This document shows, piece by piece, positions 1 through 64,000 of a stretch of 64,000 nucleotides of DNA. This DNA comes from Gemmatimonadota bacterium (GTDB taxonomy: Bacteria > Gemmatimonadota > Gemmatimonadetes > Gemmatimonadales > Gemmatimonadaceae). How positions within the stretch are numbered: position 1 is the first letter of the stretch; each line of letters opens with the position of its first letter. The notes below the pieces were generated by a model. The model searched no databases. It was not told the DNA's origin and worked only from the letters and a program-made list of their open reading frames with translations. The DNA lies in assembly GCA_028287305.1 (NCBI GenBank), contig JAQBPX010000037.1, forward strand, positions 1-64,000. The letters are read 5' to 3'. The translations under genes and the position numbers were made by a program.

Positions 1-793
1 TGGCGTCATTGAACTTCATGTCGGCATCGGGGAAGGTGAGGTTCACGGCCTGTGCCTGCGGCACGGTGAGGTTGATGAAGCGCTGGCGCAGCTCGTCGTT
101 CGTCTTCCGCTTCACGCGCCACTTGAGAAGCTCGGCGGAGTTCGGCGAGAGCGCGACCGAGGGACCGAACATCATGATCGTCGGCCACCACCAGCGATTC
201 ACGGCGTCCTGCACCATCTGCTTCTGCGCCGGCGTGCCGTTCGCGAGCGTCGCGACGATCTCGTAGCCCTGGCGCTTGTGGAAGTTCTCTTCCTTGCAGA
301 CGCGAATCATCGCGCGCGCATAGGGGCCGTACGACGCCTTGGCGAGGATCGTCTGGTTGACGATCGCGGCGCCGTCCACGAACCAGCCGATTACGCCGAT
401 GTCCGCCCACGAGAGCGTGGGATAGTTGAAGATGCTCGAGTACTTCGCGGTGCCGTTGAGCAGCTGCTCCACGAGCGTCGCGCGGTCGACGCCGAGCGTC
501 TCGGTGCCGCAGTAGATGTAGAGGCCGTGGCCGGCCTCATCCTGGACCTTGGCGATCAGCGAGATCTTGCGACGCAGGCTGGGCGCGCGGGTGATCCAGT
601 TCCCCTCCGGCAGCATGCCCACGATCTCGGAGTGCGCGTGCTGCGACATCATCCGGATGAGCTGCTTGCGATAGCGCTCGGGCATCCAGTCCTTCGGCTC
701 GATGCTTTCTCCGTCCGCGATGCGCTGCTCGAAGCGGGCGATCGCCTCGGCGCTCTCGGGAGCGGTGTTCGACGTAGCCTGGGGGGAGGTCAT
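1..793 (-). CDS. paaA: Phenylacetyl-CoA 1,2-epoxidase subunit PaaA (3' end cut by window)
   Basis: PaaA is the catalytic di-iron subunit of the multicomponent monooxygenase that epoxidises the ring of phenylacetyl-CoA in aerobic phenylacetate breakdown. Reading leftward from an ATG at 793, the 264 codons present form an open frame that runs off the window edge. Visible family features are the N-terminal stretch with [12 protein letters not shown] and [16 protein letters not shown], and two iron-ligand segments of E-x-x-H type, QDEAGHG and KEENFHK. It continues through a tryptophan-rich [14 protein letters not shown] segment. Full PaaA proteins are about 310-330 residues, so only the C-terminal tail is missing. 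The other paa genes probably lie to the left, outside the window. The first 65 bp upstream are shared with a divergent enoyl-CoA hydratase gene. The family call is firm; the substrate follows from the family. Confidence 0.93.
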
Positions 794-858
794 GGTGACT
801 GAAATGTAGGATCCGGCCGGGAATTGGACAATCTGACGCCGCCGCTATCTTACCCCGC

Positions 859-1644
859 ATGACCCAGTCCGATATCGACGCCGCGGGCGGCGTCTCGAGC
901 TCCGTGTCAGGCGGCATCGGCACCGTCCGCTTTCATCACCCGAAGGGCAATTCCCTGCCCGGCAACGTGCTCCAGGCGCTGGCGGCCGAGATCGCTGCGA
1001 TGGGGGAGAATCCCGCCGCCCACGTGATCGTGCTCCGCTCCGAGGGAACCGGCCCCTTCTGCGCCGGCGCGAGCTTCGTCGAGCTGAAGGCGATCCGGAA
1101 GGTCGAGCAGGGATCGCAGTTCTTCGGCGGCTTTGCGAAGGTGATCCTCGCCATGATCCGCGCGCCGAAATTCGTCCTGGTGCGCGTGCACGGGAAGGCG
1201 GCAGGCGGCGGAGTGGGACTCGTGTCTGCCTCCGACTACGCCTTCGCAGTGCGGACCGCGTCAGCGCGCCTCGCCGAGCTCGCACTCGGCATTGGCCCGT
1301 TCGTGATTGGACCCGTGGTGGACCGGCGCGTGGGTCACGCTGCATTCGCGGCGATGAGCGTGGACGCCGATTGGCGCGACGCCGATTGGGGAGAGCGTCA
1401 CGGGCTCTACTCGCGCGTGTTCGATGACGTGACGTCAATGGACGCCGCCCTCGATGCGCTCGCGACGACACTCGCCGCGAGCAACCCGGACGCGATGGTG
1501 CAGCTCAAGCGGGTGTTCTGGGACGGCACCGAGGGATGGGATGCGCTGCTCACTGATCGCGCGCGGATGTCCGGGACGTTGGTCCTGGGAGAGTACACTA
1601 GGAGCGCGATCGAATCGTTCAGCGCAAAACCCGCGACCGGGTAG
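859..1644 (+). CDS. Enoyl-CoA hydratase/isomerase family protein
   Basis: A 261-residue crotonase-fold protein. The oxyanion-hole segments CAGASF (around residue 74) and GKAAGGGVGL (around 113-122) are present. A glutamate sits in the ARLAELALGIGP segment, where the first catalytic glutamate of enoyl-CoA hydratase is expected. It probably hydrates or isomerises an acyl-CoA. Because it is divergent from paaA across a 65-bp gap, a role in the phenylacetate pathway, like PaaF/PaaG/PaaB-type crotonases, is reasonable but inferred. The N-terminus before the first beta strand is short and unremarkable. Its stop lies 89 bp from the end of the convergent permease gene. The exact reaction cannot be read from sequence alone. 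Confidence 0.85.
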   Translation: MTQSDIDAAGGVSSSVSGGIGTVRFHHPKGNSLPGNVLQALAAEIAAMGENPAAHVIVLRSEGTGPFCAGASFVELKAIRKVEQGSQFFGGFAKVILAMIRAPKFVLVRVHGKAAGGGVGLVSASDYAFAVRTASARLAELALGIGPFVIGPVVDRRVGHAAFAAMSVDADWRDADWGERHGLYSRVFDDVTSMDAALDALATTLAASNPDAMVQLKRVFWDGTEGWDALLTDRARMSGTLVLGEYTRSAIESFSAKPATG

Positions 1645-1733
1645 GACTTCGCGCGCAGACATTCCTTTCCGATCACGGATTCTCATCGCCGGAGGACACG
1701 CGCGCGATAACGGTGAATCACGCCAGCGGTCGA

Positions 1734-4205
1734 TCAGGCGCGCAGACTGAGAAGAAGGTGGTCCTCGCGAAGCTGACGACTGGGCACGATGGCTGCGACC
1801 AGCGCGATCACGACGACTGCACCGACTCCTGTGGCGTACGCAACCCATTGAAGCCGAGCCAGATCGAACACAAGTGCACGAAGGAGCACAGCCTCTACGA
1901 TTGCGAGCGGAGTCCCGATCAGGAGCGCGAGCCGCACAATTCTCCCGACACGCAGGGCAACCAGCCATCGCAGATCTCGTTCACATGCGCCAAAGGCAAT
2001 ACGAATAGCGAGTTCCCGCCGCTGTTGCTCCAGTGCGTAACGAACCGTGCCAACGACTCCCGTAAGCGCGAGCACGATAACCACGAGTGAACAAGCGCCA
2101 AGGAGTCGAGAGAATAAGCGCAGGAGAACGACAATCTCGTCGTCAACCTCGCTCAAAGGCCTCACCACTACTTCGCGCGCCTGGGGGACCTGTCCGCCAA
2201 CGAGAGATGCGGTTGATGCGACATATGCGCTCGCATCGCCGCGCGCACGTGCCAGCAAAGTGGGGGTTGCCCCTGCCGCCTGCCGCTCAGAGAGATAAAT
2301 ATCGGGGCCACGATCAACGAGAAGCCCGCGAGGCGAGGCCGTGGGAATCTGAATGTCAGAAACAACACCGATCACTTCAATTGGAGTACCTGCGCTTCCG
2401 AAACGCACACGCGCCCCGATGGCCGATCCACCTCGGATCATCTCCGCTAATCGCTGACTCACGACCGCTACCAACGGCGTGCTCGGCGAGTCGGATCCCG
2501 TGAAGCCTCTTCCTTGTACGATACGCAGGCCGAGCACGGCAAATATCGAATCCGAACTGACGTAGCGATGGCCTCGTGGCCAGAAGCGGAGTGGCAGTAT
2601 GACCTGATCCTTGTTTGCACCGACAATTTCATCGGCTACTCCACCGTGCAACGCGCTATCGATGAAGCGCCTGAAATCGGAGCGCGTTGCCACGGCGTTA
2701 TAGACTCCCTGACTCAACAGTCTATCCGCCAACAGATGGTCGGCGGCGGCTCGGCGATTGGATTCGTAGTTCGTGGAGTCAGCATAGCGCACGTCGATCG
2801 CGAGGATGCTGTTCGTATCCACCCCCCGCGTTTCGGCCGCCACCCTGCGGAAACTGACGTAGAAGAGCGCGCAACTCATGCAGAGCAGTAGGGACAGTAT
2901 CAACTGAAGCACCGCTGCGCGAATGCCTGCTCGCAGCGACCTGCTTGACGTTGACGCGCCGTCACCGCCCGCTCGAAGGAACGACATTAGGTCTCTGCTC
3001 GAGCTTACGCGCAGAGGAACGCTTCCCACTATTGCCAGTGTGACTATCGCCAGGAGGCTCGCAATCAGCATCACGCGCATATTTATCTCGAGCTTGAACC
3101 AGCGAGGCATAGCGTCAAGCGGAATAAGTCCGCCGATCGCGCGGAGACTCATGCTCGTAAGTAGGAGCGCGAGCAGGGCTGCGCAGCCGGCGAGCATTCC
3201 GGACTCGAGCAAAGCGGTGCAGGTAAGACGCCTGCGTGAGGCACCGAGCGCAACTCGCGTCGCCGTTTCTCGTCGGCGGGCCACAGCGCGCACCAGCAGG
3301 AGACATCCAGCGTTGCTACACGCCGTCAGGAGAACGCACAGCGAGGCACCGAAGAAGAACAGGAGTGCGGGCCCCCACGCCCTGGTGGGTCGGTCGAGCA
3401 TGTCGTTCCGGACGACTAAACGCCACGTCGCCAGCTTCGAGGCGTCCTCGCGGCGGATCTGCTCGGTCAACTGTTTTGCTTCGTCAGTCGCGGTGCCCCG
3501 TGACACCCCCGGGGCGAGCATGCCGACCACTGCGTACCATTGGGTACCTTCGACGGCGCTCAGATCCAACGGAATCCATGCATCACTTCGGTCGGCTTCC
3601 CCAAACGCGAAGAGGGGAGGCATGACACCCACGACCGTGTATATCCTGTCGGCGATATTCAGTGGAGCGCCAAGAACGTCTGTACCGTTGCTGCCAATTA
3701 TCGAAGCGAGATGGTGACTTACCAGAACCGCACTACGGTCAGCGTATTCGCTCGCCAGTAAGAGCCTACCCGTGCGCGGATTCGCATTGAGTAACCGAAA
3801 AAGGCCTGTATCGACTTGCGTCACCACGATTGACCGGCTGGTCCCGGGAGCCGTTGTTGCAATCGCTGGCACGTCGCGATAAATCGAAAGCCGCGAGAAT
3901 GCCCGCGTCCGGTGCCTGAGAATCTCGCCGACATCGTAGGAGACGGAACTGAACGCCGACCGACCCTGCGACATCTCCGAAACTGCCAGCGCCCTGTCCG
4001 CAGCGATATAGGGCATCGGTCGCAGCAGTGCTGCGTCGGCAAATGCATAGACGATGCAAACTGAAGCGATTCCAACAGCTAGCGTGGCGATGGTCACGGA
4101 GGACACAATTGGCGCTCGAACTAGCGATCGCGCCGCCGACCGAAAGCTAGCGATTCCAAGAGCGTTGTTGATCTGCGCCGCCACGCTACTAGTCATTAAT
4201 CGCAT
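1734..4205 (-). CDS. ADOP-family (MacB/FtsX-like, duplicated) ABC transporter permease
   Basis: An 823-residue membrane protein with two MacB-periplasmic-core/FtsX modules in tandem, the architecture of acidobacterial duplicated orphan permeases. An N-terminal helix (about residues 35-60) is followed by a periplasmic domain. A membrane block then carries the family signature ACSNAGCLLLVRAVARRRE and LGASRRRL (about 290-330). A second periplasmic domain and a C-terminal block ending in LALRA-type residues follow, with the equivalent RRELAIRIAFGA motif near residue 740. No ATPase gene is adjacent, which is usual for this family. The start is 4205, or 4196 at the second ATG; neither has a clear ribosome-binding site. 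A cysteine-rich small ORF lies 84 bp upstream on the same strand. Substrate unknown. Confidence 0.88.
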   Translation of the reverse strand: MRLMTSSVAAQINNALGIASFRSAARSLVRAPIVSSVTIATLAVGIASVCIVYAFADAALLRPMPYIAADRALAVSEMSQGRSAFSSVSYDVGEILRHRTRAFSRLSIYRDVPAIATTAPGTSRSIVVTQVDTGLFRLLNANPRTGRLLLASEYADRSAVLVSHHLASIIGSNGTDVLGAPLNIADRIYTVVGVMPPLFAFGEADRSDAWIPLDLSAVEGTQWYAVVGMLAPGVSRGTATDEAKQLTEQIRREDASKLATWRLVVRNDMLDRPTRAWGPALLFFFGASLCVLLTACSNAGCLLLVRAVARRRETATRVALGASRRRLTCTALLESGMLAGCAALLALLLTSMSLRAIGGLIPLDAMPRWFKLEINMRVMLIASLLAIVTLAIVGSVPLRVSSSRDLMSFLRAGGDGASTSSRSLRAGIRAAVLQLILSLLLCMSCALFYVSFRRVAAETRGVDTNSILAIDVRYADSTNYESNRRAAADHLLADRLLSQGVYNAVATRSDFRRFIDSALHGGVADEIVGANKDQVILPLRFWPRGHRYVSSDSIFAVLGLRIVQGRGFTGSDSPSTPLVAVVSQRLAEMIRGGSAIGARVRFGSAGTPIEVIGVVSDIQIPTASPRGLLVDRGPDIYLSERQAAGATPTLLARARGDASAYVASTASLVGGQVPQAREVVVRPLSEVDDEIVVLLRLFSRLLGACSLVVIVLALTGVVGTVRYALEQQRRELAIRIAFGACERDLRWLVALRVGRIVRLALLIGTPLAIVEAVLLRALVFDLARLQWVAYATGVGAVVVIALVAAIVPSRQLREDHLLLSLRA

Positions 4206-4289
4206 TCAGTCGAATGTCGCACTCACGGCGCCAGTGGAGTCCCGCGATGACGCACGTTTCGACGCACGCCATCGCAGGTTCGCACCAAT

Positions 4290-4607
4290 TCAGGTTGGAT
4301 CGGTACACGCGCCATCGCACGTGCTACCATGGAAGCAACCGCAGTTGTGCGTTATGTTGCACCCCCACACCAGACAGGAGCCCGACGTCGTGCAGGAGCA
4401 GTAAGCGGTAGTGCCACAGGAACAGGGACCGCCATAGCCCTGCGTAACCGCGAGCCCCAGGTAGCTAGCGAACTTGAGTCCCGTTTCCCCAGCGAGCTTG
4501 TAGGAGAGCTTTCCGACCGCCGCTTCGCCTCGCTCAAGGGCACTGCTACGGCTGGGAGCCTGCAATCGGTTGTACGCGACTGCCTGGGCCTGTCGCGCGA
4601 TTCTCAC
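4290..4607 (-). CDS. Small cysteine-rich peptide, possible modified-peptide precursor
   Basis: A 105-codon ORF read from a GTG at 4607. Residues 1-60 are cysteine-free and look helical, with RIARQAQAVAYNRLQ near the start and LKFASYLGLAVTQGYGG at the end. Residues 61-105 contain ten cysteines at 62, 64, 70, 72, 78, 83, 89, 91, 97 and 101. The spacing is strikingly regular: CxC-x5-CxC-x5-C-x4-C-x5-CxC-x5-C-x3-C. A Gly-Gly pair sits directly before the cysteine block, as at many leader/core junctions. The frame stays open about 14 codons upstream of the GTG, with no ATG, so the true start is uncertain. I do not recognise a family. It could be a ribosomal peptide precursor, a disulfide-rich secreted peptide or a metal binder. 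No modification enzyme is adjacent; an ADOP permease lies downstream. Confidence 0.5.
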   Translation of the reverse strand: MRIARQAQAVAYNRLQAPSRSSALERGEAAVGKLSYKLAGETGLKFASYLGLAVTQGYGGPCSCGTTAYCSCTTSGSCLVWGCNITHNCGCFHGSTCDGACTDPT

Positions 4608-4933
4608 GAGTGCGTGCAGCGAGTTTCGAGGGAGAGCAATGGAACTCTACGAGCTTGCGTGACCACGATTGGTGAGTGTGGAGACATCATTGCTAGTACT
4701 CGCGCGCTCCGCAATAGGCATGCAGAAGTTTGCCCTCACGTTGCGTCTCACGGCGAGAACACGTGATGCGCCTGCGCTAGTCGGGCCCATGCCCCTCATC
4801 CCAACACGAACTCAACAAAGTCCGTAAGAGGCTCGCCCTGCAGGCATCTGCATTCGCACGCTATCCTGCTCGCCCGAGACCAAGAGAGTCTGGCCACGCG
4901 AAGTCGCTTCGTGACGCGAGCTACCCGCGGCGA
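4608..4933. other. Intergenic stretch without a supported gene
   Basis: About 326 bp between the GTG of the cysteine-rich ORF and the end of the amino acid dehydrogenase gene. Base composition looks a little less GC-rich than the flanks. A 28-codon minus-strand reading frame (from an ATG pair near 4690) ends in a TGA overlapping the GTG at 4607. I see no homology in it, and it may be chance. No tRNA, clear terminator or repeat was recognised. The promoter for the leftward cysteine-rich ORF should lie here. Confidence 0.4.
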
Positions 4934-6085
4934 TTACCCGTATATCTCCCTGATCGCATCCTCGAATCGCACCTTCCCCTTCCGCTCGAGCACGCGGTCC
5001 ACGCCCCGGTCCCCCGCTTCGTCCAGCTTCTCGGCTGCGTCGAAGAGGGTGTGCACGTCGAAGGGCACACCCTCCGCGTGCGCGAGGTACTCCTCCACTG
5101 CCGTGAGGTAGCCCATCATCCCGCCAAGCTCCGTGGGCGAGTAGAGCTTGCCGGCTGCGCGAAGCGCTTCAGAGCCGACGGCGTCGTCGGGCATCACGAG
5201 GTTCTCGGATCCGCACACCACGTGTAGCCGCTCGTTGCGCGCAATGACGCCGACCGCGTGCGGATCGAGCGAGTTTCCCGCGGCATTGACGCAGACGGCA
5301 TCCATCGGCTGGCTGAGGAATTCGTCCTTCTGCTCCGGGGTCCACGTGCGAACTCCCAGCGCCTCGAGTTCTGCGCGACGTTCAGCGCGTGACTCGAGCG
5401 CGAGAATGGTCGCGCCACGCTCGCGCAGCCGCTCGACGAGATGCATCCCGATGTTGCCGCACCCCACCAGGCCGACCGTGGCTCGCGCGACGTCGAGTCC
5501 CGCGCCGCGCAGCATGCCCACCAGCAGGCGGAAGTTGCCCTCACCGGTCGGCTTCGACGTGTCGGCCACGACGCTTCCCGAGAACCGCGCATTGAGGTAC
5601 TCGAGCGAGCTGGCGGTTCCGTCATGCAGCATGCCGTGGCCGAGGTCCTGGCCGGTGGTGATGCAGATGCCGGCGCGCGCCTCGCAGTCCTTGAAGCTGG
5701 CGATCGCGAAGTCGAGGAGCGCCCTGTCGCGGGGCTGGCCGACGCGCGCATCGGGCGTCGGGTGCATCACGCACTTCCCCCCGACGATGCGCGAGATGTC
5801 ACGGCGCGCGAGTGGCCCACCGACGCCGATCAGGCGCGACCAGTAGACCTTCTCCTCCATTCCGTTCGCGAGCCCGATGGCTTCCTTGTCGCTGTCGAAG
5901 CCGGGCGACGACGTCCGCTCCTCCGGCGCGACGCGAAAGCCGCCGAGCGAAAGCTTGCCTGAGTTGGGCTGCGCGTGCGTGGCGATCGAGAGGCGCCAGG
6001 GGCCCTGCGGATCTTCATATCGGTACACCCAGACGCCGGCGTGGCCGGTGTCGTGGGGGGCAAGGACGATTGGCGCTATTTGCAT
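4934..6085 (-). CDS. Glu/Leu/Phe/Val-type amino acid dehydrogenase
   Basis: A 383-residue NAD(P)-dependent oxidative deaminase of the GLFV dehydrogenase family. The start at 6085 begins MQIAPIVLAP; upstream in-frame codons read through low-complexity spacer and are rejected. The N-terminal domain carries KLSLGGFRVAPEE and a lysine in GMEEKVYW. A second lysine lies in IVGGKCV, after an insertion of about 15 residues relative to leucine dehydrogenase. The Rossmann segment ATVGLVGCGNIGMHLVERL (about 210-230) binds the nucleotide. It lies downstream of hppD and hmgA on the same strand, 104 bp after hmgA. Phenylalanine or another aromatic amino acid is therefore the most likely substrate, with its 2-oxo acid feeding the same pathway. 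That specificity is inference; leucine or valine remain possible. Confidence 0.82.
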   Translation of the reverse strand: MQIAPIVLAPHDTGHAGVWVYRYEDPQGPWRLSIATHAQPNSGKLSLGGFRVAPEERTSSPGFDSDKEAIGLANGMEEKVYWSRLIGVGGPLARRDISRIVGGKCVMHPTPDARVGQPRDRALLDFAIASFKDCEARAGICITTGQDLGHGMLHDGTASSLEYLNARFSGSVVADTSKPTGEGNFRLLVGMLRGAGLDVARATVGLVGCGNIGMHLVERLRERGATILALESRAERRAELEALGVRTWTPEQKDEFLSQPMDAVCVNAAGNSLDPHAVGVIARNERLHVVCGSENLVMPDDAVGSEALRAAGKLYSPTELGGMMGYLTAVEEYLAHAEGVPFDVHTLFDAAEKLDEAGDRGVDRVLERKGKVRFEDAIREIYG

Positions 6086-6189
6086 CCGGGAAAAACTAAA
6101 CGGTGTGAGGGGTGCGGTGTGCGGTGTGCGGTGTGAGGAACTACAACGACACGGCAGTCCACAAACCGCAAACCCCAAACCGCAAACCG
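6086..6189. repeat. Simple-repeat spacer between hmgA and the amino acid dehydrogenase
   Basis: A 104-bp spacer holding two short tandem-like tracts. Around 6110-6135 the unit GTGCGGT(GT) recurs three to four times. Around 6163-6190 the unit AAACCGC/AAACCCC recurs on the opposite purine-pyrimidine strand, so parts of the two tracts are imperfect inverted partners. It does not look coding. It may fold in the transcript between two co-oriented genes or simply be slippage-generated sequence. Confidence 0.5.
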
Positions 6190-7374
6190 CTATCCTGTTT
6201 CCGGGCCCGAGATCGGCCCCTCGAGCCAGCTCTTGTGATAGTTCCCGTCCTCGATCTTGTGCGCCGCCTTCGCGACCTTGAGCGGACGGAAACTGTCCAT
6301 CATCACCGCGAGCTCCTTCGTCTCCTTCATCCCGATGCTCGCCTCATAGCGGCCCGGGTGCGGCCCGTGCGGGATGCCGTCAGGGTGATGCGTGATCGAG
6401 CCGAACTCGATCCCCTTCCGGCTCATGAACTCCTCGCTGCAGTAGTAGATCACCTCGTCCGAGTCCACGTTGCTGTGGTTGTACGGCGCGGGGATCGCGT
6501 TCTCGCCGAAGTCGAAGGGACGCGGGCAGAAGGAGCACACCACGAAGCCATCGCCCTGGAAGGTCTGGTGCACCGGCGGTGGCTGGTGATAGCGCCCGAC
6601 GATCGGCTCGAAGTCGTTGATGTTGAACGTCCAGGGATAGAAATATCCATCCCAGCCGACGACGTCGAATGGGTGATGATCGAGGATCATCTCGTTGAGC
6701 GCGTCGTACTGCTTCACCAGGATGCGGAAGTCACCCTTCTCGTCGTGCGTGTTCAGCTCCGATGGGCGCCCGATGTCGCGCTCCGAGTACGGTGCGCCCT
6801 CCAGCAGTTGCCCGAACTCGTTGCGGTAGCGCTTGGGCCACCGCACGTGTCCCTTGCTCTCCATCACGAGCAGCTTGTGGGGCACCGACAGGTCCATCTT
6901 CCAGCGATGCATGATCCCGCGGTGGATCACCACGTAATCGCCCTGCCGGTAGGGGAGGTCGCCGTAGCTCGTCTCGAGGATCCCCTTCCCTTTCGCGACG
7001 TACACCAGCTCGTCCGCCTGCGCGTTGCGATAGAAGTGCTCGTCCACCGCATCGGGCTCCACGTACAGCATGCCGATGTCGTTGTTGAAGAGCAGCGGCA
7101 CGCGGTCGAGCGTGGCGCTGCCACCGGGCTTCACGCGCGACGTGAGGAAGTGGCGGTGCATCAGCGTGGGATGGTCCTCCGCTTCCCACTTGAGGTCGCG
7201 AAAGCGCTTCGCCGACTTGATGCTCGTGGGCGGATGCACGTGATACAGCAGTGACGCCGTGCCCGTGAACCCCTCGTGCCCAACGAGCTCCTCGTTGTAG
7301 ATCCCGCCGTCGGGCTTCCGCATCACCGTGTGGCGCTTGCGCGGCACCTGGCCCATCTGCTGGTAGAACGGCAT
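6190..7374 (-). CDS. hmgA: Homogentisate 1,2-dioxygenase
   Basis: A 394-residue iron-dependent ring-cleaving dioxygenase that converts homogentisate to maleylacetoacetate. The start at 7374 begins MPFYQQMGQVPRKRH. Supporting segments are YVAKGKGILETSYGDLPYRQ in the cupin core, HHPFDVVGWDGYFYPWTFNI in the middle and the C-terminal metal region FGSITHHPDGIPHGPHPGRYE. The last supplies the His/Glu/His ligands of the family. It is shorter than the approximately 440-residue human-type enzyme but similar to the compact bacterial group. Its start is 14 bp downstream of the hppD stop, so the two are almost certainly co-transcribed. No maleylacetoacetate isomerase or fumarylacetoacetase gene is in the window. 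Confidence 0.93.
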   Translation of the reverse strand: MPFYQQMGQVPRKRHTVMRKPDGGIYNEELVGHEGFTGTASLLYHVHPPTSIKSAKRFRDLKWEAEDHPTLMHRHFLTSRVKPGGSATLDRVPLLFNNDIGMLYVEPDAVDEHFYRNAQADELVYVAKGKGILETSYGDLPYRQGDYVVIHRGIMHRWKMDLSVPHKLLVMESKGHVRWPKRYRNEFGQLLEGAPYSERDIGRPSELNTHDEKGDFRILVKQYDALNEMILDHHPFDVVGWDGYFYPWTFNINDFEPIVGRYHQPPPVHQTFQGDGFVVCSFCPRPFDFGENAIPAPYNHSNVDSDEVIYYCSEEFMSRKGIEFGSITHHPDGIPHGPHPGRYEASIGMKETKELAVMMDSFRPLKVAKAAHKIEDGNYHKSWLEGPISGPETG

Positions 7375-7388
7375 CGCGTAGGTCCGGT

Positions 7389-8516
7389 CTAGAGGTTGCC
7401 GCGCAGCGCCTGCTCGCGCTCGATCGCCTCGAACAGCGCCTTGAAGTTGCCCTTGCCGAAGCTCTTCGCGCCCTTCCGCTGGATGATCTCGAAGAAGAGC
7501 GTCGGGCGGTCCTGCACGGGCTTCGTGAAGATCTGCAGCAGGTAGCCGTCGGGGTCGCGGTCCACCAGGATGCCGAGCGCGGAGAGCTCCTCGATGGGCT
7601 CGTCGATCTTGCCCATGCGCCCCTGCAGCTCCTCGTAGTAGCTCGTGGGCACCGAGAGGAATTCCACCCCGCGATCGCGCAGGTCGGTCACGGTCTTGAG
7701 GATGTCGTTCGTCGCGATCGCGATGTGCTGCACGCCGGGGCCGCCGTACGCCTCGAGGTACTCGTCGATCTGCGACTTCTTCTTTCCCTTCGCGGGCTCG
7801 TTGATCGGCAGCTTGATGCGCTCGTTGCCATTCGACATCACCTTCGACATGAGCGAAGAATACTCCGTCGAGATGTCCTCGTCGTCGAAGCCGATCAGGT
7901 TCTTGAACCCCATGACGTCGGCGTAGAACTGGACCCACACGTTCATCTTGCCCAGCTCGACGTTGCCCACACAGTGGTCCACGTACTTGAGCCCGGACGG
8001 CGGCGCCGTGAAGTGCTCGTTGGTGCGCGCGCGGAACCCGGGCATGAACGCGCCGCGATAGTTCCTGCGCTCCACCAGCGAATGGATCGTGTCACCATAG
8101 GTGCGGATCGCGGCAATCACCACTTCCCCATCGGCATCGGTGAGCACTTCCGGCTCTCGCACGCTCTTCGCGCCGCGCTCCACCGCCTTCTGGTAGGCAT
8201 CGCGCGCGTCGTCCACCCAGAGCGCCAGGTCGCGCACGCCATCGCCGTGCTTCGAGACGTGCTCGAACACCTCGCCTTCGGGATTGATGGCGGTGGTGAA
8301 GACGAAGCGCAGCCGGTCCTGCACCAGCAGCCAGCTGGCCCGGTCGCGCACGCCCGTCTCCGGGCCGCGGTACGCCACCAGCTTGAAGCCGAAGGCGGCC
8401 TGGTAGTAGTGGGCCGCCTGCTTCGCGTTGCCCACGTAGAATTCGATGAAGTCGGTGCCGTTGATCGGGAAGATGTCCGTCACTTCCCCGGCGGTCTCGA
8501 GCGTCGCGGTAGCCAT
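7389..8516 (-). CDS. hppD: 4-Hydroxyphenylpyruvate dioxygenase
   Basis: A 375-residue two-domain vicinal-oxygen-chelate protein that converts 4-hydroxyphenylpyruvate to homogentisate. The three iron ligands of the C-terminal domain are visible: His in KYVDHCVGNV, His in GVQHIAIAT and Glu in LFFEIIQRKG near the C-terminus. I chose the ATG at 8516 (MATATLETAG) because GGAG lies 9 nt upstream. An in-frame ATG at 8531 would add five residues. It is the first gene of the leftward hppD-hmgA-dehydrogenase set and is divergent from the HipA_2 gene across about 100 bp, which should hold both promoters. The family call is firm. Confidence 0.95.
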   Translation of the reverse strand: MATATLETAGEVTDIFPINGTDFIEFYVGNAKQAAHYYQAAFGFKLVAYRGPETGVRDRASWLLVQDRLRFVFTTAINPEGEVFEHVSKHGDGVRDLALWVDDARDAYQKAVERGAKSVREPEVLTDADGEVVIAAIRTYGDTIHSLVERRNYRGAFMPGFRARTNEHFTAPPSGLKYVDHCVGNVELGKMNVWVQFYADVMGFKNLIGFDDEDISTEYSSLMSKVMSNGNERIKLPINEPAKGKKKSQIDEYLEAYGGPGVQHIAIATNDILKTVTDLRDRGVEFLSVPTSYYEELQGRMGKIDEPIEELSALGILVDRDPDGYLLQIFTKPVQDRPTLFFEIIQRKGAKSFGKGNFKALFEAIEREQALRGNL

Positions 8517-8618
8517 GCGTGCCGTCTCCATGTCGTGAGGCGTTCCCTGCGGATATTAACGCCGGGGAGCGCCTTCGCGCTTCCCCCTCAGCCACCCGGG
8601 GGCGAGATTCGTTCCGCC

Positions 8619-9449
8619 ATGGTCAACCAGCGCAATGCCGCCCGTTACGTGCAGCCCCTCCGCGAGGGAGGCTCGCTCCCCGCCGTCGTCGAGACCGACG
8701 AGGGGGAGCTCTACGTCGTGAAGTTCCGGGGCGCCGGCCAGGGCGCCAACGCGCTGATCGCCGAGCTCGTCGTCGGCGAGCTGGCCCGCACGCTGGGGCT
8801 GCCCATGCCCGGGCTCGCGATCGTGGACATTGCCGACGCCTTCGGCCGGAGCGAGCCGGACCCCGAGATCCAGGAAATCCTGCAGAAGAGCCGCGGCACC
8901 AACGTCGGCATGCGCTACATGGACGGCGCGTTTAACTTCAGCAGCTCGGCGGCAGGCGAGCTGGTTGACGACGCGCTCGCGACGCGCATCGTCTGGTTCG
9001 ACGCGCTGGTCACGAACCCCGACCGCAGCGCGCGCAACCCGAACATGATGGTGTGGCAGCGGCAGCCATGGCTGATCGACCACGGCGCCGCGCTCTATGC
9101 GCACCACGACTGGCGCTCGGTGGACGAGGCGCGCGCGAAGACGCCGTTCACGTACATCAAGGATCACGTGCTGATCGCGCGACAGGGCGACATCGCCGCC
9201 GCTGATGCGGAGCTGGCGCCGATGCTCGATGAGAACGCGCTGCGCGCCGCGATGGCGAGCGTCCCCGATTCGCTGCTGCTGGACCCGGTGACGAACGCCG
9301 GCTTCGATTCGGCCGAGGCGGCACGCGAGCGCTATGTGGGCTACCTGGTCACGCGACTCGAGTCCCCCCGTGCGTGGGTGGACGAGGCGGTCGCGGCGCG
9401 CGCGCGGGCGCTGGTCGCGCCGCCGCTGCGCGTGAGCTCGCGCCGATGA
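8619..9449 (+). CDS. HipA-like kinase family protein (HipA_2 type)
   Basis: A 276-residue protein resembling the kinase domain of HipA but without a HipB partner. It begins MVNQRNAARYVQPL. The segment ELYVVKFRGAGQGANALIAELVVGELARTLGLP contains the ATP-binding lysine of HipA-type kinases. DALVTNPDRSARNPNMMVW matches the catalytic loop (Asp...Asn), and WLIDHGAALYAHHDW supplies the metal-binding Asp. The target protein is unknown. The next gene, encoding a DUF3037 protein, overlaps its stop by 4 bp (ATGA). This HipA_2-DUF3037 pairing recurs in bacteria and suggests joint function. Whether it is a toxin, a regulator or something else cannot be told here. Confidence 0.82.
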   Translation: MVNQRNAARYVQPLREGGSLPAVVETDEGELYVVKFRGAGQGANALIAELVVGELARTLGLPMPGLAIVDIADAFGRSEPDPEIQEILQKSRGTNVGMRYMDGAFNFSSSAAGELVDDALATRIVWFDALVTNPDRSARNPNMMVWQRQPWLIDHGAALYAHHDWRSVDEARAKTPFTYIKDHVLIARQGDIAAADAELAPMLDENALRAAMASVPDSLLLDPVTNAGFDSAEAARERYVGYLVTRLESPRAWVDEAVAARARALVAPPLRVSSRR

Positions 9450-9895
9450 GCGAGTCGCGAGCGAGCGATTCGCGAGCGAGCGATTCGCGGATGAGTGACG
9501 CGCGCGTGTCGTACAACTTCGCGGTGCTTCGCGTCGTGCCGCACCCCTACCTCGGCGCCTTCGTGCCGGTGGGCGTGGTGGTGCATGCGCGCACGTCGGA
9601 GTTCCTGAAGTTGAAGGCGGTGCATGACGTGAGCGCGCTTCGGGGGCTCGTGGGCCCGGACACGGACGTGGAGACGCTGGCGAAGTACATCGCCTGCCTG
9701 GAGCAGATTTGTGATGGTGATGTTGGGGCTGGGGACGTCGCGCTCCTGCCGCCGAGCGAGCGGTTTCACTGGCTGACGGCGCCACGGTCCGACGTGCTGC
9801 AGAGTTCGCCGGTGCATGGCGGGATGACGGCTGATCCGGGGGCGGCGCTGGAGCGGCTGTTTGGGCAGTACGTGGGCGCGATTGCGTCATCCTGA
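9446..9895 (+). CDS. DUF3037 family protein
   Basis: A 149-residue protein of unknown function. The core starts at VSYNFAVLRVVPHPYLGAF and continues GVVVHARTSEFLKLK, typical of DUF3037. The first ATG (9446) overlaps the stop of the HipA_2 gene. From there the first 15 residues are a Ser-Arg-Asp repeat encoded by a short GCGAGCGATTC direct repeat. The ATG at 9491 would remove this repeat and is an alternative start. The last codons, Ser-Ser-stop, lie inside the left end of the palindromic element at 9886-10426, so the element appears to have supplied the present stop codon. Function unknown; probably works with the upstream kinase-like protein. Confidence 0.75.
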   Translation: MSESRASDSRASDSRMSDARVSYNFAVLRVVPHPYLGAFVPVGVVVHARTSEFLKLKAVHDVSALRGLVGPDTDVETLAKYIACLEQICDGDVGAGDVALLPPSERFHWLTAPRSDVLQSSPVHGGMTADPGAALERLFGQYVGAIASS

Positions 9896-10426
9896 GCGCA
9901 GCGAGGGATCTGCCGTTCGCCGTTGGCCCCTCTATCGGTCCGGCAGGCCGGTTGTCTGTGGTCTGTGGCCCGGACAGGATGCGGTAGGTGGGCGCCTGCA
10001 GGCGCCCGCCTTCGTCATTGGTTCGTAGTCAACATGTTCGAGGGCGCGGCGTGCACGCCGATACCGCGCGTACGCTTGCCAGAAGCCAGAAGCCCGAAAG
10101 CTCGAGCACCGACAAGGAAGCGCTGCGCGCTTCGTCATGCGACCGCCGTGAACATGTTCACGGATGACGAAGCGGCGGCCGCAGGCCGCCGCGTACCGCA
10201 TCAGTGTTCGAGCGTCAGGCTTCCGGCTTCAGGCAACCAGAACCCCGGTATCGGCCAGCAAGGCGCCAACTCCGAACTCCAAACCCGGAACCCAACGACA
10301 AAGGCGGGCGCCCACAGGCGCCCGCCATCCGCATCCTGTCCGGGCCACAGACCACAGACCACGGCCCTGCAGTACCGGTAGAGGGGCCAACTACAACGGC
10401 AGATCCCTCGCTGCGCTCAGGATGAC
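9886..10426. repeat. 541-bp imperfect palindrome with terminal TCATCCTGAGCG-type repeats
   Basis: Both ends carry the same roughly 30-bp sequence in opposite orientation, starting GTCATCCTGAGCGCAGCGAG at 9886 and its reverse complement ending at 10426. Inner segments also pair across the centre: CTGTGGTCTGTGGCCCGGACAG (left, about 9953) with its complement near 10340, GGCGCCTGCAGGCGCCCGCC with its partner near 10310, and CCGATACC...AGAAGCC (10068-10110) with its partner near 10210-10250. The centre is the perfect palindrome GAACATGTTC at 10150-10159. A further fragment of the terminal repeat lies at about 10430-10448. No ORF in it looks real. It sits between two convergent genes. Confidence 0.8.
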
Positions 10427-10476
10427 TATTGAGCGAAGCTCAGGATGACGGCAGTCGCTCAGCATGGCACCTGGAT

Positions 10477-12474
10477 CTACCTGAGCCGCAACTCCGCCAG
10501 GTCCCGGTACAACTCGAGCGCCTCCGGATTCGCGAGCGCATCCGCGTTCTTGACGGGCCGCCCATGGATCACCTCCCGCACCGCGAGCTCGGTGATCTTG
10601 CCCGAGATCGTCCGCGGGATGTCGGCCACCTGCACGATCACCTTCGGCACATGGTGCGGCGTGGTGAACTCGCGCACGCGGTCGCGAATGCGCGACCGTA
10701 GCGCGTCGTCGAGCAGCAGTCCCTCCTGCAGCCTCACGAACAGCACGATGCGCACGTCCTCGCCGCCGGCGAGGTCCTGCCCCACCACCAGGCTCTCCAC
10801 CACCTCGGGCAGCTGCTCCACCTGCCGGTAGATCTCGGCCGTGCCGATGCGCACGCCCTGCGGGTTGAGCGTCGCGTCGCTCCGCCCCGAGATCACGATG
10901 CCCCCGTGCTCCGTGAGCTCGCACCAGTCGCCGTGCCGCCAGGCGTTGGGGTACTGCTCGAAGTACGCGGCCCGGTACTTCGCGCCATCGGGGTCGTTCC
11001 AGAACGCCACCGGCATGCTCGGGAAGGGCGCGGTGCACACCAGCTCGCCCTGCTCGCCCACCACGGGCTGGCCGCTCTCGTCAAACACCTCCACCGCCAT
11101 CCCCAGGCCGCGGCACTGCAGTTCCCCCCTCCACACGGGGAGCAGCGGATTGCCCAGCGCGAAGCACGACACGATGTCCGTGCCGCCGCTGATGCTGCTC
11201 AGGCGGACGTCCGGCTTGACGTCGCGGTAGACGTAGTCGAAGCTGTGCGCCGCCAGCGGACTGCCGGTCGAGAGGATCGCCTCCAGCTGCGACAGGTCGC
11301 GAATTTCGCGCGGCTTGAGCGCCGATTTCTCGGCGAGCGCCAGGTACTTGGCGCTCACCCCGAACACGTTCAACCGTTCACTCTCGGCGATGTCCCAGAA
11401 GATGCGGCGGCGCGGCGAGAGGGGAGCTCCATCATACAGCACGATGGTGGCGCCGAGCGCGAGGCTGCTCACCAGCCAGTTCCACATCATCCACCCGCAG
11501 GTGGTGAAGTAAAAGATGCGTGAGCCGTCGCGTACGTCGGTATGCAGCGACAGCTCCTTCAGGTGCTGGATCAGCGTGCCGCCCGCGCCGTGCACCATGC
11601 ACTTGGGCAGGCCGGTCGTGCCGCTCGAGTACATGATGTAGAGCGGGTGATCGAACGGCAGCCGCGTGAACTCGAGCGGCGGCGCCGGATCGCCGGAGCG
11701 AATCGCGTCGTTCCATGACACCGCCATCGAGATCGCGCGCAGGTCGGGCTCGGGGCGCAGCACCGACACGATCACCAGCTTCGCGAGCCCCGGCAGCTGC
11801 GCCACGATCTCGGCGACGCGCGGCACGATGTCGATCTCCTTGCCCGCATAGCGATACCCGTCGGCGACGACGAGCACCTTCGGCTCGATCTGCCCGAAGC
11901 GATCGAGCACGCCGGCGGCGCCGAAGTCTGGCGAACAGCTCGACCAGGTGGCGCCGATGCTCGCCGTCGCCAGCATGGCGACCACGGCCTCGGGAATGTT
12001 GGGCAAAAAGCCGGCGACGCGATCGCCAACGCCCACCCCCGCCTGGCGCAGCATGCGCGCCGCGCGCGCGACGTCATCGCGCAGCTGGTCGCGCGTGATG
12101 CGACGCTGCTCGCCGCGCTCGTCCCACGACACGATCGCCTCCTCCACGCCCGCGTGTCGCAGCAGGTGCTCGGCGAAGTTGAGGCGCGCGCCGGTGAACC
12201 AGCGTGGACCGAGCACGGGATCGGGCGGGGCGAGCCGGTCGCGGCCCACGAGCACGTCATCCCACTGCGTGCCGTCGGCGCGCGTGTCGGCGATCACGTT
12301 GAAGAAGCGCCAGGTGGCGGCCCAGAATGCTTCTCGCTCATCCACCGACCAGCGCCAGAGCGCCGGATAGTCGGGGACGTCTACGCCGTCAGCGCGAACC
12401 GAGTCCATGAAGCGCGTGAGGTTCGCGCGCTCGATGGACTCGGCGGATGGGCTCCAGAGGGGCGAATCGGCCAT
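10477..12474 (-). CDS. Acetoacetyl-CoA synthetase (acetoacetate-CoA ligase)
   Basis: A 665-residue AMP-forming acyl-CoA synthetase. The phosphate-binding motif MYSSGTTGLPKCMVHG (about 265-280) is present. So are TTCGWMMWNWLVSSL, typical of the acetoacetyl-CoA synthetase subgroup, the ISGGTDIVSCF motif, the hinge HGDWCELTEHGGIVISGRSD, and the catalytic lysine region IPRTISGKITELAV near residue 630. Length matches AacS proteins. The reaction is acetoacetate + ATP + CoA to acetoacetyl-CoA. Acetoacetate is a final product of homogentisate degradation, and hppD/hmgA lie about 2 kb away, so a functional link is plausible though the operons are separate. It ends next to the palindromic element. Confidence 0.92.
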   Translation of the reverse strand: MADSPLWSPSAESIERANLTRFMDSVRADGVDVPDYPALWRWSVDEREAFWAATWRFFNVIADTRADGTQWDDVLVGRDRLAPPDPVLGPRWFTGARLNFAEHLLRHAGVEEAIVSWDERGEQRRITRDQLRDDVARAARMLRQAGVGVGDRVAGFLPNIPEAVVAMLATASIGATWSSCSPDFGAAGVLDRFGQIEPKVLVVADGYRYAGKEIDIVPRVAEIVAQLPGLAKLVIVSVLRPEPDLRAISMAVSWNDAIRSGDPAPPLEFTRLPFDHPLYIMYSSGTTGLPKCMVHGAGGTLIQHLKELSLHTDVRDGSRIFYFTTCGWMMWNWLVSSLALGATIVLYDGAPLSPRRRIFWDIAESERLNVFGVSAKYLALAEKSALKPREIRDLSQLEAILSTGSPLAAHSFDYVYRDVKPDVRLSSISGGTDIVSCFALGNPLLPVWRGELQCRGLGMAVEVFDESGQPVVGEQGELVCTAPFPSMPVAFWNDPDGAKYRAAYFEQYPNAWRHGDWCELTEHGGIVISGRSDATLNPQGVRIGTAEIYRQVEQLPEVVESLVVGQDLAGGEDVRIVLFVRLQEGLLLDDALRSRIRDRVREFTTPHHVPKVIVQVADIPRTISGKITELAVREVIHGRPVKNADALANPEALELYRDLAELRLR

Positions 12475-12494
12475 CGAAGCGAATGGCCGGCGCG

Positions 12495-12974
12495 CTAGTT
12501 CACTGCGGTCAACGTGACGTCGAACACGAGCGACGTATTGGGCTTGATGTCACCGTTGCCGTCGGTACCATAGCCGAGCTTCGAGGGAATAACGAGCAGC
12601 CTGTGTCCACCCACCTTCATGGTGCTCAGCCCCTCGCGAAATCCCGCAATGATGTTGCCCGCGAGGTTGAAGGAGCTGCCGGTCCTCGGTCCATCACGGA
12701 CCACGCCGTCCGCGGTCCAGAGCGTGTAGTTCACCGTCACGGTGCTGGTCGCAGTCGCGGCAGCCCCCGTCCCCACGGTGATGTCCTTGTAGTACAACCC
12801 GCTCGACGTCTTCGTGAACGTGCTGATGTTGATCCCCAGCGACGCCGCGAAGGTGTCCGTCGCCGGATCACTGCCCGCGGCTTCCGTGGGACTCGACAAG
12901 CAGGCTCCAAGTGCGAGGAGGGCGAGTGTGGCAACTGCGGCAATGCCGCCGCGACGACTGAATGCGTTTTTCAT
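12495..12974 (-). CDS. FKBP-type peptidyl-prolyl cis-trans isomerase lipoprotein
   Basis: A 159-residue lipoprotein. The signal peptide MKNAFSRRGG... ends in the lipobox ALGAC (Cys25). The FKBP domain occupies about residues 60-158. VTVNYTLWTADG and FREGLSTMKVGGHRLLVIPSKLGYG are the usual FKBP strands with the active-site Val-Ile/Tyr positions, ending in LVFDVTLTAVN. It should assist folding of exported proteins at a membrane face. The gene starts 10 bp downstream of the Ig/M30 peptidase gene stop on the same strand, so they are likely co-transcribed. AacS lies 20 bp further downstream and may be part of the same transcript. Confidence 0.9.
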   Translation of the reverse strand: MKNAFSRRGGIAAVATLALLALGACLSSPTEAAGSDPATDTFAASLGINISTFTKTSSGLYYKDITVGTGAAATATSTVTVNYTLWTADGVVRDGPRTGSSFNLAGNIIAGFREGLSTMKVGGHRLLVIPSKLGYGTDGNGDIKPNTSLVFDVTLTAVN

Positions 12975-12984
12975 GGCTTCGTGA

Positions 12985-15270
12985 TTACCTGACGCGCACG
13001 ATGGTGAGCGTCATCGCTCCCGTCGGCACTTGATTGGCTTGCGTGAAGGTGAGCAGCGCTTCCTTGTTCGCCGGGATCGTGAACCGGAAGTAGGCGGCGC
13101 TGCCACCATTGAGCGTGGCGAGGGTGGAGAACCCGTCGTTCAGCGTGCGCGTGAACAACGGGAAGGTAATGCCCAGCGCCGGCATGACCGAACGGAAGTT
13201 CCAGCTCGGCTGCCGGTATCGCGCGTCCACGCTGGGCGGATTGTCGTCGGTGTACACGCTCGCGGCCCAGTCGTGCATCAGCAGCATCGGGTCCGTGCCG
13301 AACTGCGCCTGGAGGTTCGCGATCCCGATCTGCGGGCCATTCACGAGCTTGAACCAGAGGTCGCCGTCGGTCGCGCGCAGGCGGTCGGCCGAGTAGCGCA
13401 GGTACGACCAGATGGCACCGCGCGTGGAGAGGTCATCGTCGTCATCGCTCGTGCCGATCGGGCCCTGCGCTTCGTGATTGATGAGGTACTGCCGGTAGCG
13501 CCCCAAGTTGCCGTTCATGTACGTCGTGAGCTGCGCTCGGCGCGCCTGGGTCGAGAGCGCGAAGTTCCCATCCAGGTTCTGTCGCGGACTGACCGCCGCC
13601 ACCTTGTAGTAGAGCAGCTCCTCCGCGATGTGGCTCAGTCCCTCGCCCAGCCAGGTCTCCTCGTCGATGTCCGCCACCTTGCTCACGTACAACCGGCGGC
13701 TCGCATTGATCAGGTGCTGGAACTCGTGCGCAATCGTCGAGATCGTCGTGCTCTGCACGAACCCATTGCTGCGCACGTTGCCGTTGATCGTGCCATTGGG
13801 ATCGGGCACGATCAGGTAGAACATCTCCGCCACGTTGCTCGCGGGGCAGCTGCCGAGCGGGCTGCCGGTCTTCGGCAGCAGGTCGCGCAGGTAGTAGAAG
13901 CCGAGGACGGTGCCCGTGGGCGATCCCTGCGCCGTGAGCTCGTTCACCGCCTTCGTGAAGAAGATGATCACGCGCCCGCCATTCGCATCGAGGTCGCTCG
14001 GCGCCCCGAAGTTGTCGACGTCCACGGGATACACGAGCGTGTCCACCGTGGTGGCGAACGACTGATAATCGGCATCCGCGAACCCCCCCGTCGGGTTGTT
14101 CACGTCCGCCACGATGATCGCCTTCTGCGACACCGCCACCACCCGCGCCTGCGCGTTCTTCGCGTTGCTGCAGAAGTCGTTGGCGTTCGTGTTGAGCGTC
14201 AGCACGTCGCCCACGTTCGGCACGGCCACGGCGCGCAGGGCACCGTTCGCCCGCTGTACCATCCACCGCTGTGCGTTCGACACGCGCTCCGGGGTGACCT
14301 CCGCCCACTCGCGCGCGCGCAGCGCCAGCTCCCAGTCGCCATCGCGCTGCGTTGGCGACTGGGAGCCCTGATTCACGGACTGTTGCGCCACCGCAAGCGC
14401 CGGCGGCGAGCCCAGCCCATACCCCGTCACCTCGATCGAGCTGGTGGCGGCGGCATCCGTGTTGTTGTAGAACCCGATCGCGACGTACTCGGCGTCGGCG
14501 GCCGTCGAGTTGCGCGCGCAGTACCCGCTCGCGCTCACGTCGGTGGCCGAGGCGCCAACCGCCAGCACGACCGGAGAGGCCGCGAAGCTGCACGCCGTGC
14601 TGGACGCATCGAGCACCGCGACGAACAGCGAGTCCACCTTGCCGCCCACCGTCGCCACGACGTACGTGGAGCCCGGCCGCCGCAGCACATGAAGGATCCC
14701 GCCGGCATCCACCGTGACGAGGGTGGGATCCCGGGACACGTACGTCGCGGTGCCTGCGACCTGGTTCCCGAACTGGTCCAGCGCAAACGCCGCCAGCGTT
14801 GCCGACTCCTGACCCACGGACAGCCGCAGCGTGTGCGGCGTGACCACCGCGCGCAGCGCCGGGCCGGCCTTGGCCAGCTCGCTGAACGTTGCGATGGACG
14901 ACAGCCCGGACACCGTGGCCGAAACGTCCGTCGTGCCCGCCACGGTGCCGAGGGTCAGCTGCGTGGTGGCGACGCCCACCTGGTCGGTGACGCTCGACGA
15001 GGGGCTCACCGTGGCGCTTCCGCTCCCCACCGAGAAGTGCACCGTGACGCCGGCAATGGCAGCACCGGTCGCGTCCGTCACCTTTACCGAGAGCGGAAGT
15101 GGCAGGAGCGTTCCGACTACCCCCGACTGCCCGTTGCCTCCCACCGCCTCGATCCTGGCGGGGGGGCCCACCTTCGTGTCGGTGCCGGTCGTGCCGCCGC
15201 AAGCGGCGAGAAGCGCGAGGGTCAGCGCGGCGATGGCCGGCCTGAGGCCCGCGGTAAGTCGTGGCGGCAT
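12985..15270 (-). CDS. Ig-like domain lipoprotein with M30-type zinc metallopeptidase domain
   Basis: A 761-residue exported lipoprotein. The start at 15270 (MPPRLTAGLRPAIAAL) gives a clean signal with lipobox LLAAC. Residues about 40-130 form a bacterial Ig-like repeat (SVKVTDATGAAIAGVTVHFSVGSG), followed by a second Big-2-like repeat (RDPTLVTVDAGGILHVLRRPGS). The C-terminal half carries TISTIAHEFQHLINASRR, an HExxH zinc site, and a downstream ETWLGEGLSHIAEELLYY. This resembles the hyicolysin/M30 peptidase pattern. The C-terminal tail PANKEALLTFTQ looks like another beta domain. An FKBP lipoprotein gene follows 10 bp downstream, and the beta-propeller gene of the PQQ set lies 23 bp upstream. 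Substrate unknown. Confidence 0.78.
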   Translation of the reverse strand: MPPRLTAGLRPAIAALTLALLAACGGTTGTDTKVGPPARIEAVGGNGQSGVVGTLLPLPLSVKVTDATGAAIAGVTVHFSVGSGSATVSPSSSVTDQVGVATTQLTLGTVAGTTDVSATVSGLSSIATFSELAKAGPALRAVVTPHTLRLSVGQESATLAAFALDQFGNQVAGTATYVSRDPTLVTVDAGGILHVLRRPGSTYVVATVGGKVDSLFVAVLDASSTACSFAASPVVLAVGASATDVSASGYCARNSTAADAEYVAIGFYNNTDAAATSSIEVTGYGLGSPPALAVAQQSVNQGSQSPTQRDGDWELALRAREWAEVTPERVSNAQRWMVQRANGALRAVAVPNVGDVLTLNTNANDFCSNAKNAQARVVAVSQKAIIVADVNNPTGGFADADYQSFATTVDTLVYPVDVDNFGAPSDLDANGGRVIIFFTKAVNELTAQGSPTGTVLGFYYLRDLLPKTGSPLGSCPASNVAEMFYLIVPDPNGTINGNVRSNGFVQSTTISTIAHEFQHLINASRRLYVSKVADIDEETWLGEGLSHIAEELLYYKVAAVSPRQNLDGNFALSTQARRAQLTTYMNGNLGRYRQYLINHEAQGPIGTSDDDDDLSTRGAIWSYLRYSADRLRATDGDLWFKLVNGPQIGIANLQAQFGTDPMLLMHDWAASVYTDDNPPSVDARYRQPSWNFRSVMPALGITFPLFTRTLNDGFSTLATLNGGSAAYFRFTIPANKEALLTFTQANQVPTGAMTLTIVRVR

Positions 15271-15293
15271 ATGAAGAAAGATGATCCTGTGCG

Positions 15294-16265
15294 TCAGTGG
15301 ACGGCAACACCCCACGGCCTGTCCCCCACCTGAATCGTGCGGAGGACCTTCAGGGTCACAACGTCGATCACGCTCAGGTCGCCGCTGAGGCCGTTCACCA
15401 CCAGCAGCCGGGATCCGTCTCGCGTGAGCGCCAGGTTCCAGGGCCGGCGCCCCACATGAACGCGCGAGACCTCCCGTGAGGTCCGCAGGTCCACCACCGA
15501 GACCACCCCCGCCAGCCCGTTGGCGACGTAGGCGTGGTACCCGTCAGCCGCGATCGCGATCCCCACCGGCTTCCCCTCCCCGCCCGCCAGCTCGATGGTG
15601 CCCGTCACCTTCCGGCTCGCGATGTCCACCACAGTCAGGCTTCCCCCGAGTTCCGCGCTCACTAGCACCCGCCGGCCGTCGGGGGTCACCGCCGCGGCCC
15701 TCGGCCGGGCATCCACGAGGAGGTTCGCCACCACCTTCCCCGTTCGCAGGTCGATGATCGAGAGGCTGTTGCTCGTCTCGGCCGTCACGAAGCCCCAACG
15801 CCCATCGGCGCTCACCGCCGCCCCCTCGGGCTCGATGCCCACCACGGCGGTCGAGCGCACCGCACCGGTGGCGACGTCGATCAACGTCGCGGTTCCCGCA
15901 TCCTCGTTGCTCGCCAGCAGCATCCGCCCGTCGCGCGTGAGCGCAAACTGCTCCGGGTCGCTCCCGGCGCGATGCCGCGCGATCACCTGCCGGCTGGCGA
16001 CGTCCACCACCGCGATCGCATCACGCCCCGTCTCGGTGTTGGGCTGGTCGTCGCTCAGCGCGACGTAGGCGCGGGTCCCGTCCGGCGAGAGCTGCACGCC
16101 GCGCGGCCGCTCGTGAAATGCGATGCGCTGCAGCACCTTGCCGCTCTCATAGTCCACCGCCACCAGCTCGCGCGAGCCCTCGTTGGTCACCCACGCCACG
16201 TGCTGCGCCTGGAGTCGAGTGGCGCCAAGCATCACCAGCAATGCCACTGCCGGCGCGCCCTTCAC
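15294..16265 (-). CDS. YVTN beta-propeller protein associated with PQQ dehydrogenase loci
   Basis: A 323-residue exported beta-propeller. The start is a GTG at 16265 overlapping the stop of the upstream gene (GTGA); it gives the signal VKGAPAVALLVMLGATRLQA. About seven repeats follow with the YVTN pattern, for example GTRAYVALSDD, GRMLLASNEDAGTATLIDVATG, GRWGFVTAETSNSLSIIDLRTGKV, GYHAYVANGLAGVVSVVDLRTS and GSRLLVVNGLSGDLSVIDV. It matches the type described as PQQ-dependent catabolism-associated beta-propeller (TIGR03866). Together with the overlapping ABC-binding-like gene and the divergent PQQ dehydrogenase it forms a known gene neighbourhood. Biochemical role unknown. Confidence 0.85.
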   Translation of the reverse strand: MKGAPAVALLVMLGATRLQAQHVAWVTNEGSRELVAVDYESGKVLQRIAFHERPRGVQLSPDGTRAYVALSDDQPNTETGRDAIAVVDVASRQVIARHRAGSDPEQFALTRDGRMLLASNEDAGTATLIDVATGAVRSTAVVGIEPEGAAVSADGRWGFVTAETSNSLSIIDLRTGKVVANLLVDARPRAAAVTPDGRRVLVSAELGGSLTVVDIASRKVTGTIELAGGEGKPVGIAIAADGYHAYVANGLAGVVSVVDLRTSREVSRVHVGRRPWNLALTRDGSRLLVVNGLSGDLSVIDVVTLKVLRTIQVGDRPWGVAVH

Positions 16266-17314
16266 GGCGCCACCTCCACCGCGGTGTGCCCGCCCTGCAC
16301 GAGGAACAGGGGCTGCCGCAGCTGGCGCGCCGCGTCGAATCGCATCAGCACGCCCTTGTGGCCGTCTATGCGACTCGCGCCCACGGCGCTCCCCAGCCCG
16401 GCCGCGCCGGCCTTCTGCGCCGTCTCCCACACCAGCTTCGCGCCCACCCATCCCTGCCACTCGGCTGACCCCATGGGCGACGGATGCGACGCGCGCCACC
16501 GATCGTTCAGCTGCGCCCCGCCGAACCGCTCGAGGCTCGAATGCCAGCTCGCCGGCCACGAGACGTTGACGCTCGGCTCCTCGTCGAATGGCATCACCAC
16601 CATGCGCTCCGGCGAGCGGTCTCCCTCGCGCGCCGTATCGAGCGCCGAGCCTCGGCGATCGGGCGCCACGGCGAGGATCAGCCCGCTGCTCTCGTCCTGC
16701 GCGGCGCCCGCGCCCGCGAGCGCCGCGTGCAGTGGCTGGCCCGGGGCAAGGCTCACGACAGGGAGTGAGAAGTTCTGCGATCGCAGCAGGTACTCGAGCG
16801 CGCGAGCCCGCGCGCTGTCGTCGCGAACCAGCGTCCAGCGCCGCTCGCCCCCGCCGCGCAGCGCGGCCCCCAGCAGGTCGAGGTCACTCGGCGCCACGTG
16901 CCAGAGCGACGCGAGCGACGGCGCCCGAAAGAGCGGGTTCGAGCCGCCTACATTATATATCGGTACCGATGCATTGGCCGAGGCGGTCGTGATCACCGGC
17001 GCCGATGCATCGCCGGCCGCGAGCAGCCAGGCGTCGGCCGCGCCCTGCGCCAATTTCTCCGGCAGCGATGCGATCGCGCATTCCAGGCCTGACAGCTCCC
17101 AGCCGAACAGGCTGGCCGAGCGCCGTGCTTCGGCGATGCCGAACCGTGCGCCCTCCACCGCGGCGCGCATGACGCCCGTGTCATCGTAGGCGAGGCCGAT
17201 CCGAAGTCTCATCACGGTACGCATGCGCACCGATCCGGGTGCGGAGAGGGAGGCGCCGAGTGCCGCGCCGCCCAGCAGCGTGCAGAACTCGCGGCGCGAA
17301 ATGGCGGGGATCAT
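16262..17314 (-). CDS. Tat-exported ABC-transporter substrate-binding-like protein of PQQ dehydrogenase loci
   Basis: A 350-residue periplasmic-binding-fold protein. The start at 17314 (MIPAISRREFCTLLGG) places a twin-arginine motif SRREF at residues 6-10 before a hydrophobic stretch, so Tat export is expected. The body follows the Leu/Ile/Val-binding type I fold: LRIGLAYDDTGVMRAAVEGARFG, SVPIYNVGGSNPLFR, and a C-terminal WQGWVGAKLVWETAQKAG. It resembles the family annotated as ABC substrate-binding protein of PQQ-dependent alcohol dehydrogenase systems (TIGR03863). No ABC ATPase or permease is adjacent. It is divergent from the dehydrogenase gene with an 86-bp gap, which probably carries both promoters. 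Confidence 0.82.
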   Translation of the reverse strand: MIPAISRREFCTLLGGAALGASLSAPGSVRMRTVMRLRIGLAYDDTGVMRAAVEGARFGIAEARRSASLFGWELSGLECAIASLPEKLAQGAADAWLLAAGDASAPVITTASANASVPIYNVGGSNPLFRAPSLASLWHVAPSDLDLLGAALRGGGERRWTLVRDDSARARALEYLLRSQNFSLPVVSLAPGQPLHAALAGAGAAQDESSGLILAVAPDRRGSALDTAREGDRSPERMVVMPFDEEPSVNVSWPASWHSSLERFGGAQLNDRWRASHPSPMGSAEWQGWVGAKLVWETAQKAGAAGLGSAVGASRIDGHKGVLMRFDAARQLRQPLFLVQGGHTAVEVAP

Positions 17315-17400
17315 GGCGGTTGGTGCATGGGGTGATTGCTGCATCGCGCGGGAACGATCCATGCAAACGACGCGCCCCAAACCGATCCCGGAAACTCAGT

Positions 17401-19239
17401 GTGCATCGCGTATTCCTCCTGCTGACTGCCACCTGCTTCCTCGTCACCGGTTGCCGCGAGCGCTCCCCTGCCGCGGCGCACCCGGATAGCGTAGTCGTTC
17501 ACGCTACCAGCGGCACTGCCCAGGGCGGAGTGCCTGCATTCGCGACCGGCGACGACGGCCAATGGGTACGCCCCGCACGCGACTACGCGAGCACGCGCTA
17601 CAGCGCGATGGCCGAGATCACTCCGCAGAACGTGTCGCAGCTCAAGGTGGCGTTCACCTTCGCGACCGGCGTGCTGCGCGGCCACGAGGAAGCGCCGATC
17701 GTCGCGAACAACACGATGTACATCGTGACGCCCTTCCCCAACATCCTCTACGCGCTGGACCTCACGCAACCCGGGGCTCCGCTCAAGTGGACCTTCAAGC
17801 CGCAACCGGATGCCGCGGCGCAGGGTGTCGCCTGCTGCGACGTGGTGAATCGCGGGGTGGCATACGCCGATGGCAGGATCGTCATGAACACGCTCGACGC
17901 GCAGACCATCGCGGTGGACGCGACTTCAGGCAAGCAGCTCTGGCGCACCAGGGTGGGCGACATCAACACCGGCGAGTCGGTGACCATGGCGCCGCTCATC
18001 GTGAAGGACAAGGTGCTGGTGGGGAACAGCGGCGGCGAGTTCGGCGTGCGCGGATGGCTCACCGCGCTCGACCTGGCCACCGGCAGGATCGTCTGGCGCG
18101 CCTACGCCACCGGCCCCGACTCGCTGGTGAAGATCGGGCCGCGCTTCAAGCCATTCTATGACGTGAACAAGGGAAAGGACCTCGGCGTCACGAGCTTCCC
18201 ACCCGAGAAGTGGAAGACCGGCGGCGGCACCATGTGGGGTTGGATCTCGTACGACCCCGACCTGAACATCGTCTACGCCGGCACCGGCAACCCCGGGCCC
18301 TGGGATCCCGACTCGAGGCCGGGGCGCAACCTCTGGACGTCCGGCATCTTCGCGCGCGATGCGGACAGCGGCGACGCGCTCTGGTTCTACCAGTGGAACC
18401 CCCATGACATGCACGACTACGACGGCATCAACGAGCAGCTGCTGCTCGACCTGCCGATCGGTGGTCGCACGCGAAAGGTGCTCGTCCGCCCCGAGCGCAA
18501 CGGGTACCTCTACGTGCTCGATCGCACCACCGGAGAGGTGCTGTCGGCCGATCCCTTCGGCTTCATCAACTCCAGCAAGGGAGTGGACCTCAGGACCGGC
18601 GAGTTGATCCTCAACCCCGACAAGGCGCCCGTCCTCGGCAAGGTGGTCCGGGACATCTGCCCCGCCGCACCGGGAGCGAAGGACTGGCAGCCCTCGTCGT
18701 ACTCGCCGCGCACCGGCCTGCTCTACCTGCCGCACCAGAACCTCTGCATGGACTTCGAAAGCGTGGAGGCGAACTACATCATGGGCACGCCGTACGTCGG
18801 CGCGAACGTGAAGATGTTCGCGGGCCCCGGAGGAAATCGCGGCTTCTTCACCGCGTGGGACATCGTGGGCCGCAAGGTGGCCTGGCAGGTGAAGGAGGAC
18901 TTCCCCGTGTGGAGCGGCGCGCTCGCCACCGCAGGCGACGTGGTGTTCTACGGCACCCTGGACGGATGGTTCAAGGCCGTCGACGCCCACACCGGCGCGC
19001 TGCTCTGGAAGTTCCGCACGGGCAGCGGGATCATCAGCCAGCCGATCACCTATCGTGGACCGGACGGCAAGCAGTACGTAGCTGTCGTCGACGGCGTGGG
19101 CGGCTGGGCCGGCGCCATCGTCGCAGGCTCGCTCGACGCGCGCGATTCGCTCGCTGCGCTCGGCATGGCAAACGCCATGAGGGACCTGCCGCAGAAAGTC
19201 GCCAAGGGAGGGACCGTGTATGTCTTCGCGCTTCCCTGA
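17401..19239 (+). CDS. PQQ-dependent alcohol dehydrogenase with lanthanide-type active site (XoxF/ExaF-like), lipoprotein
   Basis: A 612-residue quinoprotein that should oxidise an alcohol (methanol, ethanol or similar) outside the inner membrane and pass electrons to cytochrome c. The GTG at 17401 starts a signal ending in lipobox LVTGC. PQQ-site features by homology to methanol dehydrogenase are the vicinal cysteines C145-C146 (GVACCDVV), E192 (NTGESVTM), N297 (GTGNPGPW) and D339. D339-Y340-D341 (MHDYDGINEQ) has Asp two residues after the catalytic Asp. That Asp is the lanthanide ligand of XoxF/ExaF enzymes and is Ala in calcium MxaF. Tryptophan-docking propeller repeats run to the C-terminus (GDVVFYGTLDGWFKAVD). 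It overlaps the next gene by 20 bp. Lipidation is unusual for this family. Confidence 0.92.
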   Translation: MHRVFLLLTATCFLVTGCRERSPAAAHPDSVVVHATSGTAQGGVPAFATGDDGQWVRPARDYASTRYSAMAEITPQNVSQLKVAFTFATGVLRGHEEAPIVANNTMYIVTPFPNILYALDLTQPGAPLKWTFKPQPDAAAQGVACCDVVNRGVAYADGRIVMNTLDAQTIAVDATSGKQLWRTRVGDINTGESVTMAPLIVKDKVLVGNSGGEFGVRGWLTALDLATGRIVWRAYATGPDSLVKIGPRFKPFYDVNKGKDLGVTSFPPEKWKTGGGTMWGWISYDPDLNIVYAGTGNPGPWDPDSRPGRNLWTSGIFARDADSGDALWFYQWNPHDMHDYDGINEQLLLDLPIGGRTRKVLVRPERNGYLYVLDRTTGEVLSADPFGFINSSKGVDLRTGELILNPDKAPVLGKVVRDICPAAPGAKDWQPSSYSPRTGLLYLPHQNLCMDFESVEANYIMGTPYVGANVKMFAGPGGNRGFFTAWDIVGRKVAWQVKEDFPVWSGALATAGDVVFYGTLDGWFKAVDAHTGALLWKFRTGSGIISQPITYRGPDGKQYVAVVDGVGGWAGAIVAGSLDARDSLAALGMANAMRDLPQKVAKGGTVYVFALP

Positions 19240-20062
19240 GTACCTGCTCGCCCTGCCCCTGCTGGTTTTCGCGCTCGGCAGCTCGTCGACGCCGACGTCG
19301 GCGCATGACGCGCCGCCCCTACGCATCTGCGCCGATCCCAACAACCTTCCCTTCTCCAACGCGAAGGGCGAGGGATTCGAGAACCGCATCGCCGAGCTGC
19401 TCGGCCGCGAGATGCAGCGGCCCGTGGAGTACAGCTGGTGGGCGTCGCGCCGCGGGTACGTGCGCAACACCCTCAAGGCCGGGCTGTGCGACGTGCTGGT
19501 CGGCGTGCCCACCAGCTTCGAGCCGGTGGCGACCACGCGCCCCTACTACCGCTCGACCTACGTATTCGTCACGCGCAGGGGAGGCCCGCGCTTGGCGACG
19601 CTCGACGACACCGCGCTCCGCCACCTCCGCATCGGCGTGCACCTCGCGGGCGACGATGGCGCGAACACGCCGCCACTTCACGCGCTCACGAAACGGGGCG
19701 TGATCGACAACGTGGTGGGATACACGCTCTACGGCGATTACGCGCGCGCGAATCCCACGTCGCGAATCCTCGACGCGCTCGTCGCGAAACAGCTCGACGT
19801 CGCGATCGTGTGGGGGCCGCTCGGGGGATGGTATGCGTCGCACTCGCGCACGCCGCTCACCCTGGTGCCCGTGTATCCGCAGATCGACCTCCCCTACCTG
19901 CCATTCGTGTTCGACATCTCCATGGGCGTGCGGCGCGGCGACGACTCGCTGCGGGTGCAGCTCGATCGCGCCATGCGCCACCGTCGGGCCGACGTCGACC
20001 GCATCCTCGCCTCATACGGTGTGCCGCGCGTCGACGCCGCGAGCGCAGGGGGTGCCCGATGA
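19220..20062 (+). CDS. XoxJ/MxaJ-like quinoprotein-associated periplasmic protein
   Basis: A 280-residue family-3 solute-binding-type protein with signal peptide (to about residue 28, ...TPTSAHD). The start of the mature part, LRICADPNNLPFSNAKGEGFENRIAELL, is typical of the quinoprotein dehydrogenase-associated binding proteins (TIGR03871; MxaJ/XoxJ). Further segments are YSWWASRRGYVRNTLKAGLCDVLVGVP and PYYRSTYVFVTRRG. The known partners of this family are PQQ methanol/alcohol dehydrogenases, where it may help activation or electron transfer. It overlaps the dehydrogenase gene by 20 bp and the cytochrome gene by 4 bp, so the three are translationally linked. Confidence 0.9.
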   Translation: MSSRFPEYLLALPLLVFALGSSSTPTSAHDAPPLRICADPNNLPFSNAKGEGFENRIAELLGREMQRPVEYSWWASRRGYVRNTLKAGLCDVLVGVPTSFEPVATTRPYYRSTYVFVTRRGGPRLATLDDTALRHLRIGVHLAGDDGANTPPLHALTKRGVIDNVVGYTLYGDYARANPTSRILDALVAKQLDVAIVWGPLGGWYASHSRTPLTLVPVYPQIDLPYLPFVFDISMGVRRGDDSLRVQLDRAMRHRRADVDRILASYGVPRVDAASAGGAR

Positions 20063-20607
20063 CGCGCACAGTGCTCTGCGCTTCGGCGCTCGTGCTGCTC
20101 GCGCTGGCGTGCGAGCGCGAGGACCGCGACTTCCACAGCGATCCCGCCGCGGCAACGCCCAAGCCGAACATCGTGATGTCGTCGCTGCAGCCCGGGCCGG
20201 TGGCCGTGATCCCGAAAACGGAGGCGCCGTACGACGACAACGCCTGGATGACCGCGGAGGGAATGCGGCTGTATCACCAGATGAACTGCAGTGGCTGCCA
20301 CTTCGAGGGCGGCGGTGGCATCGGCCCGCCGCTGATGGACGACGAGTGGATCTACGGCAGCGACCCGGCGAACATCTACGCGACCATCGCGGAGGGTCGT
20401 CCCGGCGGCATGCCGCCCTGGGGCACGCGCATGACGCCGCAGCAGATATGGACGGTGGTGTCGTACGTGCGGTCGCTGAGCGGGCTCACGCCGCGCGGAG
20501 CGCGCCCGGGGCGCAGCGACCACATGTCCGGCAACCTCGCGCCGCAGAACCGCACGCCGGAGAAGCCGAAGCCGACCTTCACGCCTCCCGCGAGCTGGCG
20601 GCCGTGA
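20059..20607 (+). CDS. c-type cytochrome lipoprotein, likely electron acceptor of the PQQ dehydrogenase
   Basis: A 182-residue exported monohaem cytochrome c. The signal ends in lipobox LLALAC (Cys18). The haem-binding motif CSGCH is at residues 77-81, and the region GRPGGMPPWGTRMTPQQIWTVVSYVRSL supplies the axial methionine and the terminal helix. The C-terminal tail (about 150-182) is proline-rich. It sits between the dehydrogenase/XoxJ pair and the caa3 oxidase genes and overlaps both neighbours by 4 bp. It is therefore the natural carrier from the dehydrogenase to the oxidase, in the place of XoxG. Lipidation would keep it at the membrane surface. Confidence 0.9.
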   Translation: MTRTVLCASALVLLALACEREDRDFHSDPAAATPKPNIVMSSLQPGPVAVIPKTEAPYDDNAWMTAEGMRLYHQMNCSGCHFEGGGGIGPPLMDDEWIYGSDPANIYATIAEGRPGGMPPWGTRMTPQQIWTVVSYVRSLSGLTPRGARPGRSDHMSGNLAPQNRTPEKPKPTFTPPASWRP

Positions 20608-21527
20608 GGGAAGACATCTTTCACCCGGGCGGTCCACTCGCGCGCGAGGTCGCGCGGTTCGGCGGCTTCCTGCACGTCGTCTCGGCTGCAGTGTTCGGGC
20701 TCGTGATGATCGCGCTGGTGCTCGCGCTCGTGCGTCGCGCTCCCGTGTCCGAGCGCGGGATGCGGCGTGGCGTGGCACTGGCGACGTCGCTCACCGTCGC
20801 GACGCTGTTCGTGTTCCTCGTGTACGACCTCAGCGTGGGTCGTACCACGGGACGCGCGCCCAGTCGCGGGCGGCAGCTGACGGTCATCGGGCACCAGTAC
20901 TGGTGGGAGGTGCACTACAACGACTCCTTTCCCAGCCGCCAGGTGATCACGGCGAACGAGATCGTGGTGCCGGTTGGAGAGCCGGTGCGGCTCGAGCTCC
21001 AGTCGCACGACGTCATTCATTCGTTCTGGGTGCCGAGCCTGCGCGGCAAGAAGGACCTGGTGCCGGGGCACACGGCCACCACGTGGTTCCAGGCCGACAC
21101 GCCGGGGATCTATCGCGGGCAATGCGCCGAGTTCTGCGGACACCAGCATGCGAAGATGGCCCTGTTCGTGACGGCCGTGTCGCCGGACAGCTTCGTGTCG
21201 TGGTACAAGGGACAGCAGGCGGTGCCGCCGGCGCCCAGCGACTCGCTGCGCGCCGAAGGTCTGAAGGTGTTCCTCACCACCACCTGCGCCACCTGCCACA
21301 ACATCGCGGGCACGCCGGCCAGTGGCACCGCCGGTCCCGACCTCAGCCACGTGGGAAGCCGCATGTACCTGGCCGCGGGCACGCTGAAGAACACCCCCGG
21401 GAACATGGCCGGGTGGATCATGGACCCCGGCGCGTACAAGGTGGGCTCCAAGATGCCGTCGCACTACGGCACGCTCACGGACCGGCAGGTGCGCGCGATC
21501 GCCGCCTACCTGGAGGGGCTCAGGTGA
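20604..21527 (+). CDS. ctaC: Cytochrome c oxidase subunit II with fused cytochrome c domain (caa3 type)
   Basis: A 307-residue protein starting at GTG 20604, which overlaps the preceding stop. Two transmembrane helices (about 22-44 and 56-76) are followed by the CuA cupredoxin domain, with H139, C174, E176, C178, H182 and M185 as ligands (QCAEFCGHQHAKM). A cytochrome c domain follows, with CATCH at residues 228-232 and a late methionine in SKMPSHYGTLTDRQVRAIAAYL. This fusion defines caa3-type oxidases, which take electrons from cytochrome c through the tethered haem domain. It is translationally coupled to subunit I by GTGA. The protein lacks a lipobox. Confidence 0.95.
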   Translation: MREDIFHPGGPLAREVARFGGFLHVVSAAVFGLVMIALVLALVRRAPVSERGMRRGVALATSLTVATLFVFLVYDLSVGRTTGRAPSRGRQLTVIGHQYWWEVHYNDSFPSRQVITANEIVVPVGEPVRLELQSHDVIHSFWVPSLRGKKDLVPGHTATTWFQADTPGIYRGQCAEFCGHQHAKMALFVTAVSPDSFVSWYKGQQAVPPAPSDSLRAEGLKVFLTTTCATCHNIAGTPASGTAGPDLSHVGSRMYLAAGTLKNTPGNMAGWIMDPGAYKVGSKMPSHYGTLTDRQVRAIAAYLEGLR

Positions 21528-23482
21528 GCGCCGCCCTCGCGCCGATTCCCCTCGAGACGGAAACCATCACGCGCGAGCGCGACGCCCTGCAGCGCACCTG
21601 GGCGTCCGAGCCCGGCCTGCTCGGCTGGCTGCGCGAGGTGAACCATGTGTCGATCGGCAAGCGCTACGTGATCACCGCGTTCGTGTTCCTCCTGCTGGGC
21701 GGGCTGGAGGCCGGCGTCATGCGGCTGCAGCTCTCGCGTCCCGAAAATCGCATCCTCAACCCGGACTCCTACAACCAGTTCTTCACCGTGCACGGCAGTA
21801 CGATGATGTTCCTCTTCGCCGTGCCCGTGATGCTGGGCATGGGAATCTGGCTGGTGCCGATGATGATCGGCACGCGCAACGTGTCGTTCCCGCGATTGAA
21901 CGCGTTCGGCTACTACACGTACCTGTTCGGCGGCATCGTGCTTTACGGCGCCTTCCTGTTCAACACGGGGCCGGATGCGGGATGGTTCGCCTATCCCCCG
22001 CTCTCCACCGCGTTCACGCCCGGCAAGCGCACCGACTTCTGGGCGCAGATGATCACCTTCACGGAGATCGCGGCGCTCGCGGCGTCGATCACGCTGATCG
22101 CGACGATCTTCAAGCAGCGCGCGCCGGGGATGACGCTCAATCGCATCCCGCTGTTCGTATGGTCCATCCTGGTGATCTCGTTCATGGTGCTGTTCGCCAT
22201 GCCCACGGTGGCGGTCGCCAGCATCTTCCTGGCGCTCGACCGCCTGATCAGCACGCACTTCTTCAATGCGGCGGAGGGCGGCGATCCCCTGCTCTGGCAG
22301 CACATGTTCTGGTTCTTCGGGCATCCCGAGGTCTACATCATCTTCATCCCCGGGCTGGGCTTCGTGTCGCACATCGTCGCGACGTTCACGAGGCGCCCGG
22401 TGTTCGGCTATCCGATGATGGTGCTGTCCCTCGTGGCGACCGCCTTCATGGGCTTCGCGCTCTGGGTGCACCACATGTTCGCGACGCCGCTGCCGCAGCT
22501 CGGCCAGAGCTTCTTCACCGCGGCGAGCACCGTGATCGCCATTCCCACGGGGGTGCAGATCTTCTGCTGGATCGCGACCATCGCGGCGGGGCGGCCGCGG
22601 TACGCCACGCCGTTCCTGTTCGTGCTCGGCTTCTTCATCGTGTTCACCATCGGCGGGCTCACCGGCGTGATGGTGGCCAGCGTGCCCTTCGACCTCCAGG
22701 TACACGACACGTACTTCGTGGTGGCGCACTTCCACTACGTGCTCATTGGCGGCGCCCTGTTCCCACTCCTCGGTGCCATCTACTACTGGTTCCCGAAGTT
22801 CTCCGGTCGCCTGATGAGCGAGACGCTGGGCAAGTGGCACTTCTGGCTGCTGCTGATCGGCGTGAACGTGACGTTCTTTCCCATGCACCTGCTGGGCTAC
22901 ATGGGGATGCCGCGTCGCGTGTACACGTACCTGCCGGAGACAGGGTGGGGCCCGCTGAATTCGCTCGCGTCGGCAGGCGCCGGGATCATTGTCGTCGCGA
23001 TGCTCATCTTCGCCTGGAACGTGTTCAGCAGCTGGCGCAATGGCGACGTCGCAGGTCCCAACCCGTGGGGCGCCGACACGCTCGAATGGGCGACGGAATC
23101 GCCGCCGGCGCCGTACAACTTCGCGCACATTCCGGTGGTGCAGTCGCCCGCTCCGCTCTGGGAGGCGTCGGGCACCATGCCCGTGGTCACCGGGATGCGG
23201 ACCGACGTGCGCGAGGTGCTGATCTCCTCCGTGATGGACGCCCATCCCTGCGGAAAGCACGAGCATCCCGGCCCGTCCATCTGGCCGTTCCTCACTTCGG
23301 TGTGCGTCGCGCTCTACTTCGTGCCGGTGATCTTCACGCCGTGGGGCGCGGTGCTGGGCACCGTGGCTGTGCTCGCCGGCGCCGCGGGATGGGGCCTGCC
23401 GCACGCGACGTCGAGCAAGCCGCTGCCGGCCCCGGGCTCGATGTACAAGGATGAGCCGCTCACGCCCGAGGCGGCTCGATGA
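21524..23482 (+). CDS. ctaD: Cytochrome c oxidase subunit I (A-type haem-copper oxidase)
   Basis: A 652-residue catalytic subunit starting at GTG 21524. All metal ligands are visible: H90 (FTVHGSTMM, low-spin haem), H267 and cross-linked Y271 (WFFGHPEVYIIFIPG), H316-H317 (WVHHMF), H402 and H404 (VVAHFHYVL). The Glu in GHPEV marks the A1-type proton pathway. About 14 membrane helices are apparent; the C-terminal 130 residues include two extra helices and a hydrophilic segment NPWGADTLEWATESPPAPYNF typical of caa3 subunit I. It lies in an unbroken series of overlapping genes with subunits II and III. Confidence 0.96.
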   Translation: MSAALAPIPLETETITRERDALQRTWASEPGLLGWLREVNHVSIGKRYVITAFVFLLLGGLEAGVMRLQLSRPENRILNPDSYNQFFTVHGSTMMFLFAVPVMLGMGIWLVPMMIGTRNVSFPRLNAFGYYTYLFGGIVLYGAFLFNTGPDAGWFAYPPLSTAFTPGKRTDFWAQMITFTEIAALAASITLIATIFKQRAPGMTLNRIPLFVWSILVISFMVLFAMPTVAVASIFLALDRLISTHFFNAAEGGDPLLWQHMFWFFGHPEVYIIFIPGLGFVSHIVATFTRRPVFGYPMMVLSLVATAFMGFALWVHHMFATPLPQLGQSFFTAASTVIAIPTGVQIFCWIATIAAGRPRYATPFLFVLGFFIVFTIGGLTGVMVASVPFDLQVHDTYFVVAHFHYVLIGGALFPLLGAIYYWFPKFSGRLMSETLGKWHFWLLLIGVNVTFFPMHLLGYMGMPRRVYTYLPETGWGPLNSLASAGAGIIVVAMLIFAWNVFSSWRNGDVAGPNPWGADTLEWATESPPAPYNFAHIPVVQSPAPLWEASGTMPVVTGMRTDVREVLISSVMDAHPCGKHEHPGPSIWPFLTSVCVALYFVPVIFTPWGAVLGTVAVLAGAAGWGLPHATSSKPLPAPGSMYKDEPLTPEAAR

Positions 23483-24123
23483 CGCCGGTGATGGACACCG
23501 AGCTCGTGCCGCCGCCCCAACGCCTGGTGTCGGCGTTCGACGCGAGCGGCATCGAGGAGAAGTACTTCGGCACCGACAGTGTGTCGTGGTGGGGGACCGT
23601 CGGCTTCATGGTGATCGAGGGGTTCACGCTCATCCTTTGCATGGGCGCGTACTTCTACCTGCGAAAGAACGAGCTGGGCTGGCCGCCGGAGCGCACGCCG
23701 CTTCCCGATCTTGTGGTCCCGACCATCTCCCTCGCCACGCTGCTGCTCAAGCTGGTGCCGATCTCGATGGCGGCGAGGAAGGCCCGCCGCTGGGACGGTG
23801 ACGGCGTGCGCCGCTGGCTCGCGATCACGCTTGCATGGAACCTCGTGAACCTCGGCATGCGCATCGCCGAGTTCGGCGCGCTGCGCGTGCGCTGGGACAC
23901 GAACGCGTACGGGTCGATCGTGTGGGCGACCCTGTTCGACCACGCGTACCTGATCCTCTTCGACCTGTTCGAGACGGCGGGCATCGCGCTGGTGTTCTTC
24001 CGTCACCAGGAAACGCACCGCGACTTCGGGGCCGTGGACGACGACGCGATGTACACCTGGTTCCTGGTGCTCGCGTTCATCCCGGTGTACGTGATGCTGT
24101 ACTGGTTCCCGCGGTGGACGTGA
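23479..24123 (+). CDS. ctaE: Cytochrome c oxidase subunit III
   Basis: A 214-residue membrane protein with about five helices, matching haem-copper oxidase subunit III. Supporting features are SWWGTVGFMVIEGFTLILCMGAYFYLRK near the N-terminus, the membrane Glu in VIEGF, and a late helix AYLILFDLFETAGIALVFF. It overlaps subunit I by 4 bp and the next gene by one base. It probably stabilises subunit I and its proton uptake. It is shorter than mitochondrial-type subunit III (about 260 residues), as in several bacterial caa3 operons. Confidence 0.85.
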   Translation: MTPVMDTELVPPPQRLVSAFDASGIEEKYFGTDSVSWWGTVGFMVIEGFTLILCMGAYFYLRKNELGWPPERTPLPDLVVPTISLATLLLKLVPISMAARKARRWDGDGVRRWLAITLAWNLVNLGMRIAEFGALRVRWDTNAYGSIVWATLFDHAYLILFDLFETAGIALVFFRHQETHRDFGAVDDDAMYTWFLVLAFIPVYVMLYWFPRWT

Positions 24124-24512
24124 TGGATCGCGTCCGCGAATCACCCATGCAGTTCTACTCGCGCAAGGCGGGGATCACGTCGCTGGCGTTCTCGTGGTTC
24201 GCCGGCCCGGTGTGCGTCCTGTTCGAGGAGATGGCCAACTACGCGCTGGTGCCCCACGGTTGTCGCAATGGCACCACGGTGTGGATGCACCTGGTGCTCG
24301 CGTCGCTCACCGCGATCATCCTGGTGAGCGGAGGTACGGCCATCCGCGACTGGCGCCGCATCGGCGGAGGGGAGCCGAGTGAGGAGGGGGGCGTGGCCGG
24401 GCGGACGCGCTTCGCGGCGGTGGTCGGCATGGTGAGCGCCGCGTTCTTCCTGGTGGTGATGATCGCGCAGTGGCTGCCATTGTTCTACCTGGATCCATGC
24501 GTGCGCGCGTGA
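24123..24512 (+). CDS. Small integral membrane protein of the oxidase operon
   Basis: A 129-residue protein with three predicted membrane helices: about 15-35 (GITSLAFSWFAGPVCVLFEE), 50-72 (TVWMHLVLASLTAIILVSGG) and 98-118 (FAAVVGMVSAAFFLVVMIAQ). The loop between the second and third is charged. Two cysteines (GPVCVL and PHGCRN) and one near the C-terminus are noted. It starts on the last base of the subunit III stop (TGATG) and overlaps the CtaG-like gene by 16 bp, so it belongs to the oxidase operon. I do not recognise a named family. It could be an accessory subunit, in the position of subunit IV, or an assembly factor. Confidence 0.75.
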   Translation: MDRVRESPMQFYSRKAGITSLAFSWFAGPVCVLFEEMANYALVPHGCRNGTTVWMHLVLASLTAIILVSGGTAIRDWRRIGGGEPSEEGGVAGRTRFAAVVGMVSAAFFLVVMIAQWLPLFYLDPCVRA

Positions 24513-25420
24513 GGGCGTGGGCGATCGCGGTCTCGTGCGCGGTCGCGCTGCCGTGGGGGGCGGCGCACGCGCATGACGGTCGCCCCCTGGCGCCGAACGA
24601 TGCGTGGGGCGCATTCACGCTCCAGCCGCTGCTGCTGGCGTCCATGCTGCTGCCGCTCGCGATCTACCTCGTGGGGCTCGTTCGGCTTCACCGCATCTCG
24701 ACGCGCGCGCACTCCCGGGAAGTGACGTGCACGCTGGCGGGCTTCGCGACGCTGTTCGTCGCGCTGGTGTCCCCCCTGCACCGCATGGGCGAGTCGCTGC
24801 TCTCGGCGCACATGATCCAGCACACCCTGCTGCTCTCGGTTGCGGCACCGCTGCTGGTGCTCGGCAAGCCGGGCGTCCCGATGCTCTGGGCGTTCGCCTC
24901 GCGCGAGCGCAGGGTGGCAGGGCGACTGATGCGCATGCGCGCGGTGCGTCGCCCCTGGCGAGTGGTGAGCACCATGAGCGTGGCGACGCTGGTGCACGCG
25001 ATCGCGATCTGGACATGGCACGCGCCGCGTATCTACGGCCTCTCACTTCGCGATGAGCGGTGGCACGCGCTGCAGCATGTCGCGTTCGCGGGCACCGCGC
25101 TGCTGTTCTGGTGGGCGATCCTCCAGGGCCGCGGCGCGAAGCGCAACTCGGGCGTGGCCGTGCTGTGCCTGTTCGCGACAGCCGTGCACACCGGCGCGCT
25201 CGGCGCACTGATGGCGCTCAGCGCCCGCGTATGGTATCCGCACTATGAGGCCACGTCGCAGCTGTGGGGGATGACCGCGCTGGAGGACCAGCAGCTGGCG
25301 GGGATGATCATGTGGATCCCCGCCGGAGTGGTCTACGTGGCAGCAGCGCTCACGCTGATGCTGCGCTGGCTCCGGAGCTCGGACTCGGGAGCGTCGCTGA
25401 TAGGCGCGGGGGCGCCGTGA
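24497..25420 (+). CDS. CtaG-like cytochrome c oxidase assembly membrane protein (caa3_CtaG family)
   Basis: A 307-residue membrane protein. The ATG at 24497 gives a signal-like N-terminus ending ...GAAHAHDG, followed by about seven helices. Features of the caa3_CtaG family are LVSPLHRMGESLLSAHMIQHTLLLSVAAPLLVLGKP with its conserved histidines, HAIAIWTWHAPRIYGLS, ERWHALQHVAFAGTALLFWW and the C-terminal DQQLAGMIMWIPAGVVY. The family is needed for active caa3 oxidase in Bacillus, probably in copper delivery to subunit I. It is the last gene of the rightward operon; a long repeat-bearing spacer follows. Confidence 0.9.
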   Translation: MRARVRAWAIAVSCAVALPWGAAHAHDGRPLAPNDAWGAFTLQPLLLASMLLPLAIYLVGLVRLHRISTRAHSREVTCTLAGFATLFVALVSPLHRMGESLLSAHMIQHTLLLSVAAPLLVLGKPGVPMLWAFASRERRVAGRLMRMRAVRRPWRVVSTMSVATLVHAIAIWTWHAPRIYGLSLRDERWHALQHVAFAGTALLFWWAILQGRGAKRNSGVAVLCLFATAVHTGALGALMALSARVWYPHYEATSQLWGMTALEDQQLAGMIMWIPAGVVYVAAALTLMLRWLRSSDSGASLIGAGAP

Positions 25421-25526
25421 CTGGGCTCAGGGCCTCAGTCCCCTCTCTCGCGGCAGTGAGCGTCTGCGCGTCACGAATGGCCCAACAGCTTCAACGCACG
25501 CCGAGACGCGCCGAAAAAGCCGAAAG

Positions 25527-25695
25527 GGCCAACTGCAAAAAGAAGTTGCAGTGCTCTTTCGGCTGTTCCAGCGTGTTTCGGCGTGCCAAGTCCGTTGCGA
25601 GTCTTTCCCGGCGGTAGGCTTTCTGCGCGCCACGAATGGCCCCACAGAGTTGAACGCGGATCGGAGCCGATTGAGCTGGAACTACGCTGATCGAT
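25527..25695 (+). repeat. Direct repeat, copy 1 (169 bp)
   Basis: Starts GGCCAACTGCAAAAAGAAGT and ends CTACGCTGATCGAT. By eye it differs from copy 2 at about six positions over 169 bp. It includes the hairpin ACTGCAA/TTGCAGT at its left end. Towards its right end it carries GGCCCCACAGAGTTGAACGC, which reappears inverted near 25813-25836. Confidence 0.8.
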
Positions 25696-25857
25696 CCACC
25701 CGGAGACTGGGTTCCGCGCGCCAAGTCAGGTCAATCTTTTTTGAGTTGCCCCGACGCCCCTGCGCGCCACGTTGAACAACCCGTGTGGTTACGGGTCATC
25801 CGGCCGTTATCAGCGTTCAAACTCTGTGGGGCCAGCCAAGCCGCAACCCACCCAAAC

Positions 25858-26026
25858 GGCCAACTGCAAAAAGAAGCTGCAGTGCACTTTCGGCTGTTCC
25901 AGCGTGTTTCGGCGTGCCAAGTCCGTTGCGAGTCTTTCCTGGCGGTAGGCTTTCTGCGCGCCACGAATGGCCCCACAGAGTTGAACGCGGATCGGAGCCG
26001 ATTGAGCTGGAACTACACTGGTCGAT
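25858..26026 (+). repeat. Direct repeat, copy 2 (169 bp)
   Basis: Starts GGCCAACTGCAAAAAGAAGC, exactly 331 bp after copy 1, in the same orientation. Its right part (25968-26023) also forms an inverted repeat with 26110-26165, so each copy combines a direct repeat and one arm of a hairpin. Confidence 0.8.
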
Positions 26027-26165
26027 CGTCCCCGATGCCGGACTCCACGCACACTCGTAAGGAAATGATTTCTTGAATTGCCCTTACGCGCCTTCGCGCC
26101 AGGAGGAGCGACCAGTGTAGTTCCAGCCCGACCAGCCCTGATCCGCGTTCAAACTCTGTGGGGCC
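25968..26165. repeat. Inverted repeat (arms about 55 bp)
   Basis: The left arm from 25968 (GGCCCCACAGAGTTGAACGC and onward to CTACACTGGTC) is matched in reverse complement by 26110-26165 (GACCAGTGTAGTTCCAGC onward to CTGTGGGGCC). The loop of about 85 bp includes TCGTAAGGAAATGATTTCTTGA. Transcripts from either convergent gene would fold here, so it could act as a bidirectional terminator. No uridine run is present. Confidence 0.7.
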
Positions 26166-26184
26166 AGCCAGGCCGCACGGAGCA

Positions 26185-27945
26185 TCAGTCCGTCGGCGAC
26201 GCCGGGAGCAGTTCCCCGGAGTCGAGCGCCCGCTCGGCCAGCCACTTGAGTCGCTCGTCACGGTGGCGCGTGAGGCCGCGGATGTTGCGGCGTGCGCGGC
26301 GGTACGCGGTCGAGATGAAGCTGCGCGCGCACTCCACTTCCCACGCCGTGTTTGCCGAATCGGGCGCGTGCTCGAGCGCGGCGGTCACCCGGCTCAACAC
26401 CGCCGTCGACAGGTAGATGTCGATCGACGCGTTCGCCATGCGCTCCTGCAGGAACTGCTTGTCGATCACGTCCTTGCCGTGCTTCATGAGCACGCGCTCC
26501 ACCGCGGCGCCCAGGTCCTTCACCAGCTCCGCCACCTGCGCGGCCTCACCCGCGAACTCCGGGTGCACCAGCTTGAACTCGGGCGTCGAGACCGTCTTTT
26601 TCGCCTTGCCGGCCAGGAACCCCCCGATCACGCCGAGCGAGTGCAGCGGGTTCCTGAACGCCTTGCCCATCGCGCGCAGCCGCTCGCCCGGCTGCTGCAG
26701 CCCCATGAGCGCCACCAGCGCGCGCAGGATCTCGTTCGTGCCCTCGAAGATCAGGTTGATGCGCGCGTCCCGCAGCCCGCGCTCGTATGGGAATTCCTTC
26801 GAGTACCCGATGCCGCCCGCCACCTGCATCGCCTCGCTGGCCGCCTTGAACGCGAGCTCCGAGCCGTGGATCTTGCACGCCGCCGTCTCGAGCGAGAAGT
26901 CCACGCCACCGCGGTCCACCATGTCCGCCGTGAGCATCCACGCGCTGTCGAGCGCATACGTCTCGTACGCGAACGTCGCGAACTTCCTCTGGATCATCTC
27001 GAAGCTGCCGATCGGCCGCCCGAACTGCTCGCGCTGCTTCGCGTAGCGGAGCGCCTCCTCCATCAGCCGTCGCGTGCCGCGCGCCGAGGCGGCCGACAGC
27101 CCCAGGCGCCCCGAGTTGAGGATCTCCAGCGCGATGCGGAAGCCGTGGCCCACGTCGCCCAGGCGGTCCTCGACCGGCACCTTCACGTTGTCGAAGAACA
27201 CGCCGCGCGTGTCGCTCGCCTTGATGCCGAGCTTGTCCTCGAGCTTCCCCAGCGAGACGCCCGGCGCCTTCGCGTCCACGATGAACGCCGTCACGCGATT
27301 CTTCTTCTTCCCGTTCTCCTCCACCGGGACCTTCGCGAACACCGTGAACAGCCCGGCAAAGCCCGCGTTCGAGATCCAGATCTTCGTGCCGCTCAGCAGG
27401 TAATGCGTGCCGTCGGCGCTCGGCGTCGCCGTCGCCTTCATCGCCTGCGCGTCGGATCCCGAGCCGGGCTCCGTGAGGCAGAAGGCCGCAACCAGCTCCC
27501 CGCTCGCGCAGCGTGGCAGGTATTTCTGCTTCTGGGCCTCGGTCCCGAAGAGCGTGATCCCCTTGCAGCCGATGGACTGGTGCGCGCCGAAGTACACGGC
27601 CAGCGCCCCGTCAGTCGCGCCGATCTCGCCGAATACGCGGTTGAACACCTTCGCACTCGCGCCGAAGCCGCCGTACTCCTCGGGAATGTTCAGCCCCATG
27701 AGGCCGAGCTCCGCCATCCCCTCGCGTACGCCGGGGCCGAACTGCCCGTCGTGGTCGTGCTTCGCCGCGTCCACCGTGTCGGCGGCCCAGCTCCGGAAGG
27801 AGCCGAGGATCAGGCCGAGTGACTCGCGCTCCTCGGCGCTGAGCACGGGATACGGGAAGACCAGCTCCTCGCGGATCTCGCCGCAGAACAGGCCCTTGGT
27901 GAAGCTCGGATTGGTCTCGGGATTGGCGAGGTGGGGCTCGTTCAT
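26185..27945 (-). CDS. Acyl-CoA dehydrogenase (very-long-chain/ACAD9-like, extended C-terminus)
   Basis: A 586-residue FAD-dependent acyl-CoA dehydrogenase for the first step of beta-oxidation. The core shows AAFCLTEPGSGSDAQAMKATA and WISNAGFAGLFTVFAKV (FAD/substrate loops). The C-terminal helices carry REQFGRPIGSFEMIQRKFA and the catalytic glutamate segment INLIFEGTNEILRALVALMGLQ. The extra C-terminal region of about 170 residues is the feature of the VLCAD/ACAD9 group, as opposed to the approximately 390-residue short-chain enzymes. The start is the ATG at 27945 (MNEPHLANPET). It lies 20 bp downstream of the Nudix gene on the same strand. Exact chain-length preference is inferred. Confidence 0.93.
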   Translation of the reverse strand: MNEPHLANPETNPSFTKGLFCGEIREELVFPYPVLSAEERESLGLILGSFRSWAADTVDAAKHDHDGQFGPGVREGMAELGLMGLNIPEEYGGFGASAKVFNRVFGEIGATDGALAVYFGAHQSIGCKGITLFGTEAQKQKYLPRCASGELVAAFCLTEPGSGSDAQAMKATATPSADGTHYLLSGTKIWISNAGFAGLFTVFAKVPVEENGKKKNRVTAFIVDAKAPGVSLGKLEDKLGIKASDTRGVFFDNVKVPVEDRLGDVGHGFRIALEILNSGRLGLSAASARGTRRLMEEALRYAKQREQFGRPIGSFEMIQRKFATFAYETYALDSAWMLTADMVDRGGVDFSLETAACKIHGSELAFKAASEAMQVAGGIGYSKEFPYERGLRDARINLIFEGTNEILRALVALMGLQQPGERLRAMGKAFRNPLHSLGVIGGFLAGKAKKTVSTPEFKLVHPEFAGEAAQVAELVKDLGAAVERVLMKHGKDVIDKQFLQERMANASIDIYLSTAVLSRVTAALEHAPDSANTAWEVECARSFISTAYRRARRNIRGLTRHRDERLKWLAERALDSGELLPASPTD

Positions 27946-27965
27946 GCCAAAAGATAGTGCCGCCC

Positions 27966-28634
27966 TCAGCCCTCGTCAGCAGTCCGCGGCGCCCGCGCCG
28001 GGTCCCACGAAAACCGGTCGCCCTGGAAGTGCGGCCTCATCCTCACCGTGGCCGCGAGCGTGAACGAGTCCTCGATCTCTCCATTCTCGCAGGCCGTCGC
28101 CAGGTCGGGGTACGAGTATCGCATCACGCGGTCGATGGTCTCGCCCGGCTCCCGTTCCGTGGGGACGCGTGCACCAAGGCGCACCGCCACCAGGTTGGGC
28201 CGGCTGGCCAGCTGCCCCGAATCGGTGAGCAGCCGCCCGAGCGGGAACAGTCCGGCCATCTCGTAGCCCAGCTCCTCGCGCAGCTCGCGCGCGGCAGCGT
28301 CACGCACGGACTCGCCGTCCTCGCGCCCGCCGCGGGGGATCTCGAGCACCCACATCCGCGGCGGGTGACGGAACGATCGCTCCACCAGGATGCGATCCTC
28401 GTCGTCGATCGGCACGATGGCCACCCCCGGCGCATGTCCCCGGGCCGGCGTGAGCCGGAATTGCTCCGACTTCTTCGACTCGTGCCCGTCGTGCGCGGGA
28501 AGTCGCACCGTTGCCATGCGAAGCTGGGCGTTGTCGTTCTCCCAGAGCACCCGCTCCTCGATCAGCTCGATCTCGCCACGCTCGGTGTCGCCCGGCTCGA
28601 CCGGCTCGTGAATGCGCGCATGTCCCGTCGTCAT
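27966..28634 (-). CDS. Nudix hydrolase
   Basis: A protein of about 222 residues with a clear Nudix box, G-x5-E-x7-REL-x-EELGY (GGREDGESVRDAAARELREE and onward), in the middle. It is preceded by VAIVPIDDEDRILVERSFRHPPRMWVLEIPRGG, as in ADP-ribose/sugar-nucleotide pyrophosphatases. I chose ATG 28634 (MTTGHARIHEP). An in-frame ATG at 28682 adds 16 residues (MAPVVHPSGATHF) and cannot be excluded. It would hydrolyse a nucleoside diphosphate derivative. The gene is divergent from the mannosyltransferase gene. The substrate cannot be read from sequence. Confidence 0.88.
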   Translation of the reverse strand: MTTGHARIHEPVEPGDTERGEIELIEERVLWENDNAQLRMATVRLPAHDGHESKKSEQFRLTPARGHAPGVAIVPIDDEDRILVERSFRHPPRMWVLEIPRGGREDGESVRDAAARELREELGYEMAGLFPLGRLLTDSGQLASRPNLVAVRLGARVPTEREPGETIDRVMRYSYPDLATACENGEIEDSFTLAATVRMRPHFQGDRFSWDPARAPRTADEG

Positions 28635-28749
28635 CGTCACTCGGAAATGGGTGGCGCCTGAGGGGTGCACGACCGGGGCCACCGCCGCGCGACTGCCCCC
28701 GGCCGCCCGCTCGGTTCCGCGCGCGCCCCCGGCGCGATATCATCCCGCG

Positions 28750-30201
28750 ATGGAAGAGCGCCCAGCCCCCTCCCGCTTCAGCCCGGACCTCCTGGTCCTG
28801 CTGCTCATCGCGGCGCTCACGCGCTTCACCGGCATCTTCCACCCGCGCGCCGTGGTCTACGATGAGGCGCTCTACGAGTACTACATCGGCTCGTACTTCT
28901 CGGGCAAGTTCTACTTCAACGTCCACCCGCCGCTCGGGAACCTGGTCTACTACTGGTTCGCGAAGCTGATCGGCTTCGACGGAGCCGCCATGGTGGCCGG
29001 CCAGCCCGCGGTGCCACTCAGGCTGGTGCACGCGCTCGCGGGCACGCTCGTGGTCGCCGTGTTCTGGTGGATGATGCGCGAGCTGGGCGCCAGCCGGCGC
29101 GTCGCGTTCCTGGCGGGCTTCCTGGTCGCGATCGACAACGCCCTCGTGGTGGATTCGCGCTTCATCCTCATCGACCAGTTCCTCACGCTGTTCGTCTTCC
29201 TCGCACCGACCCTCTACCTCTCGGCGCGCCGGCACACCGGCCGCGCGCGACTCTGGCGGATATTCGGCGTGGCGGTGGTGAGCGGCCTCGCGATCAGCAT
29301 CAAGTGGACGGGCCTCTCCGCGCTCGGCCTCAGCGGCATCGTCTGGCTGCTCGACGCCGCGAAGCGCCCCTTCCAGTGGCGTCGCCTGCTCCCGGAGGCG
29401 CTCGTCCTCGCCGCGATTCCACTCGCCGTCTACGTGCTGCCCTTCGCCCCGCACTTCGACAAGCTGACGAAGTCGGGCAACGGCGACGTGCTGACCATGA
29501 ACTACTTCCAGGCGACGCTCGAGGGAAGCCACTACTACGACCCGAAGGCCCAGCGCCACTTCGTGCGCGACTTCCGGATGCTGAATGACCGGATGATGCA
29601 CACGAACGCGATCATGAACACCGACGTCCACGTGTACGCCACGCCGTGGTACAGCTGGCCGGCAATGTGGCGCGTCTTCTACATGTACGGCTCGGGCAAG
29701 CTGCCGGGCGACCGCGACGCGCGCCTCCAGCTCCTCGGCAACCCCGTGGTGTGGTACGGGACACTGATCGCGTTGCTCGTGCTGATCGTCGCAGTCGCGC
29801 GTGACCGGCGGCGCTTCGCGGGCTATGGCTGGCCCCTGCTCTTCCTGGTGGGAGGCTGGGCGATCAACTACCTGCCCTTCGCCCCGATCCATCGACCGCT
29901 GTTTCTCTACTCGTACTTCAACTCGCTGATCTTCAGCGTGGGCTTCGCGGTGTTCGGCGTGGGCATCGTGCTGGGGTGGCAGGACGACGCCGGCGCGCCG
30001 TGGAGCCTTCCTGCCCTCCGCCGCTCACGCATGTATGTCGCGTGGGCGGCGGCCGCGGTGATCGGCTTCGCCTTCTTCATGCCGCTCACCTACGGCTGGC
30101 CGATGCGCCACGACAACCGCCTCTATCACTGGGCGCTGCCGGTGAAGGACTCCGTGGAGATCGAGGCGATCAAGGATTCGATCCGGAAGGGGCTGCGCTG
30201 A
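28750..30201 (+). CDS. Protein O-mannosyltransferase-type glycosyltransferase (PMT/GT39 family)
   Basis: A 483-residue polytopic membrane protein with about ten helices. The first extracytoplasmic loop carries the DE motif, VVYDEALYEYYIGSYFSG, followed by FNVHPPLGNLVYYW, the signature of PMT-type GT-C enzymes. DSRFILIDQFLTLFVF and the loop with HYYDPKAQRHFVRDF also match. These enzymes transfer a sugar from a polyprenyl-phosphate sugar to exported proteins or to lipids. The start at 28750 (MEERPAPSRFSPD) fits. Its 3' end overlaps the end of the convergent M1 peptidase gene by 32 bp. The acceptor is unknown. Confidence 0.87.
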   Translation: MEERPAPSRFSPDLLVLLLIAALTRFTGIFHPRAVVYDEALYEYYIGSYFSGKFYFNVHPPLGNLVYYWFAKLIGFDGAAMVAGQPAVPLRLVHALAGTLVVAVFWWMMRELGASRRVAFLAGFLVAIDNALVVDSRFILIDQFLTLFVFLAPTLYLSARRHTGRARLWRIFGVAVVSGLAISIKWTGLSALGLSGIVWLLDAAKRPFQWRRLLPEALVLAAIPLAVYVLPFAPHFDKLTKSGNGDVLTMNYFQATLEGSHYYDPKAQRHFVRDFRMLNDRMMHTNAIMNTDVHVYATPWYSWPAMWRVFYMYGSGKLPGDRDARLQLLGNPVVWYGTLIALLVLIVAVARDRRRFAGYGWPLLFLVGGWAINYLPFAPIHRPLFLYSYFNSLIFSVGFAVFGVGIVLGWQDDAGAPWSLPALRRSRMYVAWAAAAVIGFAFFMPLTYGWPMRHDNRLYHWALPVKDSVEIEAIKDSIRKGLR

Positions 30202-32635
30202 GGCGCGCGAGCGCTCGCGCTACGGCGGCCTTCGTATCGGCGTGCGTGAGCGACTGCTGCACCGCGCCCAGGAATTCCCTGGACTTCGTGGCGTCCAGCG
30301 TTCGCGTGACCGCGGCAAGCGTCCACTGCCGCACCCATGCGCGCGAGTCATTCATGTTCGCCCGCAGCTGTACCATGGCGCGTGGATCCCCGCGCGCCGC
30401 GAAGGCGGCGAGGGTGTACGACGGACGCGACTGCTCACCCACCTGCGCCTGCAGCGGCGCCACGAACGTGCTGTCCCCGAGCCGGACCGCGGCCGCCATC
30501 GCGGCATTCGCGATCACGTCGCGATAGGAGGGAGTGCCGATTCCCGCGAGCACCAGCGCGTGCGCGCCGGCCGTGTCGAGGCGTGAGAGCACGGTCAGCG
30601 CCGCAGCGCGCACCTCATAGCTCCTGTCGTTCCGCCAGGCATCGCGCGCGGCCGCGAGCGCCGCGTCGCCACCCACGCGACCGAACGCAGTGATGGCCGC
30701 CTTCCGCACCTGGCTCGACGTGTCCCGCATCGCGCGGGCGAGCGCCGGGGTCGCGATCGCAGCGGGCAGCCCGCCGAGCGTGGTCGCCGCGAGCTGGCGC
30801 GTGAGGAAGTAGTCGGACTGCGTCGCCGCCTCGGCGATCGCCGCGGTCGCGGCCGCGTCGTTCGTGCGCGACGCAAGCTGCGTGATCACCCACTGCCGGT
30901 TCCAGAGGTTCGGCTCGGTGCGCAGCTGCGCCACGAGCTGCGGCGTGGGCTGCACGAAGGTGAGCTTCTTGAGGACCTGATTCTCCGGATCGAACACGAC
31001 TTGCGTGGGGCTCGTGCCGATGCCGTCGATCACGATGGTGTCGGTGCGCTGCGAGATCCAGGCCTTCTTCATCACCTCGCGGCCGTCGGCCCTCACCTTC
31101 ACGGACACCGGCATCCGGAACGCCTCAGGCACCGTGAAGCGGAGGCCCTCGGCGTTCGGCTTCATCGAGTCGCGCTGCGACTGCTCCACGATCATCGTCA
31201 CCCGCCTCGCGGCGGCATCGTACGACGACGTGACGGTGAACTCCGGGTAGCCGGCCGAGTACATCCACTCGTCGAAGAACCAGTCGAGGTTCTCGCCGGT
31301 GGCGTCGAGGAAGTCCTGTCGCAGGTCGTCGGTGACCGCCGTACCGAGCTGATGGTGCGTGAGGTAGCGATTCACCCCGGCCCAGAAGCGCTGCTCGCCC
31401 AGGTACTGCTTGAGCATCTGCAGCACCAGCGCGCCCTTGGGATAGATGTTGTTCGACTCCGCGGCAGCAAGCGGCATGCGCGCCTGCGCGTCGATCGCCA
31501 TGAACTGGCGGTACTCATCCAGGTAGTAGTCCTGCTCCATGTGCACGCCCTTCCGCTTCAGCCAGTACTGCCCGGGCATGTACTCGGCGAAGCCCTCGTT
31601 CAGCCACATGTTCGCGAAGTTGTTCGTCGTCACGTAGTCGCCGAACCACTGGTGCGCGAGCTCGTGCGCAATGAGGATGTACTGGAACCAGGGGCGGTCC
31701 TGATAGGCGTTCGCGTCGGGAATCCAGTCCACCAGCGTGGTGGCGCTCACGTTCTCCATGCCGCCGAAGAAGTCGGCGACCGTGGTCTGCGCGTATTTCT
31801 TCCACGGGTAGGCGACCCCCGTGAGCGTGGAGTACACGTCGATCATGTCCGGCGTGACGTTGAACAGCGCGCGCGCGATGCTGCTGTCCTGCCGGTAGAC
31901 GTAGTAGTCCACGGGGACGCCCTTCCACGAGTCGTGCACCTTCGCGAGGGGCGCGACGATGAGCGACGCGAGGTACGTCGCGCTCGGCGTGGGCTGGCTC
32001 CAGGTCACCGTGTGCGTGCCGTTGGCGTTCCTGCGGTCGGAGGCGAGCGCGCCATTCGCGATGGCGGTGAATCCCGCCGGCACGGTGGCCTCGATCTCCC
32101 ACGTCATCTTGTCGTTGGGAAAGTCATAGGTCGGGAACCAGAAGTGGTTGTCCGTATCCTCGCCCTGGCTCCAGAGCTGTCGCGGCGAGTGCGCGCGCGC
32201 GTCGATGAAGGTCAGCCCCCGTCCGTTGGTCACCTTGCCGTCGTAGGCGAGCGTGAAGCGCACGGACTCGCGAAAGGCGGCGGGCTTCGCCAGGAACACC
32301 ACGAGCGTGTCGCCGTGGTGCGCGGTGCGGAGCGTCGCCCCTGAGGCGCTCGTGGCACTCGTGACCGTGAGCTGCTCGCCCGCATCGAGCACCACCGAGT
32401 CGAGCGCGGGGCGCAGCGACAGGAGCGTGGTGCTCACCACTCCCTTGAACGACGTCGAATCCCAATCGAAGTCCCGGAGCGCGATCCGCTGGTGCACCAG
32501 GTCGTAGTCGTGCGAGCGCGTGTAGCTGTCGTTCACCACGCGCTGCAGGTTCTGGTTCTGGGCCGCGGCGGGCGTCGCGACGGCAGCGAGCGCCACGAGG
32601 GCGGCGAGGGCACGGGTCATCAGTCGAATGGGCAT
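30170..32635 (-). CDS. M1-family aminopeptidase with C-terminal HEAT repeats, exported
   Basis: An 821-residue secreted metallopeptidase. The start at 32635 (MPIRLMTRALAAL) gives a signal peptide ending ATPAAAQNQN. The gluzincin site is HELAHQWFGDYVT followed by NMWLNEGFAEYMP (HExxH-x18-E). The exopeptidase motif before it is GGMENVSA, in place of GAMEN. A middle beta domain follows, and the last 230 residues are alpha-helical HEAT-like repeats (LAATTLGGLPAAIATPALARA, VRKAAITAFGRVGGDAALAAA). It should trim peptides outside the cytoplasm. It lies 93 bp downstream of a histidine kinase gene. The 32-bp convergent overlap with the mannosyltransferase gene is unusual. Confidence 0.92.
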   Translation of the reverse strand: MPIRLMTRALAALVALAAVATPAAAQNQNLQRVVNDSYTRSHDYDLVHQRIALRDFDWDSTSFKGVVSTTLLSLRPALDSVVLDAGEQLTVTSATSASGATLRTAHHGDTLVVFLAKPAAFRESVRFTLAYDGKVTNGRGLTFIDARAHSPRQLWSQGEDTDNHFWFPTYDFPNDKMTWEIEATVPAGFTAIANGALASDRRNANGTHTVTWSQPTPSATYLASLIVAPLAKVHDSWKGVPVDYYVYRQDSSIARALFNVTPDMIDVYSTLTGVAYPWKKYAQTTVADFFGGMENVSATTLVDWIPDANAYQDRPWFQYILIAHELAHQWFGDYVTTNNFANMWLNEGFAEYMPGQYWLKRKGVHMEQDYYLDEYRQFMAIDAQARMPLAAAESNNIYPKGALVLQMLKQYLGEQRFWAGVNRYLTHHQLGTAVTDDLRQDFLDATGENLDWFFDEWMYSAGYPEFTVTSSYDAAARRVTMIVEQSQRDSMKPNAEGLRFTVPEAFRMPVSVKVRADGREVMKKAWISQRTDTIVIDGIGTSPTQVVFDPENQVLKKLTFVQPTPQLVAQLRTEPNLWNRQWVITQLASRTNDAAATAAIAEAATQSDYFLTRQLAATTLGGLPAAIATPALARAMRDTSSQVRKAAITAFGRVGGDAALAAARDAWRNDRSYEVRAAALTVLSRLDTAGAHALVLAGIGTPSYRDVIANAAMAAAVRLGDSTFVAPLQAQVGEQSRPSYTLAAFAARGDPRAMVQLRANMNDSRAWVRQWTLAAVTRTLDATKSREFLGAVQQSLTHADTKAAVARALARLSAAPSGSNP

Positions 32636-32728
32636 CGGGAATGGTGTGCAGGTGCGTCGCGGGAGGCTAGTCCCGGGGCTCATGGCGGGGATGGAGTCAC
32701 CGGACACGGCCAGCCGCTGCAGCCCGGG

Positions 32729-33862
32729 CTATCGCCGCGGCAGCCGCACCGTGAAGGTCGTGCCGTGGACCTCACTCGACTGTACGTCGACCGTTCCATG
32801 GTGGGCCGTGACGATCCGCTCCACGATGTAGAGCCCGAGACCCAGGCCCGCCATGGCTCCCTGCGCTGGCCGCGCCGCGGCGCCCGTACGCTTCAGGGGC
32901 TCGAACAGGCCGCGCATCTGGTCCCGGGAGATCACCGGCCCGCGGTTGTGCACCGAGATCACGACGTCCCGCTCTTCGCCGCGTACGTCGCACGACACCG
33001 GGGTCTTGTCGGACCCGTGCTCGAGCGCATTGCCCAGGAGGTTGGCCATCACCTGGCTGATCCGGCCGGCATCCCACTCGCCCGCCTGTTCCCCGCTGGT
33101 CGTCAACTCGATCGTGCGGCCGGGATGGGAGGCGAGGAGCTCATCCACCACGTCCCGCACGACGTTCTCCATCCGCATCGGGGCACGCTCGATCGGAATG
33201 CCCCCGCCCAGCCGGCTCCGCGTGAAGTCGAGGAGGTCGCCCACCATCAGGTTGATGCGGCTCGAGCTGCTCTCGATGCGCCGTACCAGCGTCAGGTGGG
33301 GCTCGGCGAGCTCACCCGTGTCGAGCATGAACTTCGAGGATGTGATGATGGCGCCAAGCGGGTTGCGCAGGTCATGGCCCAGGATCGCCAGGAACATCTC
33401 CTTGGAGTAATCGAGGTCTTGCGTATACCGCGTCACCGACTCGGCGAGCGACTGGTCGATCGCCTCGTTGAAGCGGGTGAGGTCCTCCAGGTGGGCCTCG
33501 GCGTCATCCACCTTCACCTTCGTCCACAGCCGGATGACGCTCGCCCGCAATGCCCGATATTCCGACACGATCTGCTCGATGGAGAAGCCACTGTCGGCCC
33601 GGTCAGCACCGTGCTTCTCGGCCGCGGTCTTCTCCTGCGCCTGGGGAGCCGGCCCTGCGTTCCCCTTCGACTTCTCGGCCTGCTCGGCATCGTTCTGGGG
33701 CGTTCGCAGGTCCGTGGCGATGCAGGAAAGCATTTCACTCGCGTGATCACGCAGCGCGGCGATGTCCATCTTTTCCGTCACCGGGCCCATCGTCCGTGCG
33801 AAGGCCTCCCATTCCAGGAGCACTGTTTCGCGATTGGCGTCGATGAAATCGGCGAGGCGCAT
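32729..33862 (-). CDS. Sensor histidine kinase with RsbRD-type N-terminal domain
   Basis: A 377-residue soluble histidine kinase. The start at 33862 (MRLADFIDANRETVLLEW) begins a helical RsbRD_N-like sensor domain (about 1-145), interrupted by a charged low-complexity linker (about 60-90). The HisKA domain carries the phosphoacceptor His163 in AILGHDLRNPLGAI. The HATPase domain shows QVMANLLGNALEHG (N box), ISVHNRGPV (variant G1) and AGLGLGLYIVERI. No membrane segment is present, so it senses a cytoplasmic signal. No response regulator is adjacent. It is divergent from the catalase gene across about 150 bp, which makes a stress-response role plausible but unproven. Confidence 0.88.
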   Translation of the reverse strand: MRLADFIDANRETVLLEWEAFARTMGPVTEKMDIAALRDHASEMLSCIATDLRTPQNDAEQAEKSKGNAGPAPQAQEKTAAEKHGADRADSGFSIEQIVSEYRALRASVIRLWTKVKVDDAEAHLEDLTRFNEAIDQSLAESVTRYTQDLDYSKEMFLAILGHDLRNPLGAIITSSKFMLDTGELAEPHLTLVRRIESSSSRINLMVGDLLDFTRSRLGGGIPIERAPMRMENVVRDVVDELLASHPGRTIELTTSGEQAGEWDAGRISQVMANLLGNALEHGSDKTPVSCDVRGEERDVVISVHNRGPVISRDQMRGLFEPLKRTGAAARPAQGAMAGLGLGLYIVERIVTAHHGTVDVQSSEVHGTTFTVRLPRR

Positions 33863-34012
33863 GCAACTCCGGCGCAGGTTGAGTTCGCTCGTGAGTCCCG
33901 GGCGTACGCACGCAGTGCATATGTCTGTCCAGCAATCCGCTGACGCCCGGTGCATCCGCGGCCCTGCGGCACGAGTATCGCCGAACGGGGAACACCCTCT
34001 TCCCTGGAAATC

Positions 34013-36427
34013 ATGCCCCGCAAGAAGACCGCTCCCGGCTCGGCGAAGGCTGCCAAGGCCGCCAAGGCCGCCAAGTCCGCCTCCCGCAACACGTCCAGCG
34101 CACCGGCACATCCGTCAGGCGCCGCTGCCGGTGACCGGCTGGCGGAGAAGGCGGCAGCCACGGAGCAACTCGTGGCGTCGGTGCCGTTCAACCCCAACAA
34201 GCCCGCGGAGTTCGGGCACGAGAATGCAGTCCAGCCGAGCGAGGGATTCGCCGAGCCGGCGCCTTCCCGCGACGTGGGCGCGAGCACCCTGAGCGAGGAC
34301 AACGACACCGGAAAGACCGGCGAGCCGGCGGCCGAGGGCGTGAATGCGAATGATGGACGCCTCGCCCGCGTGCGCGTGGACGACGGGGGCCAGCAGCTCA
34401 CCACCAACCAGGGCGTGGCGGTCGCCGACAACCAGCACTCCCTGAAGGCCGGGCTGCGCGGGCCGACGCTGCTCGAGGACTTCATCCTCCGCGAGAAGAT
34501 CACCCACTTCGACCACGAACGCATTCCCGAGCGCATCGTGCACGCGCGCGGCTCGGCCGCGCACGGGTTCTTCGAATGCTACAAGTCGCAGGAGCGGGTG
34601 ACACGCGCCGCGCCCTTCCAGGCGGCGGGCAAGCGCACGCCCGTCTTCGTTCGCTTCTCCACCGTCGCCGGCGAACGCGGCTCGGCTGACACCGCGCGCG
34701 ACGTTCGCGGGTTCGCGGTGAAGTTCTACACCGACGAGGGCAACTGGGACCTCGTCGGCAACAACATCCCGGTGTTCTTCATCCAGGATGCGATGAAGTT
34801 CCCGGACCTCGTGCATGCCGTGAAGCCCGAGCCACACAACGCGATGCCGCAGGCCGCGAGCGCGCACGATACCTTCTGGGACTTCGTGTCACTGATGCCC
34901 GAGTCCACCCACATGCTCATGTGGGCGATGTCCGATCGCGCCATTCCGCGCAGCTTCCGCACGATGCAGGGCTTCGGCGTGCACAGCTATCGCCTGGTCA
35001 ACGACAGCGGCGCCTCCGTCTTCGTGAAGTTCCACTGGACGCCACTGCAGGGCACCCACTCGCTGGTGTGGGACGAAGCCATGAAGATCAACGGCGCGGA
35101 CCCCGACTTTCATCGCCGCGACCTCTGGGAAGCCATCGAGGCCGGCGCGTATCCGGAGTGGGAGCTCGGCTTCCAGCTGTTCACCGAGGAGCAGGCCGAG
35201 GAGTTCAGCTTCGACATCCTCGACGCCACCAAGCTCATTCCCGAGGAGCTCGTGCCGGTGACGCCCGTGGGACGCATGGTGCTCGACCGCAACCCCGACA
35301 ACTTCTTCGCCGAAACGGAACAGGTGGCCTTCTGCACGGCCCACGTCGTTCCGGGAATCGACTTCTCCAACGATCCCCTGCTCGCCGGCCGCATCCATTC
35401 GTACGTGGACACCCAGATCTCGCGGCTCGGCGGGCCCAACTTTCACGAGATCCCGATCAACGCCTCGGTGGTGCCGATCCACAACAACCAGCGCGACGGC
35501 ATGCATCGCCAGGCGATCCCGCGCGGTCGCGTCTCGTACGAGCCCAACTCGCTCGGCGGCGGCTGCCCCTTCCAGGCAGGCGCGAGGGGATTCACGTCAT
35601 TCCCCGCCCCGGTGCAGGAGGACAAGGTGCGCGGCAACCCGGAGAAGTTCGCCGACCACTACACGCAGGCCACGCTGTTCTTCAACAGCCAGTCGCCGTG
35701 GGAGCAGGACCACATCGTCGCGGCCTTCCGCTTCGAGCTGAGCAAGCTCACCGTCCCGGCCATCCGGCGACGCATGGTCGCGTCGCTCCGCAACGTGGAC
35801 GAGACGCTCGCCGCGAGGGTGGCCGAGGGACTCGGCATGGAGCTGCCGGAGCCGCTGCCGCGCGTGCTCGAGCGACCGGCCACGCCGGAGGTTACGGAGT
35901 CGCCGGCGCTGTCGCTCACGGCGCGACCCGGCAATGCGGGCGTGCGCACGCGCAAGGTGGCGATCCTCGTCGCCAACGGCGTGGAGGCCGCGTCGCTGCT
36001 CGCCGTGCATGCCGCACTCACGGACGCCGGTGCGATGCCGCGCTTCGTCGGTCCGCGGCTCGGATCATACGCGGCGCTCGACGGCGAGATCATCGAGGCC
36101 GACGCGTCCATGGAGAACTCCGCGCCCGTGCTGTTCGACGCGCTGGTGCTGCCCGACGGCGACGCCGGCGTCGCCGCGCTGTTCACCGATGCGCACACGC
36201 TGGAATTCGTTACCAACCAGTATCGCCACGGCAAGTCCATCCTCGCGCTTGGCGCGTCGAAGATGCTGCTCGATCACGCCGGCGTTTCCACCACCATGCC
36301 GAACGGCGACGCCGATCCGGGCGTGCACGTGGCGAGCGGCACGGGCAAGGACGCGACGAAGCGGTTCCTGGCGGCCATTGCGAGGCACCGGCATCCGGAG
36401 CGGGAGAGCGATCCGCCCATGGTGTAG
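34013..36427 (+). CDS. katE: Large-subunit (HPII/KatE-type) catalase with C-terminal DJ-1/PfpI domain
   Basis: An 804-residue haem catalase. The catalytic His lies in [18 protein letters not shown], with Asn and Phe in the following [19 protein letters not shown] region. The proximal tyrosine lies in [17 protein letters not shown]. Length and the last 150 residues ([23 protein letters not shown]) show the flavodoxin-like DJ-1/PfpI domain of clade-2 large catalases. The N-terminal 80 residues are an extension rich in Ala-Lys repeats ([13 protein letters not shown]), resembling a histone H1-like tail. It degrades hydrogen peroxide in the cytoplasm. It is divergent from a soluble histidine kinase. 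ATG 34013 is chosen because codons upstream read through the intergenic region. Confidence 0.95.
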
Positions 36428-36514
36428 CACTCGACGGCGGTGAAGCTATTGCGCAGTGATGCAGAGCCCGGTAATGTTGCGCTCGCCTGATGACGACGCA
36501 CGGACGACCTCCGG

Positions 36515-37396
36515 ATGCTTCCGCCAATCACCTTGCCCGAACACCAGCACCACGAGCAGACGCTCACGCAGCTCTTCGCGAGTAACGGGGTCGTCGTGGG
36601 CGTTCGAGCGAACGACGCCTCGGTGCTGCGGAGACTTCGCGAGTGCCTGCCTCCGGACGTCACTCACGTCGCCTCCGAGGGCGCGGTTTCCTGGTTCTCG
36701 CTTCTTCGCGTGCCACGCGATTCTCGTGGGAGGGTTCGCTTCGAGCTGCGCGCCGGTGGGAGACTGCTCCATCGGGGATATCGCCTCTCGCCGCTCGTGC
36801 CAGAACTCGATTCGGCCATCCGTCTCGAGGTCGGGCTCAGGGCGGCGGATCGCCTGTTCGTGCATGCGGGTGTGGTGGGGTGGCGCGGCAATGCCATCGT
36901 GCTGCCCGGCGCAAGCGGTACCGGCAAGACCTCGCTGGTCTCCGCATTGCTGCGTGCCGGTGCCACGTACTACTCCGACGAGTATGCCCTGCTGGACGAG
37001 ACGGGCGCTGTGTACCCCTACGCGCGCCCGCTTTCAGTTCGCCAGGGGTCGGTCCGGCGCCTCCTGCGGCGCCCCGAGGCGGACCTTGGTGCGCAGGTCG
37101 GCGTCGCTCCACTGCCGGTGAAATTCATCGTTCACACCACGCACCATGCCGGAGGTCGGTGGGAACCGAGGCTCCTCCCGCCCGGCCGCAGTGCCCTCGC
37201 CATGTTCTCGCACACCCTCGCGGCCCGCGAGCGGTCGTCGTTCGCGCTGTCCGTCCTGTCCAGGGCGGCTCACGGAGCAATTTCCTGGGAAGGTGAGCGA
37301 GGGGACGCTGCGGCTACAGCCGCGGCGCTGCTCGACTACACCGACGCCCTGAATTCCTCCACTCCTTCTGTCCCAAGTCTGCGGAGCCTGACATGA
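36515..37396 (+). CDS. HPr-kinase-like P-loop protein of a PqqD/glycosyltransferase cassette
   Basis: A 293-residue protein related to HprK-type serine kinases. The Walker A segment is AIVLPGASGTGKTSLVSALL (about 128-147), followed by GATYYSDEYALLDETGAVYPY with the acidic Asp-Glu. Homologues of this reduced HprK type occur in lasso-peptide, capsule and other peptide-modification clusters, usually next to a PqqD domain protein. The N-terminal 115 residues are of unclear fold. The stop overlaps the PqqD-domain gene by 4 bp (ATGA). It probably phosphorylates a small protein or peptide, but the target is unknown. The first gene of the cassette, it is separated by 87 bp from catalase. Confidence 0.8.
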   Translation: MLPPITLPEHQHHEQTLTQLFASNGVVVGVRANDASVLRRLRECLPPDVTHVASEGAVSWFSLLRVPRDSRGRVRFELRAGGRLLHRGYRLSPLVPELDSAIRLEVGLRAADRLFVHAGVVGWRGNAIVLPGASGTGKTSLVSALLRAGATYYSDEYALLDETGAVYPYARPLSVRQGSVRRLLRRPEADLGAQVGVAPLPVKFIVHTTHHAGGRWEPRLLPPGRSALAMFSHTLAARERSSFALSVLSRAAHGAISWEGERGDAAATAAALLDYTDALNSSTPSVPSLRSLT

Positions 37397-37824
37397 ATCC
37401 AATCGCGCGTACCGACCGCCTGATCCGGCAGGACGTTGGTCAGGAGACCCTCGTGTACGATCGGGCGCAGGAGAGTGCTGCGTGCCTCAACGAACTCGCG
37501 AGCGCGGTCTGGCGCCACTGCGACGGACAGCAGGACATCGACCAGCTCGTTACCCTGGTCTCGGCCGAGGTCGCACTGCCCGAAGGTGCCGAGCCCCGCC
37601 TCGTCATCGAGCACGTGCTCAACGAGCTCGATGAGCACGACCTGATCGCGTGGACGGGTGAGGAGACCGCGACCGCAGGCGGGATGACCCGCCGCAGCGT
37701 GCTATTGAAGGTGGCAGCGCTCGCGCTGGCGCCGACGATCATTCGCATGGTCGCCCCGACGACCGCGAGCGCCGCTTCCGGCCCCCCCCTTCCCTCCGCC
37801 ACCGCCCCCGCTCCCTCCATCTGA
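37393..37824 (+). CDS. PqqD-domain protein with C-terminal twin-arginine/signal-like tail
   Basis: A 143-residue protein of two unlike parts. Residues 1-90 form a PqqD-like winged-helix (RiPP recognition element): LIRQDVGQETLVYDRAQESAACLNELASAVWRHCDG, then LVIEHVLNELDEHDLI. Residues 98-127 read MTRRSVLLKVAALALAP... to ASA, a twin-arginine-like pair followed by a hydrophobic segment and an Ala-x-Ala site. The last 16 residues are only Pro, Ser, Ala, Thr, Gly, Leu and Ile. An export-type signal at the C-terminus of a PqqD domain is odd, though similar tails occur in other PqqD family proteins. It may be a carrier or substrate rather than a pure chaperone. It overlaps the HprK-like gene and is followed after 6 bp by the glycosyltransferase. 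Confidence 0.8.
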   Translation: MNPIARTDRLIRQDVGQETLVYDRAQESAACLNELASAVWRHCDGQQDIDQLVTLVSAEVALPEGAEPRLVIEHVLNELDEHDLIAWTGEETATAGGMTRRSVLLKVAALALAPTIIRMVAPTTASAASGPPLPSATAPAPSI

Positions 37825-37830
37825 CCAGGG

Positions 37831-39174
37831 ATGATCGCGCACGGCGGATCCCATCACGGGTTCCGCCGTGCCGACAGCCGTTGCAGCCCCTTCATGTTCG
37901 GCGACATCTTCGTGCAGGTGGCGGCGTACCGCGACCCTGATCTCGGTCCTACCCTTCGGGACGCCGTGGCGCGGGCGACCGACCCCTCGCGGCTGCGCTT
38001 CTGCATTGCGTGGCAACATGGCGACGACGAGTCGTACGAGAGCGTATTCGGGGATCTCGCGGCCCGGGTGCGGTTGGACGTCCTCGACATCCCATACGAG
38101 GAAAGTCGCGGCGCATGCTGGGCGCGCCACCGCATCCAGCAGCGCTACGAAGGCGAGGCGTACACCCTGCAGATCGACTCGCATCACCGGTTCGTCGACG
38201 GCTGGGACGACCTCTGCATCGGGATGATCACGGCGCTCCAGGACGCCGGCATTCCAAAACCGCTCCTCACGACTTATCTCCCTTCGTTCGACCCCCTGAC
38301 GGACCCGGAGGGCCGGACGATGCGGGCGTTGGAGCTGTCACTGGATCGGTTCATTCCCGAGGGTGCCGTGTTCGTTCGTGGCGCTCCGATGCGGGACTGG
38401 GAGACCCGCTCACATCCCTCGCGGGGCCGATTCTACTCCGCCCACTTCGCGTTCACGATCGGTCAATTCGCCAGGGAAGTGCAGCACGACCCGAGCTACT
38501 ACTTCCACGGCGAGGAGATCAACATCACCGTGCGGGCCTTCACGCACGGCTACGACCTGTTCCATCCCCATCGCCTCGTAGCCTGGCACGAGTACACACG
38601 TCGTGGGCGCACCAAGCACTGGGATGATCACCGCCAGTGGTCCGGGCTGAACCTCTCGTCGCACGAGCACAATCGACGCTTGTTCGGGATGGACGAGTTC
38701 GAGAGCCAACCCGCACTCGTCAGCGAGGCCCAGGCCAGCCCGTTCGGCTTCGGCACGGTCCGGACGCTCGAGGACTACGAGCGCTATGCCGGAATCTGCT
38801 TCCAGCGCCGCGGCGTCACGACATCTGCCCTCGAGAACCGCGAGCCTTCGCCTGATGACAACCAGGACGTCTCATACGAGGTCTTCGCGGCCGGCTGCAT
38901 CCCCCGTTTCAAGCACTGCATCGACCTCGATCGACGGTGGGTTCCGCTGACCGACTACGACTTCTGGTGCGTGGCCTTCCACGACGCGGCGGGCAGGTCG
39001 CTCCATCGGCAGGACATCGACGAGGCCGAGATCGCCGCGCTTCAGGGGGATGCGGATGGGAAGTTTCAGCTCTGGCGCTCGTTCGACACGGAAATTCTCC
39101 CCGCATCGTGGAGCGTGTGGCCGCACAGCCGGAGTGCGGGGTGGTGCGCGCCCATCGTGGGGCATTTGCGGTGA
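37831..39174 (+). CDS. GlcNAc-transferase-type glycosyltransferase (GT60, Skp1-like)
   Basis: A 447-residue protein if started at 37831; the ATG at 37894 (MFGDIFVQVAAYRDPDL) fits the family N-terminus better and would give 426 residues. The glycosyltransferase (GlcNAc) family features are IFVQVAAYRDPDLGPTLRDA, FCIAWQHGDDESYES, YEESRGACWARHRIQQRYEGEAYTLQIDSHHRFVDGWDD (with Asp-Ser-His as the metal motif), and YYFHGEEINITVRAFTHGYDLFHP. In eukaryotes this family adds GlcNAc to hydroxyproline of Skp1; bacterial targets are unknown. The stop overlaps the next gene (GTGA). The neighbouring PqqD-tail protein, with its Ser/Thr/Pro end, is a possible acceptor. Confidence 0.83.
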   Translation: MIAHGGSHHGFRRADSRCSPFMFGDIFVQVAAYRDPDLGPTLRDAVARATDPSRLRFCIAWQHGDDESYESVFGDLAARVRLDVLDIPYEESRGACWARHRIQQRYEGEAYTLQIDSHHRFVDGWDDLCIGMITALQDAGIPKPLLTTYLPSFDPLTDPEGRTMRALELSLDRFIPEGAVFVRGAPMRDWETRSHPSRGRFYSAHFAFTIGQFAREVQHDPSYYFHGEEINITVRAFTHGYDLFHPHRLVAWHEYTRRGRTKHWDDHRQWSGLNLSSHEHNRRLFGMDEFESQPALVSEAQASPFGFGTVRTLEDYERYAGICFQRRGVTTSALENREPSPDDNQDVSYEVFAAGCIPRFKHCIDLDRRWVPLTDYDFWCVAFHDAAGRSLHRQDIDEAEIAALQGDADGKFQLWRSFDTEILPASWSVWPHSRSAGWCAPIVGHLR

Positions 39175-40862
39175 CCGACCTGACGGTGGTCACCGGCATC
39201 TGGGACCTTGGCCGCGACGGCGCCAGTCCAGCGTTCCGGCGGTCCTTCAGCGAGTACGAGCGTCACCTGGGCGAACTGCTCGACGCGGACTGTCCGATGA
39301 TCGTCTTTGGGGAGGCCTCACTCGAAGAGATGGTCCGCCAGCGACGGGGAACCCGGCCCACCGAATTTCGCCTCGCACCCGCGACGACATTCCGCGATCG
39401 TTTCGCCTTCTACGATCGGGTCCAGGCCATCCGGGCGGACGTACGATGGCGGGAGCAAGCGCCCTGGCTTGCAGCTTCTCCTCAAGCCAGCCTGGCGCTG
39501 TACAACCCGATGGTGATGTCGAAGATGTTCATGCTGCATGACGTCTCGCTCGCCAATCCGTTCCGGACGGCCCACTTCGCCTGGATCGACGGTGGGATCA
39601 CCCGCACGGTCGACCCCGCGTACTTCACGCGCGACCGGTGCCTGGAACGGGTGGTGTCCCTCCTCGACAACTTCCTTTTCGTGTCATTCCCGTATGAAGA
39701 CGGCACCGAGGTTCACGGGTTTGCCCGGAACGGCATGCGAGCGTACTGCGGCGATGACTCACGCTACGTCTGTCGCGGCGGCTTCTTCGGCGGACACATC
39801 GACCTGCTGAGTGAGGTCAACAGCCACTACTACGAGGTGCTGGAGAGCACCCTGCATGCGGGGCTCATGGGCACCGAGGAGAGTGTGTTCACCATCCTGA
39901 CCCACGAGGAGCCGCAGCTGTACGACCGGTTCGCGCTCAGGGAAGCGCACCGCGGCCTGCTGACGCCTTTTTTCGAGCACGTGAAGACGTTGCCGATTCA
40001 CCGTGGAGTGTCGAGCAGCTACCCCGCGCCGAATACAACGAGCGTCGACCCGGACACTGCCACCCTTGACGGCTACGTGGTGACCTTCAACGCGCCGCAA
40101 CAGCTCCGCGCTGTTCTCGCGAGCTGGGCGCCGTCGACCGTGTTCGATGCGCTGTACCTCCTGGATCACAGCACCGATCCGGCGGCGCAGCGGGAGAATC
40201 GGGAGATCGCCGAAGTCCACGGCGCCGCGGTGTTGCATCATCCCCTCGGGAACGGGGGCGTCTGCGGCGGACGACAGTTCGTCGCTGAGCACTTCGATGG
40301 CACGACGACCGACTACTGCCTCTACATCGAAGACGACATGTTCCTGAACCCCCCGGGCGACGCCGGCCTCTGTGCGAACGGCTTTCGCCGATCAGTATCG
40401 GACATACGCCGCCTGCTGCTCCGCATCCTCGCCGAGGAAGGATTCGACTTCCTCAAGCTGTCGTTCACCGAGGTCTTCGGCGATCACAAATCGCAGTTTG
40501 CGTGGTACCACCTGCCAGAGGAGATCAGGGCGCGTCGGTGGCGGGAGAAGCCCATGTTGCGACCCGGGCACGTGGACCCCGCGTGCCCGCGTGCCCAGTT
40601 CGGCCGGATCGGCACGGTCGACGGGGTCTCGTACATCGATGGCGAAGTCTACTACTCCAACTGGCCGCACATCGTGTCCAGGGCGGGAAACCGGACGATG
40701 TTCCTGGAGCCGGCGCTCCTCGAGCCGTATGAGCAAGTCTGGATGGCAGAGATGTACCAGCGCACCATCGACGGGCACCTGCATCCTGCCGTTCTCCTGG
40801 CTTCGCTGATCACGCACGACCGCTCCGCCCACTATCCCTCAGAGCTGAGACGGGAGCACTGA
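39171..40862 (+). CDS. Two-domain glycosyltransferase: HtrL/YibB-like domain fused to GT-A domain
   Basis: A 563-residue protein starting at GTG 39171, overlapping the GT60 stop by 4 bp. Residues about 1-270 match the HtrL/YibB family: TVVTGIWDLGRDGASPAFRR, CPMIVFGE, ALYNPMVMSKMFMLHDV, TAHFAWIDGGITRTV and CRGGFFGGHIDLL. Residues about 300-560 look like a GT-A glycosyltransferase: YVVTFNAPQQLRAVLASW, EIAEVHGAAVLHHPLGNGGVCGGRQF, and TDYCLYIEDDMFLNPPGDA with a DDM acidic metal motif. The fusion suggests that two transfer steps are done by one polypeptide. It is the last gene of the cassette; a 170-bp spacer follows. Donor and acceptor are unknown. Confidence 0.78.
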   Translation: MTDLTVVTGIWDLGRDGASPAFRRSFSEYERHLGELLDADCPMIVFGEASLEEMVRQRRGTRPTEFRLAPATTFRDRFAFYDRVQAIRADVRWREQAPWLAASPQASLALYNPMVMSKMFMLHDVSLANPFRTAHFAWIDGGITRTVDPAYFTRDRCLERVVSLLDNFLFVSFPYEDGTEVHGFARNGMRAYCGDDSRYVCRGGFFGGHIDLLSEVNSHYYEVLESTLHAGLMGTEESVFTILTHEEPQLYDRFALREAHRGLLTPFFEHVKTLPIHRGVSSSYPAPNTTSVDPDTATLDGYVVTFNAPQQLRAVLASWAPSTVFDALYLLDHSTDPAAQRENREIAEVHGAAVLHHPLGNGGVCGGRQFVAEHFDGTTTDYCLYIEDDMFLNPPGDAGLCANGFRRSVSDIRRLLLRILAEEGFDFLKLSFTEVFGDHKSQFAWYHLPEEIRARRWREKPMLRPGHVDPACPRAQFGRIGTVDGVSYIDGEVYYSNWPHIVSRAGNRTMFLEPALLEPYEQVWMAEMYQRTIDGHLHPAVLLASLITHDRSAHYPSELRREH

Positions 40863-40977
40863 GCTCGACGAGGTTCGTCGGGCGTGCGCGAGGTCGATCC
40901 CCCGCTGGCGCAGGAAAAATTCCCTACACGGCCGGGGCAGACCCCGGACAGATTCTCGTTGGCTAAGGACTATCCTC

Positions 40978-41008
40978 ATGATCGGCGGGGAATTTCCTCG
41001 CCGATCAT
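40978..41008. promoter_or_regulatory. 31-bp palindrome upstream of the ScdA-domain gene
   Basis: ATGATCGGCG and CGCCGATCAT arms flank a GGGGAATTTCCT centre. Only two base pairs of the arms mismatch. It ends 24 bp before the ATG at 41033 and has no uridine run, so it is a better candidate for an operator or 5'-leader hairpin than a terminator. A shorter inverted repeat, AGGACTATCCT, lies at 40966-40976. The regulator is unknown. Confidence 0.5.
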
Positions 41009-41032
41009 TCGCCCTTGCAGCGAGGCTTGCGC

Positions 41033-41308
41033 ATGGACTCCACTGTTGGTAGCGAGAATTCCTGGATCACGACGGACAGCACGGTGGACGAAGTGACGGC
41101 GAACTCCCTTGCCGCGCGCTCCATCCTGTCCGGATTCAACATCGATGTGTGCTGCGGCGGGCCGGCCACCATTGCTGACGCGTCGGCGAAGGCCCGGGTG
41201 GACCCCGTGGTGTTGCTGGCCCTCCTGGCGGCGGCACCGCGCGACGAGTCCCCGAAAGCGACCGCTTCGCTCCGCCCCGTCACCTCGTGCAAATGCGGGA
41301 GCCACTGA
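41033..41308 (+). CDS. ScdA/RIC N-terminal-domain (DUF542) protein
   Basis: A 91-residue protein with the DUF542 domain found at the N-terminus of the di-iron repair protein ScdA/YtfE/RIC. The signature is DEVTANSLAARSILSGFNIDVCCGGPATIADASA with its CC pair. A further CKC occurs near the C-terminus (TSCKCGSH). The hemerythrin-like iron domain of RIC is absent, so it is a stand-alone domain. Such proteins are linked to nitric oxide or oxidative stress on iron-sulfur centres. It starts after a palindrome and overlaps the next gene by one base (TGATG), so the two are coupled. Confidence 0.83.
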   Translation: MDSTVGSENSWITTDSTVDEVTANSLAARSILSGFNIDVCCGGPATIADASAKARVDPVVLLALLAAAPRDESPKATASLRPVTSCKCGSH

Positions 41309-41736
41309 TGGAGTGGTTCGTGAAGGCCTTCCTCAAGGCGAGCCTGGCGTGGCTCGCGCTCGGCGTCACGCTGGGCGTCGCGATGGCGGCGTACCCACTC
41401 TGGACACTCCATCGCTCGGCACACATGCACATGGTGCTGCTCGGATTCGTCACCATGATGATCTATGGCGTGGCCTATCACGTGATCCCGCGGTTCACCG
41501 GTCACCCGCTGCACAGCCGGCGCGCTGCCGGCGTGCACTGGTGGCTGTCGAACGTCGGGCTCGCGCTGATGGTGCTGGGCTTCGTGACGCGCGCCTACGG
41601 CGCCGGCATCGGTACGGTGGCGCTGGCAACGGGCGGTACGCTCTCAGCGCTGGGCGCCTACGTCTTCGTGTACCTCATCTGGCGCACGGTGGATGGTCCC
41701 GTTCACGTTCCCGTGGTCGCCATCGCCTCCAGGTAG
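41308..41736 (+). CDS. Small COX1-like (haem-copper oxidase subunit I-like) membrane protein
   Basis: A 142-residue protein with four predicted helices. The segment HRSAHMHMVLLGFVTMMIYGVAYHVIPRFTGHPLHS resembles helix 2 and the following loop of haem-copper oxidase/NO reductase subunit I. Its conserved histidines could bind haem, but the rest of the roughly 450-residue subunit is missing. Genes of this type often accompany ScdA-domain genes, consistent with a nitric oxide or redox role. The last 34 bp overlap the end of the convergent nitronate monooxygenase-like gene. It is a compact protein rather than an obvious truncation, since its terminus is clean. Confidence 0.75.
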   Translation: MEWFVKAFLKASLAWLALGVTLGVAMAAYPLWTLHRSAHMHMVLLGFVTMMIYGVAYHVIPRFTGHPLHSRRAAGVHWWLSNVGLALMVLGFVTRAYGAGIGTVALATGGTLSALGAYVFVYLIWRTVDGPVHVPVVAIASR

Positions 41737-43136
41737 TTCACCACGTCGGCCGCCGAATAGTGCAGGCGGCCGCGCGCGAAGGCGCCCATCGCCACCAGGT
41801 CGTCGCCACTCGTGAGGAGCGGGAGCTCGAGACCTTCCTCGCGAGACTGGCCCTGGCCGATGTTTGCCGTGAGCCCGTTGCACAGGCAGCGACGACCCAC
41901 CGTATCGGCGATGTCGCCACCCTTCGCCGCGTACTGGTCGGCTGGCTCGGCGGCACAACGGTAGCCGACGGTGCCACCCGGGGTGCGATACGCCGTGCGA
42001 AGGTAGCCGAGGTCGCAGTTGCGCTCGCGCCGGTCGTCCTGGCTTTCCAGGTCTCCCAGCTCCACCACCTTGAACGGATAGCCCGTGGGCGACGCGCGCG
42101 GATCGGTGCGCACCTTCACGCGGCCCGAGGCGATGCCGGCGAGCACCTGGCGCTTGAGCTCGGGGGTGAATCCGGATTCGTCGCAATAGGCGAAGAGCGT
42201 TCCCACCTGGATGCCCGCCGCGCCAACCGCGAGCGCGTCACGAAGTCCTTGTGGCGTGCCGGTGCCACCAGCGAGCCAGAATGGAAGGCCGAGGTCCCTG
42301 ATCTTCTCGAGGTCCACCACGTCGCGCTCGCCGTAGAGCGGCTCGCCGCTGGCAGAGAACCGGGGCTCGCCGCGGGGCGGCGCGTTGTGTCCCCCTGCGG
42401 TGGGCCCTTCGACCACGAATCCGTCCACGCTGCCCGTCGCCTTCCGGGCGAGGGTAGTCGCCAGCGAGCTGGCGGACACGATCGGGACGAAGCATGGACG
42501 CACGAGCCCGGGCTGGGAGCCGCGGAGATGATCGGCAGGATCGAACGCGATTTCGTCGGCTCGCGCGCCCGGGGCTCCCTCGACGTCGAGCTTCAGGCGC
42601 GCAACCCGGTGCTCCGCGAAGGCATCGAGCGCGCCCGGAATCTCGCGCGGAATGCCTGCGCCCATCAGCACGTAGTCCACGCCCGCGAGCATGGCGCCGT
42701 AGAGCGACAGCAGGTTGGGCAGCTGCACCTTCGTCAGCAGGTTCATCCCCACTGCCCCGTCGTGTCCCTCCTTCGCCAGCCACACCTCCACGAAGCTTCC
42801 CATCATGGTAGCCTGCTGGCGCGCGATGTTCACTCGCTGCCGGAACATCGGCAGCAGCTTGTACGGACGTTGGCCGCGCTCACCCGGTTCCAGGAAGTAT
42901 CGGTGTACCAGCTGCTCGCCCACCCCCGGTATCGGGAACGCGGCCATCGCGCGTCGCATGTGCCCGCCCTCGTCACCGTCCTGGAGCCGGCGAATCATCA
43001 CCGTGTCGATCGCGGTGCCGGAGACGACTCCCAGGTGCCCAAGGCGCGATACTGCGCGTGCCAGCTGCCAGCCGGACACGCCCACGCCCATGCCGCCCTG
43101 GATGATGCGAGGGTGCCGTTGATTGTGCATGCTCAC
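41703..43136 (-). CDS. Nitronate monooxygenase-like FMN protein
   Basis: A 477-residue TIM-barrel flavoprotein of the 2-nitropropane dioxygenase/nitronate monooxygenase family. The N-terminal segment PRIIQGGMGVGVSGWQLARAVSRLG binds FMN. GFVVEGPTAGGHNAPPRGE, LPFWLAGGTGTPQGLRDALAVGAAGIQVGTLFAYCDESG and a C-terminal cysteine-containing region GRRCLCNGLTANIGQG follow. It is longer than classical nitronate monooxygenases (about 330-380 residues), with an insertion near residues 60-110. The function could be oxidation of a nitronate or another enoyl-type substrate. It convergently overlaps the COX1-like gene by 34 bp. PhyH lies 86 bp upstream on the same strand. Confidence 0.8.
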   Translation of the reverse strand: MSMHNQRHPRIIQGGMGVGVSGWQLARAVSRLGHLGVVSGTAIDTVMIRRLQDGDEGGHMRRAMAAFPIPGVGEQLVHRYFLEPGERGQRPYKLLPMFRQRVNIARQQATMMGSFVEVWLAKEGHDGAVGMNLLTKVQLPNLLSLYGAMLAGVDYVLMGAGIPREIPGALDAFAEHRVARLKLDVEGAPGARADEIAFDPADHLRGSQPGLVRPCFVPIVSASSLATTLARKATGSVDGFVVEGPTAGGHNAPPRGEPRFSASGEPLYGERDVVDLEKIRDLGLPFWLAGGTGTPQGLRDALAVGAAGIQVGTLFAYCDESGFTPELKRQVLAGIASGRVKVRTDPRASPTGYPFKVVELGDLESQDDRRERNCDLGYLRTAYRTPGGTVGYRCAAEPADQYAAKGGDIADTVGRRCLCNGLTANIGQGQSREEGLELPLLTSGDDLVAMGAFARGRLHYSAADVVNYLEAMATTGT

Positions 43137-43222
43137 ATGATGAAATCATGCTGCCACGCACCGTGTCGGGCCCCTCACGGATCAGCGCCGGAATACTCCC
43201 GTCAGGAGTTCCCCTGCTTCCC

Positions 43223-44062
43223 TCACGCCTCGCCCATCATGAGCCCCTCGATGCTGTGCCCCTGTACGATGGGCTCCAGCGTCTCCACCACTCGGCAGGT
43301 GAGGTGCGCCTTCAACTCGTCCGGCAGCGCCTCGTAGTACGCGCGCGTGAACTGCAGGTCGTGTCGCTCGGCGTTGTTCGCATCCGATGAATCCGCGCCC
43401 AGCACGAGCACCGGGCGCGACTTCTGGGAGTGATTGGCGGTGCCGCGGTGTATCGTGAGCGCCGAGCGTGCGGACATGTCACCCAGGCTGGGCAACTTCC
43501 GCTGCGCACGTGCCTCGTACCGCTCATACAGCGCCTTCGGCGGAAACATCTCGTGCTCGAATCCCTCGGGCAGGTCCCACTGCGTACCGGGCGCGATCTC
43601 GAAGGGACCCATGTCCTCCGTCGTGTCCACCCCGGTGAGGTTGAACGCGAGCGAGTTCAGGCGACGACCGACCAGGGTCGCCGGAGGCGACGGAAAGTCG
43701 CGGTGCCACGGCTGGTTCACCGCGCCAGGTCCTGGCACGTCGAAGCCGATCTCGACGATCTTGTAGTCGGGTCCGAGCACCGCCGTGCACACCGCCACCA
43801 CCCACGGGTGCGTCGCGAGGTCCACGAAGCCACGCATCCGCTCGGGATGGATCTCCACGTAATAGCGCTTGGGGCCGCGCCCCACGGCGCCGCCGGGTCG
43901 CGCGAGCGCCTCCACGAACAGCTCGTCGATGTCCTCGCGCATCCGCTCGGCCCACTCGCGGGGAAACGCAGCCTTGTGACCGATGATGCCGTCGCCGTAG
44001 ATGCCACCCATGATGGCGGCGGTGTCGTAGGCGGCCGCGATCCCTGCACTCGTGACGGTCAT
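43223..44062 (-). CDS. Phytanoyl-CoA dioxygenase (PhyH) family protein
   Basis: A 279-residue Fe(II)/2-oxoglutarate oxygenase of the PhyH family. The iron triad is visible as WHRDF (His and Asp) and the later His in LTIHRGTANHSQKSRPVLVLG. An arginine (RPVLV) for 2-oxoglutarate follows. The start at 44062 overlaps the stop of the aldose epimerase gene (ATGA), so it is the last gene of the leftward sugar operon. The substrate is probably a small molecule derived from that pathway, not necessarily a CoA ester; this is inference. No signal peptide is seen. Confidence 0.85.
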   Translation of the reverse strand: MTVTSAGIAAAYDTAAIMGGIYGDGIIGHKAAFPREWAERMREDIDELFVEALARPGGAVGRGPKRYYVEIHPERMRGFVDLATHPWVVAVCTAVLGPDYKIVEIGFDVPGPGAVNQPWHRDFPSPPATLVGRRLNSLAFNLTGVDTTEDMGPFEIAPGTQWDLPEGFEHEMFPPKALYERYEARAQRKLPSLGDMSARSALTIHRGTANHSQKSRPVLVLGADSSDANNAERHDLQFTRAYYEALPDELKAHLTCRVVETLEPIVQGHSIEGLMMGEA

Positions 44063-45183
44063 TGCTCCTCCTGCCGACTGCGCGCGTCGCGGTCGGTGCC
44101 GAAGGTGAAGGTGGTGCGGCTGGCGTACTCATCGCCGGGGGCAAGCACGACGGAGGGAAACGACGGATGGTTCGGCGAGTCCGGATAGTGCTGGGTCTCC
44201 AGGCAGAACCCGCTGCGGTGCGCGTATCGCTGGCCTCCACGCCCCACGATGCTGCCATCCAGGAAGTTGCCGGAATAGAACTGGAGTCCCGGCTGGTCGG
44301 TGTGCACGCTGAGCGTCCGTCCGCTCACCGGATCGCAGGCGCGCGCGGCGTGCCGAAGTCCGTGCTCGATCGCCCCGGAGAGCACGAAGTTGTGGTCGTA
44401 GCCGCCCGCCAGTGCGAGCTGCTCGTCGGCGTCCCCGACTCGCTCGCCGATGGGGTGCGCACGCAGGAAGTCGAACGCTGAGCCGTGCACGGGCGCCATT
44501 GCACCCGTGGGAATCAACCCCGCGCCCACCGGAGAGTAATGCTCGGCGACGATGGCCAGTTCGTGCGACAGGATGTCGGTCGCGCGGGGGCCGGCGAGGT
44601 TGAAGTAGCTGTGCTGCGTGAGGTTCACCACCGTCGGCTGGTCGCAGGTTGCATGATAGTCCACTACGAGCGTGCCGCCTGCCGAGAGCAGGTACGTCAC
44701 GCTCGCCTGCAGGGTGCCCGGGTAGCCCGCATCGCCATCGGGGCTGGCCAGCTCGAGGCGGATGGCAGCGTCAGCGGCTGTCGTCAGCACGTGCCCGGTC
44801 CAGAGCTGCTTGTCGAACCCGACGAAGCCGCCGTGCAGGTGGTTGGGCCCGTCGTTCGTGTCGAGCTGATGCCCCACTCCGTCCAGCGTGAACCGGCCGC
44901 CGGCGATGCGGTTGGCGTGCCGGCCGATCACGGCTCCGAAGTACGGCGAGTGCCCGACGTAGCCGGCGAGCGCATCATGACCCAGCACCACGCTCTCACG
45001 GTGTCCGTCGCGATCGGGAGCGAGGATGTCGGTGATGATTGCGCCGTAGCTGATCGCGCGCACCTCGATGGCACCGGCCCGCAGCGTGAACTCCTCCACG
45101 ATTCGTCCATCGGGCATCACCCCATACGGGCGGCGCTGCACGCTTGCGCGCGCCGCGGGCGCAGCCTCAGGGGCACTCGCCAC
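44059..45183 (-). CDS. galM: Aldose 1-epimerase (galactose mutarotase)
   Basis: A 374-residue mutarotase that interconverts alpha and beta anomers of aldohexoses or pentoses. Substrate-binding and catalytic features are GRHANRIAGGRFTLDGVGHQLDTNDGPNHLHGG, the catalytic His in NLTQHSYFNLAG, and the catalytic Glu near the C-terminus in SGFCLETQHYPDSPNHPSFPS. The N-terminal 20 residues are Ala-rich but do not form a clear signal. It overlaps GH43 at its start by 17 bp and PhyH at its stop by 4 bp. It fits the processing of sugars released by the GH43 and GH2 enzymes. Confidence 0.92.
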   Translation of the reverse strand: MASAPEAAPAARASVQRRPYGVMPDGRIVEEFTLRAGAIEVRAISYGAIITDILAPDRDGHRESVVLGHDALAGYVGHSPYFGAVIGRHANRIAGGRFTLDGVGHQLDTNDGPNHLHGGFVGFDKQLWTGHVLTTAADAAIRLELASPDGDAGYPGTLQASVTYLLSAGGTLVVDYHATCDQPTVVNLTQHSYFNLAGPRATDILSHELAIVAEHYSPVGAGLIPTGAMAPVHGSAFDFLRAHPIGERVGDADEQLALAGGYDHNFVLSGAIEHGLRHAARACDPVSGRTLSVHTDQPGLQFYSGNFLDGSIVGRGGQRYAHRSGFCLETQHYPDSPNHPSFPSVVLAPGDEYASRTTFTFGTDRDARSRQEEQ

Positions 45184-46249
45184 TGGGCCTCGCCACCTTC
45201 TGCAGCGTGGGGGTCGGATCGCCGAACACGGGCGTGCCGCTCGCGCTCCACGTGAACTTCTGCATGCGCACCACCCGATCCCAGCCGGGAGCCTCGGCGA
45301 CCTTGGAGTGATAGACGATCCAGCTCTCGCTGTTGTCCTCCGACGTCGTGAAGCTCGCGTGTCCCACGCCGAACACGCCCGTGTTGCCGGTGAACACCGG
45401 ACCGGACTTCGTCCAGTTCGCCGCGTTGAGCGGGTCGGCAGCAGCCGACTGCAGGCGCAGCTGCCCGAGCCGGTATTCCTTGAGCCACGACTCGCGCGTG
45501 GAATAGAGCAGGAACACGTCGCTTCCGTGCTGCAGGAACTCGGGTCCTTCCTGCAGGTCGAGCTCAGTTCCCTTCTCCCAGCTCTCCGTGGGCGCGCTCA
45601 ACAGCACCCGGTTGGCGGAGATCGTGTACGGGTTCTCCATCGGCGCGATGTAGAGCATCTGCGGCGTACGATCGGTCGTCGCGTTCTTCGCCCACCCCGA
45701 CCACACCGCATATCGCCTGCTGCCCACCTGCGCGGTGGTGAGGTCGATCGCCCAGCGGTTGCCCTGTCCGGTGCCCACGCTGTCGCCCGTGTAGAGCATT
45801 CCCTTGTCCACGTACGGACCCATCGCGTCGCTTCCGGCCGACTGCAGCACGCCCGCATGCTGCGTGAGGTACGGCGGCCCGGACTCACCGCCGGCGTAGT
45901 ACACGTACCAGCGCCCGTCGATGTAGTGGAGCTCGGGCGCCCAGATATTCGTGTGATTCCACCCCGTGGCGGGCGCCGACCAGATCTGCGTCGGCGCCGC
46001 CACGACCACGTCCGTCAGCTTGCTGGACTTGGAGATCCAGATGCCGTCGTTGCGTGACTGGATGAAGTAGTACATCCCGTCCTGCCGCACGACCCAGGGG
46101 TCGGCACCGACGGCAACGGGATTCGTGAAGGTGCACTGCGCGGGCACCACCGGGTCGGAGGAGGAGGCACTGCCCCCTCCCCCGCAGCTCAACGCCGTGG
46201 CCGCCGAGAAGAGGCAGGCCGCGCCCAGCAGCTGTCCTGCAGTTCTCAT
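45167..46249 (-). CDS. GH43-family glycoside hydrolase lipoprotein (arabinanase-like)
   Basis: A 360-residue exported lipoprotein. The ATG at 46249 (MRTAGQLLGAACLF) yields a signal ending in lipobox ALSC, followed by a Gly/Ser linker. The five-bladed propeller features of GH43 are FTNPVAVGADPWVVRQDGMYY (catalytic base Asp), NIWAPELHYIDGRWYVYYAG, and ELDLQEGPEFLQHG (catalytic acid Glu). The likely substrates are arabinan or arabinose/xylose side chains, but galactose-active members exist. It lies 4 bp downstream of susD and overlaps galM by 17 bp. An alternative start 27 bp upstream would overlap susD. Confidence 0.85.
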   Translation of the reverse strand: MRTAGQLLGAACLFSAATALSCGGGGSASSSDPVVPAQCTFTNPVAVGADPWVVRQDGMYYFIQSRNDGIWISKSSKLTDVVVAAPTQIWSAPATGWNHTNIWAPELHYIDGRWYVYYAGGESGPPYLTQHAGVLQSAGSDAMGPYVDKGMLYTGDSVGTGQGNRWAIDLTTAQVGSRRYAVWSGWAKNATTDRTPQMLYIAPMENPYTISANRVLLSAPTESWEKGTELDLQEGPEFLQHGSDVFLLYSTRESWLKEYRLGQLRLQSAAADPLNAANWTKSGPVFTGNTGVFGVGHASFTTSEDNSESWIVYHSKVAEAPGWDRVVRMQKFTWSASGTPVFGDPTPTLQKVARPSGECP

Positions 46250-46253
46250 GCGA

Positions 46254-47786
46254 TCACCAGCCGGGGTTCTGTGCAACCTTGGAATTCAGGTTCCGCTCCG
46301 TCTGCGGAATGGGAAGCAGCTCGGACTTGCCGGTCGTGAAGGTGGAGAACTCCGCATCGCATCCGGCCAGGAAGGGCTCCGGGTTGCAGAGCGGCGAACC
46401 CACGTCGGCCTTCACCACCGACGACAACAGGTTGTAACGCTTGAGGTCCAGCCAGCGCTGCCCCTCGAGCCCGAACTCGAGCAGGCGTTCATGCAAGATC
46501 CGGTCGCGCATCGTCTGGCCGCTCAGCCCGGCGGGCAGCGGCGCCAGCTGCGCCCGTGCACGCACGCGGTTGATCAACGGATACGCCTCCGCAGTGCGAC
46601 CGAGGGCGTTGAGCGCCTCCGCCTGCATGAGCAGGACGTCGGCGTAGCGGATCACCCGATAGTTGATAGGCGCATCCCAGTCCTGGTCCACGTTCAGGTA
46701 GTACTCGCCGTACTTCTTGAAGTACAGCTCCTGGTCGCCCCCGTAACGCTGCACGTACGTCTGTCCGTAGACGTCGGTGCTCGTCGGCGAGAAGATCGTC
46801 ACGTCCCGACGGGGATCGATCCCCCCGGTGGTGGTCTTGTCGATGGAGAACTGGTCGAAGAACCAGCGGGTGGGGCGACCGTCGCAGTAGCCCGGTCCGC
46901 ACGCGCCGACCATCTTCGCGATGTTGAGCCCGCGCACGCCCGACGCCAGCTGCGAGCGATCGCTGAACTGCACCTCGAACACGGACTCCTTGTTGTTCTC
47001 CTGCATCGACGTGAAGTTGTCCGCGTAGTTCGGCATCAGGTCGTAGCCGGGAATCGCGATGACCTGCGCCAGCGACACCGCCGCTTCCGCGAACTTCTGC
47101 TGCTGCAGCTGCACCTTGCCCAGCAGCGCGAGCGCCGCACCCTTGGTCGCGCGACCGACGTCCGCACCGGCGTACGCGGGCGGCAACACTGCCGCCGCAT
47201 CGGTGAGGTCCTTCTCGATCTGCACGTACGTCTGCGCCGGCGTCACGGTGGCCGGCTGGTCCTGCGGGTTCGACGTGGTGACCTGCAGCGGCACGTTGCC
47301 GAACAGGTTCACCAGGTTGAAGTACAGCAGGCCGCGGATGAACTTCGCCTCGCCCACCACGCGGGCGCGCGTCGTGGCGTCCATGCTGATGCCCGGGACG
47401 TTGTCGATCACCTGGTTGGCGCGGAAGATCGCCTGGTAGTGATGGATGAACAGTTCCCGGTTCACCTCGAAGTCGTAGTCCCCCAGGGTGAACTTGTTGA
47501 AGTTCGACAGGTCCGCCCAGGGACTCGGGCTGCGACCCTCATCCGACCGGATGTCGAGCGCGAAGGCCAGCCAGCGGCCATACGTGCCGTTGTTGAGCAA
47601 TCCGTTGTAGGCCGAGTTCACTCCCTGGATCGCGTCCGTCTGGGTCTTCCAGAACGAGCCCGTGCTCGGCTGGTTCGGATTCGTGAGGTTGAGGTCCGTG
47701 CAGGCGGTGACCAGCACCGCGGCGCCGATGCCGAGCGCCGCGGCGCGGCGCATCGAGCGGAGCGCGCTCTGAAGTGGCGTGATCAT
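46254..47786 (-). CDS. susD: SusD/RagB-type glycan-binding outer-membrane lipoprotein
   Basis: A 510-residue lipoprotein with signal ending in VLVTAC. It is built mainly of tetratricopeptide-like helices. The conserved SusD features are DLNLTNPNQPSTGSFWKTQTDAIQGVNSAYNGLLN at the start, LFIHHYQAIFRANQVIDNVP, EAKFIRGLLYFNLVNLFGNVPL and YRVIRYADVLLMQAEALNALG with PLINRVRARA. The C-terminal part ends in QTERNLNSKVAQNPGW. It binds glycans at the cell surface and caps the SusC transporter encoded immediately upstream (4-bp overlap). GH43 follows after 4 bp. Confidence 0.95.
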   Translation of the reverse strand: MITPLQSALRSMRRAAALGIGAAVLVTACTDLNLTNPNQPSTGSFWKTQTDAIQGVNSAYNGLLNNGTYGRWLAFALDIRSDEGRSPSPWADLSNFNKFTLGDYDFEVNRELFIHHYQAIFRANQVIDNVPGISMDATTRARVVGEAKFIRGLLYFNLVNLFGNVPLQVTTSNPQDQPATVTPAQTYVQIEKDLTDAAAVLPPAYAGADVGRATKGAALALLGKVQLQQQKFAEAAVSLAQVIAIPGYDLMPNYADNFTSMQENNKESVFEVQFSDRSQLASGVRGLNIAKMVGACGPGYCDGRPTRWFFDQFSIDKTTTGGIDPRRDVTIFSPTSTDVYGQTYVQRYGGDQELYFKKYGEYYLNVDQDWDAPINYRVIRYADVLLMQAEALNALGRTAEAYPLINRVRARAQLAPLPAGLSGQTMRDRILHERLLEFGLEGQRWLDLKRYNLLSSVVKADVGSPLCNPEPFLAGCDAEFSTFTTGKSELLPIPQTERNLNSKVAQNPGW

Positions 47787-50700
47787 AGCCGGAAGTCCAG
47801 GCCGAAGGTGAACGAGCGAACGTTCGGATAGATGTACCCGTCATCGATGCCGCGGCCGAGCGGGCTGCCATAGCCGAGGATCTCCGGGTCCCATCCGCTG
47901 TACTTGGTGAAGGTGTGCAGGTTCTGGATGTTCATGTAGATACGCGGGCGCTGCGCACCGAGTCCGAGCCGGTCGGCATACCGGCCGGGGATCGTGTAGC
48001 CGAACATGAGGTTCTGGATCTTGAGGAAGGAGCCACTCTCGATCCAGCGATCCGAACGGAACGTCGCGTTCATCGCGCCGGCCGTGCCGACCACTGCGCG
48101 CGGCGTGGTGGTGCTGTGGTTCGTGGGGGTCCAGGGCTCGAGGCCGGCACGCGAGTTGTTCGCCGGGTCGTCCATGCGCTCCGTCCAGTACTTCACGGCG
48201 CTGAAGATCTTGAAGCCGGTGGCGCCGCGGAAGTTCAGCCCCCAGTCGAAGGAGCTCAGCTTGCCGTCGAGGAACAGGCCGCCGCTGAACTTCGGCACCC
48301 CATTGCCCGCGTTGTAGCGGTCGTCGTCGTTGATCAACCCGTCGCCATTGATGTCATTGAAGATCACGTCGCCCGGCTTGGCGTCCGGCTGCAGGATCCG
48401 GGTCGTGCCATTCGCGAGCTTGGTCACGTGCCCCGTGACGTCAGCGGCCGTCTGGAAGATGCCTGCCGTCTGCAACACGAAGAACTCGCCGATCGGCTGG
48501 CCGACCGATGTGCGCGCCACCTGCAGGTTGGGATCGTAGATCGGCTGGTTGCCGTTGCCGAGCTTGATCACTCGGCTCTTGGTGGTGGTGACGTTGAAGC
48601 TCGAGTTGAACGCCCAGCTGCGGTCGGTGAACCAGTGGTTCGCCATGCCCAGCTCGAATCCCCCATTGCGCACGGTGCCGGCATTCACCACCGGCGTTCC
48701 GCTCGCGCCCAGGCTCCACGGCAGCGGCGCGCCCACGAGCAATCCGTCCGACTGCGACACGTAGTAGTCGGCCGTGAGGGTCATGCGGTCCTGCATGAAG
48801 CCGAGGTCGACGCCGATGTCCGACTGGCGGTTGCTCTGCCAGCGGATGCTCGGATTGGCCAGCACGGTCTGCGTGGCGCCCGAGTTGATGGCGCCGCCGA
48901 AGGGGTAGTTCTGGTTGGACTGGATCGGCGCGGCGAACTGGTAGTCACCGATGTCCTGGTTGCCCAGCACGCCCGTGCTCGCGCGCAGCTTGAAGAACTC
49001 CGCGGTGCTGAGGAAGGGCACGCCCTTGTAGAATCCTTCCTCGCTCACCACCCAGCCCAGCGAGCCCGCGCCGAAGTTCGCGCAGCGGTTGGCGGGGGAG
49101 AAGCGCGACGAGCAGTCGTGACGCACGCTGGCCGTGGCCAGGTAGCGGCTGCGGTAGCTGTAGTTCGCGCGCAACAGGCTGGACTTGAGCGCCGACTGGA
49201 TGATCTCACCGCCGTTGTTCAGGTTGCTCGAGCTGCCGGCGTTGATGGTGGTGAGGTTCTCGTCGGTGAAGCCCTCGCGGTACGCGGTCAGGCGGTTGAG
49301 GTCCTGGCGCTGTTCCGTGTATCCCACCACGGCGTTGATGCGGTGGGCATCGTTCGCGAAGCTGTTGTCGTAGGTCACCAGGTTCTCGAACAGCAGCGAG
49401 GTGAAGCCGCTGCGATTCTCCGCCAGCGTCGCGACCGGCACGCTGCTCAGGTAGCGGATCTGCGCCACGCTGAAGAACTGGTTCGACAGGTAGTCGTCGT
49501 AGTTCATGCCTGCATTGAAGCGATAGTGCAGGTGCATCGGCAGCCGCGCGTCGGCGTAGGCCGTCCCGATGACCTGGTTCGAGCGCGCATTGTTGTGCTG
49601 CGCGCTCAGCTGGCCCACGGGGTTGGTGCCGTAGGTCGGGTTGGCTGTGTTGCCGTAGCCGAATCCACCCGGGTTGTTCGCGTCGTACACGGGGATCGTC
49701 GGCAGCATACGCAGCACGTCGATCATCGGGTAGCGACCGCCCGGCACGCCCTGGCGATCCGAGCGCGAGAGCGCGGCGTTCTCGCCGAAGGTGAAGATGC
49801 TGCGCTGCAGCTCCGAGTTCACGCGGAAGCTGTAGCGCCGGAATCCGGTGTTCATCATCGAGCCGCGCTGGTCCAGGAACCCGCCGCTCACCAGGTAGTT
49901 GCCGGTGGGGGTGCCGCTCGAGATCGAGAGGTTGTGGTCCTGGATCGCGCCACTCTGCAGCACCGCGTCCTGCCAGTCGGTGTTGATGCTCGACGCGGTC
50001 GTCGCGCCCGTGGGCGGCGTCTGTCCCGCGTTCGCGTAGCCCTGCAGCGTGAGCGCCTGCCACTGTGCCGTGTTCATCATGTCGAGCTTCTTCGGCACGC
50101 CCTGGTACCCATAGTACGAGCGCGCTTCCACCCGGCTCTCGCCATTGCGGCCGCGGCGCGTGCTGATCACGATCACGCCGTTCGCCGCCTGCGAGCCGTA
50201 CTGGGCGGACGCCGACGCGTCCTTGAGGACCTGGATGGACTCGATGTCGTCCGGGTTCAGGTTCGGGTTCTCGCTCATGTACATGCCGTCCACCACGTAG
50301 AGCGGCGAGACGGATCCGCTCACGAAGTTCTGTCCGCGCACGATGATCTGCGCCGGCCGGCCCGGCTCACCGGAGGACTGCACCTGCACGCCCGCGATGC
50401 GGCCATGCAGCGCCTCCTCGACGGTCGCGACCTTCTGGTCCTTGAGCTCATCGCCGCTCACTCCCGCCACGGCGTCGGAGACGTCGCGCCGCTGCTGGGT
50501 GGTGTAGCCGACGATGACCTGCGACGTGAGCGTGGTCGGCGCCGACACGAGCGAGAAGTTGGCGGTGGCGGACTGGCCATTCACCACCGTCACCGACTGG
50601 GTGCGGGGGTTGTAGCCGAGCCGCTGGACGCGGACGGTGTGCGTGCCATCGGGCACGCGGGCAATCACGTACCGGCCGTCGACGCCCGACGCCGCACCGG

Positions 50701-50914
50701 TGCGCTGGCCGGGAATGGAGACCTGGGCGCCGGCGACCGGCTGCCCGGCCTCATTGGTCACCATGCCGGTCACGGACCCGGTGGCTTGCGCCTGCGCCGT
50801 CGCGGGAAACGCGAAGGCCAGCAAGAGGCCGAGGCAGCTGACGGCCCGGGCGATCCGCGATGCGGATAGCGGGCGCAGGGCCACGGGGGGAAACTGCAGC
50901 GATGCATGAAGCAA
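47783..50914 (-). CDS. susC: SusC/RagA-type TonB-dependent outer-membrane transporter
   Basis: A 1043-residue transporter from a TTG at 50914, chosen because GGAGGG lies 7 nt upstream and the product has a clean signal ending FPATAQA. An in-frame ATG at 51085 gives an unlikely 57-residue extension. A carboxypeptidase-like domain (GMVTNEAGQPVAGAQVSIPG) precedes the plug (EEALHGRIAGVQVQSSGEPG, SPLYVVDGMYM, IQVLKDASASAQYGSQAANGVIVIST). The rest is a 22-strand barrel ending in an aromatic residue-rich FGLDFRL. It imports oligosaccharides with SusD, powered by TonB. It overlaps susD by 4 bp. The 173-bp upstream spacer to GH2 should hold its own promoter or leader. Confidence 0.95.
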   Translation of the reverse strand: MLHASLQFPPVALRPLSASRIARAVSCLGLLLAFAFPATAQAQATGSVTGMVTNEAGQPVAGAQVSIPGQRTGAASGVDGRYVIARVPDGTHTVRVQRLGYNPRTQSVTVVNGQSATANFSLVSAPTTLTSQVIVGYTTQQRRDVSDAVAGVSGDELKDQKVATVEEALHGRIAGVQVQSSGEPGRPAQIIVRGQNFVSGSVSPLYVVDGMYMSENPNLNPDDIESIQVLKDASASAQYGSQAANGVIVISTRRGRNGESRVEARSYYGYQGVPKKLDMMNTAQWQALTLQGYANAGQTPPTGATTASSINTDWQDAVLQSGAIQDHNLSISSGTPTGNYLVSGGFLDQRGSMMNTGFRRYSFRVNSELQRSIFTFGENAALSRSDRQGVPGGRYPMIDVLRMLPTIPVYDANNPGGFGYGNTANPTYGTNPVGQLSAQHNNARSNQVIGTAYADARLPMHLHYRFNAGMNYDDYLSNQFFSVAQIRYLSSVPVATLAENRSGFTSLLFENLVTYDNSFANDAHRINAVVGYTEQRQDLNRLTAYREGFTDENLTTINAGSSSNLNNGGEIIQSALKSSLLRANYSYRSRYLATASVRHDCSSRFSPANRCANFGAGSLGWVVSEEGFYKGVPFLSTAEFFKLRASTGVLGNQDIGDYQFAAPIQSNQNYPFGGAINSGATQTVLANPSIRWQSNRQSDIGVDLGFMQDRMTLTADYYVSQSDGLLVGAPLPWSLGASGTPVVNAGTVRNGGFELGMANHWFTDRSWAFNSSFNVTTTKSRVIKLGNGNQPIYDPNLQVARTSVGQPIGEFFVLQTAGIFQTAADVTGHVTKLANGTTRILQPDAKPGDVIFNDINGDGLINDDDRYNAGNGVPKFSGGLFLDGKLSSFDWGLNFRGATGFKIFSAVKYWTERMDDPANNSRAGLEPWTPTNHSTTTPRAVVGTAGAMNATFRSDRWIESGSFLKIQNLMFGYTIPGRYADRLGLGAQRPRIYMNIQNLHTFTKYSGWDPEILGYGSPLGRGIDDGYIYPNVRSFTFGLDFRL

Positions 50915-51087
50915 GGACGTGCCCTCCACGGAGACGGAGACTGGGGCGTCGCCGGAATCGGCGAGCGGCCCACGAGCGAACAGGGAGTGGTGTCGGGATC
51001 GTGCGGCACGGCGCGGTGGAGGTCGCACCCGGGTCCGGGATGCGCCGCGCACGTTCAGGTCGGCCCTGCTCTCGGGAGTTCGCATGG

Positions 51088-53688
51088 TCAGCGCGGGGTG
51101 ATGGTTCGATCATGGAAGAGCATGGACGATGGAATGCGCTGGCGTCGCATCCCCGGACCGTCCACGAAGAGCTCGAGCGCCATCGGCCCGTAGCCCTGGA
51201 AGTAGCCGACGGTGATCGGGTGCAGGCCGGCCTGCAGCGCCACGGAACCCCAGGTCTCGGTGGTCTTCGGCGACTGGCCCACCGACCAGAACACGTTCTG
51301 GTCGCCGATCCACATCGCCGCGCCATCGTCGGAGCGCGCGAGGAAGGTGTACACGCCGGTCGTCGGCACGCGGATGTAGCCGGTGTAGCGGAAGGAAAAC
51401 ATCTCGCTGGTGTCGCGCGGCGCGAGCGAGAAGTTGGCGACGGTGCCGGTCTTCTTCGCCACCACGTCACCGGCGCGCGCCTCCGGCCGCTCCACCTGGA
51501 AGCGGACCGGCCAGTTCATGCGGTACGCGGGTTCGTGCGTGGTGTCGGCGTAATACGCGTAGCCCAGCCCCGGGGCGAGCGACGCCACCGTCACCGGCGC
51601 GCGCCCTGCCCCGCGCCGATAGTCCATCCGCGCCTCCGGCGCCGACGTCGCCCTTCCATTCGCGAACGACCGCGCGCGCACGGTGCCCGTCGCGCGCATC
51701 GTGAACGGCCCCGCGTAGCGCGGGCTGGATGCACCCGGCTCGCTGCCGTCGGTGGTGTAGCGCACCTCCCCCGGCACGCCCTGCGAGATGTCCACGCGCA
51801 CCGAATCCGTGAACTCCGCGAGCTCTGGCAGGATGAACGGCGCCAGTCCGTGATTCACCGCTGCCGTGCGCGCCGTGTCGAACTTGAGCGTCGCACGGTC
51901 GTAGGTGAAGAATCCGTTGAGCTCCACCTCCACGTCGGTGAGCTGCGTATACACGCCGGCACCGATGCCATGCGTCGCATGGTCGTGCCAGAGCCGCTTC
52001 ACCAGCAGGTCGTAGCGATCCTGCAGCGCCTGCTCGTTCGCGAACAGCCCGCCGTATCCCCAGCTGTCCCCTGCCCACGCATGGCCGGCCACCTTGTACC
52101 CCAACCCGCCGAATTCACCGACCACGGCGAGCTTCCCCTGCTCGCCCCGCATCGCCTGCGGGCCCTGGTAACGATGGACGTCGATGATGTCGCCCGCCCC
52201 CGAGTGCTGCCAGCCACTCACGTCGTTGATCAGGCGGCTCGCATCCATCTGGCGGATGATCGACACCACGCGCGGCGTGTCGAACTGCCCCCATTTCTCG
52301 TTGAACGGCACCCACACCACGATGGACGGCGAGTTGCGGCGTCCCTCGATCATCCGTCGCATCTCCGACACGAAGTGCCCCTGCGCCTCCTTCGTGTCGT
52401 TCCAGCCACTCGGCATGTCCTGCCACACGGCGAGCCCCAGCTTGTCCGCCCAGTAGTACCAGCGCGGCGACTCGACCTTGATGTGCTTTCGCACCATGTT
52501 GAAGCCGAGCGACTTCATCGCCACGATGTCGGAACGCAGCGCCGCCTCGGTGGGCGCGGTGTACAGTCCGTCGGGCCACCAGCCCTGGTCCAGCGGTCCG
52601 AGCTGGAACACCGGTGCGCCGTTCAGCGCCATGTGCACGGTGCCGGCATGGTCGGTCATGAGCCCGATGCTCCGCATCCCGAAGTAGCTGCGCACCGAGT
52701 CCACCACGCGGCCCTTGTCCACCAGCCGCACGTCCAGGTCGTAGAGGAACGGATCCTCCGGTGACCAGAGGTGCGGCTTGGGAACCGCGACCTTCAACTC
52801 CACGCCCGGCAGCCCCGTCGCGCGGCCCACCACGATGCCGTTCGCCGATGCTACGACGTCCACGCGCTGCGAGGTGCTGCGGGCACCCTCCGGCGTCACC
52901 GCCAGTCGCAGTGCGCGACGCCCGACGTCCGGGGTCATGCTGAGTCGCCCGATCGAGGAAGCGGGCACGGGCTCGAGCCATACCGTCTGCCAGATGCCGG
53001 TGACCGGCGTATACCAGATCCCCTCCGGCGTGCTCACCTGCTTGCCGCGCGGCTGCCCGAAGGCATCGGTGGGGTCGAACACGGTGACGACCAGCTCCTG
53101 CGAGGCCCCCGCGCGCAGCGCGTCACTGATGTCGGCGTCGATCGGGTCGTAGCCGCCACTGTGATCGGCCACCATGCGGCCGTTGACGTACACGGTACAG
53201 TGCCAGTCGCAGGCATCCACGTGCAGCTTCAGCCGCTCACCCTGCCCCAGTGCCGCGGGAGAGAAGGTGCGACGGTACGCCACGCGCTCGGCGTGCGTCC
53301 CAACGCCCGACAGCGCCGCTTCCGGCGCGAACGGCACCAGGATGCGCTGCGCGGCGAATGCGGTTGCGGCCGGGAGCGGCAGCGGGCCGGATGGTCCGGC
53401 GCCCGTTGCCACCGACGAGAGCGGCGACGCGGGCGCGTGCGTGATGCTCGCCTCGATCACCGCGAAGTCCCACATCCCGTTCAGGTTCTGCCAGCGCGAC
53501 CGGACCATCTGCGGGCGCGGGTAGTCGGGCAGCACCGCATTCGGGTCGACGTCGGCCGCCCATCGCGTGAGCAGGCGACCCTGTACGGGACGCCATCCCG
53601 TCGCCTGCCCGCGCACGGTGGCGGGCGGCAGTCCGCCGAGCATGAGGATTCCGGCGACGAGTGCACGGCGTCGGGACTGGCTGGTCAT
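51088..53688 (-). CDS. GH2-family beta-glycosidase with PA14-like C-terminal domain, exported
   Basis: An 866-residue hydrolase. The start at 53688 (MTSQSRRRALVAGILM) begins a signal ending TVRGQ. The jelly-roll sugar-binding domain, Ig-like domain and TIM barrel follow: WGYDP-type strands, GFNMVRKHIKVESPRWYYWADKLGLAVWQDMPSGW, the acid/base E464 in VWVPFNEKWGQFD and nucleophile E525 in AVVGEFGGLG. Residues about 640-700 match a chitobiase C-terminal-like fold (VRYTTDGSEPGASSPRYAGP). The last 130 residues form a PA14-like domain (SFRYTGYIRVPTTGVYTFLARSDDGAAMWIG). It is a likely beta-galactosidase, -glucuronidase or -mannosidase. It overlaps lacI by 4 bp. Confidence 0.88.
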   Translation of the reverse strand: MTSQSRRRALVAGILMLGGLPPATVRGQATGWRPVQGRLLTRWAADVDPNAVLPDYPRPQMVRSRWQNLNGMWDFAVIEASITHAPASPLSSVATGAGPSGPLPLPAATAFAAQRILVPFAPEAALSGVGTHAERVAYRRTFSPAALGQGERLKLHVDACDWHCTVYVNGRMVADHSGGYDPIDADISDALRAGASQELVVTVFDPTDAFGQPRGKQVSTPEGIWYTPVTGIWQTVWLEPVPASSIGRLSMTPDVGRRALRLAVTPEGARSTSQRVDVVASANGIVVGRATGLPGVELKVAVPKPHLWSPEDPFLYDLDVRLVDKGRVVDSVRSYFGMRSIGLMTDHAGTVHMALNGAPVFQLGPLDQGWWPDGLYTAPTEAALRSDIVAMKSLGFNMVRKHIKVESPRWYYWADKLGLAVWQDMPSGWNDTKEAQGHFVSEMRRMIEGRRNSPSIVVWVPFNEKWGQFDTPRVVSIIRQMDASRLINDVSGWQHSGAGDIIDVHRYQGPQAMRGEQGKLAVVGEFGGLGYKVAGHAWAGDSWGYGGLFANEQALQDRYDLLVKRLWHDHATHGIGAGVYTQLTDVEVELNGFFTYDRATLKFDTARTAAVNHGLAPFILPELAEFTDSVRVDISQGVPGEVRYTTDGSEPGASSPRYAGPFTMRATGTVRARSFANGRATSAPEARMDYRRGAGRAPVTVASLAPGLGYAYYADTTHEPAYRMNWPVRFQVERPEARAGDVVAKKTGTVANFSLAPRDTSEMFSFRYTGYIRVPTTGVYTFLARSDDGAAMWIGDQNVFWSVGQSPKTTETWGSVALQAGLHPITVGYFQGYGPMALELFVDGPGMRRQRIPSSMLFHDRTITPR

Positions 53689-54794
53689 GCGGGCGTTGGG
53701 TATGGGGAGTCGTGAACCGCGGCGGGACCGCGCGGGACCGCCGGCGATCGGACAGCGCGCGCGGAATGCAGGGAGCGGGTGGATTCGCGCACCACCAGGG
53801 GCGCTTCGAGGTAGGCCTTCTGCACCGGCACCTCGGTCTTCGACTGCACGTGCGTGATCAGCATGTCCGCGGCGATCTCGCCCATGCGGCGCGTGGGGAC
53901 CTTCACGGTGGTCAGCGGTACGTGCAGGTACGCCGAGAGGGGGATGTCGTCGAAGCCCACCACCGACACGTCGTCCGGCACGCCGAGGCCGAGCTCTCGC
54001 AGCGCGCAGCACAGTCCCACCGCGACGAGGTCGTTGTAGCAGGTGACCGCCGTGGGGCGCTCGTCCGCCGGCAGGTTGCGGAAGTAGCCCAGCCCCGCGC
54101 GGTATCCATCCTCGAGGTGCGCGCCGGCCCACACGACATCGGCGTCCCCGAACACCAGGTGCGATGCGCTGCATGCCCGCCGCACGCCGTCCAGCCGCTC
54201 CAGGGTGTGCATCGAGTAGGGCGGGCCCGCGAAGTGGACCAGGCGGGTGTGCCCGTGATCGATCAGGTGCTCGGCCGCGCGGCGCGAGGCGTCGAGGTTG
54301 TCGATGTCCACCAGGCTCGCCGGCACGCCGCGCACGGACTCGAGGAGCACGAAGGGAAAGTTCCGTCGCTTGAGCTCGAAGAAATGCGAGAGGTCTGCGT
54401 CCGCATCCAGCACGGGCGTCGCGATCAGCCCCTCCACGTGCTTCGCGCGCAGCAGCTCCACGGCGCGGCGCTCGGCGGCGTACTCGCCCTCGGAGCTGAG
54501 CACCACCAGCGAGTAGCCGTTCTTCTCCGCACACGCGCGGGCCCCCAGCGCCACTTCGGCGTAGTACGGATTGTCGATCTCCTTCACCACGAGTCCCAGG
54601 CTCCGCCCCTCCACCTGCCGCGATCGCCGCGAGTGCTGCGTGGGGCGGTAGTTGAGGCGGGAGATGGCGTCGAGCACGCGCGTGCGGGTGGCGGCGCTCG
54701 TCGAGCCGGCGTCATTCAGCACGGCGGAGACGGTCGCCTTTGAAACGCCCGCCTCGCGTGCGACATCCGTGATCGTGGCTCGCTCGAACGGCAT
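53685..54794 (-). CDS. LacI-family transcriptional regulator of the sugar locus
   Basis: A 369-residue repressor-type regulator. The start at 54794 (MPFERATITDVAREAG) places the helix-turn-helix TITDVAREAGVSKATVSAVLN at residues 8-28 and the hinge RLNYRPTQHSRR near 52-63. The effector domain reads GLVVKEIDNPYYAEVALGARACAEKNGYSLVV, then VVGFDDIPLSAYLHVPLTTVKVP. It probably senses a sugar or its phosphate. The gene is first in the leftward operon with GH2, and palindromes in the divergent promoter region (54863-54882 and 54989-55009) are likely binding sites. An in-frame upstream ATG at 54893 would include the operator and is rejected. Confidence 0.9.
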   Translation of the reverse strand: MPFERATITDVAREAGVSKATVSAVLNDAGSTSAATRTRVLDAISRLNYRPTQHSRRSRQVEGRSLGLVVKEIDNPYYAEVALGARACAEKNGYSLVVLSSEGEYAAERRAVELLRAKHVEGLIATPVLDADADLSHFFELKRRNFPFVLLESVRGVPASLVDIDNLDASRRAAEHLIDHGHTRLVHFAGPPYSMHTLERLDGVRRACSASHLVFGDADVVWAGAHLEDGYRAGLGYFRNLPADERPTAVTCYNDLVAVGLCCALRELGLGVPDDVSVVGFDDIPLSAYLHVPLTTVKVPTRRMGEIAADMLITHVQSKTEVPVQKAYLEAPLVVRESTRSLHSARAVRSPAVPRGPAAVHDSPYPTPA

Positions 54795-54862
54795 CGCTGC
54801 GATGGTGACCTCGAAGAAATGGAGCGAAGTGAGCTGCGGCGGCATTTGACCCGAACACGAAC

Positions 54863-54882
54863 GAACTGGTTCGAACCGGTTC
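54863..54882. promoter_or_regulatory. Tandem palindromic operator, likely for the LacI-family regulator (left)
   Basis: Two adjacent 10-bp palindromes, GAACTGGTTC and GAACCGGTTC (the second perfect), at 54863-54872 and 54873-54882. The central CG-containing AACCGGTT resembles LacI/GalR operators. The site lies between the leftward -10 candidate and the lacI start, so binding would block leftward transcription (autoregulation). Confidence 0.55.
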
Positions 54883-54892
54883 AGGCCGGGCA

Positions 54893-54921
54893 ACCGTAGC
54901 GCATCCCGGAAGTGCTGTCAA
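54893..54921 (-). promoter_or_regulatory. Leftward promoter candidate for lacI-GH2 operon
   Basis: On the minus strand TTGACA (54921-54916) is a perfect -35 box, with TACGGT at 54898-54893 after a 17-bp spacer as a weak -10. The double palindrome at 54863-54882 lies just downstream, near the expected transcription start. The -10 is poor, so this is tentative. Confidence 0.4.
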
Positions 54922-54949
54922 GAATCCCCCAAATGCTCCCGCCGCACGC

Positions 54950-54978
54950 TTGACATCCCGCTCGCGGCGCCGTACTCA
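54950..54978 (+). promoter_or_regulatory. Rightward promoter candidate for the ABC importer genes
   Basis: TTGACA at 54950-54955 is a perfect -35 box; TACTCA at 54973-54978 after 17 bp is a weak -10. The palindrome TGAACGTGTTCA at 54989-55000 lies where transcription would begin. The arrangement mirrors the leftward promoter. Confidence 0.4.
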
Positions 54979-54988
54979 CTGTTCCACC

Positions 54989-55009
54989 TGAACGTGTTCA
55001 AGCCGGTTC
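54989..55009. promoter_or_regulatory. Palindromic operator candidate before the ABC importer genes (right)
   Basis: TGAACGTGTTCA (54989-55000) is an inverted repeat, followed by AAGCCGGTTC (55000-55009), a half-conserved copy of the AACCGGTT element found on the left side. Similar composition on both sides suggests one regulator controls both transcripts. Confidence 0.5.
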
Positions 55010-55047
55010 GGACGCCGGACTGGCCCCCTCACCACGCTCCCACGCCC

Positions 55048-56028
55048 ATGTCCTCTCCTGCCCCGTCGTCTCGCATGCCCGGCGTCCGCACGGCGCTCCT
55101 CTGCCTCGCCGCCTCGTTCGCCGCGACATTCGTCTCCGGCTGCGCCAAACGCGACGCGACGCAGTTCGTCGTGGGCTTCTCGCAGATGGAGAGTGACAAC
55201 CCCTGGCGCCTGGCCGAGACCAAGAGCCTCAAGGACGAGGCGGCGAAGCGCGGCATCCAGCTGGTGGTCACCGACGCCCAGGGACAGACGGCCAAGCAGG
55301 TGGCCGACGTCGAGGACCTCATCGCGCGCCACGTGAACGTGATCCTGCTCGCGCCGCGCGAGTTCGAGGGCCTCGCCCCCGCGCTCGCCGCCGCCAAGGC
55401 TGCCAACATCCCGGTGATCCTGGTGGACCGCGCAGCCGCCGGCACCGCCGGCACCGACTACGTGACGCTGCTCGCCTCGAACTTCGTGGAGCAGGGCCGC
55501 CGCGCCGGCGAGTGGCTCGCGGCCCAGACCAACGGCAAGGCCGACATCGTGGAACTCTCCGGCACGCCCGGCGCCTCGGTGGCGGCCGATCGCGGCCAGG
55601 GCTTTCGCGACGAGATCGCCAGGCACCCCGACATGAAGATCGTCGCCACGCAGACGGGCGACTTCTCCCGCGCCAAGGCGCAGGGCGTGATGCAGAACCT
55701 CGCGCAGTCGCTCGGCCGGAAGATCACCGCGGTCTACGCGCACAACGACGAGATGGCGCTCGGCGCCGTGCAGGCGCTCGTCGCGGCAGGGTTCAAGCCG
55801 GGCGTCGACGTACGCGTGGTCTCGGTGGACGGCGAGCGCGCCGCGCTCGAGGCGATCGATCGCGGGGAGCTGGGTGCCACCGTGGAGAGCAACCCGCGCT
55901 TCGGCCCCCTTGCCTTCGACACCATCGAGAAGATGCGAAAGGGCGAGAAGCTCCCTCCCAAGATCCTGATCACCGACCGCTTCTTCGAGAAGTCGAACGC
56001 GAAGCAGTTCATCGGCGAAGCGTACTGA
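55048..56028 (+). CDS. ytfQ: Sugar ABC transporter substrate-binding lipoprotein (YtfQ-like)
   Basis: A 326-residue lipoprotein of the type I periplasmic-binding fold. The signal ends in lipobox FVSGC. I chose ATG 55048; an ATG at 55075 (MPGVRTALLCLAASF) would serve equally well. Close resemblance to E. coli YtfQ (galactofuranose binding) is visible in VVGFSQMESDNPWRLAETKSLKDEAAKRGIQLVVTDAQGQ, VNVILLAPREFEGLAPALAAAKAANIPVILVDR, VVELSGTPGASVAADRGQGFRDEI and ITAVYAHNDEMALGAVQAL. Its lipidation, rather than free periplasmic export, is a difference from the E. coli protein. It is first in the importer operon, next to the LacI-type regulator. Confidence 0.88.
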   Translation: MSSPAPSSRMPGVRTALLCLAASFAATFVSGCAKRDATQFVVGFSQMESDNPWRLAETKSLKDEAAKRGIQLVVTDAQGQTAKQVADVEDLIARHVNVILLAPREFEGLAPALAAAKAANIPVILVDRAAAGTAGTDYVTLLASNFVEQGRRAGEWLAAQTNGKADIVELSGTPGASVAADRGQGFRDEIARHPDMKIVATQTGDFSRAKAQGVMQNLAQSLGRKITAVYAHNDEMALGAVQALVAAGFKPGVDVRVVSVDGERAALEAIDRGELGATVESNPRFGPLAFDTIEKMRKGEKLPPKILITDRFFEKSNAKQFIGEAY

Positions 56029-56029
56029 G

Positions 56030-57592
56030 ATGAGCGACGCCCCCCTTCTCCGGATGGAAGGGATCTCCAAGGCCTTCGGCGGCGCCATGGCACTCGACCG
56101 CGTGGACCTCTCGCTCCAGCGCGGCGAGGTCCACGCGCTCGTGGGCGAGAATGGCGCGGGAAAGTCCACGCTCATGAAGATCCTCACCGGCGCGTATCAC
56201 CGGGATGCCGGCGTCGTACAGCTCGAGGGCAGCGAGGTGGACTTCGACACACCCGCCGATGCGCAGGGGGCGGGCGTGTGCGCGGTGCACCAGGAGATTC
56301 ACCTGCTCTCGCATCGCACGGTGGCCGAGAACATCTACATCGGGCGCGAGCCCACCAGGTACGGCTTCATCGACTGGGGCCGCATGAACGCGCAGGCGGC
56401 CGAGCTGCTCCGCGGACTGGGGCTCGACATCGACCCGGAAGCGACCGTCGAGTCGCTCAACACCGCGCGCCAGCAGATGGTGGCCATCGCGCGCGGCGTG
56501 TCGCTCGGTGCCAGGGTGCTGGTGCTCGACGAACCGACCAGCTCACTCTCGCCGCGCGAGGTCTCCATCCTCTACGAGCTGGTCGCGCGCCTCAAGGCCA
56601 ACGGCACGGCCATCGTGTACATCAGCCATCGCTTCGATGAGCTCTACGCCATCTGCGATCGCGTCACCGTGCTGCGCGACGGCAAGCTCGTCGCCACCCG
56701 CGCGATGGCCGGGCTCGAGCGCCTTGACCTCGTCTGCCTGATGCTCGGCAAGTCGCGCGAGGCACTCCGCGATGGCGTCACCGGCTTCGGCGACCACCGC
56801 GACGCGGGTGAGGCCGTGGCCGATCGCCCTGCCGTGCTGCGGACCGAGCACGTCGCGAGCGGTGCCAAGCTGCACGACGTGAGCTTCGAGGTGCGCCCCG
56901 GCGAGATCGTGGGGCTGGCCGGGTTGCTCGGCTCCGGGCGCACCGAGACGGCGCGCGCGATCTTCGGCGCCGACGTGCGTAACGGCGGCACCGTGTTCGT
57001 GCATGGTGAGTCGGTGAACCCGCGTACGCCCGACGACGCGATCCGGATGGGCGTGGGGTTCGTGTCGGAGGATCGCAAGGCCGAGGGGATCATCCCGGAA
57101 CTCTCGATTCGCGAGAACCTCACGCTCGCCGCGTTGCCGACCCTCACGAAATTCGGCGTGGTGTCGCGCGTGAAGCAGCGCGAGATCGTGGAGCGCTACA
57201 TGACGCGACTCGGCATCAAGGCGTCGAGCGCCGACCAGCGGATTCGCGAGCTCTCAGGCGGGAACCAGCAGAAGGTGCTGCTCGCGCGGTGGCTGTGCAC
57301 CGATCCGAAGCTGCTCATCCTGGACGAGCCGACGCGCGGCATCGACATCGGCGCCAAGGGAGAGATCCAGCGGCTGGTGAACGAGCTCGCGAAGCTCGGC
57401 ATGGGCGTGCTCATGATCTCGAGCGAGATCGAGGAGCTCACCGAGGGCAGCACCCGCGTGGTGGTGCTCCGCGACGGCTGCAGCGTGGCCGAGCTGACTG
57501 GCGCGGAGATTTCGCCGCAGGCGATCATTCGCGCGATGGCGTCCGACTCGCCCGCCGCGAGCGCAGTGAACGCGACCAGTCCCGTGAGCTGA
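56030..57592 (+). CDS. ytfR: Sugar ABC transporter ATP-binding protein, two ATPase domains (YtfR-like)
   Basis: A 520-residue tandem ABC ATPase. The first domain has Walker A GENGAGKSTLMK (about 40-51), the signature region LNTARQQMVAIARGVSLGA and Walker B VLVLDEPTSSLS. The second domain has degenerate Walker A GLLGSGRTETARA but an intact signature ELSGGNQQKVLLARWL and Walker B LLILDEPTRGID. The asymmetric pair is typical of RbsA/YtfR proteins. It starts one base after the substrate-binding gene and energises the two permeases that follow. Confidence 0.93.
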   Translation: MSDAPLLRMEGISKAFGGAMALDRVDLSLQRGEVHALVGENGAGKSTLMKILTGAYHRDAGVVQLEGSEVDFDTPADAQGAGVCAVHQEIHLLSHRTVAENIYIGREPTRYGFIDWGRMNAQAAELLRGLGLDIDPEATVESLNTARQQMVAIARGVSLGARVLVLDEPTSSLSPREVSILYELVARLKANGTAIVYISHRFDELYAICDRVTVLRDGKLVATRAMAGLERLDLVCLMLGKSREALRDGVTGFGDHRDAGEAVADRPAVLRTEHVASGAKLHDVSFEVRPGEIVGLAGLLGSGRTETARAIFGADVRNGGTVFVHGESVNPRTPDDAIRMGVGFVSEDRKAEGIIPELSIRENLTLAALPTLTKFGVVSRVKQREIVERYMTRLGIKASSADQRIRELSGGNQQKVLLARWLCTDPKLLILDEPTRGIDIGAKGEIQRLVNELAKLGMGVLMISSEIEELTEGSTRVVVLRDGCSVAELTGAEISPQAIIRAMASDSPAASAVNATSPVS

Positions 57593-57594
57593 CC

Positions 57595-58578
57595 ATGGCC
57601 CAGTCACTCGGGCTCGACCCGTCCGTGCCCCCGGCACGCCCCGCACGGCAGTGGAAGCCACGCGCGGGGATTTCCGCCTATGCGGCGCTCGGCGCGCTGC
57701 TGGTGCTGGTGATCGGCAATGCGCTGTTTACGCCGAACTTCGCGACGTCGAGCAACCTCTGGAACGTGTTGCTGCAGGTTTCCACCGTGGTGCTCACCGC
57801 CGTGGGGATGACGCTCGTGATCGCGACTGGCGGCATCGACCTCTCGGTGGGATCGGTGATGGCGGTGGCGGGCGCGGTGGCCGCGGTGCTGCTGCCGCGA
57901 GGCGTGATGGTCGCCGTGCTCGCCGCGCTGGTGGTCGCGACGCTGATGGGCATCGTGAACGGCAGCCTGATTGCGGGGATGCGCGTGCAGCCGATCGTCG
58001 TCACGCTCGCGACGCTCATTGCCGGTCGGGGGCTGGCGCAGGTGATCAGCCACGAGGGCGAGCTCGTCACCATCAGCGATCCGGCGTTCGACGTGCTCGG
58101 TCGCGGACACCTGGGCCCCGTGCCAGTGCAGGTGCTGATCGCACTCGTAGCGGTGGGGATCGCAATATTCCTGCTGCGCGCCACGCCCTTCGGGCGCTAC
58201 GTGCTGGCGTCGGGTGGCAACGCGCCGGCGGCGCGGCTGGCGGGGGTGCCCGTGCGCCGGACCGTGATCACGGTCTATGCGATGAGTGCCTTCCTCGCCG
58301 GCGTGGCGGGACTCGTGGTCGCGTCGAGGCTGGGCGCGAGCGATGCGGCCAAGATCGGGCTCAACATGGAGCTGGATGCGATCGCCGCCGTGGTCGTGGG
58401 CGGCACCGCGCTCTCGGGCGGGCGCGCGACCATCGCCGGCAGCGTGGTGGGTGCGCTGATCATGCAGGTGATCGCCACCAGCTTCAACATGCTGCTCGTG
58501 CCGTACGCCTGGTCGCTCGCCCTCAAGGCGCTGATCATCCTGGTCGCAGTGTACCTGCAGCGTCCGAGGCGCGTATGA
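57595..58578 (+). CDS. ytfT: Sugar ABC transporter permease 1 (YtfT-like)
   Basis: A 327-residue inner-membrane permease of the RbsC family, with about eight helices. The conserved GMTLVIATGGIDLSVGSVMAVAGAV and VVGGTALSGGRATIAGSVVGALIMQVIATSFNMLLV motifs are present. Loops include NGSLIAGMRVQPIVVTLATLIAGRGLAQV. It starts 2 bp after the ATPase stop and overlaps the second permease gene by 4 bp. Two permease genes in one operon match the YtfT/YjfF heterodimer of the galactofuranose importer. Confidence 0.9.
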   Translation: MAQSLGLDPSVPPARPARQWKPRAGISAYAALGALLVLVIGNALFTPNFATSSNLWNVLLQVSTVVLTAVGMTLVIATGGIDLSVGSVMAVAGAVAAVLLPRGVMVAVLAALVVATLMGIVNGSLIAGMRVQPIVVTLATLIAGRGLAQVISHEGELVTISDPAFDVLGRGHLGPVPVQVLIALVAVGIAIFLLRATPFGRYVLASGGNAPAARLAGVPVRRTVITVYAMSAFLAGVAGLVVASRLGASDAAKIGLNMELDAIAAVVVGGTALSGGRATIAGSVVGALIMQVIATSFNMLLVPYAWSLALKALIILVAVYLQRPRRV

Positions 58579-59564
58579 CGACCGGCATGCTCCCCGCCCT
58601 CCGCGGTCACTTCACCAGCAGCCGCGCGGTGAGCCTGCTGCAGCGCGGCGGCGCAGTCGTCGCGCTCGTGATCGCCTGCATTGCCGGGTCGATGCGCTAC
58701 TACGCGTTCGCGACGCCGGAGAACCTGCTCAACGTGCTGCGCCAGAACAGCATGCTCGGGCTCGTGGCGCTCGGCATGACGTTCGTGATCCTCACCGGTG
58801 GCATCGACCTCTCGGTGGGCGCGCTGCTCGCGGTGTCGGGCGTGATTGCCGCCATGCTGTCGAAGCATGGCTCACTGCTCGCGCTTGCCGGCGGCATCGG
58901 TGCCGCCACCGCGCTCGGCGTCGTGAACGGCCTGCTGATCACCAGGGCGCGCATCCAGCCGTTCATCGTGACGCTGGCGATGATGATCGCCGCGCGCGGG
59001 GCGGCGCTGGCCGTCACATCCGAGCAGAGCATCCCTGCCAGCCCCCAAGCGAGTGCGCTCACCTGGCTGGGCCGTGGGCAGCTCGGTCCCGTGCCGGTGC
59101 CGGTGGTGCTCTTCTTCCTGGCCTATGCAGTCGCCTGGGTGACGCTGCGCTACACGCGCTTCGGCCGATATGTGTACGCCGTGGGCGACAGCGAGGAGGC
59201 GGCGCGCCTCATGGGCCTTCCCGCAGACCGTCTCGTACTGGCGACGTACGCGCTCAGCGGCGCGCTCGCGGGGCTCGCCGGAGTGGTGCTCGCGGGCAGG
59301 CTGGGCGCGGGCCAACCGGTGGCCGGCACGGGATGGGAGCTGGACGCCATCGCCGCCGTGGTCGTGGGGGGCACCCTGCTCACCGGTGGACAGGGAGGCG
59401 CCGGCGCCACCATCATTGGGGTGTTGCTCCTCGGGGTGATCTTCAACCTCTTCAACCTCGAGGGCACCATCAGTCCCTGGTGGCAATGGGTGTTGCGGGG
59501 GACCTTCCTGATGGGCGTGGTGATCATCCAGGGGCGACTCCAGCGACGGGCTCGCTCGCACTGA
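58575..59564 (+). CDS. yjfF: Sugar ABC transporter permease 2 (YjfF-like)
   Basis: A 329-residue second permease with the same fold as the preceding one, but a distinct sequence. It shows LGMTFVILTGGIDLSVGALLAVSGVIAAML, NGLLITRARIQPFIVTLAMMIAARG and VVGGTLLTGGQGGAGATIIGVLLLGVIFNLFNLEG. The start overlaps the YtfT stop (ATGA). The last segment ends in QGRLQRRARSH. The two permeases should form the heterodimeric channel. It closes the rightward importer operon; the next gene starts 86 bp downstream with its own strong ribosome-binding site. Confidence 0.9.
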   Translation: MTTGMLPALRGHFTSSRAVSLLQRGGAVVALVIACIAGSMRYYAFATPENLLNVLRQNSMLGLVALGMTFVILTGGIDLSVGALLAVSGVIAAMLSKHGSLLALAGGIGAATALGVVNGLLITRARIQPFIVTLAMMIAARGAALAVTSEQSIPASPQASALTWLGRGQLGPVPVPVVLFFLAYAVAWVTLRYTRFGRYVYAVGDSEEAARLMGLPADRLVLATYALSGALAGLAGVVLAGRLGAGQPVAGTGWELDAIAAVVVGGTLLTGGQGGAGATIIGVLLLGVIFNLFNLEGTISPWWQWVLRGTFLMGVVIIQGRLQRRARSH

Positions 59565-59636
59565 GAACACTGGCCTGCCCGCGCCTGGATTGGGGATTGG
59601 CCCCGGTAATGCGCAGTACCCACGCGGTGCCGCGAC

Positions 59637-59644
59637 AAAGGAGG
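59637..59644 (+). promoter_or_regulatory. Strong ribosome-binding site (AAAGGAGG) of the plug-domain gene
   Basis: AAAGGAGG lies 5 nt before the ATG at 59650. It fixes this start over earlier in-frame codons. Confidence 0.75.
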
Positions 59645-59649
59645 TTTCC

Positions 59650-60201
59650 ATGCGCGCCAGGTCCACTTCGCAGCGTGCAGGAACCGGGATCGCCCCTGCC
59701 GTGGCGCTCGCGGCGGTCGTGGCGGCAATGACGGTCGGCTGCGGCTCTGCACCCTCGACGCGACCCGCGCCTGCGCGCGCCGCGCAGGACTCCATCGCGA
59801 CGGGCTACGCCAAGACCACGCGCGAGGCGAACACGAGCGCGATCGGGAGCCTCTCGTCCAAGGACATCGACGCGATGCGCGTAACGCGGATCGAGGAGCT
59901 CATCCAGGGCCACATGGCCGGCGTGCAGGTGGTGCGCACCTCCAATGGAGGCTTCTCGCTGCGCATCCGGGGCGCGTCGTCGCTCGGATATGGTGGCGAC
60001 GCCGAGCCGCTCTACGTCCTGGACGGGATGCCGATGCAGAGCACGGACCTGGGCAATGTGCTCGACGGCGTGTCGCCCTATGACATCGCCCGCATCGACG
60101 TGCTCAAGGACGCCGGGTCCACGGCGAGCTACGGCGTCCGCGGTGCCAATGGCGTGGTGCTCATCACCACCAAGCGGAGCAAGGCCGGCAAGCTGCCCTG
60201 A
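59650..60201 (+). CDS. Stand-alone TonB-dependent-receptor plug-domain lipoprotein
   Basis: A 183-residue lipoprotein with signal ending MTVGC. The mature part matches only the plug domain of SusC-type transporters: SSKDIDAMRVTRIEELIQGHMAGVQVVRTS, LRIRGASSLGYGGDAEPLYVLDGMPM, YDIARIDVLKDAGSTASYGVRGANGVVLITTK. It then stops, without any barrel. It begins after an 85-bp gap behind the importer operon. It is not the N-terminus of a broken gene, since no barrel remnant follows and the next gene is on the other strand. Such proteins might recognise glycans or bind transporters at the envelope. The function is unknown. Confidence 0.82.
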   Translation: MRARSTSQRAGTGIAPAVALAAVVAAMTVGCGSAPSTRPAPARAAQDSIATGYAKTTREANTSAIGSLSSKDIDAMRVTRIEELIQGHMAGVQVVRTSNGGFSLRIRGASSLGYGGDAEPLYVLDGMPMQSTDLGNVLDGVSPYDIARIDVLKDAGSTASYGVRGANGVVLITTKRSKAGKLP

Positions 60202-60249
60202 TGGCCGCGTCGCTGACGCCTGCGACGTGCCGGCTTCACGAGTCGACGG

Positions 60250-61965
60250 TCAGGCGCGCGGCAACACCAGCGTGAAGCGGGAGCCCTCACCGGGCATGCT
60301 TTCGACGAGCAGCTCACCATTCATCCCGCGCGCCAGGGACCGGCTGATGGAGAGTCCGAGCCCGATGCCGCCTTCCGCACCGCTGGCGTAGCGGTTCACC
60401 TGGGTGAAGGCCTCGAAGATGGTTTCGAGCTGGTCAGCCGGAATCCCGATGCCGTTGTCCACTACCGAGAGGCGCACCACGTCAGCATCCGTTGCGCACT
60501 CTACGGAAAGGTGCCCCCCTTCCGGCGTGCACTTGATGGCGTTCGTGAGCAGGTTGACGAGGATCTGGCTGACCTTTCCGGCGTCCGCCCTTGCGAGCAC
60601 GGGCGTTTCGCACCCGACCATCGCCCAGGTCAGCATCTTGGCGGAGATGAGGAGTGAGGTAAGGGCGACACTCTCCGTCGCGAGCACCCCCGCATCGACG
60701 TCGGTGATGTCGTACACCTGCTGGCCGACGCCAAGCTTCGTGAGGCTGAGCAGGTCGTTGACCAGCTTCACGAGGTAGCGTTGGGACGCCCGGATGCGTG
60801 CGAGATCCGTCCGCTGCTGCGCGCTGACGGGGCCGTGAATCCCCAGGTCGATCAGGTCCACGAAACCGCCGATCGCCTGGAGGGGCGTCCGCAGCTCGTG
60901 GCTCATCATGCCGAGGAACGCACTCTTCGCTTCGCTCGCGGCTTCAGCGCGCTCGCGCAGGTGAATGGCCTCTCCGTGGAGCCGCGCACGATCCAGCGCC
61001 ATCGCGCTCCGGCTCGCCAGGTCGTCCGCGAGCTTCACGTCGTCCGCCGTGAACGCACGCCCTCCCACGAACGTCACCGCTCCGATGAGGCGCTCGCGGA
61101 TCATGAGCGGCACCGTGAGGAGATGCCCACTGCCAAGGGCGGCCACGGCCCCGGCGACGTGGGCGTCGTGCGCGGAGTTGGCGAGCGTCGCGTGACTGGC
61201 GTCGCTCATCGTCGCCGGCGTCATCGTGCGCAGGGCGGCCGGCAGCCCGAACTGATCGTCCGGATGGGGCTCCCAGGAGCCGTCCAGCTCGAGGAGGACG
61301 GACTGCATGGACGCATCGGGGTGCACGATGGCCAGGCGGTGCATCGTGTCATCATCGCCGAGCGTGTCCACGATGCACCAATCGCCCAGGCGCGGGAGCG
61401 ACATTGCCCGCATGGAGCGCAGGGTGACGTCTTCATCGAGCGATTCGCTGAGGCGGCGTGTTTCCGCCGAGAGAAAGCTCGCGTTTCGCCGCGCCGACTC
61501 GGCGACCGCCGCCGCATCGAGCTCACGCAGTGCCGAAAGCAGCAGGCGCTCCGCGACCTGGCGCTGCAGCGAGATGGTGAGCTGGGCCGGCGTCGCGGTG
61601 CGAATCTCCACGAGCAGCGAGTCGACCTCGCCATTCGCGCCAATGTTGGGCCAGACGCTGCACGAGAGTGGTGGCGGCACCTCGCCGGGAGTGCCGATGA
61701 GGCGACTTCGCACGATCGTCCCCGTGCGAAACGCACGATCGAGGAGCGCGACCAGCGCCGATGTATCACGCCCGGGAAAGGCAGTGGCAATGGGCGCGCC
61801 GGTGACCGCCTCGCCCTCGGGTCGCACGAGATCCTCGAATGCCGCGTTCGAGTATGCGAGCACGTGACGCGGACCCGTGGTCACGGCAAAGGCGACACGC
61901 ACGTGCCCGATCGATGACTCGAAGGACACGCCGTTCTCGGGAGGCCGCTCAGGCGAGAGGTACAA
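60250..61965 (-). CDS. PAS-GAF sensor histidine kinase
   Basis: A 571-residue cytoplasmic histidine kinase. Residues about 20-125 form a PAS-like domain (VLAYSNAAFEDLVRPEGEAVTG, LSCSVWPNIGANGEVDSLLVEI). Residues about 165-330 form a GAF domain (LGDWCIVDTLGDDDTMHRLAIVH, HLLTVPLMIRERLIGAVTFVGG). The HisKA box carries His356 in MMSHELRTPLQAIGGF. The HATPase shows KVSQILVNLLTNAIKCTPEGG, SVVDNGIGIP and EGGIGLGLSISRSL. No transmembrane helix is seen. The start is 3 bp after the KaiC-like gene stop, so the two are probably translationally linked. No receiver domain is in the window. Confidence 0.9.
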   Translation of the reverse strand: MYLSPERPPENGVSFESSIGHVRVAFAVTTGPRHVLAYSNAAFEDLVRPEGEAVTGAPIATAFPGRDTSALVALLDRAFRTGTIVRSRLIGTPGEVPPPLSCSVWPNIGANGEVDSLLVEIRTATPAQLTISLQRQVAERLLLSALRELDAAAVAESARRNASFLSAETRRLSESLDEDVTLRSMRAMSLPRLGDWCIVDTLGDDDTMHRLAIVHPDASMQSVLLELDGSWEPHPDDQFGLPAALRTMTPATMSDASHATLANSAHDAHVAGAVAALGSGHLLTVPLMIRERLIGAVTFVGGRAFTADDVKLADDLASRSAMALDRARLHGEAIHLRERAEAASEAKSAFLGMMSHELRTPLQAIGGFVDLIDLGIHGPVSAQQRTDLARIRASQRYLVKLVNDLLSLTKLGVGQQVYDITDVDAGVLATESVALTSLLISAKMLTWAMVGCETPVLARADAGKVSQILVNLLTNAIKCTPEGGHLSVECATDADVVRLSVVDNGIGIPADQLETIFEAFTQVNRYASGAEGGIGLGLSISRSLARGMNGELLVESMPGEGSRFTLVLPRA

Positions 61966-61968
61966 CGG

Positions 61969-63480
61969 CTATCCGTCGGCCGGGGGCGGCTCGCGCCGCG
62001 GCATCCCGGTCATGATCCCGCGATAGTCTTGCAGCGCGCCACCGATGGACGCACCCGTGGCCGAGATCTCGTACGTGAGGAATTCGTGGCTGTGTGCACT
62101 GCCGCGCATCTTGTGAATGGCGAGCAGCGTTCGCAGGGCGCCGTCGATCTCGACCACGCGTTGCACGATGATGTCGTCGGTGATGAACGACACCCGCTCG
62201 GTCGTGAAGCCCATGTCCGGCTGTGACCCGGCCACCTCGGTGGTCATCATGATCGTCACGCCCGTGGCGGTCAGGGCGCCCACCAGCCGATAGAGCGACT
62301 CGCGAAAATCCTCGCGGAACGCCGGCGCCAGCGCGATCTCGAAGCCCGAGAGTGAGTCGATCACGACGCGTGTCGCATCGTGGCGCCGGACCGCGGACAG
62401 GATCTCGGCCAGCGTCTCGTCCACCGAGAGGTCCAGGGGACGGAGGTACAGGACCTCGAGGTTGCCCGCCGCGATCGACGCTTCCATGTCCTGGTTCCGT
62501 GCCTTCGCGCGCGCCAGGTACTCCTCCGGATATTCCTCGAAGACCACGATGACCACGCCCTCCCCCTGGCGCAGTCCTTCTGCCGCGAACTGCGTGGCAA
62601 AGGTGGTCTTGCCACTTCCCGCCGGCCCGGCGAGCATCACCGCGTCTCCGGAGGGAATGCCGCCCCCCATGTGCTCGTCCAGCCCGGGCACTCCCGTGGA
62701 GAGCCGCGTCATCGACTGAACCCGTCGCAAGGACTGCTGCTCCGGGATACGCGGGAATATCTGCAGCCCCTCGCTCGTGATGCGAAAGGTGTGCAGCCCC
62801 GGCATCTGCGCGCGGCCACGCACCTTCATCGCCTGGAACTTGCGCACCACGGAGTTCCGGTCGGTGACCTGCGATAGCCAGAGCACGCCGTCGGCCACGG
62901 TGAACACCGGGCTGCGCTGCTCCTGCTCCGCATACTCGCCGAGCAGGAACGACGTCACCTCCCAGGTGGTGAGGTGCTGGGCGAGGCGCTGCACGAAGTG
63001 GTCGACCAGCATCGCGCCGCTCCGCACCTCCGCGGACGCCGGTCCCAGGAAGGTGCGAAACGAGTCGACGACGACGAGCTGCGGCCTGACCCGCTCCACC
63101 TCGGCCACCACCCGGTCGAGCACCACGCCCAGGTCGTGCTCCAGCGCTTCGTCGCTGAGATTCACGTACTGGATCGCCGTACCCACCATGGCGGGATCGA
63201 AGAAGGCGAACTCGCGCTGATACCGCAGCAGCTTGAGCGTAGGCTCACCGAGTACCGTGAAGTAGAGCGCGGGACGCGCCGCCGTGGCGTTGGCGCTGAT
63301 GATCTGCTGTGCGAGCGTGGTCTTCCCGCTGCCGGGAGTGCCGGCAATCAGGTTGAACGAGAATTCGGGCAAGCCGCCGCCCAGCACGGCGTCGAGGCCG
63401 GGCACGCCCGTCTGGAGGCTCCTGATTCGCGATTCCCGCTTGTTCGCTGGCGCCTGCGCAGCAGGTTTCCCCGTCGTCAT
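61969..63480 (-). CDS. Double-domain KaiC-family ATPase
   Basis: A 503-residue protein with two RecA-like KaiC domains. The first has TGVPGLDAVLGGGLPEFSFNLIAGTPGSGKTTLAQQ (Walker A at 47-55) and VVVDSFRTFLGPASAEV (Walker B). The second begins STGVPGLDEHMGGGIPSGDAVMLAGPAGSGKTTF (Walker A near 285) and continues VIVVFEEYPEEYLARAKA and VVIDSLSGFEIALAPA. The start at 63480 (MTTGKPAAQAP) is chosen over an in-frame ATG 33 bp upstream because of its overlap with the preceding stop. KaiC-like proteins bind ATP, and some form rings that gate histidine kinases. The gene is flanked by a small helical protein and a histidine kinase, without KaiA or KaiB. Confidence 0.9.
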   Translation of the reverse strand: MTTGKPAAQAPANKRESRIRSLQTGVPGLDAVLGGGLPEFSFNLIAGTPGSGKTTLAQQIISANATAARPALYFTVLGEPTLKLLRYQREFAFFDPAMVGTAIQYVNLSDEALEHDLGVVLDRVVAEVERVRPQLVVVDSFRTFLGPASAEVRSGAMLVDHFVQRLAQHLTTWEVTSFLLGEYAEQEQRSPVFTVADGVLWLSQVTDRNSVVRKFQAMKVRGRAQMPGLHTFRITSEGLQIFPRIPEQQSLRRVQSMTRLSTGVPGLDEHMGGGIPSGDAVMLAGPAGSGKTTFATQFAAEGLRQGEGVVIVVFEEYPEEYLARAKARNQDMEASIAAGNLEVLYLRPLDLSVDETLAEILSAVRRHDATRVVIDSLSGFEIALAPAFREDFRESLYRLVGALTATGVTIMMTTEVAGSQPDMGFTTERVSFITDDIIVQRVVEIDGALRTLLAIHKMRGSAHSHEFLTYEISATGASIGGALQDYRGIMTGMPRREPPPADG

Positions 63481-63905
63481 TCTCCCCCCTCTTCGTCTGT
63501 CGTGCCACTGCACTCCGGGCGCCCCACGAGTTGCTGCACCAGGTCGTCGCCGATCAACCGGCCCATCAGCGCGAGCAACCGCTCGAGCAGCGCCTCGAGC
63601 GCCTCGGCGACCACCGAGTCCCCGTGCGCATCGAGGCTGGCTGGAACGCCCTCGAGGCTTGCCGGGTTGTGGGGGCCTGGCGTGATCGAGGCGAGCACGT
63701 GGTATTCCGCACCGGCGTCGACCAGCGCGCGCAGGAGCAGCACCCGGGCGCCCACCGCGCCGATGCTTCGGGTGAGCTCACGAATCGTCCGCTCGCACGC
63801 CGACTGCGCAGCGTGCGCGCCCGCGTGCACGTCGTTCGGCGCTCCCTCACTCCGGGCGACCAGGGCGCGCACCAACTGCCGCGCTTCGGGCACGTTCGTG
63901 GACAT
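63477..63905 (-). CDS. Small helical protein preceding the KaiC-like gene (unknown)
   Basis: A 142-residue protein beginning MSTNVPEARQLVRALVARSEGAP. It is largely helical by composition: ERTIRELTRSIGAVGARVLLLRALVDAGAEYHVL in the middle and VVAEALEALLERLLALMGRLIGDDLVQQLVG near the end, then an acidic tail. A Pro/Gly-containing loop (ITPGPHNPASLEGVP) separates the two. I do not recognise a family. It overlaps the KaiC-like gene by 4 bp, so the two are linked, and it may be an adaptor or sensor for the KaiC/histidine kinase module. Confidence 0.7.
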   Translation of the reverse strand: MSTNVPEARQLVRALVARSEGAPNDVHAGAHAAQSACERTIRELTRSIGAVGARVLLLRALVDAGAEYHVLASITPGPHNPASLEGVPASLDAHGDSVVAEALEALLERLLALMGRLIGDDLVQQLVGRPECSGTTDEEGGE

Positions 63906-64000
63906 CGCCTCAGCCGCAGTGATTGGTGAACACGTCGTCCGAACGCGGACGTGCGAGTGCCGGGGACCAGGCGGGTCGGGGTCCGAACGTGCGAGTCTCC
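63906..64000. other. Upstream edge of the KaiC operon, no gene seen
   Basis: The last 95 bp precede the small helical protein gene and probably carry the promoter of the leftward operon. GTGCGAGTGCC/GTGCGAGTCTC repeats appear near the right edge. No coding sequence is supported within the visible bases. Confidence 0.3.

Follow-up and report, generated by a model that had tools for sequence, protein, structure and literature searches.

Gene content of the locus

The window (the whole stretch of 64,000 nucleotides analysed here) carries a cassette of four open reading frames (ORFs), all on the forward strand, at the coordinates that the first-pass annotation had given them. The family calls made there for the four products were likewise upheld. 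The genes and the features discussed below are:

36515..37396, + strand: HprK-like P-loop kinase, 293 aa (motifs FVHAGVV, GASGTGKT and SDEY; TIGR04352 E=5e-16, below the cut-off)
37393..37824, + strand: PqqD-domain protein, 143 aa, with an internal RR-hydrophobic signal-like segment and a Ser/Thr/Pro/Ala tail, putative precursor and substrate (PF05402 above the cut-off; alignment; comparison with 17 family members)
37690..37695, + strand: twin-arginine codons (residues 100-101), with which the Tat-like segment begins (RR in 18/18; TIGR01409 over the cut-off in relative L076)
37777..37779, + strand: Ser129, the conserved Ser/Thr at Pro+7, candidate kinase target (Ser/Thr in 17/18, background 0.19)
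37774..37821, + strand: hypervariable C-terminal tail ASGPPLPSATAPAPSI, candidate O-glycosylation region (S+T+P 0.56 versus 0.10-0.50 in 14 tails without glycosyltransferases)
37831..39174, start perhaps 37894, + strand: GT60 (PF11397), polypeptide GlcNAc-transferase-type enzyme (PF11397 E=4e-71; PHROG 24687 glycosyltransferase E=3.7e-148)
38176..38184, + strand: DSH motif of GT60 (D116-S117-H118), candidate metal-binding DxH (invariant in nine GT60s; part of the pattern that retrieved viral GT60s)
39171..40862, + strand: fusion protein of 563 aa, N-terminal domain HtrL/YibB-like and C-terminal domain GT-A-like (PF09612 E=2e-12, residues 3-146; 58 phage relatives)
40329..40337, + strand: EDD motif (E387-D389) in the C-terminal GT-A-like domain of HtrL/GT-A (invariant in four relatives)

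Three tight junctions had been described, and two of them stand: the HprK/PqqD and GT60/HtrL gene pairs overlap by 4 bp, also in the relatives of the cassette. The third, a 6-bp spacing between PqqD and GT60, is uncertain. GT60 of the relatives begins at the residue equal to Met22 of the window protein (37894), so the gap is 6 bp or perhaps 69 bp. The reading frame of HtrL/GT-A starts at a GTG within a longer mechanical ORF.

No small separate precursor gene was seen among the cassette ORFs. Polymerase, flippase and sugar-nucleotide genes were not recognised beside the window cassette, the flanks of its relatives being annotated only in part. A reading of the cassette as a capsule or LPS operon was dropped, as no such genes were seen in it. 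At 28612-30201, 6 kb upstream, lies a gene for a PMT protein O-mannosyltransferase (PF02366, PF16192); an exported PqqD tail could also receive O-mannose from PMT outside the cell, and no other tie between PMT and the cassette was found. A PhyH-family dioxygenase (PF05721) is encoded on the - strand at 43223-44062, 2.4 kb beyond the cassette, and no link to the cassette was found. A dependence on hydroxyproline, which GT60 of protists can require, was dropped, since this PhyH gene is on the opposite strand and outside the cassette.

Family assignment of the four proteins

The kinase scores 58.6 bits against TIGR04352 (HprK-related kinase A), for which the cut-off is 200. Judged by its sequence, it is HprK-like and no member of that family. 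The FVHAG, P-loop and SD.YA motifs are conserved in an alignment of seven HprK-like proteins. The second protein matches PF05402 (PqqD/RRE) at 28.8 bits (cut-off 23.4) and remains below the cut-off of 35 for TIGR04353 (HPr-rel-A system PqqD) with 17.5 bits. GT60 is assigned to PF11397 at 240.7 bits (cut-off 21), which predicts transfer of GlcNAc to a polypeptide. For HtrL/GT-A, the match to PF09612 (HtrL_YibB; 47.6 bits, cut-off 24.1) covers residues 3-146 only, and the YibB equivalog model TIGR02192 gives 51.2 bits against a cut-off of 264.9. Pfam yielded no match beyond residues 3-146 of the 563; the C-terminal half is called GT-A-like from sequence features.

Neither an asparagine-synthetase-like cyclase nor a transglutaminase-like protease was recognised among the ORFs of 30000-46000, read by eye. 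Sequence searches of the PDB gave no useful match. Structure prediction from two-row alignments reached a mean pLDDT of 39 for GT60 and 34 for HtrL/GT-A, with no usable fold.

Recurrence of the cassette in Gemmatimonadota

The bacterial chromosomes surveyed were those of Gemmatimonadota; the other collections comprised plasmids and viral contigs. When 249 Gemmatimonadota genomes were searched for GT60, only the window's genome and G073 gave a match. A profile search of 179 genomes of the same family found GT60 in four, namely G000 (the window's genome), G073, G307 and G319, and profile searches with PqqD and HtrL/GT-A gave strong full-length matches in the same four of about 178 genomes. The order HprK, PqqD, GT60, HtrL/GT-A is present in 4/4: the window, G073 (L011), MAG REEB316/G307 (L012) and G319 (L059). 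The first-pass annotation had proposed looking for this order elsewhere, and its repetition in three further genomes of the family means that it is not due to chance. The plasmid collection held no relatives of PqqD or HtrL/GT-A.

All three relatives (L011, L012, L059) have one extra upstream gene. In L011 and L012 its product is a two-domain fusion, of which one domain is NTP_transf_5 (PF14907), and L059 carries a homologue. The second domain of the L012 protein shows 43% identity over 302 aa to a phage ORF located between GT60 and HtrL/GT-A. The NTP_transf_5 fusion has no good match in the window's genome.

Incomplete HtrL/GT-A copies occur in G211, where the contig ends, and in G175 and G024, where they look like remnants. 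C-terminal HtrL/GT-A remnants without other cassette genes occur at L073 4975-5358 and L074 9611-9799, which suggests that the cassette was lost in some relatives. The cassette might also be non-functional phage-type DNA that landed beside an HprK/PqqD pair: G175 and G024 hold remnants without the rest of the cassette, and relatives of GT60 and HtrL/GT-A abound in viral contigs. However, across three genera the cassette frames are intact at 55-66% identity and the 4-bp overlaps are kept, so that we regard this origin as very improbable.

The kinase and PqqD module

A phylum-wide search recovered PqqD proteins of the same layout without nearby glycosyltransferases. The shared layout consists of a PqqD domain, RR, a hydrophobic stretch, [AST]P, a small-residue stretch and a tail. 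An HprK-like gene lies near every intact tailed PqqD protein, whatever the tail, and these pairs mostly occur without glycosyltransferases. The first-pass annotation had envisaged one four-gene system, to be given up if most PqqD homologues lacked the glycosyltransferases; since this is what the phylum shows, the cassette is not one invariant system. Instead, it is a first module (HprK-like kinase and PqqD protein) joined to a second (GT60 and HtrL/GT-A). With its fixed Ser/Thr and constant HprK-like partner, the family of PqqD-RR-tail proteins has the look of a so far undescribed platform for exporting modified peptides.

In three Gemmatimonadota genomes, HprK-like and/or PqqD-RR-tail genes are located between rpoC and rpsL/rpsG, or beside rpsL/rpsG, an odd site for a peptide module:

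L045 8541-10031: HprK-like/PqqD-RR-tail genes by rpoC, rpsL/rpsG
L046 9794-10354: the same
L048 1395-3858: the same

Small separate RR peptides, one of them with a Cys-rich tail, are encoded near a stand-alone PqqD gene at L052 10460-10711 and L054 8113-8361; together with PqqD they are a split form of the PqqD-RR-tail protein. At L078 2-733, the PqqD-RR-tail protein has a long, folded-looking tail that ends in a serine run.

Signal-like segment and tail of the PqqD protein

The RR pair is invariant in the 18 related PqqD-tail proteins. The Tat signal model TIGR01409 exceeds its cut-off in relative L076 and gives no match for the PqqD protein of the window. TatC is encoded in the window's genome. 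A Ser/Thr stands exactly at Pro+7 in 17 of the 18 proteins, counted from the first [AST]P past the helix; the binomial p of about 8e-12 (background 0.19) overstates the case because the proteins are related and this anchor was picked after the sequences had been viewed.

Beyond Pro+7, the tails do not align with one another. Tails from loci without glycosyltransferases include Cys-rich (G225, G240, G188, G080, G246), Asn/Gln-rich (G241, G257) and Lys-rich (G167) examples. The four tails encoded beside the glycosyltransferases measure 16, 27, 54 and 90 residues, contain 4, 10, 24 and 37 Ser/Thr, respectively, and lack Cys. In S+T+P fraction they span 0.52-0.69 and the remaining 14 tails 0.10-0.50 (one-sided MWU p=0.0017); this test counts few independent events because the four loci are related. 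A tail of similar make-up without glycosyltransferases, ASAVPRPSSI in L044, reaches 0.50. The tail of the window, shorter than those of the other three cassette loci and with just 4 Ser/Thr, would alone be weak evidence; the longest of the four, of 90 residues, reads as a putative mucin-like domain. A conserved PqqD-RR front followed by a hypervariable tail is the predicted leader-and-core layout of a RiPP precursor, and the PqqD protein thus looks like a precursor and putative substrate.

The glycosyltransferase pair in phages and plasmids

The GT60 profile retrieved at least 596 relatives from viral contigs, and the locus analysis covers the best 80 of these, with mechanical longest ORFs as gene calls. 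The window GT60 is about 50% identical to these 80 and about 40% identical to plasmid-borne bacterial ones. A quick tree places the four Gemmatimonadaceae GT60s together in a single clade (support 100), which joins the viral proteins and is separated from the plasmid ones (support 98); as the viral set was picked for likeness and the root is unknown, the tree carries no direction of transfer. An HtrL relative is present in 72 of the 80 loci, and 58 of these 72 align to the HtrL/GT-A fusion over at least 450 aa with a median identity of 39%. When HtrL/GT-A was the query instead, 46 viral loci were retrieved, and GT60 lies within 5 kb in 43 of these. PqqD and HprK were absent from all viral loci examined in both scans (for GT60, the best 80 of at least 596). 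The second module is therefore a phage-linked pair.

Thr/Pro-repeat ORFs, recognised by a segment of 30 residues of which at least 60% are S/T/P and which includes at least 6 T and 5 P, concentrate upstream of GT60 in these best 80 of at least 596 relatives. They occur in 28/78 loci at position -1, 20/75 at -2 and 10/66 at -3; the frequency is 0/80 at +1 and a few percent elsewhere. The enrichment within three genes of GT60 over more distant positions has a Fisher p of 2.7e-6, in a set of loci that includes near-copies. Only 34 of the 80 loci have a Thr/Pro-rich ORF within three genes. A phage baseplate-type gene, scanned as a control, yielded only 12 loci, a number too small to serve the purpose, and several of these are themselves GT60 loci. 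Thr/Pro repeats also lie near GT60 in a contractile-injection-type locus on an Azospirillum plasmid, and a Klebsiella plasmid has them immediately upstream of GT60.

That the pair might travel with capsule or LPS genes had been raised at the outset; it was found in phages, often beside Thr/Pro-rich genes. The two glycosyltransferases could still build part of an envelope polysaccharide or LOS, with HprK and PqqD serving another process and their adjacency due to a shared island. The HtrL_YibB family has otherwise been linked with LOS loci (PMC4172580), some lasso clusters combine HprK, PqqD, nucleotidyltransferase and EpsH-type glycosyltransferase genes (PMC7533575), and HprK and PqqD pairs occur without glycosyltransferases. 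However, the window cassette is not accompanied by recognised polymerase, flippase or sugar-nucleotide genes (partial annotation of the relatives' flanks applies), the phage pair is linked to Thr/Pro-repeat ORFs, and the make-up of the tail goes with glycosyltransferase presence. We consider an envelope role unlikely.

In type VI secretion (T6SS) loci of Burkholderiaceae, the neighbour of GT60 is a fimbrial-fold protein and not Thr/Pro repeats. At L006 7942-10353 and L009 7857-10377, GT60 follows a fimbrial-fold (PF00419) gene, and RHS, PAAR and VgrG genes adjoin it; the fimbrial-fold product is possibly a glycosylated surface or secreted protein. Such neighbours show that other GT60 genes adjoin other candidate substrates, and PqqD domains usually work in trans, binding the leader as a partner protein (B1 proteins, PMC7533575). 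The glycosyltransferases of the cassette might then modify an unlinked protein, with PqqD as the presenting RRE only and its Ser/Thr/Pro tail as a flexible display linker. Against this, the cassette shows no small separate precursor gene, and the tail is mucin-like in 4/4 loci behind a conserved PqqD-RR part, the pattern of a leader plus core. An unlinked substrate thus seems distinctly improbable.

Proposed mechanism

Protist GT60 enzymes initiate mucin-type O-glycosylation, and fused glycosyltransferases often take over from there (PMC8724618). GT60 enzymes also start Hyp-linked O-glycosylation, as in the Skp1 Hyp glycan (PMC8724618, PMC6939170). In some lasso peptides, Ser is phosphorylated by HprK-like kinases, and PqqD proteins bind the leaders (PMC7533575).

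Our preferred reading, which we hold to be reasonably probable, is that the product of the cassette is a peptide tail that is O-glycosylated and exported: the glycosyltransferase pair acts on the PqqD tail in the cytoplasm, followed by Tat export. The first-pass annotation had suggested that the PqqD protein brings or is the substrate and that the two enzymes decorate it or a linked peptide. The PqqD protein does look like the substrate, and the Ser/Thr/Pro-rich tails in all four glycosyltransferase-bearing loci, together with the phage GT60/HtrL pairs beside Thr/Pro repeats, independently indicate that the two enzymes decorate sequences of this kind. We infer the enzymatic steps, the sugar, the sites, docking and export as follows. 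The PqqD protein would be substrate and guide in one chain, in which the PqqD domain (RRE fold) docks the modifying enzymes and the C-terminal tail serves as acceptor. GT60 would add the first sugar (GlcNAc in known members) to Ser/Thr of the tail, and the fused HtrL/GT-A protein would then lengthen the glycan. The HprK-like kinase may phosphorylate the conserved Ser/Thr where the tail starts. Export of the modified chain would follow by the Tat pathway via its internal RR-hydrophobic segment, and the tail would be released or displayed outside. The Tat pathway transports folded and cofactor-loaded proteins.

More tentatively, and with doubts about the whole, we propose a bacterial mucin-type O-glycosylation. 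The precursor would bring its own RRE and an internal Tat signal, and its mucin-like core would be HprK-phosphorylated at a fixed Ser/Thr and O-glycosylated by a phage-shared glycosyltransferase pair. Paired with tails of another kind (Cys-rich, Asn/Gln-rich), the PqqD-RR-tail/HprK module would serve more generally as a platform from which modified peptides are exported.

Relation to known systems

By analogy, the cassette would work like mucin-type O-glycosylation, and its layout resembles that of a RiPP precursor to which an RRE has been fused. PF11397 is common to the window GT60 and the polypeptide alpha-GlcNAc-transferases of this family (Dictyostelium Gnt1 and the Golgi enzyme, the T. 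cruzi enzyme). The known enzymes place the first GlcNAc onto Hyp or Ser/Thr of mucin-like regions, and fused glycosyltransferases often follow (PMC8724618). In contrast, the window enzyme, whose activity is predicted, is bacterial and has an HtrL/GT-A fusion and an RRE protein as partners, and the cassette contains no prolyl hydroxylase. The phage neighbourhoods combine the same two proteins, GT60 (PHROG 24687) and HtrL/GT-A, at about 50% and 39% identity; they are often beside Thr/Pro-rich ORFs, have no HprK/PqqD, and their acceptor candidates are large proteins.

Our searches of the open-access literature turned up no report connecting PqqD, HprK and glycosyltransferases, and none on GT60 in phages or on this PqqD-RR-tail family; an earlier description is possible. 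GT60 mucin-type O-glycosylation has been described in protists, and a bacterial or phage form with its acceptor next door would make origin and specificity testable in simple hosts. If the proposal is true, Thr/Pro repeats are the predicted acceptor class for PHROG 24687 and the fused HtrL/GT-A in hundreds of phage contigs.

Paeninodin-type lasso clusters unite an HprK-like kinase and PqqD (RRE) in one locus, as the cassette does, whereas no transglutaminase-like protease or asparagine-synthetase-like cyclase was recognised among the ORFs of 30000-46000 and no separate precursor gene in the cassette. The HprK-related kinase A/PqqD_rel_X system (TIGR04352, TIGR04353) likewise places an HprK-like kinase beside a PqqD protein. 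The window proteins score far under both cut-offs, and the window PqqD adds the RR-hydrophobic segment and the tail. Lastly, the three relatives of the cassette carry a PF14907-type nucleotidyltransferase, as does that system.

Follow-up and report, generated by a model that had tools for sequence, protein, structure and literature searches.

An apparent fusion of a PqqD-type recognition domain to its own Tat-type precursor in an HprK-associated operon of Gemmatimonadota

The gene at positions 37393–37824 of the DNA analysed here (a 64 000-nucleotide stretch of a Gemmatimonadaceae contig, called the window below) lies on the forward strand, runs from an ATG to a TGA and encodes 143 aa: a PqqD-type recognition element (RRE), a small peptide-binding domain that most likely serves as chaperone to the exported peptide, then a leader with a twin arginine (RR) and a short core. 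The best supported account is that the gene has united an RRE with the precursor it serves, because related loci with a tail-less RRE encode an RR-peptide as a separate gene, and fused loci have no such gene. An earlier sequence-only reading had offered, as one of three options, an RRE acting as the built-in leader of a precursor; it is this option that the separate peptides favor, as they are found only where the RRE is tail-less. The tail is conserved, the fused and separate forms are equivalent, and the gene is linked to an operon. The product is probably a RiPP-like precursor with a built-in recognition domain, which would be modified by a kinase, exported by the Tat route and glycosylated.

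All of the parts named in the earlier reading can be recovered: a PF05402 match and an alignment of 23 fused sequences bear out the RRE, the RR pair, the hydrophobic segment, the AxA-like site and the P/S/A/T-rich end. RRE and linker together occupy residues 1–97 (37393–37683, +), as delimited by AlphaFold and structure matching; the PqqD family match (PF05402) covers residues 32–85 (E=1.5e-6; 28.8 bits against a cut-off of 23.4). The AlphaFold model places strands at residues 2–5, 10–15, 18–23, 28–32 and 85–88, and helices at 34–41, 49–59 and 68–81. The winged helix fold is present, three strands of a sheet and then three helices, and pLDDT exceeds 90 for most of residues 1–80. The closest PDB match to this model is the lasso RRE TbiB1 (5v1v; Z 8.9, rmsd 3.1, 87 residues), and the top matches (5v1v, 5v1u and 6jx3) are lasso RREs solved with leader. 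Within the RRE, R6, D23, L32, G45, L79 and L84 are invariant in the alignment.

Beyond the RRE the chain reads GGMTRRSVLLKVAALALAPTIIRMVAPTTASAAS, followed by a P/S/A/T-rich end. The tail thus consists of M98-T-R100-R101-S, a hydrophobic stretch to about residue 121, an AxA around residues 125–128 and a 15-residue P/S/A/T end. The twin arginine R100-R101 (37690–37695, +) and Pro114 (37732–37734, +; 23/23) are invariant in the fused alignment, well beyond what chance would give, and the RR pair also occurs in nearly all separate peptides. The signal-peptidase-like site ASAA, residues 125–128 (37765–37776, +), is proposed from alanine conservation: counting from Pro114 as P, Ala stands at P+11 in 17 and at P+13 in 14 of the 23 fused sequences. 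After it comes the predicted exported core, SGPPLPSATAPAPSI, rich in Ser, Thr and Pro (37777–37821, +). The same layout is found in relatives from Gemmatimonadota, Methylomirabilota and Chloroflexota/Thermomicrobiota, and across these groups, judged by alignment, the tail is as conserved as the RRE. Absence of the tail from close homologues, considered in the sequence-only reading, is thus not what the 23 aligned relatives display. The comparison of homologues proposed there came out in two ways: RR and the Pro of the hydrophobic segment are invariant, but the C-terminal core varies widely, from eight-Cys, Asn/Gln-rich, Lys-rich and Pro/Ser-rich sequences to large domains, and extends to hundreds of residues in some relatives. 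Tandem RRE-tail genes with differing cores lie beside a single HprK-like gene in G241 (L029 6724–7594), G360 (L091) and G188 (L031); an RRE-tail gene in G226 (L033 9160–9852) is apparently decayed, with an internal stop, no tail and no adjoining HprK-like gene.

In a six-frame scan of 1.16 Mb of DNA from the relatives' loci, the hydrophobic pattern RR...Px[IV]x[ST] was mostly confined to RRE-linked ORFs, and it occurred in 0/17 other N-terminal RR-signal-like genes of the same loci. The idea that the Pro motif is a plain feature of Tat signals was ruled out, as those 17 unrelated genes lack it. The RR-peptide matches no NCBIfam or Pfam family.

The equivalence of fused and separate forms comes from local profiles, the tail profile used for the locus counts being built from 34 sequences. 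These find a separate RR-peptide gene in the HprK-like operon of 12 loci with a tail-less RRE (G043, G038, G305, G104, G184, G327, G343, G314, G166, G353, G219 and G323) and at none of the fused loci. Tail-less G020, G186, G304 and G288 gave no peptide gene at the profile threshold used; G288 and a second G038 match lie where their contigs end, and a weak peptide candidate is present in G304. In the RRE-domain tree, a branch (93/97) splits 19 tail-less rows from the fused rows, and the window clusters with G073, G813 and G819 (100/99). Three sequences labelled separate (G652, G507 and one G744 copy) were placed in the fused clade; on inspection they have degenerate tails. Fusion or fission probably took place only once, by a tree that has few columns and many unresolved forks. 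G104 (L042 9779–10309) has two neighboring separate RR-peptides, one with a Pro-rich and one with a Met/Gly-rich core, beside one RRE. A PRMT-like methyltransferase gene (L043 9531–10712 in G184, and homologues) is seen only in separate-peptide loci, where it lies between RRE and peptide in 9 of the 12; the C-terminal part of its product has a weak PqqD match (residues 330–356, E=0.0009), and the enzyme may carry its own RRE-like domain.

The existence of separate genes also bears on the suggestion, in the earlier reading, that two genes had merged. In the evolutionary sense this stands, since the parts are separate in 12 loci; as an artefact, two neighboring genes joined by a sequencing frameshift, it can be dismissed with near certainty. 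A run of eight C at 37782–37789, within the core, speaks for such an error, but dozens of independent assemblies have the same in-frame join, the run lies downstream of the conserved part, and other frames yield no cleaner tail. Scarcely more credible is an internal start at Met98, which would make a separate 46-residue exported peptide the product and the full-length protein a by-product. In its favor, Met98 stands just before the RR, and G073 shares this Met; against it, 21 of the 23 fused relatives have no Met by the RR, and two of the three nearest relatives, G813 and G819 of the same clade, read GVGRR and SIGRR.

What the tail would bind is suggested by the Pro motif. The proposed RRE-recognition sequence, ALAPTIIRMV (residues 111–120; 37723–37752, +), is delimited by P114, P+2 and a modelled strand. 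Lasso and LPP RREs bind [Y/W]xxPx[L/V/I/F/A] (PMC13381572). Here every one of the 23 fused tails has V or I at P+2, as do the separate peptides. The P-3 position differs between the two forms: it is Y or W in 11/11 separate peptides, with F in two further ones, but mostly L or V in fused tails, with F once and never Y or W. The separate peptides thus carry [Y/W/F]xxPx[V/I] and the fused tails a relaxed form of it; fused proteins would be expected to lose the aromatic anchor if binding turns intramolecular. These counts come from related, hence non-independent, sequences, and the window's own motif is a poor match at two positions, P-3 (Ala) and P+4 (Arg).

Models agree with binding in cis. AlphaFold models of the window protein (23-row alignment; mean pLDDT 82.4, pTM 0.70) and of the G225 protein (mean pLDDT 80.4, pTM 0.63) both form a strand at residues 116–120, that is P+2 to P+6, with tail pLDDT of about 60–72. 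In the LppB-LppA crystal, the LppA leader lies on the RRE sheet as a strand from P+1 to P+6 (PMC13381572). Alignments to 4wd9 (NisB with NisA leader) span model residues 1 to 123 (window) and 1 to 122 (G225) and reach chain residues 1020 and 1019; the sequence of that chain ends with the NisA leader. Because the alignment runs into the NisA leader part of the chain, the modelled tail very probably occupies the leader-binding place, the partner of the strand being deduced from DSSP and the 4wd9 alignment together. The models thus support binding of the tail in cis by its own RRE, for which the place would be the beta/alpha3 groove where RREs take up a leader.

The segment around the motif also has the look of an export signal. 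The Tat-type pattern [S/T]RRx-hydrophobic-AxA is present (MTRRSVLLKVAALALAP...ASAA), and the genome encodes TatC (PF00902, E=3e-61). No curated Tat signal model matches the window protein; in two relatives the matches are weak and below cut-off (TIGR01409, E=0.12; PF10518, E=0.013). An internal Tat-type signal behind a folded domain is unusual. In G561 (L147, L148) the RRE-leader is fused to an ALK/LTK Gly-rich domain (PF12810, 6e-14), an architecture usual in extracellular proteins, and in another case a relative has a weak PKD match beyond the AxA. Domains of these types after the AxA argue that the segment beyond it lies outside the cell; Tat export and cleavage of the tail at AxA would fit these sequences.

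A different use of the same segment is as a permanent C-terminal anchor, holding at the membrane a trans-acting RRE chaperone that is not itself a substrate. The sequence-only reading had listed a tail anchor among its options, and one part of it holds: the hydrophobic segment is near the C terminus, with just 9–15 residues after it in the window protein and in G241. The reading is nevertheless unlikely. The AxA and the Ser/Thr at P+15 are conserved; relatives carry long cores beyond the segment, Cys-rich or with extracellular-type domains; an invariant Pro sits in the middle of the segment; and fused loci have no separate precursor gene, whereas tail-less RREs do have one.

The fused precursor stands in a tight operon, in the order HprK-like, RRE-tail, PF11397, YibB-type. 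The first gene (36515–37396, +) encodes an HprK-related kinase-like protein of 293 aa, assigned by profile match, synteny and P-loop; its stop overlaps the start of the RRE-tail gene as ATGA. Motif alignment finds the P-loop PGASGTGKTS, a His within VHAG and an Asp within SDEY. A locally built profile matches it at E=1e-88, and it is in synteny with the RRE-tail gene in most relatives. Six bases past the stop of the RRE-tail gene begins a GlcNAc-type glycosyltransferase gene (37831–39174, +; PF11397, E=4.1e-71), and then comes an HtrL/YibB-type gene for a probable second glycosyltransferase (39171–40862, +; PF09612, E=2.2e-12), whose start is probably the GTG at 39171, overlapping the preceding stop as GTGA. 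Both are syntenic in G073, G813 and G819, where the PF11397 protein is 58–67% identical to the window copy. No NTP transferase (NTP_transf_5) gene lies beside the window RRE-tail gene, four PF14907 genes being found elsewhere in the genome; the gene is common in relatives and adjacent in G073, G813 and G819. In G240 (L004 7023–9695), and in other Gemmatimonadota as well, a cassette of HprK, RRE-tail and NTP_transf_5 sits between rpoC and rpsL, in a ribosomal/RNA polymerase gene run.

Phosphorylation would fall on Ser129 (37777–37779, +), the residue at P+15. Ser or Thr occupies this position in 22 of the 23 fused sequences (1–3/23 at neighboring positions) and, by hand count, in 12 of 14 sequences outside that set; separate peptides have their first Ser a little later, near P+16/17, and the P+15 rule is one of the fused group only. 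LppK polyphosphorylates Ser3 of LppA, 15 residues after its motif Pro, which is P-13 in LppA's own numbering (PMC13381572). The HprK-like gene is the most constant neighbor, adjoining the RRE in nearly all loci, fused and separate, in several phyla. Conservation at P+15, the equal spacing in LppA and the constancy of the kinase gene are the grounds on which Ser129 is the predicted site, by analogy with LppA.

It could be instead that the RRE-tail protein is exported by Tat, whole or as the tail, and that the kinase and glycosyltransferases act elsewhere, for example on surface polysaccharide, the RRE being a vestigial leader. Phosphorylation of the tail is predicted, not demonstrated, and glycosyltransferases beside RiPP genes are often members of polysaccharide loci (PMC13381572). 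The proposal seems improbable, slightly more so than the anchor: an HprK-like gene adjoins nearly all loci in several phyla, fused or separate, and the core residues of the RRE stay invariant.

The co-occurrence of a glycosyltransferase operon and Ser/Thr/Pro-rich tails suggests O-glycosylation of those tails. In G073, G813 and G819, of the same family as the window, the order is NTP_transf_5, HprK, RRE-tail, PF11397, YibB, and the cores, of 26 to about 90 residues, are rich in Ser, Thr, Pro and Ala, those of G813 and G819 being long and mucin-like. No other fused locus examined has the PF11397/YibB pair; these four loci form one clade and count as one correlation, not four independent cases. 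A protein O-mannosyltransferase gene (28612–30201, +; PF02366, 1.6e-35; PF16192, 5e-28) lies about 6 kb upstream of the operon, and its product is a possible further modifier of the Ser/Thr-rich exported tail.

For the fused precursor, then, a sequence of events can be proposed, its order being our inference. The N-terminal RRE would fold and bind xxxPx[V/I] of its own leader in cis; with the leader bound, the core behind it would be offered to the HprK-like kinase of the upstream gene; the kinase would (poly)phosphorylate Ser129; the twin-arginine segment would take the modified tail to the membrane, where Tat would export it; a cut near AxA would free or uncover the short Ser/Thr/Pro core; and the PF11397 and YibB-type enzymes would decorate it. 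RRE and leader may together form a module that can be used again to modify and export different cargoes, because the relatives' cores range over Cys-rich, Asn/Gln-rich and mucin-like sequences and a folded domain of extracellular type.

The nearest known relatives of this arrangement are the LPPs, linear polyphosphorylated peptides of Bacillota (Popov et al. 2026, PMC13381572). Shared with them are an RRE and an HprK-like kinase in one operon (with an NTP transferase in most relatives), a precursor whose leader is conserved and whose C terminus varies, an expected linear product, the YxxPx[V] motif in separate-peptide relatives and a Ser 15 residues past the motif Pro. The differences are several: the LPP RRE is discrete; the LPP leader is YxxPxVLxHQxIxFETxxS, against an RR/Tat-like one here, only xxxPx[VI] and the Pro-to-Ser spacing being common; among annotated ORFs of about 28.6–46.3 kb of the window there is no dedicated leader peptidase, SpI-like or other, and no exporter, MsbA-like ones included; the phyla are other than Bacillota; and the associated enzymes are PF11397/YibB glycosyltransferases (window clade) or the PRMT-like methyltransferase (separate-peptide loci). 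The window system is not classed as an LPP because it lacks the discrete RRE, the leader consensus and the NTP transferase in the operon.

Lasso peptides of the paeninodin/pseudomycoidin type also have an HprK-family kinase modifying Ser, an NTP transferase linked to hexose addition (PMC9266682) and a PqqD-like RRE with a [Y/W]xxP leader; but the annotated neighbors in the window include neither a macrolactam cyclase (Asn-synthetase-like) nor a B2 protease, there is no lasso core, and RRE and precursor are fused. The HPr-rel-A system (TIGR04352 HprK_rel_A, TIGR04353 PqqD_rel_X) likewise pairs an HprK-related kinase with a PqqD-family protein, but the window proteins fall below both cut-offs (E=5e-16, 58.6 bits against 200; 17.5 bits against 35). 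Bufferin-type DUF2282 precursors, with DUF2063-associated RREs (mentioned in PMC12710340), also use an export signal as leader, but with a Sec signal, a separate RRE and other enzymes; this comparison is by description alone. Overall, the window gene is read as a natural fusion of RRE and precursor within an HprK-associated system that resembles the LPPs, and it would work in the manner of LPPs or phosphorylated lasso peptides.

RiPP precursors and recognition elements are normally taken as separate molecules, or the RRE as fused to an enzyme. No description of an RRE fused to a precursor, or of an RRE with Tat, was found in the openly accessible journal literature. Chances seem evenly balanced that this is an undescribed design, in which the precursor itself begins with its recognition element, the motif that the RRE binds is contained in an internal signal of Tat type, and diverse cargoes (knottin-like, mucin-like, folded extracellular) are tagged, ahead of export or in its course, for HprK-type phosphorylation and for glycosylation. 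Such a design would occur in three phyla or more.

Fused and unfused forms in related genomes are a natural experiment on the RRE in cis and in trans, the aromatic anchor being kept in trans and dropped in cis. Outside Bacillota, many HprK-like, NTP_transf_5, PF11397 and YibB genes that lack a known function gain candidate substrates. PMC12710340 reports that 21% of PF05402 proteins exceed the size of a discrete RRE without other annotation; RRE-precursor fusions may account for some of these oversized proteins. The finding suggests a widespread and so far undescribed way of building secreted peptides that probably bear phosphate and sugar.
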